DNA of 64,000 nucleotides from Phycomyces nitens (lineage: Eukaryota > Mucoromycota > Mucoromycetes > Mucorales > Phycomycetaceae), in assembly GCA_022702545.1 (NCBI GenBank), contig JAHRBC010000003.1:62001-126000 (forward strand), in the 5' to 3' direction. Position numbers and translations under genes: made by a program. The notes under the pieces were generated by a model. It was not told the DNA's origin and searched no databases. It saw nothing but the letters and a program-made list of their open reading frames with translations. How positions within the stretch are numbered: position 1 is the first letter of the stretch; each line of letters opens with the position of its first letter. Shown here one piece after another: positions 1 to 64,000 of the stretch.

Positions 1-600
1 ATGTTGATATCGTGAGTAGATGGACTACTTGATAGATTCATGAGAATATCTCAGCATATTAGCTGTCAGTTGAGATTGTCTAAGAATTGTAAAGTTATTA
101 GTATTCTAGATATTCATATATACTATATTATCAGCGGTTTTCTTACCTGTGTGATTGTTTGTTCAGGCATGCGGATGAGATTCTTAATATATCTAATAGA
201 GAATAGAACATAGTTATATATGTATAAGTAAAGAGATATATATAATTTGTAATAATATAATAGCTTACCATGATGTTTGATTACAAGATTGAGTGACATG
301 CAAAGCCGTGATGACTGGAGGCATCAAGTCATTAGTAAAGAGAAGCTTTGAGCAAATATTATTTTATGTTATTAAACCATGTAAAATGACCAAAGAGAAG
401 AAGCTTGTTGATGATCTGTAAAGATAATGGCAAAATTATTAAGTAATTACATAAAATAATAAGAATAAAATAATTACCAGTATGTGTATAAGAGCAAGAG
501 GCAAAAGAGAAAGAACAAAAAATAATTTGAGTTCCAAGGTGGTTTACCCCTAAAAAAAGTGCGGTCTCTAAAATCAATAATCCCAAAAACATAATATAAT
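1..600 (-). other. Unit 3 of element 1, partial spliced transcription unit
   Basis: On the minus strand there is a run of plausible exons separated by short GT-AG introns: a donor GTAATTATTT near 478 with an acceptor TTTACAG near 419, a donor ATG/GTAAGC near 269, and CACAG/GTAAGA near 146. This sits between P2 and the missing left end, the position of unit 3 in the other elements. It does not contain the paired cassette exons seen in A, B, E, G and H, and no long conserved reading frame was found. The splice sites are by inspection only, so a coding role is not claimed. Confidence 0.4.
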
Positions 601-806
601 CGTCATTTTCATTTTACAGTTAGACGCTTTATTTAATCAATAAAAGACACTAATTAGTTTTAAGCAAGTCATTGTAAAATATGATTATATATTGTAGAAT
701 AAACATCAGTAACAGTTCATTATACTTCTTTACTTGTAAGAAACATTATAATATCATAAAGATAAAATATTAATAATTGTCATTTAAACATTTATTCATA
801 TAGAAA

Positions 807-2045
807 ATGAACAACTTTGACATCTCCAAAATCTCTACCAGTAGTCCTATCTATGCATCTATTATGCGTAGTGCTATGGCTAATGTCCAGAACAGTGAAC
901 TTACCACTGCATCTACTTCGGCCACTGTAACAGCAGAAGAGACATCCAATTACCAGGATGATAATGAAATCCGTAGCTTGCTAAACTCGGCAAATATCAA
1001 GATGGATTCTCTTGAAAATCAAAACAAGACAATTGCAAGTGAAGTGGGTGATTGCAAGACGTCAATTTCGCAGCTTGAGAAGGTCATTGATAGACTTGTC
1101 ACTGGCCAAATCAGCATCAAGGATATTTTGTCTGGTGGAAATACTCCTGCAAGAAAAATTGCAGTGGCCAGTTTGGTACCTCGGGTGAGGAACCCTATGT
1201 TGTTGGAAAGAGATATCCAAAGATCTCAGTAAGTCTTGACTAGACATAAAATCAATAAGAAGAGTATCTAAAACCAATTTATAGAAATTAATCAATGGCT
1301 ATATCAAGCACCCAAACTTCACCAGTGACAACCCTGTCAAGATAATGGAGAATGATGCCAAGCAAGGGTGGTCCTTGACTAGCTACTACAACAGTAGCTA
1401 TAACAATGCACTGGCCATAAGGCTGATCACCTACTTGGGAAGACAAGAGGCAGGAAAGGCGATCCCTTTGAATGATCTTGCCAAAATGGTAAAAAACCAT
1501 TTTGTCAACCAGGTGCGCCAGCGCCAGCGAACCCCAGAGGCTGCAGACAGAAAAAGACTTGCATGCAGAAGACGACAGCGAACTGTTACGGTAAGTTTAT
1601 ATTTTAATCAATATAAAACTGTTATTTTCTTACACACTTAATATACAGATTCTTCGTCGCCGAATCAAGGCATACAACAAGTACAGAGACCAGATTGACA
1701 GAGAGATGGGCAGAAAAAATTGCGACCATGCCCTCCAAAAGGAAACCATGTCTGAAGATGAGACTGATGGAGAAGATAAGGTAAAGGCCTTTCGCCCTAG
1801 CTGGAGAAGTGACGAGGTAATTATTTTAGCATAGTTTTTCATATTAAAATTCTATATCTTTTATTAATACACCTTATTATATTCAATAGCTCCAGACTTT
1901 TATAGATCTTGTTGATGATTTTGCTTCCCAGTCACTAAAGAAAAAGGGAAGCTCCATTTTGAAACGCGTCCGAGTAGTTCGTCAAAAGGATGTACCAAAG
2001 GATTTAGCAGTCCCATTGGCCGCGTGGACAATAAATAATGAATAA
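807..2045 (+). CDS. P2, transposon-associated protein of unknown function (element 1)
   Basis: Four-exon gene convergent with the transposase. Exon 1 starts at ATG 807 and encodes a Ser/Thr-rich N-terminus followed by a predicted coiled coil (heptad-like stretch about residues 50-100). Exon 2 (from 1285) carries the family motif L-I-x-G-Y and a basic block; exon 3 (about 1649-1815) has the acidic MSEDETDGED motif followed by RPSWRSDE; exon 4 (about 1890-2045) ends AAWTINNE. These motifs recur in every element of the window. The first donor is uncertain: GT at 1229 leaves the wrong phase, whereas GT at 1185 keeps phase 0, so exon 1 may be frameshifted or shorter. Function unknown; a TNPA-like DNA-binding accessory protein is the best guess. 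Confidence 0.7.
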
Positions 2046-2130
2046 ACTATCTATTTTATGTTTTATATTTTTTGGCTATCTTTTGCTGCAGATACTTTTG
2101 TGAGATAAGGATAGGTAAAGATATTTATTT

Positions 2131-5100
2131 TTAAGCATATATTTTTCTAAGAACAGGAGCAACAATCATCTTAACATTTCCTGTCTCAGTTGTATGCTCA
2201 CCAATGGCAACCGACAGCAAGATTCGGTGCACTGGCAAGATATTTTGATAATCCCCTCGGGCAAAGGCAAACTCATTCAACTCTATCCCTTCATCACTTC
2301 TTGTGTTCAGACCAGATGACCTATACCATTTGACATAAGCAAAGGTATGATTGTCAGGTTGAAGAGTCTGGGGATTCACAAGCGAGTTGACAAACAAATA
2401 CTGAATCTGACCAGTAAAGGCACTTATACCACGGTCATTGTTCTCTTGGAAGATTGCCTGTATATATGACCCGCGGCGAACTGCACCATTGCTCCCTTTG
2501 TATATCTGGCCAAGCAAGTTGATCGATGGGAACTTCTGGATCATATTGTTGACAAAGACATTGCCGAACGAAGCTTGCTGGTAACTGCAAAGAGAATCAT
2601 CGTCATAGGAGTCTCTGTAGAACTCAAGAAGATGCTCATACTCTTCTTCTACCATTCGTTCATATTGCCCTAGGGAAAGTGGGAAGGCCGACGAAGGAAG
2701 AGGTTCATTGCCTTTGATGTTGACAGTACTGAACTGCGCGGAATCAAGAAAGACTTTTAGGTCAAACCTAGGAGAAGCAACTTGGAAATATGGGGTGGTG
2801 GTGACAGTGGTGGTTGCAGTGGACACATGGACAATTGGAGCAGGAGGAGGAGTAAACTCGACGAGTTCAGAAAGCAATGCAATATACGATGCATTTCCAA
2901 TTACGGCCATCATTCTACAAGCAATATCAACCTTGCAAGAGTCCTCAAGATATTTTCGCATGAACGTGGCCTCAAAGCCGTCTCTCTTGTTCGTCGTGTA
3001 GTTCTTCAGTACACCATTGTACCTCTCGAAGCTGAAAAGCCAATAGCCGTATACTGGCCCAAAGTTGACGATCGTCTCATGAAGATGCAGATGTAGATGC
3101 ATGTTAGGTGAGATAAAATCTGCACCATACAAGTTCTGACATCCTTGTCCAAACAACTCCAAACAGAAATGGGCTTCGGCTAACTCGTCTTCTGATATGC
3201 TGGGCTTGGACAAGTATCGGCAGGCGTTGACGAAGCACATCCAATTGTCAAGATTGTCCCTTGGCAACCGGTCTTTCAAGAGGACAGGCGAGTATACCAG
3301 GCACCAGGACTTCCATTCGTCGGCCTTCATGAACGGGAAGTCCTTGCCAATCTTCTTCTTGAGGGTGCTCATATCTGGGGGAAGGACCATATTGTCAGCC
3401 TCTTGTTGCATATCGGCCAAGTCTCTGTTGGTGATCAGACCAGCTGATCTCCACTTCTCCATCACTCGCTTCGAGGTTCCCAAGAAGAGGTTATGCATCG
3501 GGTCAATGATGGTGCACTCGACTACATTAAAGTACTCAAGATTGTGGAGTTCCGACCAGCGGACTCCATTCTCCTTTTCCATCCTCTTTTGGTCTGCCTC
3601 ACTCGATGCACGCTTCCAGGCCAGGGCATCACGACGATTATCTGCTTCGGTTCGAGGCACCCACTCGGAAAAGACAAAACCAGAATAATCAACACCGCCA
3701 TTCCCTGGGAGATGGGAGAACTGGCGATTGCACTTGTGGCAGGCATTGGTGCTCATGTGGGACGTGAATCCGCATGTCTTGCGAGCAGCAGGAATGTCGC
3801 AGGCAACAAGGAAAAGAGCAGCACGGACAAGAGCACCAGAAGGACAGCGCACAGTAGGGATCACCACACCCACATACAAGGATTGGAGCTCGGCAACAAG
3901 AGGACGGAGGTAGTGATTGATCTCACTGGTCTTGGCTTCTTTTGGGCCAGGCATGAGGCCAACAAGAATGGTGTTCTCCTTCTTGTATCGTTCGTCTCGT
4001 GGCAAGTTGTTTATGGACATGTAGATTGCCCCACAAGAGTAAGTAACCCCATCAAAAGGTTGAAACCAATCGATGTTTAGAGTCAACATGATTGATCGTT
4101 CATGAGCCACGAATTGCTGACCATTGCTGTCTTCCAGATTGCTCCACTTGGCACCATCATAGACATCAAACATCATGCCTGCAACTTGCTGTCTATGTCT
4201 CCAGTGATTGATACTGCTTTCGAATCCAGGGCGACAGAAGAGAACGGACAAGGCAGAAATCAAGGAGTTGTACATATACACCTTCTTTGGCAGTGCTACG
4301 TTTCTCGAAGGCTTGAAGAGATCGGCGCCACATATACCGCCAGAAAGTCTTCTGAAGTTGCAGCACTGGGGAACACCGTCAAACTCCATGTATGTCTTGT
4401 GGCACTCGCCACACACCACGTAGCGCTGGACACCTTTGCAGACTTGGTTGAATCCTGTCATGGAGGAAAGACCACTCAAACTCAATGGCAGACGGAATGA
4501 TTCGCCAAAGTGCGCCAAAACCTCATTGAGGAACTTGATCAAAATTGCTCCTCCAGAGTTTACAACATATTTTGATATGAAAAAGGTGGCAAAGGCAGCA
4601 ATGAAAGCATGGGTGTTATCCGCTGGCATGTTGGAGGATGAGAATTGTTCTATTTGGGTTTTGTATATTAATATATGATATCTATGTTTTTCTTGTACTT
4701 TTACTAACCTTCAAATTCTTCAGCTTCATATTCAGAGCCTTCCATTGTATCAAGCTCAATGATATCCTCATCTTCATTTTCAGCTATAAACAAAAATTGG
4801 TAACAGACACAGGTAAGTTTTCCATTGTTTTTTTTGGAGCAAAAAGTAAATATTCAAGTGGCTGCAATTTATTATGCAATTTGAATAAAATTTTATACTT
4901 ACATTCAACATGAGCATCAACATCATGGACCTCGGCATCAATCTCCATGTTATTGTCATTCTCCATCTGAATTGCTTCAGCTGACAATGCTATATTTTTT
5001 AAAATGTTTAATTACACTTTGAAATGCGAACAAATTATATATATATTACTTACAAGAAGCTGTCTGCATAAAATGTCTGACAAGATCGTTATCAGCATGT

Positions 5101-5198
5101 CTTCGTGCTGTTTGGGCAGATACTGCTACAAATCCTTAGACATCGAGAGAGCAGACTGAGCACTGGCATTGAACTTCGTTATTGAAAGTGTTGTACAT
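2131..5198 (-). pseudogene. Tnp2-type (CACTA/EnSpm, Plavaka-like) transposase, element 1, nonsense in exon 1
   Basis: Four-exon DDE transposase gene. Exon 1 (start 5198) encodes the small zinc-type motif CQCSVC...H found in all copies; exons 2 and 3 are acidic linkers (about 4992-4905 and 4792-4711); exon 4 holds the 832-residue core to the stop at 2131. Core hallmarks are NIDWFQPFDGVTYSCGAIY, the second acidic motif ACDIPAARK, DPMHNLFLG and the FGPVYGYW...FERYNG motif, which match the Asp, Asp and Glu regions of Transposase_21 proteins. Exon 1 has an in-frame TAA at 5138-5136 where relatives have Gln or another sense codon before G-F/Y, consistent with CAA to TAA. The core itself is open, so loss may be recent. 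Confidence 0.88.
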
Positions 5199-5781
5199 AT
5201 TGTTTAAAGAGGTTATAGGATTGATATAAAGAAAAGTGGTTCAGGAACATAGTTTATTTTGCTTGTTTTATAGTTCAGGAACCATTTACATTACGTACAT
5301 GCCGTTATTATAAATATTAACAAATTCACTTAATGATTGTATTTGGAAATTGACATTATTTCATTTTAAATATATGACTATATACCAAGTAGTTGTTTTG
5401 TATATACATCTTTTAATAATATGATATCATGTCTATTTCTCCAACTCTTCATTAACCAAAGTACATCGTCATTAAAATATACTTTAACTAAATATATATT
5501 TCAAGTAGTCTCAGCTGCGCACTCTTGCCCATATTTGATAATTTATTTTCAACATCCCCAAGAATATTAATTTCGCGACCTTCAAAAGACAGAGAAAATA
5601 TCGTAGTTGAATAATCAACAAAAATAAAGACATATTCTAATGTCCATCCAATAGAACTACCAAATATTCTTAACGCTGTCTAAAGTGAGCAATCAAGAAA
5701 AGGGCTAATTCAAGACCTATACTCCCCTCGTTTCAATTGATGTATTCAGAGTTGAAATCGGGTATTTTTTGCAGTGATACC

Positions 5782-6066
5782 GATTAACAAGCACAATATA
5801 TACTGGTATGCTATCCAAAACAATATGCTTGGTTTATTTGATCGCTTCATTCTCTGACCACAATATCTTTATAGCAATTGATGAAGACCAAAGGCCTTCC
5901 AAGTCATGACAGTGATTCACAACAAGATGCTCGGCACGCTGATTAACAAGCACAATATATACTGGTATGCTACCCAAAACAATATATTCGGTTTATTTGA
6001 TTGCTTCATTCTCTGACCACAATATTTTTATAGCAATCGATGAAGACCAAAGGCCATCCAAGTCAT
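5782..6066. repeat. 126-bp tandem duplication between element 1 and G1
   Basis: The segment 5782-5907 recurs at 5941-6066 with a handful of substitutions, starting GATTAACAAGCACAATATAT in both. The 33-bp spacer 5908-5940 is unique. The repeat lies in the small host (or older element) interval between the right end of element 1 and the left end of G1; no gene is visible in it. Confidence 0.85.
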
Positions 6067-6529
6067 AACAACATCACTGGGAAAACCATTTGATATACAC
6101 TGGTATATAGGTAGGTATATTCCTGGACAAAGGTAAGGTATATACTGGAGTTTATGTGAACAAATGCCTAGTGCACAAGGTACCTTTGGTGCCTGAGCAT
6201 TTTCGCGCTAAACACTGGTGTTTAGTCCACTAGGGGTGATGCTAGTAAGGGGAGTTAGTATTCTTAATATGTCAACTTGAAGTGAATACCAGAATTACCT
6301 ATGCAAATCTCAGTTTTAATTTTATTATATTCAATAAGTCTATTAAAAATAGAATGGCGAGGTTCCTTTGCCTACACCCTTGAGAAGTCACATAACTGTA
6401 GTATAAGGTACTTTGCCTACAGTAGATAGCCCATTATTTATTGATTTTGGTATCCTCTTTATTACTCTCGACCAGTGATATACTCTCAATTATTTTATAT
6501 CCCGTACTTATTAGGTTGTTTATGGTTTA

Positions 6530-7640
6530 TATTTGTGTTTATTGGAAAGAATAGAATGGTTCTATACACGAGTTCTAATACTATTACGGTCTATCCTTGC
6601 CGCTTCTACCAGCCTACTTGATACTACTTGGATCGGGTGCTTCTCTACTGAACAATACCTGAAAATAGGGTCTGGCGGCAATTTAGGTGGTTGCGGTAGT
6701 GTTCTGATATAATAAAAGTTATATTAGCGATATATATTCAAGAGTGCGGGTGCTATTCAAGATGCGAGGGATATTATACTTACATTGCAAAGATTGGATA
6801 AGAATGGACAAAGAGGGGCTGAGTTGTGTGACATGGCATCTTGTATGATTGGATTGACTAGAGATGGGATAAAATAAATTAATATGGGTGAATTGAGTGA
6901 TAGAAAAATTTATTTACATACCAAAAACAGAGTTGGTGATTATAGTAGAGGGATGGTATATGGCGGCCAATAATAGTGTCTTGTTAAGAGTATAAAAAAT
7001 TATTAGTAAATAGCCAGAATAATATTATGGAAAAGAATAAAGGCCAAGAAACGGCATTACCATTATGATAACCAGTCGTAGATGATGAGAGAGGCAGATG
7101 GGGTGGACAGTGATGGTGATAGCCTAAATTAGAATAAGCAACGTTAGAAAAGAAAATTATTTTTTTTTGACACAAAAAAGTTTTTTTTTACCTGGGCACT
7201 GATGATGGTGCTATATAATAGGCCATGCGGGTGGAATAGGGCTATAAGATAAAAAGAGCAAACGGAAATAATATTATAGAAAAGTATAAAGAACAAGAAA
7301 CGGCATTACCATCATGATAGCAGCCGTAGATTATGGAAGAGGCAGATGGGGTGAATGGCAGGGGTGGTCTATTGCAGAGTAAACAAAGTCAGATAAGGAA
7401 AATTTTGATTTGAAAAGACTTTTTACCATGGTCCCGATGACAGTATAATATAATGAGATGTGTGAGTCAAAGAGGTCTATAAGATTGATAGAAAGAGAGA
7501 GAGTCAGAATAAATTATAAGATTACAGAGAGTTTAACTGATGATTGTTAACCTGGATGGGCAATGTGGAAAGGATGCATCGGAATCAGCCTGTGTTTATG
7601 GGAGTGTAAAGAGAAAAGTAAATTGGCGCGGATATAGGGA
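6530..7640 (-). other. Unit 3 of G1, spliced transcription unit with two cassette-exon pairs
   Basis: Mirror image of the G2 unit described at 59341-60375. The exon order on the minus strand is leader (ATG near 7575), alpha1, beta1, alpha2, beta2, gamma, delta and epsilon, with epsilon at 6703-6614 and a polyadenylation signal AATAAA at about 6543-6538. In epsilon the codon that is CAA in elements A, B and E is TAA (6685-6683), so the terminal reading frame is closed here, as in G2. Splice sites are conserved GT-AG. Coding status is an inference from the open copies. Confidence 0.6.
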
Positions 7641-8308
7641 AAAAGAGAGATTAATTACAAGGGCCCACATCGAATTTGAAATAGAGACAGAATAGGTGTA
7701 ATGGATGGAATCCAAAATATATCCTGAGCGATTAATATGCTTTGCTAGGTTTCAGTCTGCTGTTTATTATTTTCTTGGGCTTACAATAAAGGCGCAGAAT
7801 CAATGTGAAAAAAAAAGCTGTGTAATCAACACTATCAAGAATCGTTTGGTTCAAAGAATAAGGTTTTCGGGATAGATGGATAATGTTTATTGTTAAAGAG
7901 CCTGTATAATTTAAACAGAATAAAATATATAGACAAATAGATTTAAAGCTAAATGAATAGTAATATTAATTGTGTTATAGAATAAACCCAAAGTATATAT
8001 ATATAAAAACCGATTTTACAAAGTCTTTTTCTTTATCCAAAGAGACCAACTCACTAGTTAATTAATAAAGGACAATTTTGATTGCCGATATCAACTCTGA
8101 TAGTCTACAAGAAGTCTTTTTGGATACAGCCATGTATATGGCTATTAATATATAATATGCTTTTCATATAATTGACTTGTTCTTTCTCACTCTTTTGTGT
8201 TCTCATCATCTTATTATCTTTTTAGTTACAAGTAAAGAATATCATTTATATTAAATCCAGACACAGTATAATATAATTGACACTGACTATTTTAATATTC
8301 TTTAGACA

Positions 8309-9437
8309 ATGGCAAACAGACGCGCACTCGCTCCTCAGCCCAATGCAGAGAATCCTCGGATGATGGAGGAGATAATTGCTATGAAGCAAACTGTCTTGAC
8401 AATAAGCAACGACGTAGGCTTTCTCAAACAAGCATATACCACCATGAACGGCCAAAGTGGTACCAATGTTGGAGGCAACACCAACACTGGTCAGCCTTCA
8501 AATGCTGGGCCAGTGGTTCCTGTTGCTGTGGCCCCAGTTGTCAGCACTACTGGCAATGTTCTTCCTGAGCCAAAACCAAAGGACCTCACGGAAGTGATTG
8601 TAAGTAACAGAGTAATAATAATTCACTAATTTAATGCTATAAAATAGAGACTTATTCATGGCTACATGTGGACGCCAAGGTTCAGGTCGAATGACCAGGC
8701 CGAAATTGAGGCCAACAACAGGAAGCCCAGGTGGAACACCAAGGTCTTCTTCAACGACAGTCCAAATAAAGAGTTGGTGGACAACCTAATGGCCTTCCTG
8801 GTGCAAAGGTCTCGGGACCCCAGGTTGCGAAACAGTGACATCCGTGAAAAGGTTCACAACCACTTCCGCAGTCGGTGTCACCTGGAGTCCCAGACTTCTA
8901 GCAAGAGGGATGCCGCAAAGGCAAAGACACGGCGCTCTTCTCGTGAGGGTGATGTAAGTTGTGTTTTATATTCTAATCAGAGCTTAGTTTTAAGAGTAAT
9001 ATTAATACCAATTGATCTATAGCACCTCAAACGCCGTGGCCTTACCTATGCCAAGAACAAGGCTGCCATTGATGCTGCAATGGGTAGGGATTGCTCCAAT
9101 CTCATTCAGAAAGGAGCAATGTCTGATGGCGAGTCTGGTGATGAGACACCTGGGACTCCAGGTGTGCGCATCGTTCACGTCAAGCGCCCAAGTTGGCGAA
9201 GCAACGAGGTAAATTGTTTTCCAGCCAAGTTTATTGTTTTTGAAATATAATAAATAGAAACTAATTGTCCTTTTAGTTCAACCATTTCCTCGAAATGGTT
9301 GACTTGTATGCCCGTGTCGACTTGGGCAACAATTCTTGACAGCTGATGGAAAGACGCTTCCACAGTGTCGTGACCAAACCAGTCCCTGACAGCATGCTCC
9401 CCCACCACCACAGTGGACCGTCAGAGATGACGAATAA
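8309..9437 (+). pseudogene. P2 of G1, broken near the 3' end
   Basis: Four exons with short phase-0 introns: MANRRALAPQ start at 8309, a coiled-coil-like region, then IRPxF-type exon 2 (from 8648) with the SPNKELVDNL motif and a basic KAKTRRSSREGD end, exon 3 (9023-9208) with MSDGESGDE and KRPSWRSNE, and exon 4 from 9276. In exon 4 codon 9337-9339 is TGA where the otherwise near-identical G2 copy has CGA, and a C-run after 9395 is one base shorter than in G2, so the proper C-terminus is out of frame. With the G2 sequence the end is PPQWTVRDDE. Function unknown. Confidence 0.8.
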
Positions 9438-9561
9438 AAAATTAAACAATTAAAAAATTAAAAAAAATCTCTTCTTAAGCTGATTGTTACAGTTTGTCTT
9501 AATAACATACTTAGAAGGTAAAATTGTTTGCCTTGGAGGAAAGATGTTTTTATTTATTTAT

Positions 9562-12500
9562 TTAAGCATATTGCTTTTTTGGCAGAGGAATGACTAGTGT
9601 TGTCGTCTCATTGTTCTTTGTATATTTGGCAGTGGCCACCTCAAGCAAGATGCGATGAACAGGCAGGATGCACTGATAGTCATCATCTGAAAATTCAGGC
9701 AGGCAAATGTCCACACCATCATCTTCTCGTGATCTATCTGAAGACAGAGGAAGCCATCGGACAAATGCAAAAACATGCTCGGTGTGCTGGATTCCATGAC
9801 TTGAGCAGATTGTCTGGTTGGTTGGTGGCATGAAGGAATGAGTAAACATATACTGGATTTGGCCAGTATACGCATTTGCATGGTCGCCGTATCTGCCAAG
9901 GAACAGTGCCTGGACAAAAGACCCACGACTGACAGAACTATTCTTGCCAACGTATGTTTGGCCTAGAATATCAATTGATTTCAGTTTGCCAATCTGATTA
10001 TCAACGAAAAACGGCGAGAGGGAGGCGTGACGATAGTCCACTAGGTCTGGAATGTCATACTGCTTCTTGTAATACTCCAACAAAAAAGGATAGTGGACAT
10101 CACTTATTGAGGAAGGCTTACTGGTCAAGAGAGGAAATGCAGACGGAGGGAGCGGTTCATTGCCTTTGACAAGAATTGTTGCATCGTTGGAGAGTCGAAG
10201 AAAGTCTTGCAAGTCAAATGTGCAGTAGGTTGTAGAGGGAGAGGAGAGGATGGTGGGTGTGGTGGACGTGAGTTTCTGGAGAACAGGAGAAAAGAGGACT
10301 TGGCTCGAATTGGGAAAAACGGCATTGACATAGTCACTCTTGTATGCATCTTCCAGGAAGTTTCGCATATAGGTCATCTCAAACCCATCTCTTCTGTTCG
10401 TGTTAATATTCTTTAACAAGCCATTGAATCTCTCAAACCCAAAGAGCCAATAACCGTACACGGGTCCAAAATCACGAACGGTGTCGCGAAGATGGAGGTG
10501 CAGGTGCATATTGCAGGTGAGGATTGTAGCAGGGTAAAGCGTTTCGCACGATTGACAGAATTGCTGGAGATGGAGGTGAGCTGACTCGACATCATCATAC
10601 GTTATTGTTGGCTTGACCAGAATACGACATGCGTCCACAAAATCGATCCAGTTGGCAAAGTTTGCTGGTGGAAGAACGTACTTCAGCAAAACCGGAGAGT
10701 ACACCAATACCCACGACTTCCATTCGTCAGCTTTCATCCTGGGGAACCCCTTGCCAATCTTCGTCTTCAGCATGCTGTAGCCAACAGGCAGTACCATGGT
10801 CTCGGCTATCTTCTGCATCTCGCGAAGATCCCTGTCTACGATCAGACCACTGGCAGTCCACTTTTCCACCATTCTTTTTGCCGTGCCCAGAAAGAGATTG
10901 TGCATGGGATCGATGATCGTTCCACGTACTAGATCAAAGTATCCAAGACGATGCAGCTGCGACCATCGAACACCATTTTCGACCTCCAGCTGATGTCTTT
11001 CTGAGGATGTACTTGCACTTTTCCACACCTCAGCATGCACCCGGTTTTCAGCACCACTCGCAAGCCTCCACTCAGCAAACTCGAAACCGCGGAAATCTAC
11101 ACTGGTCGTGCCTTCCAGACGAGAGAACTGATGATTGCATTTGTAGCATGCGCATGTGCTGTTGTGGGCGGTGAATCCACTGGTCTTTCTTGCTGCTGGG
11201 ATGTCACACGCCACCATCATTAGTGCAGCACGGACACTGGCACCAGTTGGCCTCTCAAATGTTGGAATATTCATTCCAACATAGAGCTCGTTCAACTCAT
11301 CTACCAACGGCTCCAGGTAGTGGTTGATCTCCTCTGACTTTGGCTCTTTTGGTCCAGGCATAAGACCAACGAGGATGGTGTTTTCTGGCTTGAATCGCTC
11401 CTCCCGAGGTAGATTATTGATGACCAAATAAATGGCACCACAAGAGTACACCACACCATCGAAAGGTTGGAACCAGTCGATGTTGAGAGCCAACATGAGG
11501 GAGCGCGGATCTGCTGTAAACTGGGCGCCGTTGATGTCCTTGACGTCCTTCCACATGGCGCCATCATAGACATCGCACATTGTCTGTGGAATCTTGAGAT
11601 CTGAGTTCCAGTGTCTGATTCTGGCCTCAAAGCCAGGGCGAAGAAAGAGTGTCTTCATAGCATGCTTGACGGATTGATAGACAAACACCCTTTTTGGGGC
11701 CAAGGCACCAACAGACGACTCCTTCACCAACTTACACCCGCAGACAGAGTTGGATCCAAGCTTCTGGAACACACAGGTGGGAGGAACTGTCATGCATTCA
11801 TCGTAGATTTGATGGCAATCTTGGCATGCTACAAATCTGTGGATTCCCTTGGATATCTCGGAAAATCCAGTCATTCTTTGGAGCCCAAGAAGACTTGTTG
11901 GAAGCTGGAAATCCTGCTCGTAAATCTTCAAGAGCTCATTGATGAACTCGATCAAGACAATGGAACCCTTGTTGACCACGTAGCGGGATGTAAAAAGGAC
12001 CGTGAAGATGGCGATAAACTTGTGAACTGGGTTCTCAGGCATACCAGGGGCTTCAAAAGGGGCTATTGTAAAAAAAGAGAAAATATTAATACTCAATTTT
12101 TCAGGCTTTTTCTTTTATTCAATGATTATGTACAAACCTTCGGCATCCAACTCCTCAAGCTCAAGCTCAACAACATCTTCATCATCACTGGCGCCATCGT
12201 CATTCTCAACCGAGATCTCATTGTCATCATCGCGATTCTCAATGGAGACATCGTTGGCAGGCATGGACTCAATTTCCAAAACAGGAACATTTGTTTGGCC
12301 GCCCTCTTCTACGGGACCAGGTTGGTAAGTCATGACAGCTACAAATATAGAATATAATAGTGTGTTAGACACCATTGACATTTAAATAAATATATTTCTT
12401 ACACTCAGAATCAACTTCCATCATTTCTCTTTGAGAGTCTTTATTTATAATATAATATTAATATACAAGTATACTCTGTTGTTTTAAATAAAATACCCCT

Positions 12501-12644
12501 TGAAGATGTGAATACTGCATCTACTCTGGCTCTTTTGTTATGATGTTGGACAGTTCTTCTTGTCACATAGGTGAATCCTTCTTCATTATCACCGCATACA
12601 GTGCAATAGCACTTGGTGTTGTAAATACTGTTGGAAGAAGACAT
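9562..12644 (-). CDS. Tnp2-type (CACTA/EnSpm, Plavaka-like) transposase, G1
   Basis: Four exons matching the G2 model (148, 36, about 201 and about 2500 nt). Exon 1 starts at 12644 and encodes CYCTVC plus a downstream RRTVQHHNKRAR segment, a likely zinc-binding and nuclear-targeting module. Exon 3 is strongly acidic (about 12322-12140). The core exon ends KKQYA at 9562 and carries NIDWFQPFDG, ACDIPAARK, DPMHNLFLG and GPVYGYWLFGFERFNG, the expected catalytic Asp/Asp/Glu regions. No stop or frameshift seen in the core. It would cut at the CACTG termini; its 3' end faces P2 with about 125 bp between stops. Confidence 0.9.
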
Positions 12645-13099
12645 GATGTTTGTGTTTGTAATATTATTATTAAAAGGAAACGAGTGTTACATGTATTTTA
12701 TTTGCTATACTTTTATAATAATAAAAAGTAATATTCTAATGCTCATTGTATCCAAACCAATAGGATGTAGTAAAATTATATTTTCGAAATAAAAAAAAAG
12801 GAAAACTGTGGAGTTGAAAAATAGACTAGCTTTCACACCAGTTCAGGGCTACTATACCACCAGTGTATTCAGGGCCGTTTTTCCAGTGCATGTTGTTGGC
12901 ATTGTGTATAGATTGAGTAAAAGGTTTGTACCATATACGTTTTATAATATTAAATAGTATTTGCTTTTGGTGTTTCTATATTATTATTATATATATTTTA
13001 ATATTATTTGAAATAAATCGAAATTATAATAAAAAATAAACCATTATTTCAAATAAATGGCAGTAAAAAAAGAATGGGTGCTAGTATATAAAGTAATAT

Positions 13100-13320
13100 A
13101 AAAGAGAGGCTATAGTATATAAAGAAACGATTTTGGTTGGATAAAAAAACGGTAGCTGTGCCTATTCCTGCCTCATAACTACCCTTTTTTTCGCACTAAA
13201 AAAACGGTAACAGCTACCGAAATCGCCTTATACAGAGTCTTTACTACCGTTTTTTTTGGTGGGAAAAAACGGTAGTAATGCTACCAAAACAGTAGTTAGC
13301 TACCGTTTTTTCCGCCGTAG
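13100..13320. repeat. Palindrome-rich tract with repeated ACGGTA cores and CACTA-like ends
   Basis: At least six copies of the core ACGGTA or its complement TACCGT occur between about 13148 and 13310, alternating in orientation so that the tract can fold into hairpins. One possible small element runs from CACTAAAAAAACGGTA (13192) to TTTTTTCCGCCGTAGTG (13319), which would give CACTA termini, but the flanking trinucleotides do not match. It ends exactly where the truncated G3 fragment begins. The stretch 12892-13100 is AT-rich and contains nothing recognisable. Confidence 0.5.
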
Positions 13321-14095
13321 TGTTAATACTCAATTTTTCAGGCTTTTTCTTTTATTCAATGATTATGTACAAACCTTTGGCATCCAACTCCTCAAGCTCA
13401 AGCTCAACAACATCTTCATCATCACTGGCGCCATCATCATTCTCAACCGAGATCTCATTGTCATCATCGCGATTCTCAATGGAGACATCGTTGGCAGGCA
13501 TGGACTCAATTTCCAAAACAGGAACATTTGTTTGGCCGCCCTCTTCTACAGGACCAGGTTGGTAAGTCATGACAGCTACAAATATAGAATATAATAGTGT
13601 GTTAGACACCATTGACATTTAAATAAATATATTTCTTACACTCAGAATCAACTTCCATCATTTCTCTTTGAGAGTCTTTATTTATAATATAATATTAATA
13701 TACAAGTATACTCTGTTGTTTTAAATAAAATACCCCTTGAAGATGTGAATACTGCATCTACTCTGGCTCTTTTGTTATGATGTTGGACAGTTCTTCTTGT
13801 CACATAGGTGAATCCTTCTTCATTATCACCGCATACAGTGCAATAGCACTTGGTGTTGTAAATACTGTTGGAAGAAGACATGATGTTTGTGTTTGTAATA
13901 TTATTAAAAGGAAACGAGTGCTACATGTATTTTATTTGCTATACTTTTATAATAATAAAAAGTAATATTCTAATGCTCATTGTATCCGAACCAATAGGAT
14001 GTAGTAAAATTATATTTTCAAAATAAAAAAAAGGAAAACTGTGGAGTTGAAAAATAGACTAGCTTTCACACCAGTTCAGGGCCGTTTTTCCAGTG
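13321..14095. mobile_element. G3: truncated right end of a G-type element
   Basis: This segment repeats G1 12088-12888 almost exactly: start of intron 3, the acidic exon 3, exon 2, exon 1 and the right terminus ending CCGTTTTTCCAGTG at 14095. It lacks a 26-bp subterminal duplication that G1 and G2 share, so it is not a simple recent copy of G1. The other 6 kb of the element are missing, the break coinciding with the palindromic tract. No target duplication can be tested. Confidence 0.9.
13352..13881 (-). pseudogene. Transposase 5' exons only (G3)
   Basis: Exon 1 (start 13881, CYCTVC zinc-type motif and basic RHNKRAR-like segment), exon 2 and the acidic exon 3 of a G-type transposase are preserved nearly base for base, but the catalytic exon is absent because the element is truncated at 13321. 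If transcribed it could only yield the N-terminal module. The one clear amino-acid change from G1 is Glu to Lys near the end of exon 3. Confidence 0.85.
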
Positions 14096-14169
14096 TATGT
14101 TTACAGTGAATTGGAAGATAGCCTAGATCAGGAACAACAGATTTTTGTTGTGTAAAGTAGCAAAAGTAT

Positions 14170-14243
14170 TGCCCACTACAGGGGTCGAACCTGTGGCCTT
14201 GGCGTTATTAGCACCACGCTCTAACCAACTGAGCTAAGCGGGC
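14170..14243 (-). tRNA. tRNA-Ile (AAU)
   Basis: Full cloverleaf on the minus strand: acceptor GCCCGCT pairs with AGTGGGC (one G-U), D stem GCTC/GAGC, anticodon stem TGGTG/CGCCA with loop CTAATAA (anticodon AAT, read as IAU), and T stem ACAGG/CCTGT with TTCGACC loop. Discriminator base A at 14170. No intron. A TTTT run on the transcript strand a few bases downstream (about 14166-14163) can serve as the Pol III terminator. The LTR cluster starts 10 bp from its 5' end. Confidence 0.96.
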
Positions 14244-14253
14244 TACTATGCTT

Positions 14254-15445
14254 TGACACGGGTGTTGTAGGGTTTCCAGCTTCGCCCACTTCTCTCCATT
14301 TCACGTGACCTTTCCAAGGTCTTCCCTGCTAGAAAGCGTGACGTAGCATCCTGATCAACTTGGCAACGTCACCTTTCTCCATTTGCAAGTCACCTTATTT
14401 CTCATATCTCCCTTTTCTCCGCACTTCTTTGATTTTCCATATTTGTCACCCTCGCTCTCATTTCAAACCCCTCCTATCCATTTCCATATTTATCCATTGT
14501 ACACTATTTTTGTCATCTATCTTCCCTTCCCTTCTCCCCACGTTGCTGTCTGTGCGCACTTATCTTTCTCTTCATGTTATCTACCTCTTTACACCCTCTC
14601 ACACATCGGCACTTCATTTTATTCATACCCCTTCATATCTCTGTCCCTTCTCTCACACTGCTCACTTTATCATATTACTGTTATCCATATCTTCATACTT
14701 CATATTTACATTGTCTTCGCACATTTTCATATCTCATTTTGTCTTATCATATTTGTCCTCCATTTTTATATTATCACCTTCACTGTATATCCCATTTTCT
14801 CATACTATCATATCTTATTTTGTCTTATCATCTCATACCTCTCCCCCAAAGTCATTATTATCCTTATCCATTATCTCATATACTGTTCTATTTTTCATTC
14901 ACACACCCAATTCCTATATTTTATTATTAATCAATTCACCATTTATCACTAAGTAACATTTTACGAAGTCTATATAAGAGACCAAAATTTCAATCAATAA
15001 ACATCATCAGTTACCTCTCTCTTAATTTCCGTCCCTGAACTAGTGAATTGTCTTGTATAGAAATTCCTAGTCATACCTGTGCCAAGATTGATTTTTCTTT
15101 TCATCCAATTCCCTTTTCCGTCCAAATCTGTATCTTCCCAGTACCTTGCTGTCAACTTTAGTAATTGTCCTGAGTGAAATTATCTAGTTCCCCTCTCCTA
15201 TTATATCTCTTCCTCCCTGTTTCCATTGCTGTCAAGAATATATTCAACTGTCCCGAGCGAAGTTATATATCTCTATCCATATTTTCACTTTTTCTTTCTC
15301 TTGTCCGTTTCTTGCTGTCCAAATTTCGGTTTCTACCCCCGTTATTGTCTATCTCTATCGCACCATCGTTATTGTCAATGAGTGGTATTTAATTTATTAT
15401 ATTTTCTGACTCGTTTTCACATCACAACAAACTCAACACGCGTCA
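14254..15445 (+). repeat. LTR1, solo long terminal repeat
   Basis: Starts TGACACGGGTGTTGTAGGG and ends CAACACGCGTCA, so the ends form the inverted repeat TGACACG/CGCGTCA. It contains a TATA box TATATAAG (14971-14978) followed 20 bases later by a polyadenylation signal AATAAA (14996-15001), the usual U3/R arrangement. The U3 is pyrimidine-rich and gives spurious open frames. CTT flanks it on both sides. No internal region follows; the next base after CTT begins LTR2. Confidence 0.8.
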
Positions 15446-15448
15446 CTT

Positions 15449-16274
15449 TGACACGGTTGTGGTGGGGTGATCGCCAAAACCCTAAATCTCGCCTTGGTCC
15501 GACCAGTCCGGCCAGTCCGACCGAAGGGCCCAGGAGCTTGGTCCGGTCCGCGTGGTCGGAAGGTAGAAGGCCGGCATGGAAAGCCTGGCCTAAGTCACGG
15601 AGCACGTGATATTGGAAATTGGTGCCTTGGGTAGTTGAGAGGGTCGGTAAGCCTGTCGCATTTTCCCGCCAAACCTTATTCGTGTATGCATGTACACGAA
15701 AAATCGCAAGTGATGTTTTTACCTCGTTCTTTGTACAAACTTGTGTTTACCCTTCTCACCTCAACCTTCTGTCAACATCTATCACATTTAAACAACCACT
15801 TCTTTACATTTCCTCTTTTGTCATTTGTTGGAAATCGCCAACCAACATCTTGTCTCTTTTATTTCTCTTTTCTCCTTCTCTGATTTGCGGATCCGTACTA
15901 TTCACATCTAGTTTTAATATTTTCCTTTCTTCTTATTTCTTCTTATCCAAATCTCTTATTATTATTTTACTATCCTCTCGTTTTTCCCAACAAATGACTC
16001 ATTCATTATGTTGTGGTTTTTTCCTTATTTTATTTTCTCATATTTTTATTCAAAAGGATGGTCTATAAAAGACACCTTATTTTCAATCAATAAACAACAT
16101 CTATTCTGTGATCAATTTTCTGTCTTGAAAGAAATCTTTGTTTTGTTTATCTGAACATTCAATAATTGCCAGTATTTTGGGGCTAAGTTGAACTGTTAGT
16201 TTTTGTTTCGAATATTTCTATTTTCTTTGACCTTTGGTTATTCATACACACACAACCAAAACACACACGCATCA
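15449..16274 (+). repeat. LTR2, solo long terminal repeat
   Basis: Starts TGACACGGTTGTGGTGGGG and ends ACACACACGCATCA. TATAAAA at 16064-16070 and AATAAA at 16089-16094 mark the promoter and polyadenylation signal. It shares termini and signal layout with LTR1 and LTR3 but its body is clearly diverged, so it is a related but different family member. It is separated from LTR3 by only GCC. Confidence 0.78.
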
Positions 16275-16277
16275 GCC

Positions 16278-17029
16278 TGACACGTGTGTTGTGGGCAGGT
16301 TCAGTTTCGACCATGAAGCCGGACCAAGGGCCCGGGCATAGACGTAGGAGGTGTTGGAGGCCAGGCTAGCCCGAGTAAGAAGTCCGAGCCGAGTGAGTTG
16401 GGCGGGTTTCCGGTGAGGTGACGTTGGCAGGGTGATCCCCGAGTTTCTATATTTTTCTTTCTTCCTAGTCTTTTCCCGTTTTTATTTTATCACATTTATT
16501 TATTTCCTTTTTTATATTATTTCCTTTTCTATTTCTTTTGTGAATCCTTGACACCTTCTTGCAGGATTGCACCATTTAACACCTCTTTAAACAATTGTCT
16601 TTGTACAATGTACTTCTTCCATTTTTATCTTTATTACTTTTACAATATTTTTATACTATACTTTATCACACTTGTCTAGAATTGCATCATTTTATTCACT
16701 TATTTCTTTATTCTTTGTTTTACATTGACTGCGATGGCACAATTCCATCCAGTTATTTTATTATTTTTGGTTATTCTTTTTCGATTCTGAATGTCTATAA
16801 AAGACATTCAGTTTTCAATCAATAAAACAGATCTTTCGTTGGGTTTAATACCGGTTCTATTTTATTTTATTTGTACTTTTCGATCTCTGAAGAGCAGTGA
16901 TATTTTGCCCGGTTACATTTTGGGAATATACTGTTGAGTTTTGTTAGTCATTTTCTTTATCTTTATTATCATTTTATTATTTGCCGTTGTTCGTCACTAT
17001 ACACAACCGTATACACACATCACGTGTCA
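16278..17029 (+). repeat. LTR3, 5' LTR of the gag-protease retroelement
   Basis: Starts TGACACGTGTGTTGTGGGC and ends CACATCACGTGTCA, with TATAAAA at 16796-16802 and AATAAA at 16821-16826. Its first 150 bases match LTR4 (38653-39331) closely, including the GACCAAGGGCCCGG block, and the two differ mainly in U3 length (752 versus 679 bp). It drives the split gag-protease gene. Confidence 0.9.
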
Positions 17030-17032
17030 AAT

Positions 17033-17049
17033 TGGAAGTCGTGCCGAGG
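17033..17049 (+). promoter_or_regulatory. Candidate primer-binding site
   Basis: TGGAAGTCGTGCCGAGG starts three bases after the 5' LTR, the expected place and initial TGG of a tRNA primer-binding site. The priming tRNA is not identified. Confidence 0.45.
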
Positions 17050-17112
17050 AATTGAATTATTCCTATTCTTTATTTTATTTATTTTTCAAAACTCTAAACT
17101 GTGCTGTGGAAA

Positions 17113-17468
17113 ATGCCATCAGTAAACATCTCCAAGTATCTCTCTGCTCCGGAAATCTTTGTGGGTGGATCCAACTCTGAGGCCCTCACCTGGTTAAAGC
17201 ATCTGGATCGATTGCGTCATGGCATTGGCATGAGCGATGAGGAGGCCATTCTGGTTGCGGCAACGCACTTTCAGGGGATCGCGGCGAAATGGTGGGCGAT
17301 CAAGGAAGACGAGGTGGTCACTTGGGAGAAGTTCATTGAAGAATTCAAGGGACAATTTGCTTCGCGCCATATGGAGGATATATGGTGGGACGAAATCGAA
17401 GAAGTCCGTCAAGGTGAAGGTCAGAGCGTAGGAGATATTGCTCTGAGGTTGCAAGAACTCTTTGGTCT
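17113..17468 (+). pseudogene. gag, 5' part (retroelement capsid protein), interrupted by element A
   Basis: From ATG 17113 (MPSVNISKYL) the frame reads a typical Ty3/gypsy capsid region with the motifs ATHFQGIAAKWW and WEKFIEEFKGQFAS (retrotrans_gag family). It is cut at 17468 by element A after TCT; the same codon frame continues in the inverted segment beginning at 29110. Removing A and undoing the inversion gives an uninterrupted frame across the junction (F-G-L-V-A-L-T-N-E-S). The product would form the particle that packages the element RNA. Confidence 0.9.
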
Positions 17469-17919
17469 CACTGGAAAAATGGGTTTGAATACTCATGTGT
17501 AAAAGTGCGGTTACTAAGGAGTAAAATTAAGATTTATTAGATACGCTGTATGGGTTTCTGTATGGGCCAAAGCCAAGTTTTACACAATGAGTTATGACCT
17601 GGTTTCTGCATGAGTATTTACTTCATGGGCTGACCAAGTGGGGGTTGTTAGTATGAGCGGGTCATTAATTTGACCTGATGTACAGAATAAAAGTCTATTT
17701 GAAACCAAGTTTCGTTGTTGTACACTCTTTATATAAGAGGAAAGTTGAAAGCAAAAGAACCTCTTGACATGATTAAAATCCGATTATACTCAGGTGGATT
17801 GAAGGCTTTCTTAATTTTTAACCAATATTTGAAGGCTATTACTGTGTAATCAAGCATTGAATGCTCCCCCATTATTTTATATCCCGTACTTATTAGGTTG
17901 TTTATGGTTTATATTTGTG

Positions 17920-18990
17920 TTTATTGGAAAGGATAGAATGGTTCTATACACGAGTTCTAATACTATTACTGTCTATCCTTGCCGCTTCTACCGGCCTACT
18001 TGATACTACTTGGATTGGGTGCTTCTCTACTGAACAATACCTGAAAATAAGGTCCGACAGCGATTTGGGTGGTTGCGGTAGTGTTCTGATATAATAAAAG
18101 TTATATTAGTGACATATATTCAAAAGTGCGGGTGCTATTCAAGATGCGAGGTATATTATACTTACATTGTAAGGGATGGACAAGAATGGACAAAGAGGGG
18201 CTGAGTTGTGCGGCATGGCATCTTGTATGATTAGGTTGACTAGAGATGGGGTAAAATAAATTATTACAGGTGAATTGAGTGATAAAATAATTAATTTACA
18301 TACCAGAAGCAGAGTTGGCGATTATAGTAGAGGGATGGTATATGGCGGCCAACAATAGCTTCTTATTAAGAGTATAAAAAATTATTAGTAAATAGCCAGA
18401 ATAATATTTTGAAAAGCACAAAGACCAAGAAACGGCATTACCATTATGATAACCAGTCGTAGATGATGAGGGAGGCAGATGAGGTAGACAGTGATGGCGG
18501 CGGCCTATTGTAGAATAAGAAACGTTAGAAAAGAAAATTATTATTTTTTGACACAAAAAGATTTTTTTTTACCATAGCACCAATGACGATACCATATAAT
18601 AGACCATGCCAGTAGAGGAGGTCTATAAGATCAAAAGAGATAGTCAGAATAAATATATAAAAAAGTATAAAAGCTAAAAGACAGCATTACCATTATGATG
18701 ACAGTTGTAGATGATAGAAGACGCAGATGGGGTATAGGGTGATTGATGGCGGCGGCCTATAGGAGAATAAGAAGCATTAGAGAAAAAAAGTTTGACACGA
18801 AAATATTTTTTTACACTGGGACTGATGACGTTATCATATAATAGGCTATGAAAGTGGAAGAGGTCTATAAAATAGAAAGAGAGAATCAGAATAATTTGCA
18901 AGATGGCACCAGCACATTTAACTGACCATGATTAGTTTGGAGGAGCAATGCAGGCAGGATGTATTGGAATGAGTGCGTGTTTATAAAGAA
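17920..18990 (-). other. Unit 3 of element A, spliced unit with two cassette-exon pairs
   Basis: TATA box TTTATAAA at 18987-18980, leader exon ending 18927, then alpha1 18864-18815 (50 nt), beta1 18756-18691 (66), alpha2 18622-18573 (50), beta2 18504-18442 (63), gamma 18361-18304 (58), delta 18239-18166 (74), epsilon 18085-17996 (90, ending TAG) and AATAAA at 17925-17920. Every boundary is a GT-AG site. Gamma, delta and epsilon read in one frame, with an ATG as the last codon of beta2 giving a peptide of about 75 aa containing LLLAAIYHPSTII and QVLFSREAP. Alpha and beta pairs are sequence repeats of each other. The product and role are unknown. Confidence 0.65.
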
Positions 18991-19400
18991 GCCGCCAATT
19001 TTTTAGTCTAAAGAGGTGTAAAAAAAGAAAGAGAAAATAGGCGCGGATATAAGGAAACAAGAGAAAGGAAAAAAGGCTAAAAAGAAAAAAATACAAGGAT
19101 ATATAATTTGAAACAGAGACAGAATAGGTGTAATGGATAGAGTCCAAAAGCAATAATGGTGCCGTTCATTAATGTGTACAAGAAGTCTTTTTGGATTTAT
19201 AAATAAAGCTGTCTTTACTAATATATAATCTGTATTTTATATTATTAAATCCTTTTGACCAACTTGTTCACTCTTCCCACTCAAATCCAATTTTTCTATC
19301 TATCTGTCTCTTGTGCGTTTTAAGTAAAAGATATGTTTAAACTTAAAGTAGTAAACGAGTATTAAATATTGTGTATTTTTGATATAATTTATAATAGAAA

Positions 19401-20515
19401 ATGTCAAACCAAAGAAGGAATATTGCTCCACGACCTGCTGACGACGATGTCAATATGCAGACGGTCATCACGAATCTCCAAGAGGATCTTGCCTCAATTA
19501 GAGGTGACATGACCACGATGAACAGAAGAATGGGGACTCTTATTGAGTCCAACCTCACTGTCATTGCTGCCACAAGTATTGTGGCTCCAGTACCTGTTCT
19601 TGCCTCTGTTGCTGCCCCAACTGCCGAGGCCACAAATGAATCGATGTCTGATGCAAAGAAACATGTGTTTGTAGGTGTCACCAGATATAATATCCTATCA
19701 ACTAAATTCTTATTTTGATCAAACAGAAAGATATTCGTGAATATTTGTGGCAGCCAAAGTTGAGGTCAAGGGCGTTGGTTGACATCCAGGCAAATAACAA
19801 CAAGCCAAGGTGGGATGTCCATACTCACTTTGACGAGAGTCCCAACAAGGAGCTGGTAGAACGTCTACTGGCTTACCTTGGGCCAAATTTTGTTGGCTCG
19901 CCCTTGAGAAGAAGTGACATTCGAGAGAAAGTCTACAGAAACTTCTGTAGCCGTCGTCAGGAGCAGAGAAAGTCTTCTGAGAAGAAGGCAGTCTCCAACG
20001 CTCGTTCGAGAAGGGCAAACCGTGAAAAAGATGTAGGTTGTATACTATTCAAACTAGAGACAAATATTAATGAATACATGTTGGATATTTGTTAGCATTT
20101 CGAACGTCGCATGACTGCCTTTCTCAAACATAAGGAGGCCATTGAGCAGGCAATGGGGCAAGTTTGTTCTGGTCTGCTTCAGAAAGAAGCAATGTCTGAA
20201 GGAGAATCAGACAACGATACTTCAAAGACTCTTGGCAAGCGTCGGGTCTCCGTTTATCGCCCAAGCTGGAGAAGCGATGAGGTAAATTATTCTGTAAACA
20301 ATATATAATAATATATTTATTAAGATATCATTTTTGAAATATTAACAAATGCTATTTAGTTCAACCGGTTTATTGAAATCGTTGACTCATTCGTTTCTCT
20401 TGACTTGGGGATGAATGCTCATCAGATGCTGTCAAGAGATCTCAAAGGAGTCAGAGACTTAGCAGTCCCTGGTGACTTGGCCGCCCGTCTGCCTCCTTGG
20501 GTCATAAGAAATTAA
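19401..20515 (+). CDS. P2, transposon-associated protein of unknown function (element A)
   Basis: Four exons, all introns in phase 0: 19401-19670, 19727-20032, 20096-20281, 20360-20515, giving 305 aa. Residues 1-90 are hydrophilic with a coiled-coil-like stretch; 91-192 contain QANNNKPRWDV, SPNKELVERLLAYLGP and RRSDIREKVYRNFCSRR, ending in a basic ARSRRANREKD block; 193-254 contain KEAMSEGESDND, a likely CK2-type acidic site, and RPSWRSDE; the last exon is FNRFIEIVDSF...DLAVPGDLAARLPPW. The basic core and conserved place beside the transposase suggest DNA binding at subterminal repeats like plant TNPA, which is inference. I do not recognise a named family. Confidence 0.85.
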
Positions 20516-20647
20516 ATAAAAAATAAATAAAAAACAATTGTTTTATTTTACTCTTGCTTACGTATTTAATCCCAAAGACATGTTTAAAGGCAATGAATGT
20601 TTTGTTTTGTTCTTTTTAAAAGAAACAAGTATTTATTTATTAATGCT

Positions 20648-23600
20648 TTAAGCATACATCTTTTTTGGTAAAGGAATGACCAGCATCTTCACATTAACAC
20701 CAGACACCAGCTCAGCAGTCGCGACTTCCAAAAGAATACGATGTACTGGCAATATACAATGATAATCATCTGGAGAGAAACTTGGCGAGCAGACCTCAAC
20801 TCCTTCGTATTCACGTGTTCTACTTGGCATGTTGATGAGCCATCTCACGAAAGCAAAGACATGAGTGGAATTATTTCCGATTGATGAACAACTGAGCTTG
20901 TGGAGGAACAAGTACTGAATTTGTCCTGTGTATGCTCGTGGAGGATCACCAACTCTACCCAGGAATAGTGCTTGAATGAATGACCCACGGTCTACGGAAC
21001 CATTTTTGCCTTTATACGTCTGGCCGAGAAGATTGATAGATTTTATCTTTGTGATATGATTATCAACAAAGATACCTGAAGACGTTGCCTGATGATAATG
21101 CTGAAGACTTGGTATACCATACGATAGCCGATAGTACTCCAACAACTGGAGATAATCTGTATCATCCATTACAGATGGCTTTCTCACCAAGAGAGGGAAG
21201 GCAGAGAGAGGAAGGGGCTCATTTCCCTTTATCGGAAATTCAGGCTTTAAAGATGCACGCACAAATAGCTGAAGTATAAATGGCGTGTGTGAAAGAGGGG
21301 CAGAGGAGGAGGTGGCAGTTGTGGATGATGATGTGAGTTTTGACAGAAGAGGACGGAAAGAAGCTTGGTTCGGACAGGAGAGCATTTTTGTACGTAGTCG
21401 CCCTTGTACATGTCTTCAACAAAAGTCTTCATGAATGTGGACTCAAATCCATCTCTTCTGTTGGTGTCGATCTTCTTCAACAGGCCATTGTACCTCTCGA
21501 ACCCAAACAGCCAATAACCATACACAGGTCCAAAATCACGAATGGTTTCGCGAAGATGGATGTGCAGGTGCATGTTGCAGGTGAGAGTGGGAGCAGGATA
21601 CAATTCTTCGCATTTCTGACAGAATCTTTCCAAATGGGCATGGGCGTCGTCAAGGTCATCAAACGTGATTGTTGGTGTTGCAAGGAGACGGCAAGCATCA
21701 ACAAAGTCGATCCAATTCTTGAACTTATCCAGAGGAAGAACGTCTCTGAGCAGCACAGGAGAATACACCAACACCCAGGATTTCCATTCATCAGCCTTCA
21801 TATATGGAAATCCTCTACTGATCTTCGTCTTCAAAATGGTGTAGTCAGTTGGCACCACCATTGATTCGGCCATTACTTGCATAGAAGCCAGCTTCCTATC
21901 CGTGATTAGACCACTAGTAGTCCACGTCTTGACCATCCTCTTGGCTGTACCCAAGAATAGGTTATGCATGGGATCAATGATCGTTCCACGTACTAGATCA
22001 AAGTATCCAAGGCGATGGAGTTGCGACCATCGAACACCATTTTCGACCTCCAACTCATGCCTTTCTGAGGGCGTACTTGCACTCTTCCACACCTCAGCAT
22101 GCAAACGGTTCTCCACACCACGACGACGACGCCACCCAGACTCATTGAACCCACGGAAGTCCACACTGCTTGTCCCAGGAAGACGAGAAAATTTGCGACA
22201 ACACTTGTAACAGGCGTTTGTGCTGTTATGGGACGTGAATCCACTTGTCTTTCTGGCTGCAGGGATGTCACATGCTACCATGAACAAAGCTGCACGGACG
22301 GTTGCTCCAGAAATGCATTCAAAGGTTGGGATAGTCATTCCCACGTACAGTTGTTCCAACTCATCAACCAAAGGCTTGAGATAATGGTTAATCTCTTCGG
22401 ACTTTGGCTCCTTTGGCCCAGGCATGAGTCCAACAAGGATAGTGTTCTCTGCCTTAAACCGCTCCTCACGAGGCAAGTTGTTAACCACCAAGTAAATGGC
22501 CCCACAAGAGTATGTGACCCTGTCAAAGGGCTGGAACCAATCAATGTTCAACGTCAACATCAAAGAACGAGGATGGGCAACAAAAGATTCACCACTGATG
22601 TCTTTCAACTCCTTCCACATAACACCGTCAAAGATGTCGCACATTGTATCCATGATCTTGAGCTCCTGATTCCAGTGTTGAATGCTTGCTTCAAAATCAG
22701 GGCGAAGGAAAAGAATTTTCAAGGCATGCTTCAATGACTGGTATTGGAACACGCGCTTGGGAACCAATGCTCCAGACGATGTAACCTTGGTCAACTTGCA
22801 GTTGCAGGTCAGACGTGCACCAACTTTCGTGAAAACACAGTGAGGGGGACAGACTGGTTTTCTTCATAAACTGCGTGGCAATCAGGACAGGCTACGAATC
22901 TCCTGATACCGTTGGAAATCGCAGAATATCCTGTCATTCTTTGCAGACCAAGAAGACTGGATGGGAGCTGGAAATCCTGCTCGTAAATCGTCAAGAGTGT
23001 GTTGATGAACTCGATCAAGACAACAGCACCCTTGTTGACCACATAGCGGGATGCAAAGAGGACAACAAAAACGGCAATAAACCTGTGCACAGGATTTTCA
23101 GGCATATTGGGGGTTGGGAAAGGGTCTATTTTAAAATCGAAAAAATTAATATTCAATTCTTTTCAGGCTTTTTTCTTTGCTGCTTTCTCTTTGCTTTTGG
23201 CTATGCAACACGCACCTTCACTGTCGAATTCCTCAACCTCGATCTCAACTTCATCTTCGCCTTCATCTTCTTCATCATCGCTTTCGTCATCGCGTTCGCC
23301 ATCGGCATTGGCCTCATTAGCAACTGAATTGCCCTCATCCAGCATTACATCGGCATCCCAAAAGGTGAGTTGGTCTGACCGTCCAATACATCCGAGGGTC
23401 CAGACTGTTGAGTAGAAATGACCGCTTATAGAATATAATAGTTTCTTAGTCTCTACTTTTTTTCAAATAAACTTTTCTTACATTGAATATCAATATCCAT
23501 GTCTGCTTGAGTGTCTGTGTTTCATACCGCCGAAATTATTATACAATACATAAAAATAAACACTGAAATTATCATACCAATCTCATTTGAGTTGCTCTGT

Positions 23601-23725
23601 TCAATTCTTGCTCTCTTGCTATGACGCTGAGCAGTTCGGCTTGCTACCAATGTGTAGCCTTGGCCATTGTTGTTGCATCTATTGCAATAGCACTTGGTGT
23701 TGTAAAAAGTATTTGAAGATGACAT
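20648..23725 (-). pseudogene. Tnp2-type transposase, element A, two homopolymer frameshifts
   Basis: Same four-exon gene as in B (29355-32432). Compared with B it lacks one base in a C-run near 22850 and one in an A-run near 21390, each shifting the frame, so the core is read in three pieces (23156-22809, 22794-21247, 21385-20648). Outside these sites it is almost identical to B and has all catalytic motifs. Single-base homopolymer losses in otherwise pristine repeats are also a common assembly or sequencing error, so the gene may be intact in reality. Confidence 0.85.
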
Positions 23726-24019
23726 TGTGTTTGTGTTTATAATGTTAAAACAAAAAGGAAACGAGTGTTACATATACTTTATTTATTAATATTTTATAGT
23801 GGTAAAAAAGCAACGTTGTTTTATTCTTTTTAATCAAGCCAATGGGGTCAAGCAAAAGAACGTTTTTAATCAGAACACAAAAAAAGGTGTTGAGCTGCAA
23901 ATTTGCCCTAATTTTCCTCAGGTAGACAGCTTTGCTCACACATGAGTATTCAGACCCATTTTTCCAGTGAATATTATTATTGTTTTGTAAAAAAATATTT
24001 TCTCACAAATTATATCCAG

Positions 24020-24824
24020 AAACTTATTGAGAATAAGATGTGGAAGAAAGACCTTGACTCCGAAGATCCAGCTCTGATTGCTGAGAACGAAGGCAAGCAG
24101 AAATGGAATAAGGATGAGAGGATCGACCACCCAGACAATGTCAGGGTCATTAACTACATGAGAGACTACATTCTCTCACAGCCTCGTGCTGCTGGTTTTT
24201 GGCCTGGCATGGTAGTGCAAAAACTAAAAAATAACTATAAGTACTACCATCGCGTTGCAAAGATGACTGAAGAGCAGTCTATTGCAAAGAAGAAAAAGGT
24301 TCGGGCCAACAGCAGGCTTGTCGAGGTTAGTATAAAGACAATATGATATTTTTGACTTAATCTGAAAATTTTTCTAGATCCACTTGCGCAGGGTGGCGGT
24401 CTACACGCGTCACTGGAGGGCAATTGATGAGGAGATGGGCCATAAGCCTGAAAACTCTGAGGAGATGGCCTATCTCCATGTCCTCCAAAAGGATGTGATG
24501 TCTGATGGTGAGTCGGGCATGGAAGACGTTGCACCTGGTATCACCATGCGTGTTCTCCATGTTGCTCGTCCCAGCTGGAGAAGCGATGAGATAATTAATA
24601 TTTTGTAGAGTGATGTGCTGAGTGCTGATAAAAGACTGATAAATTTAATATAGTTGAACCGGCTTCTGGAGGTCATTGACCGTTTTTCAAGAGAGGATGA
24701 TCTGAAACGGTCTGGACCAAAGACAAAGACAAGAATGCCCAGACAGCAAACATCAGTCAAGGAGATTCCTGCCCCAAGTCACCTGACTTTGAATTTGCCT
24801 GTCTGGACATTCAAAAATGAATAA
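24020..24824 (+). pseudogene. P2 of element C, exons 2-4 (separated from exon 1)
   Basis: Exon 2 begins at 24020 after the acceptor TATATCCAG and encodes KLIENKMWKKD...KWNKDERIDHPDNVRVINYMRDYI and a basic KKKKVRANSR end. Exon 3 (24378-24588) has LQKDVMSDGESGMED and ARPSWRSDE; exon 4 (24654-24824) ends LNLPVWTFKNE. Exon 1 is at 35991-35620 on the other strand: element B landed in intron 1, and the later inversion moved the parts apart. The frame is otherwise intact. More diverged from A/B/E/G than those are from each other. Confidence 0.85.
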
Positions 24825-24919
24825 ATCTTTGTTTTTGTCTTTTTTACTTTTTAAACACATGATTCGCAAAACAACCTATAAAATTATAATTAAAACCAAG
24901 AGAGATAAGATAAATATAT

Positions 24920-27900
24920 TTAGGCGGAAACCTTTCTAGGCAAGGGGACAACTAGTTTTTTGTTAATGTTACTACTAGATTTATAATCCACAATTGCAAC
25001 AGGCAGGAGAATCCGATGGACAGGAAGAATGCTTTGAAAGTCAAGAGCTGAAAATTCGTCCTTGTGAATCTCAATGCCTTCAGCCTCTCTGGTGGTGTCT
25101 GACGTAGTTTTGAACCAGTTCACAAAAGCAAAGGTGTGTTGACTGTTATAGGCATTTCCACGATGTGAAGAAGAAACAGCAGGGCTAAATGCGTGAACAA
25201 ATAGATACTGAATCTCTCCAACATACGCGTACACTGCCTCGGTCTTTTCCTCAACAAATAATGCTTGGATGTATGATCCTTTTTGATTTCTACCACTCCT
25301 TCCTTTGAACATCTGGCCTAGAATACTGACAGACTTGAGCATTTCGATCCAGTCATTGACAAAAGCAGAGGAAGCCATGGTGTCATTACAGCCTTTGATG
25401 GACCTGTCATTGTAGGCAACCTGGTAATATTCCACCAAACAGTCATATTCTGCCCTACTCATCATACTCATGGGCTTCTTTTTCAATGGGAGTGTTGATG
25501 GTGGCAAAGGCTCGTTACCATATACTGTTATCAATGGATTTTCAGCATATTCAACAAAATCAGGCAATGAGAAGGTAGAGAAATAATGAGAATGTGCTGG
25601 CGTGGATATAGTGTCTGGGGTATTGGTAAACATGCGAAAGATATCTGACAAATGATATCCATTGGCTGTGCTCAGAAACCCACGAACAAAATCTGCCTTT
25701 CGTGTATCCTCAACAAAGCTTCTCATGTATGTGGCCTCAAATCCACCTTTCCTGTTCGTGTTGATGTTTTTGAGGATACTGTTGTACCTCTCAAAACCAA
25801 AAAGCCAGTAGCCATAAACTGGACCAAAGTCCAGAACCGTTTCACGAAGGTGAAGATGGAGGTGCATGTTGGGAGAGAGGAGGTCAGACTCATATAATTG
25901 CTCACAACCTTTGCCAAACTGCTCCAGATTGCGATGCGCTTCCTCAATATCGTCCTCAGAGATACTTGGCTTGGTCAAAAAACGGCAGGCATTTACAAAA
26001 AACATCCAATTTTTGAACATTGGCAGTGGCAGCACGTTCTTCAATACCACGGGAGAGTATACCAAACACCACGACTTCCACTCATCAGCTTTCATGAAGG
26101 GGAACCCCTTTGCAATCTTCGTCTTTAATGGAGTATAATCTGGCGGCAACACCATCTTTTCCACCATCTTCTGCATGGCAACGAGACTCTTATCGTTGAT
26201 TACTCCATCTGCAACCTATCTCTCCATCATCCTCTTGGCAGTGCCTAAGAAGAGATTGTGCATTGGATCAATGATCGTGCAGCGGACAACGTCAAAGTAC
26301 TGGAGACGATGCAGTTCGGACCAGCGAACACCACTGGCAACTTCAAGGCGCTGCCTCTCAGCTTGAGTGGCTGCATTTCTCCAGACCTCAGCATCCTTAC
26401 GATTATCATTCTTAGTGCGAAGGAGCCACTTTGAGAAATCAAATCCAGAATAATCAACAGAGTTCGTTCCAGCTAACCGATTGAACCGACGATTACACTT
26501 ATGACAAGCATTTGTACTTGTATGGGATGTGAACCCACATACTTTCCTTGCGGCAGGGATGTCACAAGCGACCAGGAAAAGAGCGGCATGGACAGTTGCA
26601 CCAGATGGGCATTGATGAGTCTTCATTCTGATTCCTTTATAGAGATCCTCCAACTCATTGACCAGTGGTTTGAGATAGTGATTTATCTCTGAGGTTTTTG
26701 CTTCTCTGGGCCCAGGCATCAAACCAACGAGGATGATATTTTCCTTCTTGAATCTGACATCACGAGGAAGGTTGTTGACAGCAAGGTAGATGGCACCACA
26801 AGAATACGTGACACCATCAAATGGTTGGAACCAGTCAATGTTTAATGTCAGCATAAGAGAGCGCTCGCTGTCAACAAAGGGGATTCCATTCACATCAGGC
26901 AACTCGTTCCACATCGCACCATCATATATATCAAACATAGTCTTTTCCACCTTGGGACCACGATTCCAAGAGTTGATCTGTGATTCAAAATCAGGCCGAG
27001 AAAAGAGTGTTTGGATAGAGTGTTTGATTGACTGGTAGATATACGATTTTTTTGGGACAGATGACAAATTGGACTTGAACAAGCCATGGCCACACAAGGC
27101 GCTGTTTTCAAACTTGTCAAATGTACAGAAAAGAGGTGCACCATCGTTCTCGTAAATGCTGTAAAATTCACCACATGCAACATACTTCTTGATTCCCTTT
27201 GTCAATGCATTCATTCCTGCCATACTTTTGAGACCAGAGACACTTGATAGGACTCGGAAAGAATCGCCAAAAAAATCCAGGATCTTGTTCACAATTGCAA
27301 TCAAGATAATCGCGCCTTCATTGACAACATAAAAGGAAATGAACAGGGCAAGAGCCTTGACTATAAAGCCGTGAATGAAACTCAATTCTGAGTTGAATTC
27401 TAGAAACATATTAATCAAAAAAAAAGCATATTAATATATAATATTTATATAGATAGAGTGATTATCAGCTCAGATACTATACAGACCTTCATCATCATTC
27501 ATCTCGTCTTCACTTTCACTGTCAGAGTCAGAGTCAGAGTCACCAACTGAGCTACATTCATCCTCTGCACCAAAAATGGCATCGGACTCAGAGAGAGATA
27601 GGTTTCTAATGGGTTCTTGTACCCCCTCATATTCTTCAACGCCGTTTTCCAAGTCTGCCCAGGTGTAAAAAAAATTAATTTAATAAAAAAACAATAAAAT
27701 TTTAAGAAATCCTTACCACCAGACTCAAAATCCATGGCCTCTACATTGTCTACGGCCTCAAAGTATTGCTCTTCAGTATCAACAATTTCCATTACTATTT
27801 AATTCAAAAATGTATTTATTATTAATTAAATAATTTTCAAATTAAAATATAAAATATATCTTACATCTACCACCGAAAAACTGTTTTTGGCATCTTCTTT

Positions 27901-28014
27901 AAGCATATGACGCTTAAATGTTTGAGCTGTGAGAAAATCAAATCCACCCTCTTTGTTCTTGCAAATAGAACATCTACATTCTTTTGTTCTTGTAGATTTA
28001 CGGATAGGAGCCAT
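24920..28014 (-). pseudogene. Tnp2-type transposase, element C, one nonsense codon
   Basis: Exon 1 starts at 28014 (MAPIRKSTRT, then CRCSICKNKEGGF and a downstream His), exons 2 and 3 are acidic (about 27800-27720 and 27660-27484), and the core exon runs from about 27400 to the stop at 24920. Core motifs NIDWFQPFDGVTYSCGAIY, ACDIPAARK, DPMHNLFLG and GPVYGYWLFGFERYN are all present. Codon 26218-26216 is TAG where every relative has TGG (…RMMERW…), and the frame continues unbroken after it. A single G to A change therefore inactivates an otherwise complete gene of about 950 codons. Confidence 0.9.
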
Positions 28015-28266
28015 TGTTTAATAAATAATTGAAATGTTTTGGTTTAACAGTAAAGAAGATATATTCAGGTACAGTTTATTTGATATACTTTGAGTTTAAT
28101 AATTATTTTTTTCATGCTACACAATCGCCTACACCCAATAAAATCTATCAAAAATATTTTTTCTCTCTGAACTCACAAAAAAGGGCCTGAGCTAGAAAAT
28201 TGACCTTTATATCCCATACCTACTGTATCAACTACACATATGGGAATCGGGGGTATTTTTGCAGTG

Positions 28267-28582
28267 TCCGATGTAGTTTGACAGGGAGTTGTCTTGGAGG
28301 CTGACGCACCTGCCGAGCCTTCTGAGTCCCAACAGGGACCAACAGTTCCACAACCGGAGCCATGCTTACGTCCTGCTGGCCATACACCAATTGACCAGGG
28401 AAAGTGTTGAACTGACCCTGCATGTACTGTTGCTGTTGAAGCGGCAGTACCAACTTGACTGCTTCAGCCGAATACACCGGCGAAGTCACCACCATATTGA
28501 TCGCGGGATCCTCCTGCTCCACGAACACCTGAGATTGATTACGGGCATCAGCAAAACTTACTGATGTCCTCTGCCTTTTCCC
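28267..28582 (-). pseudogene. Protease frame, N-terminal part (between gag and element C)
   Basis: Reading on minus in the -1 frame relative to gag from the slip site, the frame continues through FVEQEDPAINMVVTSPVYS and a Gln-rich segment to the GGA target of element C at 28269-28267. Beyond the element the same frame resumes at 37488 (…K-L-H-R then R-D-V-W-E-K-L). It links the gag zinc knuckle to the aspartic protease. No known domain is seen in this linker. Confidence 0.82.
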
Positions 28583-29110
28583 AAAACATCTTCATCGCTC
28601 ACTTTCCTAGGACAGCTGGCCTGAATGTGACCATCTTCCTCACACCAGGAACAGCGCAGCACTTGGGAACCAGCAGAATCGCCCTCACCAGGGGCAAAAC
28701 CCGAACCAGAGGCGAAACCAGGACCAGAAAAACCAGGACCAGAGAAAACATGACCAGAGAAACCAGGACCAGAACCAAAACCAGGCGCACCAAAACCAGA
28801 AGCATAAGTGTCCACCAAGTGGACCTTCATCGTCTTGAACTCCTGAATGAGCTCAGACAGAGAGTTCTCGACGGAACTTCTCTCCAAACCAGAACCTTCA
28901 GAGCGGGAGTTTCCTCTGCCAGAAACCGAACCAAACCGAGAACCAGAACGACAATACTTCTCCTCTACAGACTCGACCTTGATGGCCAACTTGACCATCT
29001 CTTCCCAAGACCGCGGGACACCAATCTTCTCAACTTCGTAGGCCACCTCCCTCCTGAGGGCCTTCAACAAGATTCTTACTTTCTGCGACTCATTCGTGAG
29101 CGCAACCAGA
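28558..29110 (-). pseudogene. gag, 3' part with zinc knuckle, inverted relative to its 5' part
   Basis: Continuation of gag from 17468. The first complete motifs are LTNESQKVRILLKALRREV and WEEMVKLAIKVESVEEKY, typical of the end of a gypsy capsid domain, followed by a Gly/Ser/Phe-rich repeat region and a CCHC zinc knuckle CSWCEEDGHIQASC. The gag frame stops at TAA 28560-28558. The segment is inverted because it lies between the recombined elements A and B. The open frame on the opposite strand (Arg/Thr-rich) is a shadow of the repeats. Confidence 0.9.
28576..28582 (-). promoter_or_regulatory. Candidate -1 ribosomal frameshift site GGGAAAA
   Basis: In the gag frame the codons read TTG GGA AAA, i.e. 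the canonical slippery heptamer G GGA AAA of the X XXY YYZ type, 15 nt before the gag stop codon. A -1 slip enters the frame that carries the protease. A downstream pseudoknot was not evaluated. Confidence 0.7.
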
Positions 29111-29354
29111 CACTGGAAAAATGGGTCTGAATACTCATGTGTGAGCAAAGCTGTCTACCTGAGGAAAATTAGGGCAAATTTGCAGCTCAACACCTTTTTT
29201 TGTGTTCTGATTAAAAACGTTCTTTTGCTTGACCCCATTGGCTTGATTAAAAAGAATAAAACAACGTTGCTTTTTTACCACTATAAAATATTAATAAATA
29301 AAGTATATGTAACACTCGTTTCCTTTTTGTTTTAACATTATAAACACAAACACA

Positions 29355-32300
29355 ATGTCATCTTCAAATACTTTTTACAACACCAAGTGCTATTGCAATA
29401 GATGCAACAACAATGGCCAAGGCTACACATTGGTAGCAAGCCGAACTGCTCAGCGTCATAGCAAGAGAGCAAGAATTGAACAGAGCAACTCAAATGAGAT
29501 TGGTATGATAATTTCAGTGTTTATTTTTATGTATTGTATAATAATTTCGGCGGTATGAAACACAGACACTCAAGCAGACATGGATATTGATATTCAATGT
29601 AAGAAAAGTTTATTTGAAAAAGTAGAGACTAAGAAACTATTATATTCTATAAGCGGTCATTTCTACTCAACAGTCTGGACCCTCGGATGTATTGGACGGT
29701 CAGACCAACTCACCTTTTTGGGATGCCGATGTAATGCTGGATGAGGGCAATTCAGTTGCTAATGAGGCCAATGCCGATGGCGAACGCGATGACGAAAGCG
29801 ATGATGAAGAAGATGAAGGCGAAGATGAAGTTGAGATCGAGGTTGAGGAATTCGACAGTGAAGGTGCGTGTTGCATAGCCAAAAGCAAAGAGAAAGCAGC
29901 AAAGAAAAAGCCTGAAAAGAATTGAATATTAATTTTTTCGATTTTAAAATAGACCCTTTCCCAACCCCCAATATGCCTGAAAATCCTGTGCACAGGTTTA
30001 TTGCCGTTTTTGTTGTCCTCTTTGCATCCCGCTATGTGGTCAACAAGGGTGCTGTTGTCTTGATCGAGTTCATCAACACACTCTTGACGATTTACGAGCA
30101 GGATTTCCAGCTCCCATCCAGTCTTCTTGGTCTGCAAAGAATGACAGGATATTCTGCGATTTCCAACGGTATCAGGAGATTCGTAGCCTGTCCTGATTGC
30201 CACGCAGTTTATGAAGAAAACCAGTCTGTCCCCCCTCACTGTGTTTTCACGAAAGTTGGTGCACGTCTGACCTGCAACTGCAAGTTGACCAAGGTTACAT
30301 CGTCTGGAGCATTGGTTCCCAAGCGCGTGTTCCAATACCAGTCATTGAAGCATGCCTTGAAAATTCTTTTCCTTCGCCCTGATTTTGAAGCAAGCATTCA
30401 ACACTGGAATCAGGAGCTCAAGATCATGGATACAATGTGCGACATCTTTGACGGTGTTATGTGGAAGGAGTTGAAAGACATCAGTGGTGAATCTTTTGTT
30501 GCCCATCCTCGTTCTTTGATGTTGACGTTGAACATTGATTGGTTCCAGCCCTTTGACAGGGTCACATACTCTTGTGGGGCCATTTACTTGGTGGTTAACA
30601 ACTTGCCTCGTGAGGAGCGGTTTAAGGCAGAGAACACTATCCTTGTTGGACTCATGCCTGGGCCAAAGGAGCCAAAGTCCGAAGAGATTAACCATTATCT
30701 CAAGCCTTTGGTTGATGAGTTGGAACAACTGTACGTGGGAATGACTATCCCAACCTTTGAATGCATTTCTGGAGCAACCGTCCGTGCAGCTTTGTTCATG
30801 GTAGCATGTGACATCCCTGCAGCCAGAAAGACAAGTGGATTCACGTCCCATAACAGCACAAACGCCTGTTACAAGTGTTGTCGCAAATTTTCTCGTCTTC
30901 CTGGGACAAGCAGTGTGGACTTCCGTGGGTTCAATGAGTCTGGGTGGCGTCGTCGTCGTGGTGTGGAGAACCGTTTGCATGCTGAGGTGTGGAAGAGTGC
31001 AAGTACGCCCTCAGAAAGGCATGAGTTGGAGGTCGAAAATGGTGTTCGATGGTCGCAACTCCATCGCCTTGGATACTTTGATCTAGTACGTGGAACGATC
31101 ATTGATCCCATGCATAACCTATTCTTGGGTACAGCCAAGAGGATGGTCAAGACGTGGACTACTAGTGGTCTAATCACGGATAGGAAGCTGGCTTCTATGC
31201 AAGTAATGGCCGAATCAATGGTGGTGCCAACTGACTACACCATTTTGAAGACGAAGATCAGTAGAGGATTTCCATATATGAAGGCTGATGAATGGAAATC
31301 CTGGGTGTTGGTGTATTCTCCTGTGCTGCTCAGAGACGTTCTTCCTCTGGATAAGTTCAAGAATTGGATCGACTTTGTTGATGCTTGCCGTCTCCTTGCA
31401 ACACCAACAATCACGTTTGATGACCTTGACGACGCCCATGCCCATTTGGAAAGATTCTGTCAGAAATGCGAAGAATTGTATCCTGCTCCCACTCTCACCT
31501 GCAACATGCACCTGCACATCCATCTTCGCGAAACCATTCGTGATTTTGGACCTGTGTATGGTTATTGGCTGTTTGGGTTCGAGAGGTACAATGGCCTGTT
31601 GAAGAAGATCGACACCAACAGAAGAGATGGATTTGAGTCCACATTCATGAAGACTTTTGTTGAAGACATGTACAAGGGCGACTACGTACAAAAAATGCTC
31701 TCCTGTCCGAACCAAGCTTCTTTCCGTCCTCTTCTGTCAAAACTCACATCATCATCCACAACTGCCACCTCCTCCTCTGCCCCTCTTTCACACACGCCAT
31801 TTATACTTCAGCTATTTGTGCGTGCATCTTTAAAGCCTGAATTTCCGATAAAGGGAAATGAGCCCCTTCCTCTCTCTGCCTTCCCTCTCTTGGTGAGAAA
31901 GCCATCTGTAATGGATGATACAGATTATCTCCAGTTGTTGGAGTACTATCGGCTATCGTATGGTATACCAAGTCTTCAGCATTATCATCAGGCAACGTCT
32001 TCAGGTATCTTTGTTGATAATCATATCACAAAGATAAAATCTATCAATCTTCTCGGCCAGACGTATAAAGGCAAAAATGGTTCCGTAGACCGTGGGTCAT
32101 TCATTCAAGCACTATTCCTGGGTAGAGTTGGTGATCCTCCACGAGCATACACAGGACAAATTCAGTACTTGTTCCTCCACAAGCTCAGTTGTTCATCAAT
32201 CGGAAATAATTCCACTCATGTCTTTGCTTTCGTGAGATGGCTCATCAACATGCCAAGTAGAACACGTGAATACGAAGGAGTTGAGGTCTGCTCGCCAAGT

Positions 32301-32432
32301 TTCTCTCCAGATGATTATCATTGTATATTGCCAGTACATCGTATTCTTTTGGAAGTCGCGACTGCTGAGCTGGTGTCTGGTGTTAATGTGAAGATGCTGG
32401 TCATTCCTTTACCAAAAAAGATGTATGCTTAA
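29355..32432 (+). CDS. Tnp2-type (CACTA/EnSpm, Plavaka-like) transposase, element B, intact
   Basis: Exons 29355-29502, 29566-29598, 29654-29863 and 29953-32432 join in frame to 956 codons plus stop, which validates the splice model. Exon 1: CYCNRCNNN...RTAQRHSKRAR, a possible zinc-binding and nuclear-localisation module. Exon 3: Asp/Glu-rich (DESDDEEDEGEDEVEIEVEE). Exon 4: a Cys-rich stretch (VACPDCHAVYEE...CNCKL), then NIDWFQPFDRVTYSCGAIY, LVGLMPGPKEPKSEEINHYL, ACDIPAARKTSGF with CYKC, DPMHNLFLGTAKRM, and GPVYGYWLFGFERYNG. These fit the DDE core of Transposase_21 proteins, which cut DNA at CACTA-type ends. The last 250 residues are less conserved and end LVIPLPKKMYA. Confidence 0.95.
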
Positions 32433-32564
32433 AGCATTAATAAATAAATACTTGTTTCTTTTAAAAAGAACAAAACAAAACATTCATTGCCTTTAAACAT
32501 GTCTTTGGGATTAAATACGTAAGCAAGAGTAAAATAAAACAATTGTTTTTTATTTATTTTTTAT

Positions 32565-33679
32565 TTAATTTCTTATGACCCAAGGAGGCAGACGGGCGGC
32601 CAAGTCACCAGGGACTGCTAAGTCTCTGACTCCTTTGAGATCTCTTGACAGCATCTGATGAGCATTCATCCCCAAGTCAAGAGAAACGAATGAGTCAACG
32701 ATTTCAATAAACCGGTTGAACTAAATAGCATTTGTTAATATTTCAAAAATGATATCTTAATAAATATATTATTATATATTGTTTACAGAATAATTTACCT
32801 CATCGCTTCTCCAGCTTGGGCGATAAACGGAGACCCGACGCTTGCCAAGAGTCTTTGAAGTATCGTTGTCTGATTCTCCTTCAGACATTGCTTCTTTCTG
32901 AAGCAGACCAGAACAAACTTGCCCCATTGCCTGCTCAATGGCCTCCTTATGTTTGAGAAAGGCAGTCATGCGACGTTCGAAATGCTAACAAATATCCAAC
33001 ATGTATTCATTAATATTTGTCTCTAGTTTGAATAGTATACAACCTACATCTTTTTCACGGTTTGCCCTTCTCGAACGAGCGTTGGAGACTGCCTTCTTCT
33101 CAGAAGACTTTCTCTGCTCCTGACGACGGCTACAGAAGTTTCTGTAGACTTTCTCTCGAATGTCACTTCTTCTCAAGGGCGAGCCAACAAAATTTGGCCC
33201 AAGGTAAGCCAGTAGACGTTCTACCAGCTCCTTGTTGGGACTCTCGTCAAAGTGAGTATGGACATCCCACCTTGGCTTGTTGTTATTTGCCTGGATGTCA
33301 ACCAACGCCCTTGACCTCAACTTTGGCTGCCACAAATATTCACGAATATCTTTCTGTTTGATCAAAATAAGAATTTAGTTGATAGGATATTATATCTGGT
33401 GACACCTACAAACACACGTTTCTTTGCATCAGACATCGATTCATTTGTGGCCTCGGCAGTTGGGGCAGCAACAGAGGCAAGAACAGGTACTGGAGCCACA
33501 ATACTTGTGGCAGCAATGACAGTGAGGTTGGACTCAATAAGAGTCCCCATTCTTCTGTTCATCGTGGTCATGTCGCCTCTAATTGAGGCAAGATCCTCTT
33601 GGAGATTCGTGATGACCGTCTGCATATTGACATCGTCGTCAGCAGGTCGTGGAGCAATATTCCTTCTTTGGTTTGACAT
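32565..33679 (-). CDS. P2, transposon-associated protein of unknown function (element B)
   Basis: Mirror copy of the element A gene with the same four phase-0 exons and the same 305-aa product, starting MSNQRRNIAPRPADDDV at 33679. One visible difference is His to Arg at the end of exon 1. Convergent with the transposase, with about 130 bp between the two stop codons. Intact. As for A, a DNA-binding accessory role is inferred from the basic core and constant linkage, not from homology. Confidence 0.85.
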
Positions 33680-34089
33680 TTTCTATTATAAATTATATCA
33701 AAAATACACAATATTTAATACTCGTTTACTACTTTAAGTTTAAACATATCTTTTACTTAAAACGCACAAGAGACAGATAGATAGAAAAATTGGATTTGAG
33801 TGGGAAGAGTGAACAAGTTGGTCAAAAGGATTTAATAATATAAAATACAGATTATATATTAGTAAAGACAGCTTTATTTATAAATCCAAAAAGACTTCTT
33901 GTACACATTAATGAACGGCACCATTATTGCTTTTGGACTCTATCCATTACACCTATTCTGTCTCTGTTTCAAATTATATATCCTTGTATTTTTTTCTTTT
34001 TAGCCTTTTTTCCTTTCTCTTGTTTCCTTATATCCGCGCCTATTTTCTCTTTCTTTTTTTACACCTCTTTAGACTAAAAAATTGGCGGC

Positions 34090-35165
34090 TTCTTTATAAA
34101 CACGCACTCATTCCAATACATCCTGCCTGCATTGCTCCTCCAAACTAATCATGGTCAGTTAAATGTGCTGGTGCCATCTTGCAAATTATTCTGATTCTCT
34201 CTTTCTATTTTATAGACCTCTTCCACTTTCATAGCCTATTATATGATAACGTCATCAGTCCCAGTGTAAAAAAATATTTTCGTGTCAAACTTTTTTTTTC
34301 TCTAATGCTTCTTATTCTCCTATAGGCCGCCGCCATCAATCACCCTATACCCCATCTGCGTCTTCTATCATCTACAACTGTCATCATAATGGTAATGCTG
34401 TCTTTTAGCTTTTATACTTTTTTATATATTTATTCTGACTATCTCTTTTGATCTTATAGACCTCCTCTACTGGCATGGTCTATTATATGGTATCGTCATT
34501 GGTGCTATGGTAAAAAATCTTTTTGTGTCAAAAAAATAATAATTTTCTTTTCTAACGTTTCTTATTCTACAATAGGCCGCCGCCATCACTGTCTACCTCA
34601 TCTGCCTCCCTCATCATCTACGACTGGTTATCATAATGGTAATGCCGTTTCTTGGTCTTTGTGCTTTTCAAAATATTATTCTGGCTATTTACTAATAATT
34701 TTTTATACTCTTAATAAGAAGCTATTGTTGGCCGCCATATACCATCCCTCTACTATAATCGCCAACTCTGCTTCTGGTATGTAAATTAATTATTTTATCA
34801 CTCAATTCACCTGTAATAATTTATTTTACCCCATCTCTAGTCAACCTAATCATACAAGATGCCATGCCGCACAACTCAGCCCCTCTTTGTCCATTCTTGT
34901 CCATCCCTTACAATGTAAGTATAATATACCTCGCATCTTGAATAGCACCCGCACTTTTGAATATATGTCACTAATATAACTTTTATTATATCAGAACACT
35001 ACCGCAACCACCCAAATCGCCGTCGGACCTTATTTTCAGGTATTGTTCAGTAGAGAAGCACCCGATCCAAGTAGTATCAAGTAGGCCGGTAGAAGCAGCA
35101 AGGATAGACAGTAATAGTATTAGAACTCGTGTATAGAACCATTCTATTCTTTCCAATAAACACAA
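34090..35165 (+). other. Unit 3 of element B, spliced unit with two cassette-exon pairs
   Basis: TATA box at 34093-34100, leader exon ending 34153, alpha1 34216-34265, beta1 34326-34391, alpha2 34460-34509, beta2 34576-34638, gamma 34719-34776, delta 34841-34914, epsilon 34995-35084 (TAG stop) and AATAAA at about 35155. The donors are GTAAAAA or GTAATG after alpha and beta, GTATG after gamma and GTAAG after delta. The terminal frame is open: beta2 ends ATA ATG, followed by the LLLAAIYHPSTII, DAMPHNSAPLCPF and GPYFQVLFSREAP blocks. Divergent from P2, with promoters about 400 bp apart. Confidence 0.65.
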
Positions 35166-35619
35166 ATATAAACCATAAAGAACCTAATAAGTACGGGATA
35201 TAAAATAATGGGGGAGCATTCAATGCTTGATTACACAGTAATAGCCTTCAAATATTGGTTAAAAATTAAGAAAGCCTTCAATCCACCTGAGTATAATCGG
35301 ATTTTAATCATGTCAAGAGGTTCTTTTGCTTTCAACTTTCCTCTTATATAAAGAGTGTACAACAACGAAACTTGGTTTCAAATAGACTTTTATTCTGTAC
35401 ATCAGGTCAAATTAATGACCCGCTCATACTAACAACCCCCACTTGGTCAGCCCATGAAGTAAATACTCATGCAGAAACCAGGTCATAACTCATTGTGTAA
35501 AACTTGGCTTTGGCACATACAGAAACCCATACAGCGTATCTAATAAATCTTAATTTTACCCCTTAGTAACCGCACTTTTACACATGAGTATTCAGACCCA
35601 TTTTTCCAGTGATTCATAC

Positions 35620-35991
35620 CAAGACAATCGCACGCATATCACTGGGACTAATTGAGCTGGAGGGGCCAACAGAAGGAACCATTCCAACGGAACCAGCTTG
35701 GCCAAGAGGGAGCTGGCTCTGGACACCACTGGCATGGGCTTCTATGAGTGTACTCATGGTCTTGTTGGTCTTGCCAGTGATGTCATAGACCATTCCCATT
35801 CTGGACTTGAGGAACCTCAAGTCTTCAAGGATAGCGGCCATTTCTGTCCTGCCTTGGCTACTTCCCTCACCAGTACTAGGAGATCTAGGCATAATCTCAT
35901 GCTGGCTGATACGACCAGCAACAACACGGTCAATTGGAGCAGCTGGATTTGCTCTGGCTTTGCGTCCTGAGTTTGCTTGGGTTGGGGACAT
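35620..35991 (-). pseudogene. P2 of element C, exon 1 (separated from exons 2-4)
   Basis: Starts MSPTQANSGRKARANP at 35991 and ends at the donor TTG/GTATGAAT (35620). The sequence has a Ser/Pro/Gly-rich head and a coiled-coil-like stretch (MAAILEDLRFLKSRMGMVYD). The intron that follows is cut after eight bases by element B, and its other half lies at 23970-24019. The junction of the two intron halves is seamless, so this is the missing first exon of the gene at 24020-24824. Confidence 0.88.
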
Positions 35992-36229
35992 TTTCTAAAT
36001 AAATATTTTTAAAATAAAATAATAATAATACATAGATTAATATATTTTTATTATATATATCCTTGAATATATAGACTTACATAATAAGCTGTAGTAGTGG
36101 GTGTAGTGTCAGGTAAGAACAATAATATTACTTGTCAAAAAAACTATATTTATATATTGAAAAAAAGTATATTTTCGGAGTACAGCAAAATAAAATGAAT
36201 TTGTGGACACACAGTTTTCATAATCCCAT

Positions 36230-36865
36230 TATTCTCATAATTTATTAGGGCTTACTATAATCTAAAAATGCGTATGGATTCTTTTTTCCCAATTTTCCCT
36301 TTTTCTCTTTCTTTTTTCTTTTTGCTTCTTTTATACTCTCTGGTAAGTATTTAAAAAATTTTCACGCAATTAAAAACAACCTTTAACATTTTTTCAATTA
36401 TCTAAAAGATGTCCTATAGTCACTTTTATTTATGCTTACACAAGAAAAACGTAAATAGGCGCACTATTTTTTATTGCTGTTGCTAATCAGTAATCTTCAT
36501 CTTGTAGATTCAAAAACAACTCCTTTCAATTGCAATGGCCAAAGATGACAATGATGAAGTTGAATGGAGGGAATGTACTTGGTATGTTTGAATATTTTAT
36601 CACTATTAATACTAATATATTCTGTCTTTACTATCAGCTCTTTATATTAAACAAAATTGCCGCGTTTTAACAAAGATATGGAATACCCAACAAACCAGTT
36701 TGTCTTGGTAAGTAATCAGTCATTCCTATTACTTTTCTAACAGAAAATATAGATATCTTTTCTATTACACGTACACATTTTTTGATGGCTATATCATTAT
36801 CTATCATGAAATACTGTTTGGTATGCCTGAAAATTCGCTCTCAAGATATGGAGCATCTACTCTAT
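36230..36865 (+). other. Unit 3 of element C, candidate spliced transcription unit
   Basis: Several GT-AG introns fit by eye: CTCTG/GTAAGT at 36341 to AAAAG at 36408, CTTG/GTATGT at 36581 to ATCAG at 36638, CTTG/GTAAGT at 36710 to TAACAG at 36742, and GTTTG/GTATGC at 36819. The position and outward direction match unit 3 of the A/B/E/G/H elements but the exons are not similar in sequence. No conserved reading frame was found. The rest of 36866-37487 holds no recognisable gene. Confidence 0.35.
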
Positions 36866-37487
36866 TCTGTCAACCACTTCAGCCATTCAAAGCAGTAGTT
36901 AAAGAGTCGGCCATGCTCTCGACCCATGTTTTAAAAAGGTAAACATAAGTATACCGTGAATATAGCTATAGCCATGAATCTAGACCAAATTACTAGGCTA
37001 TATATTATGAGAAAAATTTTTATCAATAAAAACATATTCGTAAACTATTTGCCATAATCTATTATAAAGAAGTATATAATAAATTACCAATTGAAAGTAT
37101 TCAAAGCCTCAAAAATATTAAACAGCCAATAAATACACGTCTGGTGGAAGATAGTTGAATGGATAGACAAGGGAAAGTAATGAAAGTTGAATCTTGATCT
37201 GTCAAAAATAGATCTTATTATTGACCTTGAAATAATAATCCATGTAACGTTATACCGAAAAGAGATAAAATATACACTTTCAGTTACAGTTCTGTACCTC
37301 CTTGAGGTTAATGAGCCGACATGCCCAAAACTAGAGCATTATATCTGCCGAATTACTGCAACATCTCATATGACTTGTCATTCATATCTGGAGAGTAATA
37401 TTTCTATTTAATTCTAGGATTTTTTATTTATTTGCCTCGAGATTTCACTTACTATCACATCTGGGAATCGTACATTTTTTTGCAGTG

Positions 37488-38521
37488 GGAGGGATGTATG
37501 GGAGAAGTTGAAGAGTGCTGATGCTGGTCTCTCAGTTGCGGACTGGTTGGTGTTGGACCGTGGTGCGTCCAAGGACATGAAGGATGGTTTGCGGTTTTTG
37601 TCTGGCCGAAAGAGGAAGGTGGTTGTTCCGGAGGTCAACATGGTGAACAATGAAGAGTCGTCAGAGGAATCGGTGGAGTTTTACTCGGATGCCTGGGAGT
37701 CGCAGAGTGTGCAGTCTGGTGAGGTGGTCAATGATTCTGAAATTGACTTGGGTGGTTATGAGAGCGATGACATGGTGTACGACTATGAGTACGACTATAA
37801 AAAGTTTGTCTCTAGTCAACCTCTGAGGGCGCCAATCACAATCAACGACCAAGTTATTCCAGCCATTTTTGACTCTGGGGCCAGTGTGTCCGTTATCAGC
37901 AAGACATTGGCAGTAAGGCTTGGGTTGGTCCCGAATGGTGACAAGATTCCGTTGTCAAGTCTGGATGGTCAGGCCCATGCTCCGTGTGATATCACAATGA
38001 ATGTTCCAATTCGTGTGGCTGGCAAGCTGAGGCCGGATACAATGTGTATCAAGGATGGCAAGGTGAATCCCGATCTGTGTCTCTTGGGTATGTCCTGGTT
38101 CCGGATGTACGATGTTCAGCTGCAGCTGAAGGATTCTCGAATAGTCATACCGACTAAGCACGGCACGGGCAGCGTGGAGCTTCAAGGCCAGTCAAGAAGC
38201 TACCCGTTGGTGAATATGGCAGTGCCTGTCTTTTCGGTCGGTGTCCGAAAGGAGTCTGAAGTGGGGGAAGGGCCCACAGGTAAAGAAGCCCTTCAGGAAG
38301 ATCGTCGGTTGGACGATGAGGTTGAGGTGATGTTGGCAGGGGTGAGTGAGGAGGAGTCCTCAGGGCAGTTTGGCGAGGAAGATCTGTGTGGGGGAGAGTC
38401 TCTTCCCAGTTTTGGGATGTCATTGGTTTCTGCTTCTGGTGCGTTTGGTGACCTTGGAGGTCTTTCCGGTCCGGTTTTTACCAGCAAGTATGGTCCATCT
38501 CTCTCTCGGATTGTTGGTTAA
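37488..38521 (+). pseudogene. Retroelement aspartic protease, C-terminal part
   Basis: Resumes after element C with RDVWEKLKSADAG and runs to the stop at 38521. After an acidic, Tyr-rich spacer it contains IPAIFDSGASVSVISKTLA, the D-S-G active site of a retropepsin, followed by LGMSWFRMYDVQL, equivalent to the hydrophobic-Gly motif of the fold. The protein then has about 120 residues of acidic, low-complexity tail instead of reverse transcriptase. The stop is only 131 bp from the 3' LTR, so the element never had room for pol. The protease would act on Gag in the particle. Confidence 0.9.
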
Positions 38522-38640
38522 TCAGGTTTTCACTCCTTTTGGTTTTCTTCTCTTTCCTTTCCTGTCCGATCCTTTTTATGCACCTTGTTTTCCGTTTCTC
38601 TATGCTTTGGTTTTCTCTTTCCCCGATGGTCTCAACCTAG

Positions 38641-38652
38641 ACGGGGGAGATT
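38641..38652 (+). promoter_or_regulatory. Polypurine tract of the retroelement
   Basis: ACGGGGGAGATT directly precedes the TGACACG start of the 3' LTR, the position of the plus-strand primer. Confidence 0.7.
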
Positions 38653-39331
38653 TGACACGTGTGTTGTGGGCAGGTTCGGTTTCGACCATGAAGCTGGACC
38701 AAGGGCCCGGAACAGGCCTAGGAGGGGTCGGAGGCCGGACCAGTCCGAAGAAGAAGTCCGAGCCGAGTAAGGATAGCCAATTCCCAAGTTTCTTTATTTC
38801 TCTTTCTTTTCAATTTTTCTTTATTTTATTTTATCACATTTTATTATTTCCTTTTTTATACTCTTTCCTTTTATATTTCCTTTGTGAATCCTTTCTCACT
38901 TTCTTGCAGGATTGCACCATTCTGTACTTCTTTAATTTATTTCCCCTACTTCTTTGTCTTACCCTTTTCTTTACTATGTTATAGTATTTTTTTTATTATA
39001 TTTTTCCTTTGGCCTTGATGGCATCATTTTATTATTTTATTATTTCATTTTTTGGTTATTCTTTTAGTTATTTTCTTTGTCTATAAAAGACATTCTTTTC
39101 TAATGAAATAAAGATCATCAGTCAGTTTTACAATCAATTTTACGGTTATTTTATTCTTTTGAGTTTAAGCTCTCGATCTCTGAAGAGCAGTTATATTTTG
39201 CCCGGTCATTTTGGGGATATTTCTGTTGAGTTTCGTTAGTCTTTTACTGGTTCTTTCATTGTTTCTTTTATATATTTTATTTGTCACCCGTTCAGTTACC
39301 ATACACAACCATACAAACACATCACGCGTCA
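38653..39331 (+). repeat. LTR4, 3' LTR of the gag-protease retroelement
   Basis: Starts TGACACGTGTGTTGTGGGC and ends CACATCACGCGTCA. TATAAAA lies at 39082-39088. It shares the GGACCAAGGGCCCGG block and the downstream U3/R/U5 text with LTR3 but is 73 bp shorter, so the two LTRs have diverged since insertion. Confidence 0.9.
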
Positions 39332-39491
39332 TGCCTCTCTTTCCAATATGATTTTGACTCCCCCTCCCCCTCCTCTCCACCCCCCTTGAGGCAAACATGG
39401 AACCTCTCATGCCTCCAAGAACCTGATGTCAGCCAACTCTATGCCAATACTTTTATGACCATGTCTACTGACTTCAAGCACACTCTCCTTA
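39332..39491. other. 160 bp of unassigned DNA between LTR4 and element D
   Basis: Starts TGCCTCTCTTTCC, includes a C-rich tract (39360-39388) and an open plus frame through SQLYANTFMTMSTDFKHTLL that is interrupted by element D. It could be the edge of another retroelement or of a host gene; nothing decides between them. Confidence 0.4.
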
Positions 39492-40113
39492 CACTGCAAA
39501 AATGGTGTTAAATCAATGATTAATTGTGGGGTGTTATTATCAATAACAGTATATGAAAAATTGCAACTCAGGGAAAATCCTTTGGTTAGTATCATTGACA
39601 GATATAAGCATGTCTTATTGGTTAGATAGATTACGGAGTACCTGAAAGTAATAATAAAACTATAAAGGAATGGGCAATAAACTACTGCTATTATATATTC
39701 TCTTTTGATATAAACCCTAAAAAATGTTTGCCATTCCCAATGCTAATGAAGTTGAATGCCGATGCTCGAAATGCGTTTGCAATCCTGCTGGCTACATGAT
39801 CACTGCCAAAAGAACTGCCAAGCGTCATGCTCAGAGTGACAAAGACAGAGAATTGGATAGAAATATCAATCGTAAATAAAATGGCTATTATATAGTGTGG
39901 GCTGTAATATTAATAATATTTTAAATAGTCTTGCCCGTCCATCAAAGCAGTGTTGATGTGGACATGGAAGCAATTGAATTTGAAGAGGACATTGAATGTA
40001 CATAGTATTTTATTTTTTATACTCAATATACACTTTACTTATGCTCGGTTTCAATAGATGACAGTTACTCTAATGATGTACCGTCATCCATGGAATATCC
40101 CGATGGGTTCTTA

Positions 40114-41722
40114 CAGTAGGTGGAAAAAGGGTTCGCATGTTCTATTAAAAAATATATATTTTGATAGTACTCTTTCAATTTTTAATATTTTCATATAAAA
40201 CAAAATGTTTTATATGCATTATATATAAAACTACCACATATAAAAATATCAACGGCTGAGAATGAATATTGATTTAATAAAACTCAGACAAATTTTTGAA
40301 AAGTATGCGAACCCTTTTTCCACTTTGGATAAATTAGTAGAAAATAAATTATTTCTCTATGACTTTTGCTTATAAATTGTTCAAAGTCACATATAATAGT
40401 CAAAATGTGTCATATAATTGGAATATAAAACAAAAACATATATAAATGACTGTTTTTCTTTTTATTTTCATATTATTCCTTGTTTCTTTTAAAATGAAAA
40501 TTCTACCTCTTTCTCTCAGAAATTCTATCCAAAGTCAGCTTCAAAGTGGTGCCTCTGTCAAGAAAATTTCCAAGAACCTTTCTATCTCTGCTGGGACTGT
40601 ATCCAAGTATAAAAAGAAGATGAAGATCACTAAAAAAATCTCTATTGGTGGCCGAATTGCAAAAATTTCCCAAGTCAGAAGGCGCCTGTTAGTAAGACAA
40701 TTTGTAACTGGTGAAATACAAACTGCCAAAGAAGCACATATGAAATTGGATCAAGAGGGACTGCAGCTTGACTATTCTACTGTTTGCAAGACCCTGAAGG
40801 CACTTGGTTTCAGAGCAGCAATTAAAAAGAAGAAGCCAATGATATCAGAGAAAAATCGACAAGCAAGACTTAAATGAGCTTTAGAGCATTGACACTGAAC
40901 TATTCATGATTGGAAACATGTTATATTCTCAGATGAGACCAAAATCAATATTTGGGGATCTGATGGAGTAAAATATCATTGGAAAAGGCCAGATGACCCA
41001 CTACGAGACCATCATCTTGATTTAACTGTAAAACATGGAGGAGGCAGTTTGATGATGTGGGGATGTATGACTTATGAAGGCATTGGATATGGTTGTCACA
41101 TACAAGAACTCATGACAAGCAAAGTTTACTGTGATATACTTGAAGATAACCTGAAAGAAACTATAGATTTCTATGGTTTTGATAAGCAAAATATCATTTT
41201 TCAGCATGATAATGACCCAAAACACACAGCCAAGACAACCAAACAGTACATCAGTGATATGGAATTGCAAGTACTCCCTTGGCCAGCCCAATCCCCAGAC
41301 CTGAACCCAATTGAGCATCTTTGGCATCATTTAAAGTTGCAACTTTCTTTATACTCTTTGAAGGCTAAAGGAGTACATGAACTTTGGGAAAGATGTGATA
41401 AAGAATAGAACAATATCACGCAGGATATTTGTAAAAAGTATATAGATACAATGCCAGCAAGAGTTGAAGCAGTAATTAAGGCAAAAGGCAAAAATACTAA
41501 ATATTAATAAAAGTGGCAAAAGGGTTCGCATGTAATAAAAATCTTTGTATTTATTTATCTCAATATTTTTTGAATCTCCGCTTATAAAATTTATAATAAA
41601 TATACACCTAAAAAATATCTTTCAAATACTTTTTGTTTTATGCTAATATGATGCATATTCATAGAGATATTATAAGAATAATAAATAATATATAAACATG
41701 CGAACCCTTTATCCACCTACTG
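40114..41722. mobile_element. Tc1-type element with TA target duplication
   Basis: 1609 bp with terminal inverted repeats CAGTAGGTGGAAAAAGGGTT (40114) and the complement AACCCTTTATCCACCTACTG ending 41722; TA is duplicated at 40112-40113 and 41723-41724. A second inward copy of the repeat core lies at 40303-40325 (ATGCGAACCCTTTTTCCAC) and 41510-41535 (GTGGCAAAAGGGTTCGCATG), giving two binding-type sites per end about 190 bp apart, in opposite orientation to the outer ones. Inserted in exon 3 of the element D transposase. Confidence 0.96.
40446..41507 (+). pseudogene. Tc1 family DD34E transposase with four stop codons
   Basis: Single-exon frame starting at 40446 or 40494. The N-terminal half has a helix-turn-helix paired-type region (SGASVKKISKNLSISAGTVS). 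Catalytic motifs are FSDETK (Asp), FQHDNDPKHT (Asp) and SPDLNPIEHLWHHLK (Glu), with exactly 34 residues between the second Asp and the Glu, so it is Tc1 rather than mariner. In-frame stops are TGA 40875-40877, TGA 40890-40892, TGA 40896-40898 and TAG 41406-41408, all at places where Trp (TGG) or Arg (CGA) is plausible. No frameshift is seen. Confidence 0.95.
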
Positions 41723-43798
41723 TACCTCTTTCGGCCGAAGATTTTCTTTTTGGAACAGATGAGCTCATTGAAGAATATTCATCTGAGCATGAATCATCTG
41801 ATGAAGATGCCGAGGAAGAAGAGGCCGAGCAGGGTGAAGGTCAGCAATAAACAAGTGTTGCTAGTGCCTTTGGATAAAAGATATTAATATTTAATTATCA
41901 TTAATACTCACAGAGAATTCAGCCAATCTTCCTGAAGATCCATGGCATAGATTGATAGCCATTTTTCTTGTCATGTTTATTTCTTCCTTTGTTGTTGATG
42001 AGGGTGCCGTGATATTGATTTCATTCATTAACGCAATCTTGGAGCACTATGGGGAAAGCTTCAGACTCCCAACAAGTATCCCCGGTTTAAAGAAGATGAC
42101 TGGATACAGTGCTATGACAAGTGGTGTGTCAACATTTGTTGCATGCAGTGATTGTCACACTCTGTATAAAAGCAATAGTGAAGTACCTACTTGTTGTACT
42201 GGAAAGAAACTTGGCCGCCAGAATGAATGTGGAAACAGTCTGTTCAAGTCTGGAATTAGTAATGGATTGACTGCAAAGCGCACTTTTGTATACAACTCGC
42301 TGAAAACTGCCTTGGCAAAGCTTTTCAAGCGTCCTTCATTTGAAACAGCCATAAACATGTGGAATCGTGGTCCAAAGGTTCCTGGCACCATGTTTGATGT
42401 TTATGATGGAAAGATGTGGAAGGAGTTTGTGGACGAGGACGGCATGCAGTTTGTGGCCAAAGAAAGATCATTGCTGTTAACACTCAACATCGATTGGTTC
42501 CAGCCTTTTGATGGGGTAACTTATTCTTGCGGTGCGATATATCTTACAATCAACAATTTGCCAAGAGATGAACGTAATAAGATGGAGAATGTGATTCTCA
42601 TTGGGCTCATGCCAGGTCCCAAAGAAGCAAGCACTGCTGAGATCAACAACTACCTGCGCCCCCTTGTTGATGAGCTCAAGGATCTGTACACTGGTATCAG
42701 TATTGATACGTATAGTCGTTCTGGTGCTTTGGTTCGTGCTGCTCTGCTGATAGTTGCATGTGATATACCTGCTGCAAGAAAGACATGCGGATTCACTTCT
42801 CACAACAGCAGAAACGCATGCCATAAGTGCAATCGGCACTTTTTCTGTTTTGAAGGCACATCCATTGTTGACTATTCTGGATTCAACTCTTCAGAGTGGA
42901 TTGGCCGCACAAAAGAAGAGAACCGCCAGCATGCCATCATGTGGAAAAACGCAGCAAGCTTGACAGAGAGAAAGCAATTGGAAGTTGAGAATGGAGTGCG
43001 GTGGTCTGAGCTTCACCGCCTTTCATACTTTGAGCCAGTCAGGGCAACCATTGTGGACCCGATGCACAACCTCTTCCTTGGAACGGCCAAGCGCATGATG
43101 GAAAAGTGGATCCTGTGTGGTCATCTTGATGATAACGACCTTTGTGAGATGCAGGTTGAGGCAAACACGATTACATTGCCCATGGAATATGCCACTCTCA
43201 CCACCAAGATCGCAAAGGGATTTCCATTCATGAAGGCAGATGAATGGAAATCATGGTGCTTGATTTACTCGCCTGTTGTGCTGAAGGGACGGTTGGAAGA
43301 TAATCTGTTTGCCAACTGGATCGAGTTTGTTGATGCCTGCCGATTATTGACGAAGCCAACAATCAGTGAAGAAGAGGTTGAGCTTGCTCATGATAGTCTC
43401 GAGAGATTCTGCAGTGGGTGTGAAGAATTGTACGAGCATGACGTCCTGTCTCCAAACATGCACCTTCACCTCCATTTGAAAGAGACAATCCAAGATTTCG
43501 GGCCCATTTATGGATATTGGCTGTTCAGCTTTGAACGCTACAATGGGCTTGTCAAACACTGGGAAAACGGTCCTGAAGTACAATGATAAGAAGTAACCTT
43601 TTAACCTATGCAAAACTGGAGTGATTTTGTATCTCAGAAAGTTTTTCATATTCAGGTTAAAGATAAAGCTTTACTCTATCTTATTGGCTTAGACACAATA
43701 GACATATGAATATCAATTTGTAAGATTATAAAGTTGTTGAGAATAAAGTAAATGTAACACTTGTTTCCTTATTATCTTAATATTCAAAAGCATACAAT

Positions 43799-46700
43799 AT
43801 GTCTTCTATTACTCAACTTCGCAACGAGGCCTGTTATTGCACTAAATGCAATGGTAACGCCCAAGGTTACAGTCTGGTAACAAAGAGAACCTCTCAGCGT
43901 CATAATAAGAGAGCAAGAATTGACGAACTTGAAAGAATTGTGATGGGTATGATGATTTTGGTATTGTTTTTTGGCCCTTGTATAATAACACGGTTTTTTA
44001 TTAAACACAGAAAGACAAAGAGAAATGGTGGAGATTGATATTGAACGTAAGGAATATTTATTTGAAGAGCAGCAGATAGTAACAAGCTATTGTATTCTAT
44101 ATGTAGCTATCACAACCCATCAATCCGGTTCTATGGAAAGACAGAATGATTTTTCCCACTCACCCGTCGTGGAATCTGAGCTGATGCTGGATGGCGATGA
44201 TTCAGCTGCCAATGAGGTGAATGGCAATGACAGCAACAATGAAGAGGAGAGCAATGCCGAAGACAGTGATGGTGACGACGTCGAGGAGATTGAAGTTGAG
44301 GATCTTAGCAGTGAAGGCGAGTGTTGAATAAAGAAAAAGAACCTGAAAAAATTGAGTGTTAATAATTATCATTTTAAAATAGACCCCTTTTCCTCCCCCG
44401 AGATGCCAGAGAATCCAGTGCACAGGTCCATTGCCATATTCGTGGTCCTGTTTGCATCCCGATACGTGGTCAACAAGGGTGCTGTTGTCTTGATCGAGTT
44501 CATCAACGAGCTCTTGAAGATCTACGAGCAGGATTTCCAATTGCCCTCTAGCCTTCCTGGTCTCCAAAAGATGACGGGTTTCTCAGCCTTGACCAAAGGA
44601 ATAAAGAAATCTGTTGTGTGCCAGGATTGCCACAAGGTGTACGAGGAAGCTGGGTCTGTTCCTGAGTTCTGTAACTCATCCAAGGTTGGTTCCCGCTCTT
44701 CCTGTGGGTGCAAGTTGATGAAGGCGTCCTCTTCTGGTACTTTGGTTCCAAGACGCCAATTCCACTATCAGTCCGTCAAGCAGGCGTTGAGTGTCCTTTT
44801 CCTCCGCCCGGATTTTGAGGCCAATATCCGCCATTGGAACAAAGAGCTTAAGGTCATGGACACCATGTGCGATGTGTACGATGGTGCCATGTGGAAGGAC
44901 CTGAAGGATAAGGATGGTGTCTCCTTTGTCGCTGACCCACGTTCATTGATGCTGACATTGAACATCGATTGGTTTCAGCCATTCGATGGGGTGACTTATT
45001 CCTGTGGAGCAATCTACTTGGCAATAAACAATCTTCCTAGGGCTGAGCGGTTCAAGCCCGAGAATATCATCCTTGTTGGCCTGATGCCTGGGCCAAAGGA
45101 GCCAAAATCAGACGAGATAAACAGCTACCTGGAGCCGCTGGTCAATGACCTGAACCAGCTGTACGTTGGTGTTTCCATTCCAACGTTTGAGTGCCCTTCT
45201 TCTGTGGTTGTCCGTGCTGCCTTGATGATGGTTGCCTGTGACATCCCTGCTGCCAGGAAGACTAGTGGCTTCACAGCCCATAACAGCACTCGGGCATGCT
45301 ATAAGTGCAGTCGCAGTTTCTCCCGTCTGGAAGGCATGAGCCATGTGGACTTTTGTGGGTTCGAGTTTGTCAAGTGGAGGCTTGCCAATGGTGAAGAAAA
45401 CCGGGTGCATGCTGAGGAGTGGAAGAGTGCAAGTACGCCCTCAGAAAGGCACCAGCTGGAGGTCGAAAATGGTGTTCGATGGTCGCAGCTGCACCGCCTT
45501 GGATACTTTGATCTAGTACGTGGAACGATCATTGATCCCATGCACAACCTATTCCTGGGTACGGCCAAGAGGATGGTCGAGACATGAACCGCCAGTGGTC
45601 TGATCACAGACCGGGATCTTTGTCAGATGCAAAAGGTGGCAGAGACAATGGTGTTGCCTGTGGGATATACCATGTTGAAGACGAAGATCGGAAAGGGGTT
45701 TCCCCGAATGAAAGCCGACGAGTGGAAGTCCTGGGTGTTGATTTACTCTCCTGTTCTGCTGCGGCCTGTTCTTTCTGGAACAAAGTTCAAGAATTGGATC
45801 AGCTTTGTTGATGCCTGCCGTCTCCTCACCAAGCCTACCATCACTTTTGACGAACTTGATGAGGCCCATAGTCACCTGGAGAAGTTCGGTCGGGAGTGTG
45901 AACAACAATACCCTAGTACCATCCTCACCTGCAACATGCACCTACACCTCCATCTTCACGACACTGTTCGTGATTTTGGACCAGTGTATGGTTATTGGCT
46001 CTTTGGGTTCGAGCAATATAATGGGTTGTTGAAGAATGTTGATACAAACAGGAGAGATGGGTTTGAATCAACATACATAAAAAGTTTTACTGAAAATATG
46101 TATAAGGGTGATCTTGTGCAAAGACTTACATGTCAGAGCCAAGTCCCCTTCAAAGTACTATTGAAAAAACTCACCTCCTTGTCCAATACTTTTATAGTAG
46201 CCCCAGCCCCAGCACCAGCACCTCAACGCCGTTTCCGTCTTGACACATTCCTGCAAGCCTCGTTGGATGTCAGTCTTACGATTAAGGGTAACAAAGCTCT
46301 CCCTCCGTCAGCATTACCTTTACCAACAGCAACAGCAACAACACAGATGGGTGATATCGACTATCCCCATCTCCTAGAATATTACAAGAGAGCATATGAC
46401 AATGAGCACCTTGTTGACTACCTCCATGCATCTTCATCACCATTCTTTGTCAATGACCGAATCACAAAGATCAAGGCCATTGATCTTCTTGGTCAGACAT
46501 ACAAGGGCAAAGGTGGATCTGGCAGTCGCGGGTCATATATCCAAGCTCTTTTTCTGGATTTCGAGGGTAGAAAGACAAATGCGTACACAGGAGAAATCCA
46601 ATACCTGTTCGCCCACAACTTCGTTCCTCCTCCCAGCCCCTCCAACAGCCGCCCTCATTTCCACCACAAGCAACATGTGTTTGCATTCGTCCACTGGCTT

Positions 46701-46888
46701 GTTCCAGATCCTGACAATCTCAGACCAGTTGAGCAAGTTGACGTCTGCCTCCCTGGTTTTGCGCCAAACACGTTCGACAGCATCTTGCCAGTGCACAGGA
46801 TTCTCTTGGAAGTGGCTACGGCCGAATTAAAAATTGAAAACAACGCAAGGATGCTGGTCATTCCACTGCCAAAAAAAATATGCATAAA
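43799..46888 (+). pseudogene. Tnp2-type transposase, element E, one nonsense codon
   Basis: Exon 1 starts 43799 (MSSITQLRNEACYC, CYCTKC motif, RTSQRHNKRAR); exon 2 near 44011-44043; exon 3 near 44104-44317 is acidic; exon 4 starts about 44382 and holds the core with NIDWFQPFDGVTYSCGAIY, ACDIPAARK, DPMHNLFLG and GPVYGYWLFGFEQYNG. Codon 45585-45587 is TGA where relatives have TGG; the frame continues after it (TASGLITDRD). At the very end an A-run of eight instead of seven shifts the expected K-K-Y-A-stop by one base, so the frame runs on to 46925. Closely related to the G and A/B genes. Confidence 0.9.
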
Positions 46889-47022
46889 TACAAATAAAAC
46901 TTTTCTCTCTCTCTCTCCCTTTTAAAGAAGCAAAAAACAAAACAAAGCCAAGTAAAATATACATATAGTCCAAATAGCGCATATGTGAAACAGGGTGAAA
47001 ATTAAGAGAAAAAGAAAACGTT

Positions 47023-48208
47023 TTATTGTCTCAGTGACCATTGAGGAAGGGAGGAAGAAAGCCCCTCAGGGACTGCTAAATCCGCAACGCGGCCAAATAC
47101 TCTTGGGAGCATTTGGCGCACGTTGACACCCAAGCCAAGGAGCGAGTACGAGTCCAACAACTCAATCAACTGATTGAACTAATATACATTCATTAGAATA
47201 TTATTTTATGATTCAAAAGCAATAAAAAATTTATTTAAATAATATGTTACCTCATCGCTCCTCCAGCCTGGGCGTACTGTGCGGATCATCCGCCGGCCAG
47301 GAACTCCAGGAAACTCATCCTCAGACTCACCCTCAGACATTGCTGCCTTTTGGATGAGTGCTGAGCAATCATTGCCTATCGCATTGTCAATGGCATCCTT
47401 GTTGGAGAGGTATGCCATTCGACGGCGATGGAAATGCTAATCAAACATATGTTTAATATTGTTTTTCAATCTCAAGTCTTTTAGATGCTATACTATTACA
47501 TACATCAGCTTCCCGGCCGGCTTTTCTGGCACGAGCATTTGCGGCTACCCGTGCCTCAGGAGACGCCCTCTCCTGGCGACGCCTTCTGCAAAAGTTCCGG
47601 TAGACACTGTCCCGAAGATCCCTTTGGCGCAAGCCAGTGTTGATGAACGTTGGGCCCAGGTAGGCAAGGAGTTCAAGAACCAACTCCTTGTTGGGAGATT
47701 CATTGAAATGAACCTCCGTTCTCCACCTGGGCCTGTTGTTGTTGGCTTGCACCATAGCCAGGTTGTTTGACCTGAAATTGGGCCTCCACAGATAGTCTCA
47801 TATATGTCGCTATTAAATTTTTATAAGCCAATGAATTGGTAAGCTATTGAGAATATTAATACTTACAAACGCTTCTGTGGCGGCACCAGGGTTATACTCC
47901 ACCACAGCTGGGATGATGGGAGCTGGGCCAGTGGCAGGGATGGCAACAGGACCAGGAGCAGGGCCAACAATGGTGAATAGCTCCTCACCAAAGGCAGAAG
48001 CAAGCTCGGCGGCAGGAACTGCACTGTTGTTGGCAGCCACCAACTCAGCCAAACTGTCAATAGCCTCGACAGTACTGGCGTTGCCTTCGATGCTGGTGCC
48101 AATGCGAGAATCTACCCTGACAAGGATGTTTTGAATATCCTGCAAGGTCTCCAACAATTGGAGTTGCTCATCGGTTGAGCGAGAAGTGGGAGTGGATCTT
48201 GGTGCCAT
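47023..48208 (-). pseudogene. P2 of element E, frameshifted at the start of exon 2
   Basis: Exon 1 (from 48208) encodes MAPRSTPTSRSTDEQLQ, a coiled-coil-like stretch and an Ala/Pro-rich tail. Exon 2 should begin D-I-x-E-Y-L-W-x-P-x-F, and both halves of that motif are readable but in different frames (near 47795), implying an indel. The rest is intact: QANNNRPRWRTEVHF, SPNKELVLELLAYLGP, VYRNFCRRRRQE, then AMSEGESEDE and RPGWRSDE in exon 3 and DLAVPEGL...PQWSLRQ in exon 4, stop at 47023. Confidence 0.8.
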
Positions 48209-48544
48209 GGTCTATAGAATATCATATGTTTTCAAAATTAGCTTTATATTCTCTTTATAAATTATAGACTCTACTCTTTACATACAAAATACTTGGTTTG
48301 CGAGTGCAGGAGGGTCGATTCAATTGTAAATAGATGGTCTTTATATACACAGATGAGTTTAATAAACAGATTCCTAATTACCCTTTGTATACTCTGTATA
48401 AATTAATAAAAAAATAATTTTGGATCTCTGCTTGAAATTAAATATCATTTCTTTCTTTCTTTTTGTTCTATCTTCTTATCTCTGTTGTTTTATCTCTACG
48501 TGGGTTTCTAATAAGACATTCTTTATACTAACAAATTAATGGCT

Positions 48545-49365
48545 TCTTTATAAATGTATACTCATCCCAATACATTCTCTTTACATTGCCCATCTAGACT
48601 AATCATGGTCAGTTACATGTGCCGGTGCCATCTTGCAAGTTATTCTGATTGTCTCTTTCTATCCTGTAGACCTCTTCCACTTGTACAGCCTATTATATGG
48701 TGCCATCATCAGTGCCAGGGTAAATAAAATCTTTTCGTGTCCAATTTCTTTTTTCTCAACGTTTGTTATTCTACAATAGGCCGCCGCCATCACTGTCTAC
48801 CCCATCTGCCTCCTTCATCATCTACAACTGGTTATCATAATGGTAATGCCGTTTCTTGGTCTTTGTGCTTTTCTCTAATATTATTCTGGCTATTTACTAA
48901 TACTTTTCTATATTCTTAAAAAGTTATTGTTGGCCGCCATATACCATCCCTCTACTATAATCGCCAACTCTGTTTTTGGTATGTAAATCGATTTTTCTAT
49001 CACTCAATTCACCCATATTAATTTATTTTATCCCATCTCTAGTCAATCTAATCATACAAGATGCCATGCCGCACAACTCTGCCCCTCTTTGCCCATTCTT
49101 ATCCAATCCTTGCAATGTAAGTATAATATCCCTTGCATCTTGAATAGCACCCGCACTTTTGAATATATGTCACTAATATAACTTTTATTATATCAGAATA
49201 CTACTGCAACCACCCAAATTGCTGCCGGACCCTATTTTCAGGTATTGTTCAGTAGAGAAGTATCCGATCCAAGTAATATCAAATAGGCTGGTAGAAGCGG
49301 CAAGGATAGACAGTAATAGTATTAGAGCTTGTGTATAGAACCATTCTATTCTTTCCAATAAACAC
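48545..49365 (+). other. Unit 3 of element E, spliced unit with a single cassette pair
   Basis: The simplest version of the unit: TATA box 48547-48554, leader ending 48607, alpha 48670-48719 (50 nt), beta 48780-48842 (63), gamma 48924-48978 (55), delta 49043-49116 (74), epsilon 49197-49286 (90, TAG stop), AATAAA 49357-49362. All junctions are GT-AG. From beta onward one frame is open to the stop, with an ATG as the last codon of beta. The leader has a TAG in the frame leading into alpha, so translation would have to start inside the cassette or at the beta ATG. Function unknown. Confidence 0.68.
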
Positions 49366-49813
49366 AAATATAAACCATAAACCTTTTAAGTACGGGGTAT
49401 AAAATGATGGAAAGAGTAATTATTGCTTGATTATACAATAATGAGTTTCAAAGAGTGGTCAATACTGGCAGTTTGAATGGGTAAACAATAATAAACCCTC
49501 ACTATTAGCGTATGAAAAACAACAATAAGATCGCCCTTTCAAGATGTAAACACAATACCTGTACACCAAAAACATAATGTCGGATGTAACAATTGAGTAT
49601 ATCAAGTCAGTTAAGCATGTCAAAAATGCTAACAAACCTTTGTTCCGTTCGCTGTCACAACTTTTACCATGTTTATTTCGAGTCTTACAACCTGATAGGA
49701 ACCTAGGTTCTCCTATCTGTCATATCTGTGTTTTACCATAGAAAATTCGCGACTTTTCACATATTTATTTACAGTTTTACACATGATCTACTTTTACCGT
49801 TTTCCCAGTGAAA

Positions 49814-50653
49814 GGCTTTAATACCAATCGTAAAGCCGGTTTTGAGAAGACATACATGAATAAGTTTGTCCAAAGTGGTTCAAAAGGTGACTTTTACCAA
49901 GCTCATCTCGCCACCATCACCAGCCCAAGTCATCTTGCTCTGTTCAACAGACTGTCTCCCACCACTGTGTTTGCGCCTCAGCAAAATAGGCTGTCGATTT
50001 TTTCTCTCCCTGCCTTTTTGGAATCAGCAATGGATCCAACAAAGCAAACGTTTGGCAATGAGCCCCTTCCGTCATCTGCCCTGCCATTGGTCCTGAAAAC
50101 ACCAACAACAATGAGGAAAATTGAGTACGAATGCCTGCTGAAGTATTACAAGATGGAATATGCCGATGATGATCTTTGCAGTGCAAAGAACATCATTAGA
50201 AGCACAAACTTTGTCAATGACAGAATCCAGAAGTTTACCTCGATAAATCTTCTTGGACAAGTCTATAAAGGCAGCGAGGGGGCAAACGGAAGAGGTTCAT
50301 ATATCCAGGCAATGTATATTGAGAAAAACGGTGATTCTGGGGAGATATACGCTGGTCGTATTAAATATCTTTTCGTTCACAATTTTTCGCCAACCCCTAC
50401 TCCAGCCAACTTTCTTGTGCGCCTGAATCCTCAGCATGTTTTTGCTTTTGTTGAGTGGTATGAAATCCCTTACCATCAACCAAGAATCAACCAGGGTATT
50501 GAGCTGTATAAGCCAACTTTTCAAAAGTACAACTATGATAATATTTTGCCTGTCCATTGCATCCTTTCGCCAATTGCGATAGGCAATCATATTTCTGGTC
50601 GTGGTGCAGCCAAAGTTCTTGTCATTCCCTTGCCTAGAAAGCTTTATGCTTAG
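49814..50653 (+). pseudogene. Tnp2-type transposase of element D, 3' part
   Basis: Continues the frame from 43556 after element E: GFNTNRKAGFEKTYMNKF, matching the segment after FERYNG in all relatives, then the variable C-terminal third with FGNEPLPSSALPLV, VYKGSEGANGRGSYIQAM and YAGRIKYLFVHNF, ending VIPLPRKLYA. Unbroken to the stop at 50653. The 122 bases to the P2 stop codon contain an AT-rich (TTA)n run and no gene. Confidence 0.92.
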
Positions 50654-50775
50654 ACTTCTTTTTCTTTTTTATTATTATTATTATTATCTTTCACTATCTT
50701 ATATAAAACATACAATACTTGTGTATTCAAAACAATATTAATGAAAGTATAGGAATGAGAGATGCAAGTAATTGT

Positions 50776-51961
50776 TTATTCACATTTTGTCCACGCGGGC
50801 ATTTTGGCTACTAAGCCACGAGGAATTGCTTTTGATACAACTATGTGATGGCGAGCCTTCAGCTGGCCTGCTCTCTTTCCCAAATCACTTATTGCAAGAG
50901 TATCGAGAAAGTCAAAGAACTCATTCAACTATCCAAATATTTTCTTTGTTAAACATATAATAAAAGTGGAAATATATGTTATAGCTACCTCATCACTTCG
51001 CCAGCTTGGGCGAAGCACTGTTACAGTTGTGTCTGTATCACTTTCGTCATCAGACATGACATCTCTATAAAAGACGCCACTGTAGTCTCTCCCAAACTTT
51101 TTGATGGAGGCGGCCTTGTGTTTGGCAAACGTTCTCTTCCGTCTCTTGAAGAGCTAAAAAATATAATGATAAATATATTTATGTTTCTCTTATTTTTTAT
51201 AGAGCCACCTACGTCTGTCTTGCGATTGCCTCTTCTGTTTGCCTTTTTTTTGGCTTCTTTGCCCTCCAGTGAGAGCTTGCTGTTGGCCATGCAGTTGTAA
51301 TAGTTGTTTACTATCATACCACATAATTCTTTTGTTGGAACAAAGGCAGACTCACTCTGGCCACGCAGATACACCAACAAGTCATCTGCTACATTCTTGT
51401 TGACCTCATCAGACAACCCAACACTGACATCCCAAGTCATCTTTGCATCATTCTCACTTATTGTTTGGGGATCATCAGTGTTGAGATTCATGTTTCTGAG
51501 GCGATCACGAATGAGTTTCTAGTTTATATTGATTAATAATGATTCAAGCAGTGTTTACTTTTAATATTTACTGAGATCTTTAGGTTTCTGCTATTGCCAA
51601 CAACATCTCGCAGTTGGATCTCAAAATTACTACTCTGGATAGCCTGTGGACCGGCCAACTGAGGAGCTTCTTGTCTCTTCATTGCATCAAAGACAAGACC
51701 ATCCACGGAGGTCATCATTTTGCTTCCACTATCCTTGAGTGTGCCGACATCATTGCACATAGTTGTCATTTTTTTGTCCAAGGTGGACAAGAGGTTGACT
51801 ATGTTATCAAATTCCTCTCTAGAAACCCCAACAACATCTTGTCTAGGAACAAGAGAAGGATGAACAGGTCCTACACGGCCATTGCTGACAGTATTAATCA
51901 ATGGTCTGGACATTGATCCATTTGCAGATGCATTTCTGGCGGTATTGATTCTTGGTGCCAT
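50776..51961 (-). CDS. P2, transposon-associated protein of unknown function (element D)
   Basis: Four exons, apparently intact: exon 1 from 51961 (MAPRINTARNASANGS, coiled-coil-like FDNIVNLLSTLDKKMTTM), exon 2 from about 51519 (KLIRDRLRNMNL..., KMTWDVSVGLSDEVNK, basic KKKANRRGNRKTDV), exon 3 (basic KRRKRTFAKHK, then RDVMSDDESDTD and LRPSWRSDE), exon 4 (LNEFFDFLDTL...AIPRGLVAKMPAWTKCE). It is the most diverged P2 together with that of element C, yet retains the acidic MSDDES box, RPSWRSDE and the final P-A-W. Convergent with the transposase. Confidence 0.8.
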
Positions 51962-52254
51962 TTTCTTAATTATTCAATAAATAAATCAGCATATATAATA
52001 TATTTTGATAGCCCATTATGAACTTACATGATAAAGAAGATGGTGGTTAGAGTTATTGAAAGAGTAAAGAAGTATATGTAGATATTAATAAGAATATAAG
52101 AGACTCTATTATACTTTGTCTATAAACCAAGACGGAGTCAAATTCTTATTAATATATAGACCAAAACCTTTTTCTTGGGCACTTTCAATGTATAACTAAC
52201 ATGACTCTCCGATTTCAAAGCAAGAGAGAATGATCATGCGTATTTCAGGGGGCA

Positions 52255-52960
52255 TAGATATTTTAATCGTAATTTTTATTTTTTATTCTTTTACCCTTTT
52301 TCTGCTCTTTAACACTATGTAAGTATATCACCTAAAATTCTCGCACCTTACATTATATACACATAGGGTGCCAAACATCAGATTTCTTTTATACAAAAGG
52401 TAATTACTATCAATCACATTCTTTACACGTTGGTCATGTCTCTTACCATAATATTTTCAAATAGCTGCGACTTGCCATGATATCATTTTATAATCCATGT
52501 TTATCAAAAAGTTATTATTGCACCCATGTATGTATTTCTTCCTTTCTTTACTTTCTCATTTATAAAAAAGACATTGCTCTAACATGATTGCAGTTTACAT
52601 TGTATACTCTTAGTAAACCAAATATCCATTTATTCAACTGCCAAAGGTATGTATTTTCAACTATTTCTCTTGTTAAAAATATTTTTCTAATATCAATTAT
52701 AGTATATCCATGCCCAAATGTATCCATTATTACGAGCATATGAATATATACTGGCTTGTTTATATCAGTATACTCTTGTTTCTTTCATTTAATGAAATAC
52801 CCGGTTGCCAAGTAAGTACCTTGCCTTTCAACTCTATAAAATGCTATAACAAAAAATCTAAAATGTGCTCTTTTACTCAATTACTAGACTATAAAACTTG
52901 GTCAGGTAAATATAATCGGAATCCATGTTCTTCAGGTAGGAAATAAAATATGGTCTGCAA
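52255..52960 (+). other. Unit 3 of element D, candidate spliced transcription unit
   Basis: Plausible GT-AG introns are ATG/GTAAGT-like at 52319 to CATAG 52366, AAAG/GTAATT at 52399 to AATAG 52465, ATG/GTATGT-like at 52527 to TTGCAG 52591, AAAG/GTATGT at 52646 to TATAG 52702, and CAA/GTAAGT at 52812. It lies in the same place as unit 3 of other elements but is not similar in sequence to them. No consistent coding frame was recognised; 52961-53480 shows only AT-rich subterminal DNA. Confidence 0.35.
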
Positions 52961-54272
52961 GAACCATTAGACGTATTATTAGAATAAGACCATGTAGTCC
53001 AGATCAAGAGATTATATTACTGCAAGTGCTTTTACAAATAAAAATATTATAATAAAATATACAAAATTATTATATCCTACCAAAACAAAATCAATATCAA
53101 ATGTGTTTTTTTAAAAATCCGATCAATACCAGGTGTTGTTGAAGCAATTGATCCAATAGAATGAATCAATAGGCAGCCGAAACCACCTAGTATTGAAAAA
53201 ATAACAGCTCTCTCAAATCCAGGTGGTTTATAAATGGGGTTTTTTAGTAATCTATATTTGTAATTTTACAGATACTTGGCTTTCAATTAAGGTTCGCACA
53301 CAGATAATGTACCTAAGCTCCCTTTCATAATGACAAAGTAATCAATACCATTTGGGCAAAAATCCAATATTATGTCAGCTAGGTATTCTATAATATTATG
53401 CTGTCAAGCATTATTATGTTACATAATATCCCAATAACCAACACCTGTTATTTCCATGATTTGCGTATATTTTTCCAGTGAAGCTTTCTCCACTGCAAAA
53501 ACTGTGGGGTAAAACCATGTATATAACCAGAAATAAATAGGGGAAAATTTTAGGTTTTCAGGGGAGAACAGAATACTACGAGTATGGGAGTAAGCAAGGT
53601 TTCTCCTGGGCTCAAAGTCAAATCTCATACAGGTGCAAAGTTGAAAACTTTTGGGAGAGTAGGGTTTGTTAGCTTTTTCTGCATATAGATTTTTGGTGTT
53701 TACCAGATTTTTGTGCTTAAAACTATGTTTTTAGTGTAATAAATTATGTGTTTATAAATTGAAAAGACGATTAAACACAGCAAATAAAGTTGGGGAGAAG
53801 CTGGCTTTCTCCATGGTATCAAGGATATCCTCAAGCAATTAACCAATCATCGAATACTATTACTGTGCAATCAAGCATAGAATGATCCCCCCATTGTTTT
53901 ATACCCCGTACTTATTAGGTTTATGGTTTATATTTGTGTTTATTGGAAAGAATAGAATGGTTCTGTATACAAGCTCTAATACTATTACTGTTTATCCTTG
54001 CGGCTTCTACCGGCCTACTTGATACTACCACTGGAAAAACGGCCCTGAATACACTGGTGGTATAGTAGCCCTGAACTGGTGTGAAAGCTAGTCTATTTTT
54101 CAACTCCACAGTTTTCCTTTTTTTTTATTTCGAAAATATAATTTTACTACATCCTATTGGTTTGGATACAATGAGCATTAGAATATTACTTTTTATTATT
54201 ATAAAAGTATAGCAAATAAAATACATGTAACACTCGTTTCCTTTTAATAATAATATTACAAACACAAACATC

Positions 54273-57200
54273 ATGTCTTCTTCCAACAGTATTTACAACA
54301 CCAAGTGCTATTGCACTGTATGCGGTGATAATGAAGAAGGATTCACCTATGTGACAAGAAGAACTGTCCAACATCATAACAAAAGAGCCAGAGTAGATGC
54401 AGTATTCACATCTTCAAGGGGTATTTTATTTAAAACAACAGAGTATACTTGTATATTAATATTATATTATAAATAAAGACTCTCAAAGAGAAATGATGGA
54501 AGTTGATTCTGAGTGTAAGAAATATATTTATTTAAATGTCAATGGTGTCTAACACACTATTATATTCTATATTTGTAGCTGTCATGACTTACCAACCTGG
54601 TCCCGTAGAAGAGGGCGGCCAAACAAATGTTCCTGTTTTGGAAATTGAGTCCATGCCTGCCAACGATGTCTCCATTGAGAATCGCAATGATGACAATGAG
54701 ATCTCAGTTGAGAATGACGATGGCGCCAGTGATGATGAAGATGTTGTTGAGCTTGAGCTTGAGGAGTTGGATGCCGAAGGTTTGTACATAATCATTGAAT
54801 AAAAGAAAAAGCCTGAAAAATTGAGTATTAATATTTTCTCTTTTTTTTACAATAGCCCCTTTTGAAGCCCCTGGTATGCCTGAGAACCCAGTTCACAAGT
54901 TTATTGCCATCTTCACGGTCCTTTTTACATCCCGCTACGTGGTCAACAAGGGTTCCATTGTCTTGATCGAGTTCATCAATGAGCTCTTGAAGATTTACGA
55001 GCAGGATTTCCAGCTTCCAACAAGTCTTCTTGGGCTCCAAAGAATGACTGGATTTTCCGAGATATCCAAGGGAATCCACAGATTTGTAGCATGCCAAGAT
55101 TGCCATCAAATCTACGATGAATGCATGACAGTTCCTCCCACCTGTGTGTTCCAGAAGCTTGGATCCAACTCTGTCTGCAGGTGTAAGTTGGTGAAGGAGT
55201 CGTCTGTTGGTGCCTTGGCCCCAAAAAGGGTGTTTGTCTATCAATCCGTCAAGCATGCTATGAAGACACTCTTTCTTTGCCCTGGCTTTGAGGCCAGAAT
55301 CAGACACTGGAACTCAGATCTCAAGATTCCACAGACAATGTGCGATGTCTACGACGGCGCCATGTGGAAGGACGTCAAGGACATCAACGGCACCCAGTTT
55401 ACAGTGGATCCACGCTCCCTCATGTTGGCTCTCAACATCGACTGGTTCCAACCTTTTGATGGTGTGGTGTACTCTTGTGGTGCCATTTATTTGGTCATCA
55501 ATAATCTACCTCGGGAGGAGCGATTCAAGCCAGAAAACACTATCCTCGTTGGTCTTATGCCTGGACCAAAAGAGCCAAAGTCAGAGGAGATCAACCACTA
55601 CCTGGAGCCGTTGGTAGATGAGTTGAACGAGCTCTATGTTGGAATGAATATTCCAACATTTGAGAGGCCAACTGGTGCCAGTGTCCGTGCTGCACTAATG
55701 ATGGTGGTGTGTGACATCCCAGCAGCAAGAAAGACCAGTGGATTCACCGCCCACAACAGCACATGTGCATGCTACAAATGCAATCATCAGTTCTCTCGTC
55801 TGGAAGGCACGACCAGTGTAGATTTCCGCGGTTTCGAGTTTGCTGAGTGGAGGCTTGCAAGTGGTGCTGAAAACCGGGTGCATGCTGAGGTGTGGAAAAG
55901 TGCAAGTACATCCTCAGAAAGACATCAGCTGGAGGTCGAAAATGGTGTTCGATGGTCGCAGCTGCATCGTCTTGGATACTTTGATCTAGTACGTGGAACG
56001 ATCATCGATCCCATGCACAATCTCTTTCTGGGCACGGCAAAAAGAATGGTGGAAAAGTGGACTGCCAGTGGTCTGATCGTAGACAGGGATCTTCGCGAGA
56101 TGCAGAAGATAGCCGAGACCATGGTACTGCCTGTTGGCTACAGCATGCTGAAGACGAAGATTGGCAAGGGGTTCCCCAGGATGAAAGCTGACGAATGGAA
56201 GTCGTGGGTATTGGTGTACTCTCCGGTTTTGCTGAAGTACGTTCTTCCACCAGCAAACTTTGCCAACTGGATCGATTTCGTGGACGCATGTCGTATTCTG
56301 GTCAAGCCAACAATAACGTATGATGATGTCGAGTCAGCTTACCTCCATCTCCAGCAATTCTGTCAATCGTGCGAAACGCTTTACCCTGCTACAATTCTCA
56401 CCTGCAATATGCACCTGCACCTCCATCTTCGCGACACCGTTCGTGATTTTGGACCCGTGTACGGTTATTGGCTCTTTGGGTTTGAGAGATTCAATGGCTT
56501 GTTAAAGAATATTAACACGAACAGAAGAGATGGGTTTGAGATGACCTATATGCAAAACTTCCTGGAAGATGCATACAAGAGTGACTATGACAATGCCGTT
56601 TTTCCCAATTCGAGCCAAGTCCTCTTTTCTCCTGTTCTCCAGAAACTCACGTCCACCACACCCACCATCCTCTCCTCTCCCTCTACAACCTACTGCACAT
56701 TTGACTTGCAAGACTTTCTTCGACTCTCCAACGATGCAACAATTCTTGTCAAAGGCAATGAACCGCTCTCTCCGTCTGTATTTCCTCTCTTGACCAGTAA
56801 GCCTTCCTCAATAAGTGATGTCCACTATCCTTTTTTGTTGGAGTATTACAAGAAGCAGTATGACATTCCAGACCTAGTGGACTATCGTCACGCCTCCCTC
56901 TCGCCGTTTTTTGTTGATAATCAGATTGGCAAACTGAAATCAATTGATATTCTAGGCCAAACATATGTTGGCAAGAATAGTTCTGTCAGTCGTGGGTCTT
57001 TTGTCCAGGCACTGTTCCTTGGCAGATACGGCGACCATGCAAATGCGTATACTGGCCAAATCCAGTATATGTTTACTCATTCCTTCATGCCACCAACCAA
57101 CCAGACAATCTGCTCAAGTCATGGAATCCAGCACACCGAGCATGTTTTTGCATTTGTCCGATGGCTTCCTCTGTCTTCAGATAGATCACGAGAAGATGAT

Positions 57201-57356
57201 GGTGTGGACATTTGCCTGCCTGAATTTTCAGATGATGACTATCAGTGCATCCTGCCTGTTCATCGCATCTTGCTTGAGGTGGCCACTGCCAAATATACAA
57301 AGAACAATGAGACGACAACACTAGTCATTCCTCTGCCAAAAAAGCAATATGCTTAA
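54273..57356 (+). CDS. Tnp2-type (CACTA/EnSpm, Plavaka-like) transposase, G2, intact
   Basis: Exons 54273-54420, 54479-54514, 54579-54779 and 54856-57356 join in frame to 961 codons plus stop. Exon 1 has CYCTVC and RRTVQHHNKRAR; exon 3 is acidic (DDNEISVENDDGASDDEDVV); exon 4 begins PFEAPGMPENPVHKF and carries the Cys pairs VACQDCHQIYDE and CRCKL, NIDWFQPFDGVVYSCGAIY, LVGLMPGPKEPKSEEINHYL, CDIPAARKTSGF, DPMHNLFLGTAKRM and GPVYGYWLFGFERFNG. It differs from G1 by scattered substitutions such as VVCDIP for VACDIP. Expected to bind its CACTG ends and catalyse cut-and-paste transposition. Confidence 0.95.
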
Positions 57357-57482
57357 ATAAATAAATAAAAACATCTTTCCTCCAAGGCAAACAATTTTAC
57401 CTTCTAAGTATGTTATTAAGACAAACTGTAACAATCAGCTTAAGAAGAGTTTTTTTTTTTAATTTTTTAATTGTTTAATTTT

Positions 57483-58612
57483 TTATTCGTCATCTCTGAC
57501 GGTCCACTGTGGTGGTGGGGGGAGCATGCTGTCAGGGACTGGTTTGGTCACGACACTGTGGAAGCGTCTTTCCATCAGCTGTCGAGAATTGTTGCCCAAG
57601 TTGACATGGGCATACAAGTCAACCATTTCGAGGAAATGGTTGAACTAAAAGAACAATTAGTTTCTATTTATTATATTTCAAAAACAATAAACTTGGCTGG
57701 AAAACAATTTACCTCGTTGCTTCGCCAACTTGGGCGCTTGACATGAACGATGCGCACACCTGGAGTCCCAGGTGTCTCATCACCAGACTCGCCATCAGAC
57801 ATTGCTCCTTTCTGAATGAGATTGGAGCAATCCCTACCCATTGCAGCATCAATGGCAGCCTTGTTCTTGGCATAGGTAAGGCCACGGCGTTTGAGGTGCT
57901 ATAGATCAATTGGTATTAATATTACTCTTAAAACTAAGCTCTGATTAGAATATAAAACACAACTTACATCACCCTCACAAGAAGAGCGCCGTGTCTTTGC
58001 CTTTGCGGCATCCCTCTTGCTAGAAGTCTGGGACTCCAGGTGACACCGACTGCGGAAGTGGTTGTGAACCTTTTCACGGATGTCACTGTTTCGCAACCTG
58101 GGGTCCCGAGACCTTTGCACCAGGAAGGCCATTAGGTTGTCCACCAACTCTTTATTTGGACTGTCGTTGAAGAAGACCTTGGTGTTCCACCTGGGCTTCC
58201 TGTTGTTGGCCTCAATTTCGGCCTGGTCATTCGACCTGAACCTTGGCATCCACATGTAGCCATGAATAAGTCTCTATTTTATAGCATTAAATTAGTGAAT
58301 TATTATTACTCTGTTACTTACAATCACTTCCGTGAGGTCCTTTGGTTTTGGCTCAGGAAGAACATTGCCAGTAGTGCTGACAACTGGGGCCACAGCAACA
58401 GGAACCACTGGCCCAGCATTTGAAGGCTGACCAGTGTTGGTGTTGCCTCCAACATTGGTACCACTTTGGCTGTTCATGGTGGTATATGCTTGTTTGAGAA
58501 AGCCTACATCGTTGCTTATTGTCAAGACAGTTTGCTTCATAGCAATTATCTCCTCCATCATCCGAGGATTCTCTGCATTGGGCTGAGGAGCGAGTGTGCG
58601 TCTGTTTGCCAT
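57483..58612 (-). CDS. P2, transposon-associated protein of unknown function (G2), intact
   Basis: Starts MANRRTLAPQPNAENP at 58612; four exons as in G1. Exon 2 has QAEIEANNRKPRWNTK, SPNKELVDNLMAFL and a basic KAKTRRSSCEGD end, exon 3 MSDGESGDETPG and KRPSWRSNE, exon 4 FNHFLEMVDLYAHVNLGNN and ends PPQWTVRDDE with stop 57485-57483. Unlike G1 it has CGA (not TGA) after NNS and the full C-run, so this copy shows the intact form. DNA-binding accessory role inferred only. Confidence 0.85.
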
Positions 58613-59340
58613 TGTCTAAAGAATATTAAAATAGTCAGTGTCAATTATATTATACTGTGTCTGGATTTAATATAAATGATATTCTTTACTTGTAACTAAA
58701 AAGATAATAAGATGATGAGAACACAAAAGAGTGAGAAAGAACAAGTCAATTATACAAAAAGCATATTATATATTAATAGCCATATACATGGCTGTATCCA
58801 AAAAGACTTCTTGTAGACTATCAGAGTTGATATCGGCAATCAAAATTGTCCTTTATTAATTAACTAGTGAGTTGGTCTCTTTGGATAAAGAAAAGACTTT
58901 GTAAAATTGGTTTTTATATATATATACTTTGGGTTTATTCTATAACACAATTAATATTACTATTCATTTAGCTTTAAATCTATTTGTCTATATATTTTAT
59001 TCTGTTTACATTATACAGGCTCTTTAACAATAAACATTATCCATCTATCCCGAAAACCTTATTCTTTGAACCAAACGATTCTTGATAGTGTTGATTACAC
59101 AGCTTTTTTTTTCACATTGATTCTGCGCCTTTATTGTAAGCCCAAGAAAATAATAAACAGCAGACTGAAACCTAGCAAAGCATATTAATCGCTCAAGATA
59201 TATTTTGGATTCCATCCATTACACCTATTCTGTCTCTATTTCAAATTCGATGTGGGCCCTTGTAATTAATCTCTCTTTTTCCCTATATCCACGCCAATTT
59301 ACTTTTCTCTTTACACTCCCATAAACACAGGCTGATTCCG

Positions 59341-60375
59341 ATGCATCCTTTCCACATTGCCCATCCAGGTTAACAATCATCAGTTAAACTCTCTGTAATC
59401 TTATAATTTATTCTGACTCTCTCTCTTTCTATCAATCTTATAGACCTCTTTGACTCACACATCTCATTATATTATACTGTCATCGGGACCATGGTAAAAA
59501 GTCTTTTCAAATCAAAATTTTCCTTATCTGACTTTGTTAACTCTGCAATAGACCACCCCTGCCATTCACCCCATCTGCCTCTTCCATAATCTACGGCTGC
59601 TATCATGATGGTAATGCCGTTTCTTGTTCTTTATACTTTTCTATAATATTATTTCCGTTTGCTCTTTTTATCTTATAGCCCTATTCCACCCGCATGGCCT
59701 ATTATATAGCACCATCATCAGTGCCCAGGTAAAAAACTTTTTGTGTCAAAAAAAAATTTTCTTTTCTAACGTTGCTTATTCTACTTTAGGCTATCACCAT
59801 CACTGTCCACCCCATCTGCCTCTCTCATCATCTACGACTGGTTATCATAATGGTAATGCCGTTTCTTGGCCTTTATTCTTTTCCATAATATTATTCTGGC
59901 TATTTACTAATAATTTTCTATACTCTTAACAAGACACTATTATTGGCCGCCATATACCATCCCTCTACTATAATCACCAACTCTGTTTTTGGTATGTAAA
60001 TAAATTTTTCTATCACTCAATTCACCCATATTAATTTATTTTATCCTATCTCTAGTCAATCCAATCATACAAGATGCCATGTCACACAATTCAGCCCCTC
60101 TTTGTCCATTCTTATCCAATCTTTGCAATGTAAGTATAATATCCCTCGCATCTTGAATAGCACCCGCACTCTTGAATATATATCGCTAATATAACTTTTA
60201 TTATATCAGAACACTACCACAACCACCTAAATTGCCGCCAGACCCTATTTTCAGGTATTGTTCAGTAGAGAAGCACCCGATCCAAGTAGTATCAAGTAGG
60301 CTGGTAGAAGCGGCAAGGATAGACCGTAATAGTATTAGAACTCGTGTATAGAACCATTCTATTCTTTCCAATAAA
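59341..60375 (+). other. Unit 3 of G2, spliced unit with two cassette-exon pairs
   Basis: Leader with ATG 59341 (codons for MHPFHIAHP) ending at donor 59368, alpha1 59444-59493 (50 nt), beta1 59552-59610 (59), alpha2 59679-59728 (50), beta2 59790-59852 (63), gamma 59934-59991 (58), delta 60056-60129 (74), epsilon 60210-60299, AATAAA 60370-60375. Beta1 has lost its frame. In epsilon codon 60228-60230 is TAA instead of CAA, closing the terminal frame after NTTTTT. The leader ATG is ATA in elements A, B and E, so it is not a conserved start. Confidence 0.62.
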
Positions 60376-60841
60376 CACAAATATAAACCATAAACAACCT
60401 AATAAGTACGGGATATAAAATAATTGAGAGTATATCACTGGTCGAGAGTAATAAAGAGGATACCAAAATCAATAAATAATGGGCTATCTACTGTAGGCAA
60501 AGTACCTTATACTACAGTTATGTGACTTCTCAAGGGTGTAGGCAAAGGAACCTCGCCATTCTATTTTTAATAGACTTATTGAATATAATAAAATTAAAAC
60601 TGAGATTTGCATAGGTAATTCTGGTATTCACTTCAAGTTGACATATTAAGAATACTAACTCCCCTTACTAGCATCACCCCTAGTGGACTAAACACCAGTG
60701 TTTAGCGCGAAAATGCTCAGGCACAAAAGGTACCTTGTGCACTAGGCATTTGTTCACATAAACTCCAGTATATACCTTACCTTTGTCCAGGAATATACCT
60801 ACCTATATACCAGTGTATATCAAATGGTTTTCCCAGTATAC

Positions 60842-62515
60842 TTGGATTGGGTGCTTCACTACTGAACAATACCTGAAAATAGGGACCGACGGCGATTTGG
60901 GTGGTTGCGGCAGTATTCTAATACAATAAAAGTTATATTAGTGACATATATTCAAGAGTGCAGGTGTTGTTCAAGATGCGAGGTATTTTATACTTACATT
61001 GTAAGGGATGGATAAGAACGGACAAAGTGGGGCTGAGTTGTGCGGCATGGCATGGCATCTTGTATGATTAGATTGACTAGAGATGGGGTAAAGTAAATTA
61101 GTATGGGTGAATTGGGTAATAGAATAATCGATTTACATACCAGAAACAGAGTTGACAATTAAGTAGAGGGATGTTACGTGATGACCAACAATAGATTCTT
61201 ATTAAGAGTATAGAACAATATTAGTAAATAGCCAGAATAATATTATGGAAAGAGATAAAGACCAAGAAAAGGCATTACCATTATGATAACCAGTCATAGA
61301 TGATGAAGGGGCCAGATGGGGTGGACAGTGATGGCGGCGGTCTATAGTAGAATAAGAAACATTAAAGGAGAAAATAGTTTGACACGAAGAGTTTTTACCA
61401 AGCCACCAATGACGATACCATATAATAAACCATTTGAGTAGAGGAGGTCTATAAGATAAAAAGAGAGAATCAGAATAGTGTTATGGAAAGTATAAAGACT
61501 AAGAGACAGCATTACCATTATGATAACAGTTGAGGATGATGGGGAAGCCAGATGGGGTGATTGATGGTGGCGGTCTATAGTAGAATAAGAAACGTTAGAG
61601 GATAAAATAGTTTGACACAAAAATATTTTTTACCAAGCCACCAATGACGATACCATATAATAGACCATTTGAGTAGAGGAGGTCTATAAGATAAAAAGAG
61701 AGAATCAGAATAGTGTTATGGAAAGTAGAAAGACTAAGAGACAGCATTATCATTATGATAACAGTTGAGGATGATGGGGGAGCCAGATGGGGTGATTGAT
61801 GGTGGCGGTCTATAGTAGAATAAGAAATGTTAAAGGGGAAAATTATTTGACACGATTTTTTACCATGCCACTGATGACCATACCATATAATAGGCATGTG
61901 AACAGAATATGTCTATAAAATAAAAAGAGAGAATAACAATAATATTATAAAAAAGTATAGACCAAGAAATGTCATTACCATTATGATAACCAGTTGTAGA
62001 TGATGGAAGAGACAGACAGGGTGTGATGGGGGTGACCCAAGTAGAATAAACAACGTTAGAGAAAAAAAAGTTTGACACCAAAAGGTTCTTTTTTATCATG
62101 ACACTGATGACGATACCAATATAATAGACTGTGTGAGTGGCAGAAGGCTATAAGATAAAAAGAGAGGATCAGAATAATATTATAAAAAATATAAAGACCA
62201 AAAAAAGATATTACCATTATGATTACAATCGTACATGAAGGAAGAGGTAGATGGGGTGATTGGTGGTATGGTCCACAATAAAATAAGCAACGTTAGAATA
62301 GAAAATCATTTGACACAAAAATATTTTTTTAGCCCAATATTGATGATTGAACCATATAATAAAGCTGTGTGAGTTGAGGAGGTCTATAAAATAAAAAAAA
62401 GAGAGTCAGGATAATTTGCAAGATGCTAAAGACACATTCAACTGACCACGGATTGTTTGGATGAGCAATGCAGGCAGGATGTATTGGAATGAGCGCATGT
62501 TTATAAAGAAGCTAC
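60842..62515 (-). other. Unit 3 of element H, with five cassette-exon pairs
   Basis: TATA box TTTATAAA at 62507-62500, leader near 62490-62450, then five alternating alpha-like (near 62350, 62113, 61888, 61651, 61413) and beta-like (near 62250, 62015, 61785, 61550, 61310) exons, then gamma, delta and epsilon (starting about 60930). The repeats 61441-61680 and 61681-61917 are nearly identical, with a period of 237-239 bp, so the array grew by tandem duplication. Several beta copies are 59 nt and lose frame. Epsilon is interrupted by G2; its last bases and TAG are at 54028-54016 and its AATAAA at about 53943. Confidence 0.65.
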
Positions 62516-62916
62516 CGATTTTTTAGTGTAAAAAGGTGTAAAAAAGAAAGAAAAAATGGGCCCGGATATAGGAAACGAGGGAAAGGAAAAAAGAGCAAAA
62601 AAGAAAAGAATACAAGGATATATAATTTGAAACAGAGACAGAATAGGTGTAATGGATAGAATCTAAAAACAAATGGAGCCATTCATTAGTGTGTACAAGA
62701 AGTATTTGGATCCGCTCATCAAACTCTTTTTTTATAAATACTCTGTATTTTATATTCTCAAAGGCCTGTTCACACACAACACACCCTTCTGCTTCCCAAA
62801 ACCTTTCAATAAAACAAATATCAATTGTATGTATAAGACATTACATATTTTATATGAGATCCCATGAAATAAAGACAATTAACAATTGAAAATTATTATT
62901 TGATATTTTGTAGATT

Positions 62917-63182
62917 ATGGCAAACAGACATGCAATTGCTCCTCAAACAACTGACGAGTTCAGGGAATTGATGGACAGATTGACCAGTGTGGAGGCTGGT
63001 TTGTCCAATGTGACTGGAGAGGTGCGTTCTGTTGGCACCAGGCTAGCCACTATGGACACCAGGCTTGGTGTTATCATCCAAGATGGTGCCAGTACCATTG
63101 CCATCTTGGATGGTTTTGGAAATGTCCCTGGGGCAACTTCTTCTGCCCCCGTTGCTGCTGCCCCTGTTGCTGCTGCTTCCGC
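62917..63182 (+). pseudogene. P2 of element H, exon 1 only (interrupted)
   Basis: Starts MANRHAIAPQTTDEFREL, close to the G-element P2 start (MANRRALAPQ), continues through a coiled-coil-like VEAGLSNVTGEVRSVGTRLA and an Ala/Pro/Val-rich tail, and is cut after ASA by the LTR at 63183. Remaining exons are outside the window. The 400 bases before it (62520-62916) are promoter and leader DNA between unit 3 and P2. Confidence 0.85.
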
Positions 63183-63470
63183 TGTCAGGAACCAATCTAT
63201 ACAAGGAATAGGACAGGAGAAACAGGCAGAGAGTTATAGAAAGATTCCTTTATTAAAGATGTTGTTCGCTTGATCTTTCTATTGATCAAGCTCTAAGGTC
63301 ATTTATATACTTTTTAGTTCTAACTATGTTTGAGACAATTGAGAAGAGATTGGTGTTGTTGCAGAATGAAACATAGTTATGTTTCATTAATGATATTGGT
63401 TCTTTGAGAGCAATACATAGATATGAATCTGATTGTATTGTTTCAGGAATCCGATTGGTGGTTTCTGACA
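63183..63470 (-). repeat. 3' LTR of the chromovirus
   Basis: 288 bp. On the plus strand it starts TGTCAGGAACCAATC and ends GATTGGTGGTTTCTGACA, the expected TG...CA inverted ends. The flank at 63178-63182 is TCCGC; the partner target duplication is outside the window. Confidence 0.88.
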
Positions 63471-63842
63471 TTACCTCCCTCTCAAGGGTCTTGCTGTGGA
63501 AGTGCTTTGGGATGTTTCGTATTCTCGGATTTTGGCTGTGGCGTTTTCCAGATTTTCCAAAGGTTCCCAAGTTCTTTCTTCAGGGCCGTAGCCTTCCCAA
63601 TCTACTAAGTATTGTACCTTTCGATAGTGTAGGCGTTTGTCGAGTATCTCTTGTACTTCGTACTCTTGTTCATTGTTGACGATGATTGGAGGAGGAGGAG
63701 CTTGCTGGCGTGCAGACAAGTCATTCTGGGTCATTGGCTCCAAGAGAGAAACATGGAAGACGTTGTGGACGTTCATGGATGGGGGCAGTTGGATTCGAAA
63801 TGCAACAGGGTTGATTTGTTCCAATATTTTGAAGGGTCCAAG
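63471..63842 (-). pseudogene. Integrase C-terminus with chromodomain (partial pol)
   Basis: The frame begins LGPFKILEQINPVAFRIQLP, the GPF/Y module at the end of gypsy integrases, followed by VHNVFHVSLLEP and a chromodomain with VQYLVDWEGYGPEERTWEPL. This places it among chromoviruses, whose chromodomain can direct integration to marked chromatin. The upstream coding part is cut off by element X at 63843. Confidence 0.92.
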
Positions 63843-64000
63843 CACTGCAAAAATTGGTCAGTTTCACATATCTCAAAGAATATTAATTATACGTGAAAGA
63901 AAAGGTAAAATTAAAGATCAGATGTTTTTTGGTAGTTTAGACATATAGCAAAACGTTTTGTCAATGTAATTGGCTATAAAACATGTGTAGCATAAGAAAT
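63843..64000. mobile_element. Element X: left end of another CACTG-type transposon
   Basis: CACTGCAAAAATTGGTCAGT at 63843 follows the coding DNA of the chromovirus directly, with flank AAG. Only 158 bp are in the window, all AT-rich subterminal sequence without genes. Assigned from the terminus and its position inside a pol gene. Confidence 0.7.

Follow-up and report, generated by a model that had tools for sequence, protein, structure and literature searches.

A 5141-bp segment of the window analyzed here (64,000 nucleotides; C5:62001-126000 in an assembly of 49 Mb and 11 contigs) lies between two inverted copies of one transposon, A and B, and it was likely inverted by ectopic (non-allelic) homologous recombination between them, resolved as a crossover. 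Two insertion sites with exchanged target duplications can be read in the window, both targets are contiguous in related copies elsewhere in the genome, and A is of mosaic ancestry. The case is an unusually clean record of a transposon-mediated inversion.

Exchanged target duplications at two inverted transposon copies

The elements, their flanks and the segment between them are as follows.

17469 to 23969, plus strand: element A, a CACTA/EnSpm-type DNA transposon of 6501 bp, in the gag region of a retroelement
29111 to 35611, minus strand: element B, an inverted copy of A, 6501 bp, in element C
17466 to 17468: TCT, left flank of A and one half of the target duplication in gag (partner AGA at 29108 to 29110)
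29108 to 29110: AGA, flank of B, reverse complement of TCT
23970 to 23972: AAT, right flank of A, half of the element C target duplication (partner ATT at 35612 to 35614)
35612 to 35614: ATT, right flank of B
23970 to 29110: inverted segment, 5141 bp, made of part of element C (23970 to 28266) and part of the retroelement (28267 to 29110)

CACTA/EnSpm transposons have terminal inverted repeats starting CACT(A/G) and generate target site duplications of 3 bp. Both ends of A and of B consist of the terminus CACTGGAAAAATGGGT, in inverted orientation. An open reading frame in B (29922 to 32432 on the plus strand of the window, 836 aa) matches the Pfam family Transposase_21/tnp2 (PF02992, E=2.9e-20), with a score of 72.8 bits against a cut-off of 28.6, and on the strength of this match we class A and B as CACTA/EnSpm-type elements. 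Terminal inverted repeats, 3-bp duplications and a Tnp2-type transposase are thus all present. The alignment of A with B has 22 differing columns, 10 of them SNPs and 12 indel columns, for an identity of 99.66%. All 10 SNPs fall within element positions 1-2200, and there are none in positions 2201-6501 (about 4.3 kb).

Homologous copies facing in opposite directions therefore sit at both breakpoints of the inverted segment. An earlier note, made from the letters of the window, had described A and B as inverted copies whose flanks are exchanged as expected after inversion of 23970-29110. We reproduced the coordinates, the length of 6501 bp and the orientation, and the flanks agree to the base: the present order is TCT-A-AAT and AGA-B-ATT, the pattern of exchanged duplications, and the duplications of both elements match once the inversion is undone.

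Both target sites are contiguous elsewhere in the genome

The two targets are themselves repeats, and each is split in the window into pieces.

16278 to 17468, plus strand: retroelement, 5' LTR and start of gag, as far as A
28267 to 29110, minus strand: retroelement, middle piece, flipped
37488 to 39331, plus strand: remainder of the retroelement, to the 3' LTR end at 39331, with an aspartyl protease open reading frame at 37508 to 38521 (Pfam Asp_protease_2, E=4.1e-10)
23970 to 28266, minus strand: first part of element C, running flipped from a CACTG terminus at 28266 to the target site of B
35612 to 37487, plus strand: second part of element C, followed by the target site duplication GGA at 37488 to 37490

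The earlier note had predicted that undoing the inversion would rejoin gag from 17468 to 29110 and element C from 35612 to 23970. At the DNA level, 17468 joins 29110 (read backwards) directly, with a single TCT, in all seven retroelement loci read (L002-L008, from at least eight matches outside the window), and the 28267 end then continues into 37488 and onward. Position 35612 likewise joins 23970 (read backwards) with a single ATT in 29/29 copies of element C read, from at least 39 matches outside the window. Among the C matches listed, 31 of 39 pair with the other flank at an overlap of exactly 3 bp; the other eight have no listed partner, and one of these (C6:2044727) was contiguous when read. 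Compared with these uninterrupted sites, neither junction in the window shows a footprint or the loss of a base. Because both targets are multi-copy elements, one assembly is enough to argue for the uninverted order, and no second strain is needed.

The first part of element C carries a Tnp2-like transposase gene: 26216-27418 matches Transposase_21, and 24920-26176 matches only DUF4218, below the cut-off. The B target site lies within what looks like intron 1 of the second gene of C, a reading based on a C copy that, judged by eye, reads TTG/GTATG...CAG/GAAC there. Protein P0014 was considered as a second view of this locus and rejected; it matches the element at 41913-43517 (95.7%), not element C.

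A further junction, absent from the earlier note, concerns element C itself, which is nested in the very retroelement that holds A. Its other target site duplication is the GGA read on the minus strand at 28267-28269, and the two copies form a GGA/GGA pair only after the inversion is undone, which agrees with the inversion. This nesting sets the order of insertion as retroelement, then C, then B, with A entering at any time after the retroelement and the inversion coming last.

A and B as the sole reciprocal pair among the family copies read

We took a census of target duplications across the family. The 32-nt terminus occurs 109 times in the genome (53 + 56); 94 of these termini were read and six listed termini were left out. 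The termini read yield 38 facing pairs (76 termini) and leave 18 without a partner. Full-length copies, spanning 6473-7126 bp, make up 33 of the 38 pairs; the other five, which span 12.8-18.8 kb (two matched, three mismatched), were left out of the 33. Matched 3-bp duplications flank 24/33 full-length copies and mismatched flanks the remaining 9/33. A and B are the sole reciprocal pair, both among these nine and among all 12 mismatched pairs of the 38. Given equal base frequencies, about 0.009 reciprocal 3-bp matches are expected from the 36 pairings of nine mismatched copies, a figure that does not yet count adjacency, orientation or continuity of the targets.

We considered whether the seven other mismatched full-length copies (7/33), which are partnerless, record further exchanges, and rejected this since the 12 mismatched pairs hold no second reciprocal pair. 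C1:339560 and C8:2353716 match by half only, with ATG common to one side, and the duplications of C8:2078485 mismatch by one base. At C7:4126372, both flanks lie, by eye, in one Tnp2 coding stretch without any duplication; a duplication mismatch alone is therefore no proof of exchange. Within the window, the complete elements D, E and F have matched duplications (AAA, CAT and TAC, respectively). E (6075-12888) and F (54029-60838) form an inverted pair, 99.1% alike and 41 kb apart, which we rejected as a second inversion because both have matched duplications and the host element of F is continuous on either side.

Element A is a mosaic

We compared eight hand-picked full-length copies over their whole length and 24 copies at their left ends. 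Among the eight, 464G, 2037T and 2195A are common to A and the copy at C5:23648-30153 (below also C5:30153) and are not found in B; 1443A is common to all three. The nearest relative of the left 2.2 kb of A is C5:23648-30153, not B. The combination of 4462T and 5862T is exclusive to A and B among the eight copies, and C5:23648-30153 lacks both variants. A is thus mosaic, having variants in common with C5:23648-30153 over much of its left part and with B on the right.

19663 to 21930, plus strand: interval in A within which ancestry switches from C5:30153-like to B-like (element positions 2195-4462; about 31150-33417 in B)

Among the 24 left ends, 464G occurs in A and C5:30153 only, 1443A in three and 591A in five. 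Of the 50 and 51 copies listed at positions 2037 and 2195, A and C5:30153 alone combine 2037T with 2195A; of the copies listed at both 4462 and 5862, A and B alone combine 4462T with 5862T. Against the argument from these variants, each recurs when taken singly, in 3/50 (2037T), 5/51 (2195A), 4/51 (4462T) and 6/53 (5862T) of the copies listed, and six of the seven sites used (591, 1443, 2037, 2195, 4462 and 5862) are hypermutable CpG sites; 464 is not.

Over the right part (2201-6501), A and B differ by 0 SNPs, against 1 to 26 in each of the remaining 27 pairings among the eight copies, but we rejected this stretch as proof of conversion by itself, since the full-length matches listed are 99-100% alike there; for this reason only shared variants were used for the mosaic. 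Because A and B lack SNPs over these 4.3 kb, the crossover cannot be placed, the mosaic could stem from a separate conversion, and B shows no visible mosaic. The leftmost 100 bp of A also carry 17T, 52A and 97G, which are shared with older-looking copies such as C1:9468887 and C1:46339 and are found in neither C5:30153 nor B. This other ancestry implies at least one further patch in A that came from other copies, and hence that conversion between copies also occurs apart from the inversion. Three copies (C4:8621346, C1:3994415 and C4:7598565) carry 4462T or 5862T and are listed at one site only; together with the unrelated left patch, they weaken the argument from the mosaic.

How the segment was probably inverted

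These observations led us to consider how the segment came to be reversed. A and B would have been two independent insertions, in opposite orientation, of one young CACTA family, A into the gag region of the retroelement and B into element C, which already lay inside the same retroelement. A crossover between them would flip the intervening segment and leave each element bordered on one side by the gag target and on the other by the element C target. The same event would most simply have copied right-hand sequence of B onto A, or vice versa, in a gene-conversion tract. A double-strand break in the right part of A, repaired from B with crossing over, could have produced the main mosaic as well as the flip. 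We infer a single event behind both the crossover and the conversion. The earlier note had likewise attributed the inversion to recombination between A and B, and its proposal gains support both from the two predicted junctions, uninterrupted elsewhere, and from the mosaic ancestry of A, which moderately favors homologous recombination over aberrant transposition.

An unlikely alternative to recombination is that the assembler misoriented the 5.1 kb segment between the inverted repeats and that the real chromosome has matched duplications. Such a flip would yield exactly the flanks found, only reads longer than the SNP-free 4.3 kb at the end of A and B could phase it, and the 9/33 mismatched full-length copies make some misjoins in the family possible. 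Yet for 24/33 similar copies the assembly gives matching duplications at the two ends, as it does for the inverted pair of E and F at 99.1% identity, and the eight copies compared retain their own SNPs, so that repeats were not generally collapsed. The assembled orientation is thus probably the true one.

The same flank pattern would also arise by hybrid element insertion, in which ends of one element, each lying on a different sister chromatid, transpose together to a nearby site and generate an inversion with exchanged duplications. A and B are close relatives with 4462T and 5862T in common, and the conversion patches in A that are unrelated to B show that its left part could have been converted later. 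However, hybrid element insertion needs precisely such an extra, independent conversion, given that the left 2.2 kb of A are nearest to a copy without 4462T and 5862T, and we regard it as quite improbable. That all 10 SNPs between A and B lie in the first third weighs little against it, because the family is generally more variable there. It is very improbable that transposase cut beside the two facing right ends and that the freed segment was end-joined backwards without homologous recombination; the breaks coincide with element ends, as expected from such cuts, but both junctions are free of footprints and lost bases, and the mosaic would go unexplained.

Homologous recombination between A and B may also be recurrent. 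There is a small chance that the 5.1 kb segment still flips, with both orientations present among the nuclei of one multinucleate mycelium. Repeated recombination would then involve close, similar inverted repeats of 6.5 kb, and gene conversion would keep A and B identical at their right ends.

Comparison with known inversions

The inversion of A and B is of a known kind. In the Drosophila buzzatii inversion 2z3 (PMC2775673), the breakpoints hold oppositely oriented copies of a DNA transposon, Galileo, with exchanged target duplications, chimeric elements and no loss at the junctions. The present case shares the opposite copies, the exchanged duplications, a chimeric structure (visible in A) and junctions without loss. 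It differs from the Galileo inversion in involving a CACTA/EnSpm element rather than a member of the P superfamily, in its fungal host, and in that a 5 kb segment within nested transposons is affected, whereas 2z3 is a cytologically mapped chromosomal inversion; moreover, only A is visibly mosaic here, and one assembly gives the inverted order only. The difference is one of species and transposon family, not of kind.

In the Galileo study, the outcome of hybrid element insertion is distinguished from that of ectopic recombination only by copies that are identical rather than chimeric (PMC2775673). Hybrid element insertion or reversed ends transposition can likewise make an inversion bounded by two copies; on that account, the copies should be identical, or deletions or duplications should appear if they start at separate sites, and neither fits well here.

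The view of how transposon-mediated inversions arise is unchanged by this case. The use of nested repeats as self-controls together with a duplication census can be applied to any repeat-rich genome, and such a census could count inversions, deletions and translocations caused by ectopic recombination. Among titles in the literature searched, we found no CACTA-mediated inversion in Mucor, which is no proof of absence. With their CACTG termini, 3-bp duplications and Transposase_21/tnp2 match, A and B resemble other CACTA/EnSpm (Tnp2) transposons, and we noticed nothing unusual in the element. The top database protein for the transposase comes from Mucor saturninus (Mucorales), with a listed identity of 100% and an identity of 98.9% by tblastn against the window.

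Mismatched copies and sequence variation in the A/B family

Besides A (17469-23969) and B (29111-35611), the inverted CACTA/EnSpm-type copies with exchanged flanks, seven more of the 33 full-length family copies in the duplication census carry mismatched 3-bp flanks, and for these a reciprocal partner is absent.

Full-length copies with mismatched flanks and no reciprocal partner (contig:position)
C4:40914
C6:2066838
C7:44365
C7:2986175
C7:4126372
C8:2078485
C8:2353716

These partnerless copies could have arisen by deletion between direct repeats, by translocation, by an insertion that made no duplication, by mutation, or through misassembly.

Within the first 100 bp of A (17469-17568), we observed three variants, 17T, 52A, and 97G, that are missing both in B and in the family copy at C5:23648-30153; they are variants of an older-looking subfamily. 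In ancestry this stretch is foreign to A too, and it is the smaller of two such patches in the element.

In an alignment of eight full-length family copies, 45 of the 57 substitutions relative to the majority base were C-to-T (or G-to-A) changes at CpG. These 45 changes fell among 360 CpG cytosines, compared with 5 such changes among 2267 other cytosines. Judged from sequence, this CpG bias resembles the mark that deamination of methylated CpG would leave in these transposons.

The interrupted retroelement

The retroelement that hosts A (16278-39331) is bounded by two LTRs.

16278-17029, 5' LTR
38653-39331, 3' LTR

These LTRs are only about 68% alike, and two different LTR types on one element are odd for an LTR retroelement. 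The 3' end is likewise of the other type in three uninterrupted copies elsewhere in the genome that share the same 5' LTR (L002-L004), whereas a fourth copy (L006) carries the second type at both its 5' and 3' ends. Once the inserted elements are subtracted, the LTRs stand about 2.4 kb apart, and the stretch between them contains a gag-like and an aspartyl-protease ORF; because little space is left for a polymerase, the retroelement is probably non-autonomous.

Other CACTA elements

Two other complete elements, D (43557-49810, duplication AAA) and F (54029-60838, duplication TAC), appear to be nested inside other CACTA elements. The right end (12086-12849) of a third, E, is present again 1.2 kb on, at 13323-14082, in the same orientation and with 98.7% identity; this second copy ends in its own CACTG terminus at 14095. 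Nested CACTA insertions make up much of the window, which lies near a contig end.
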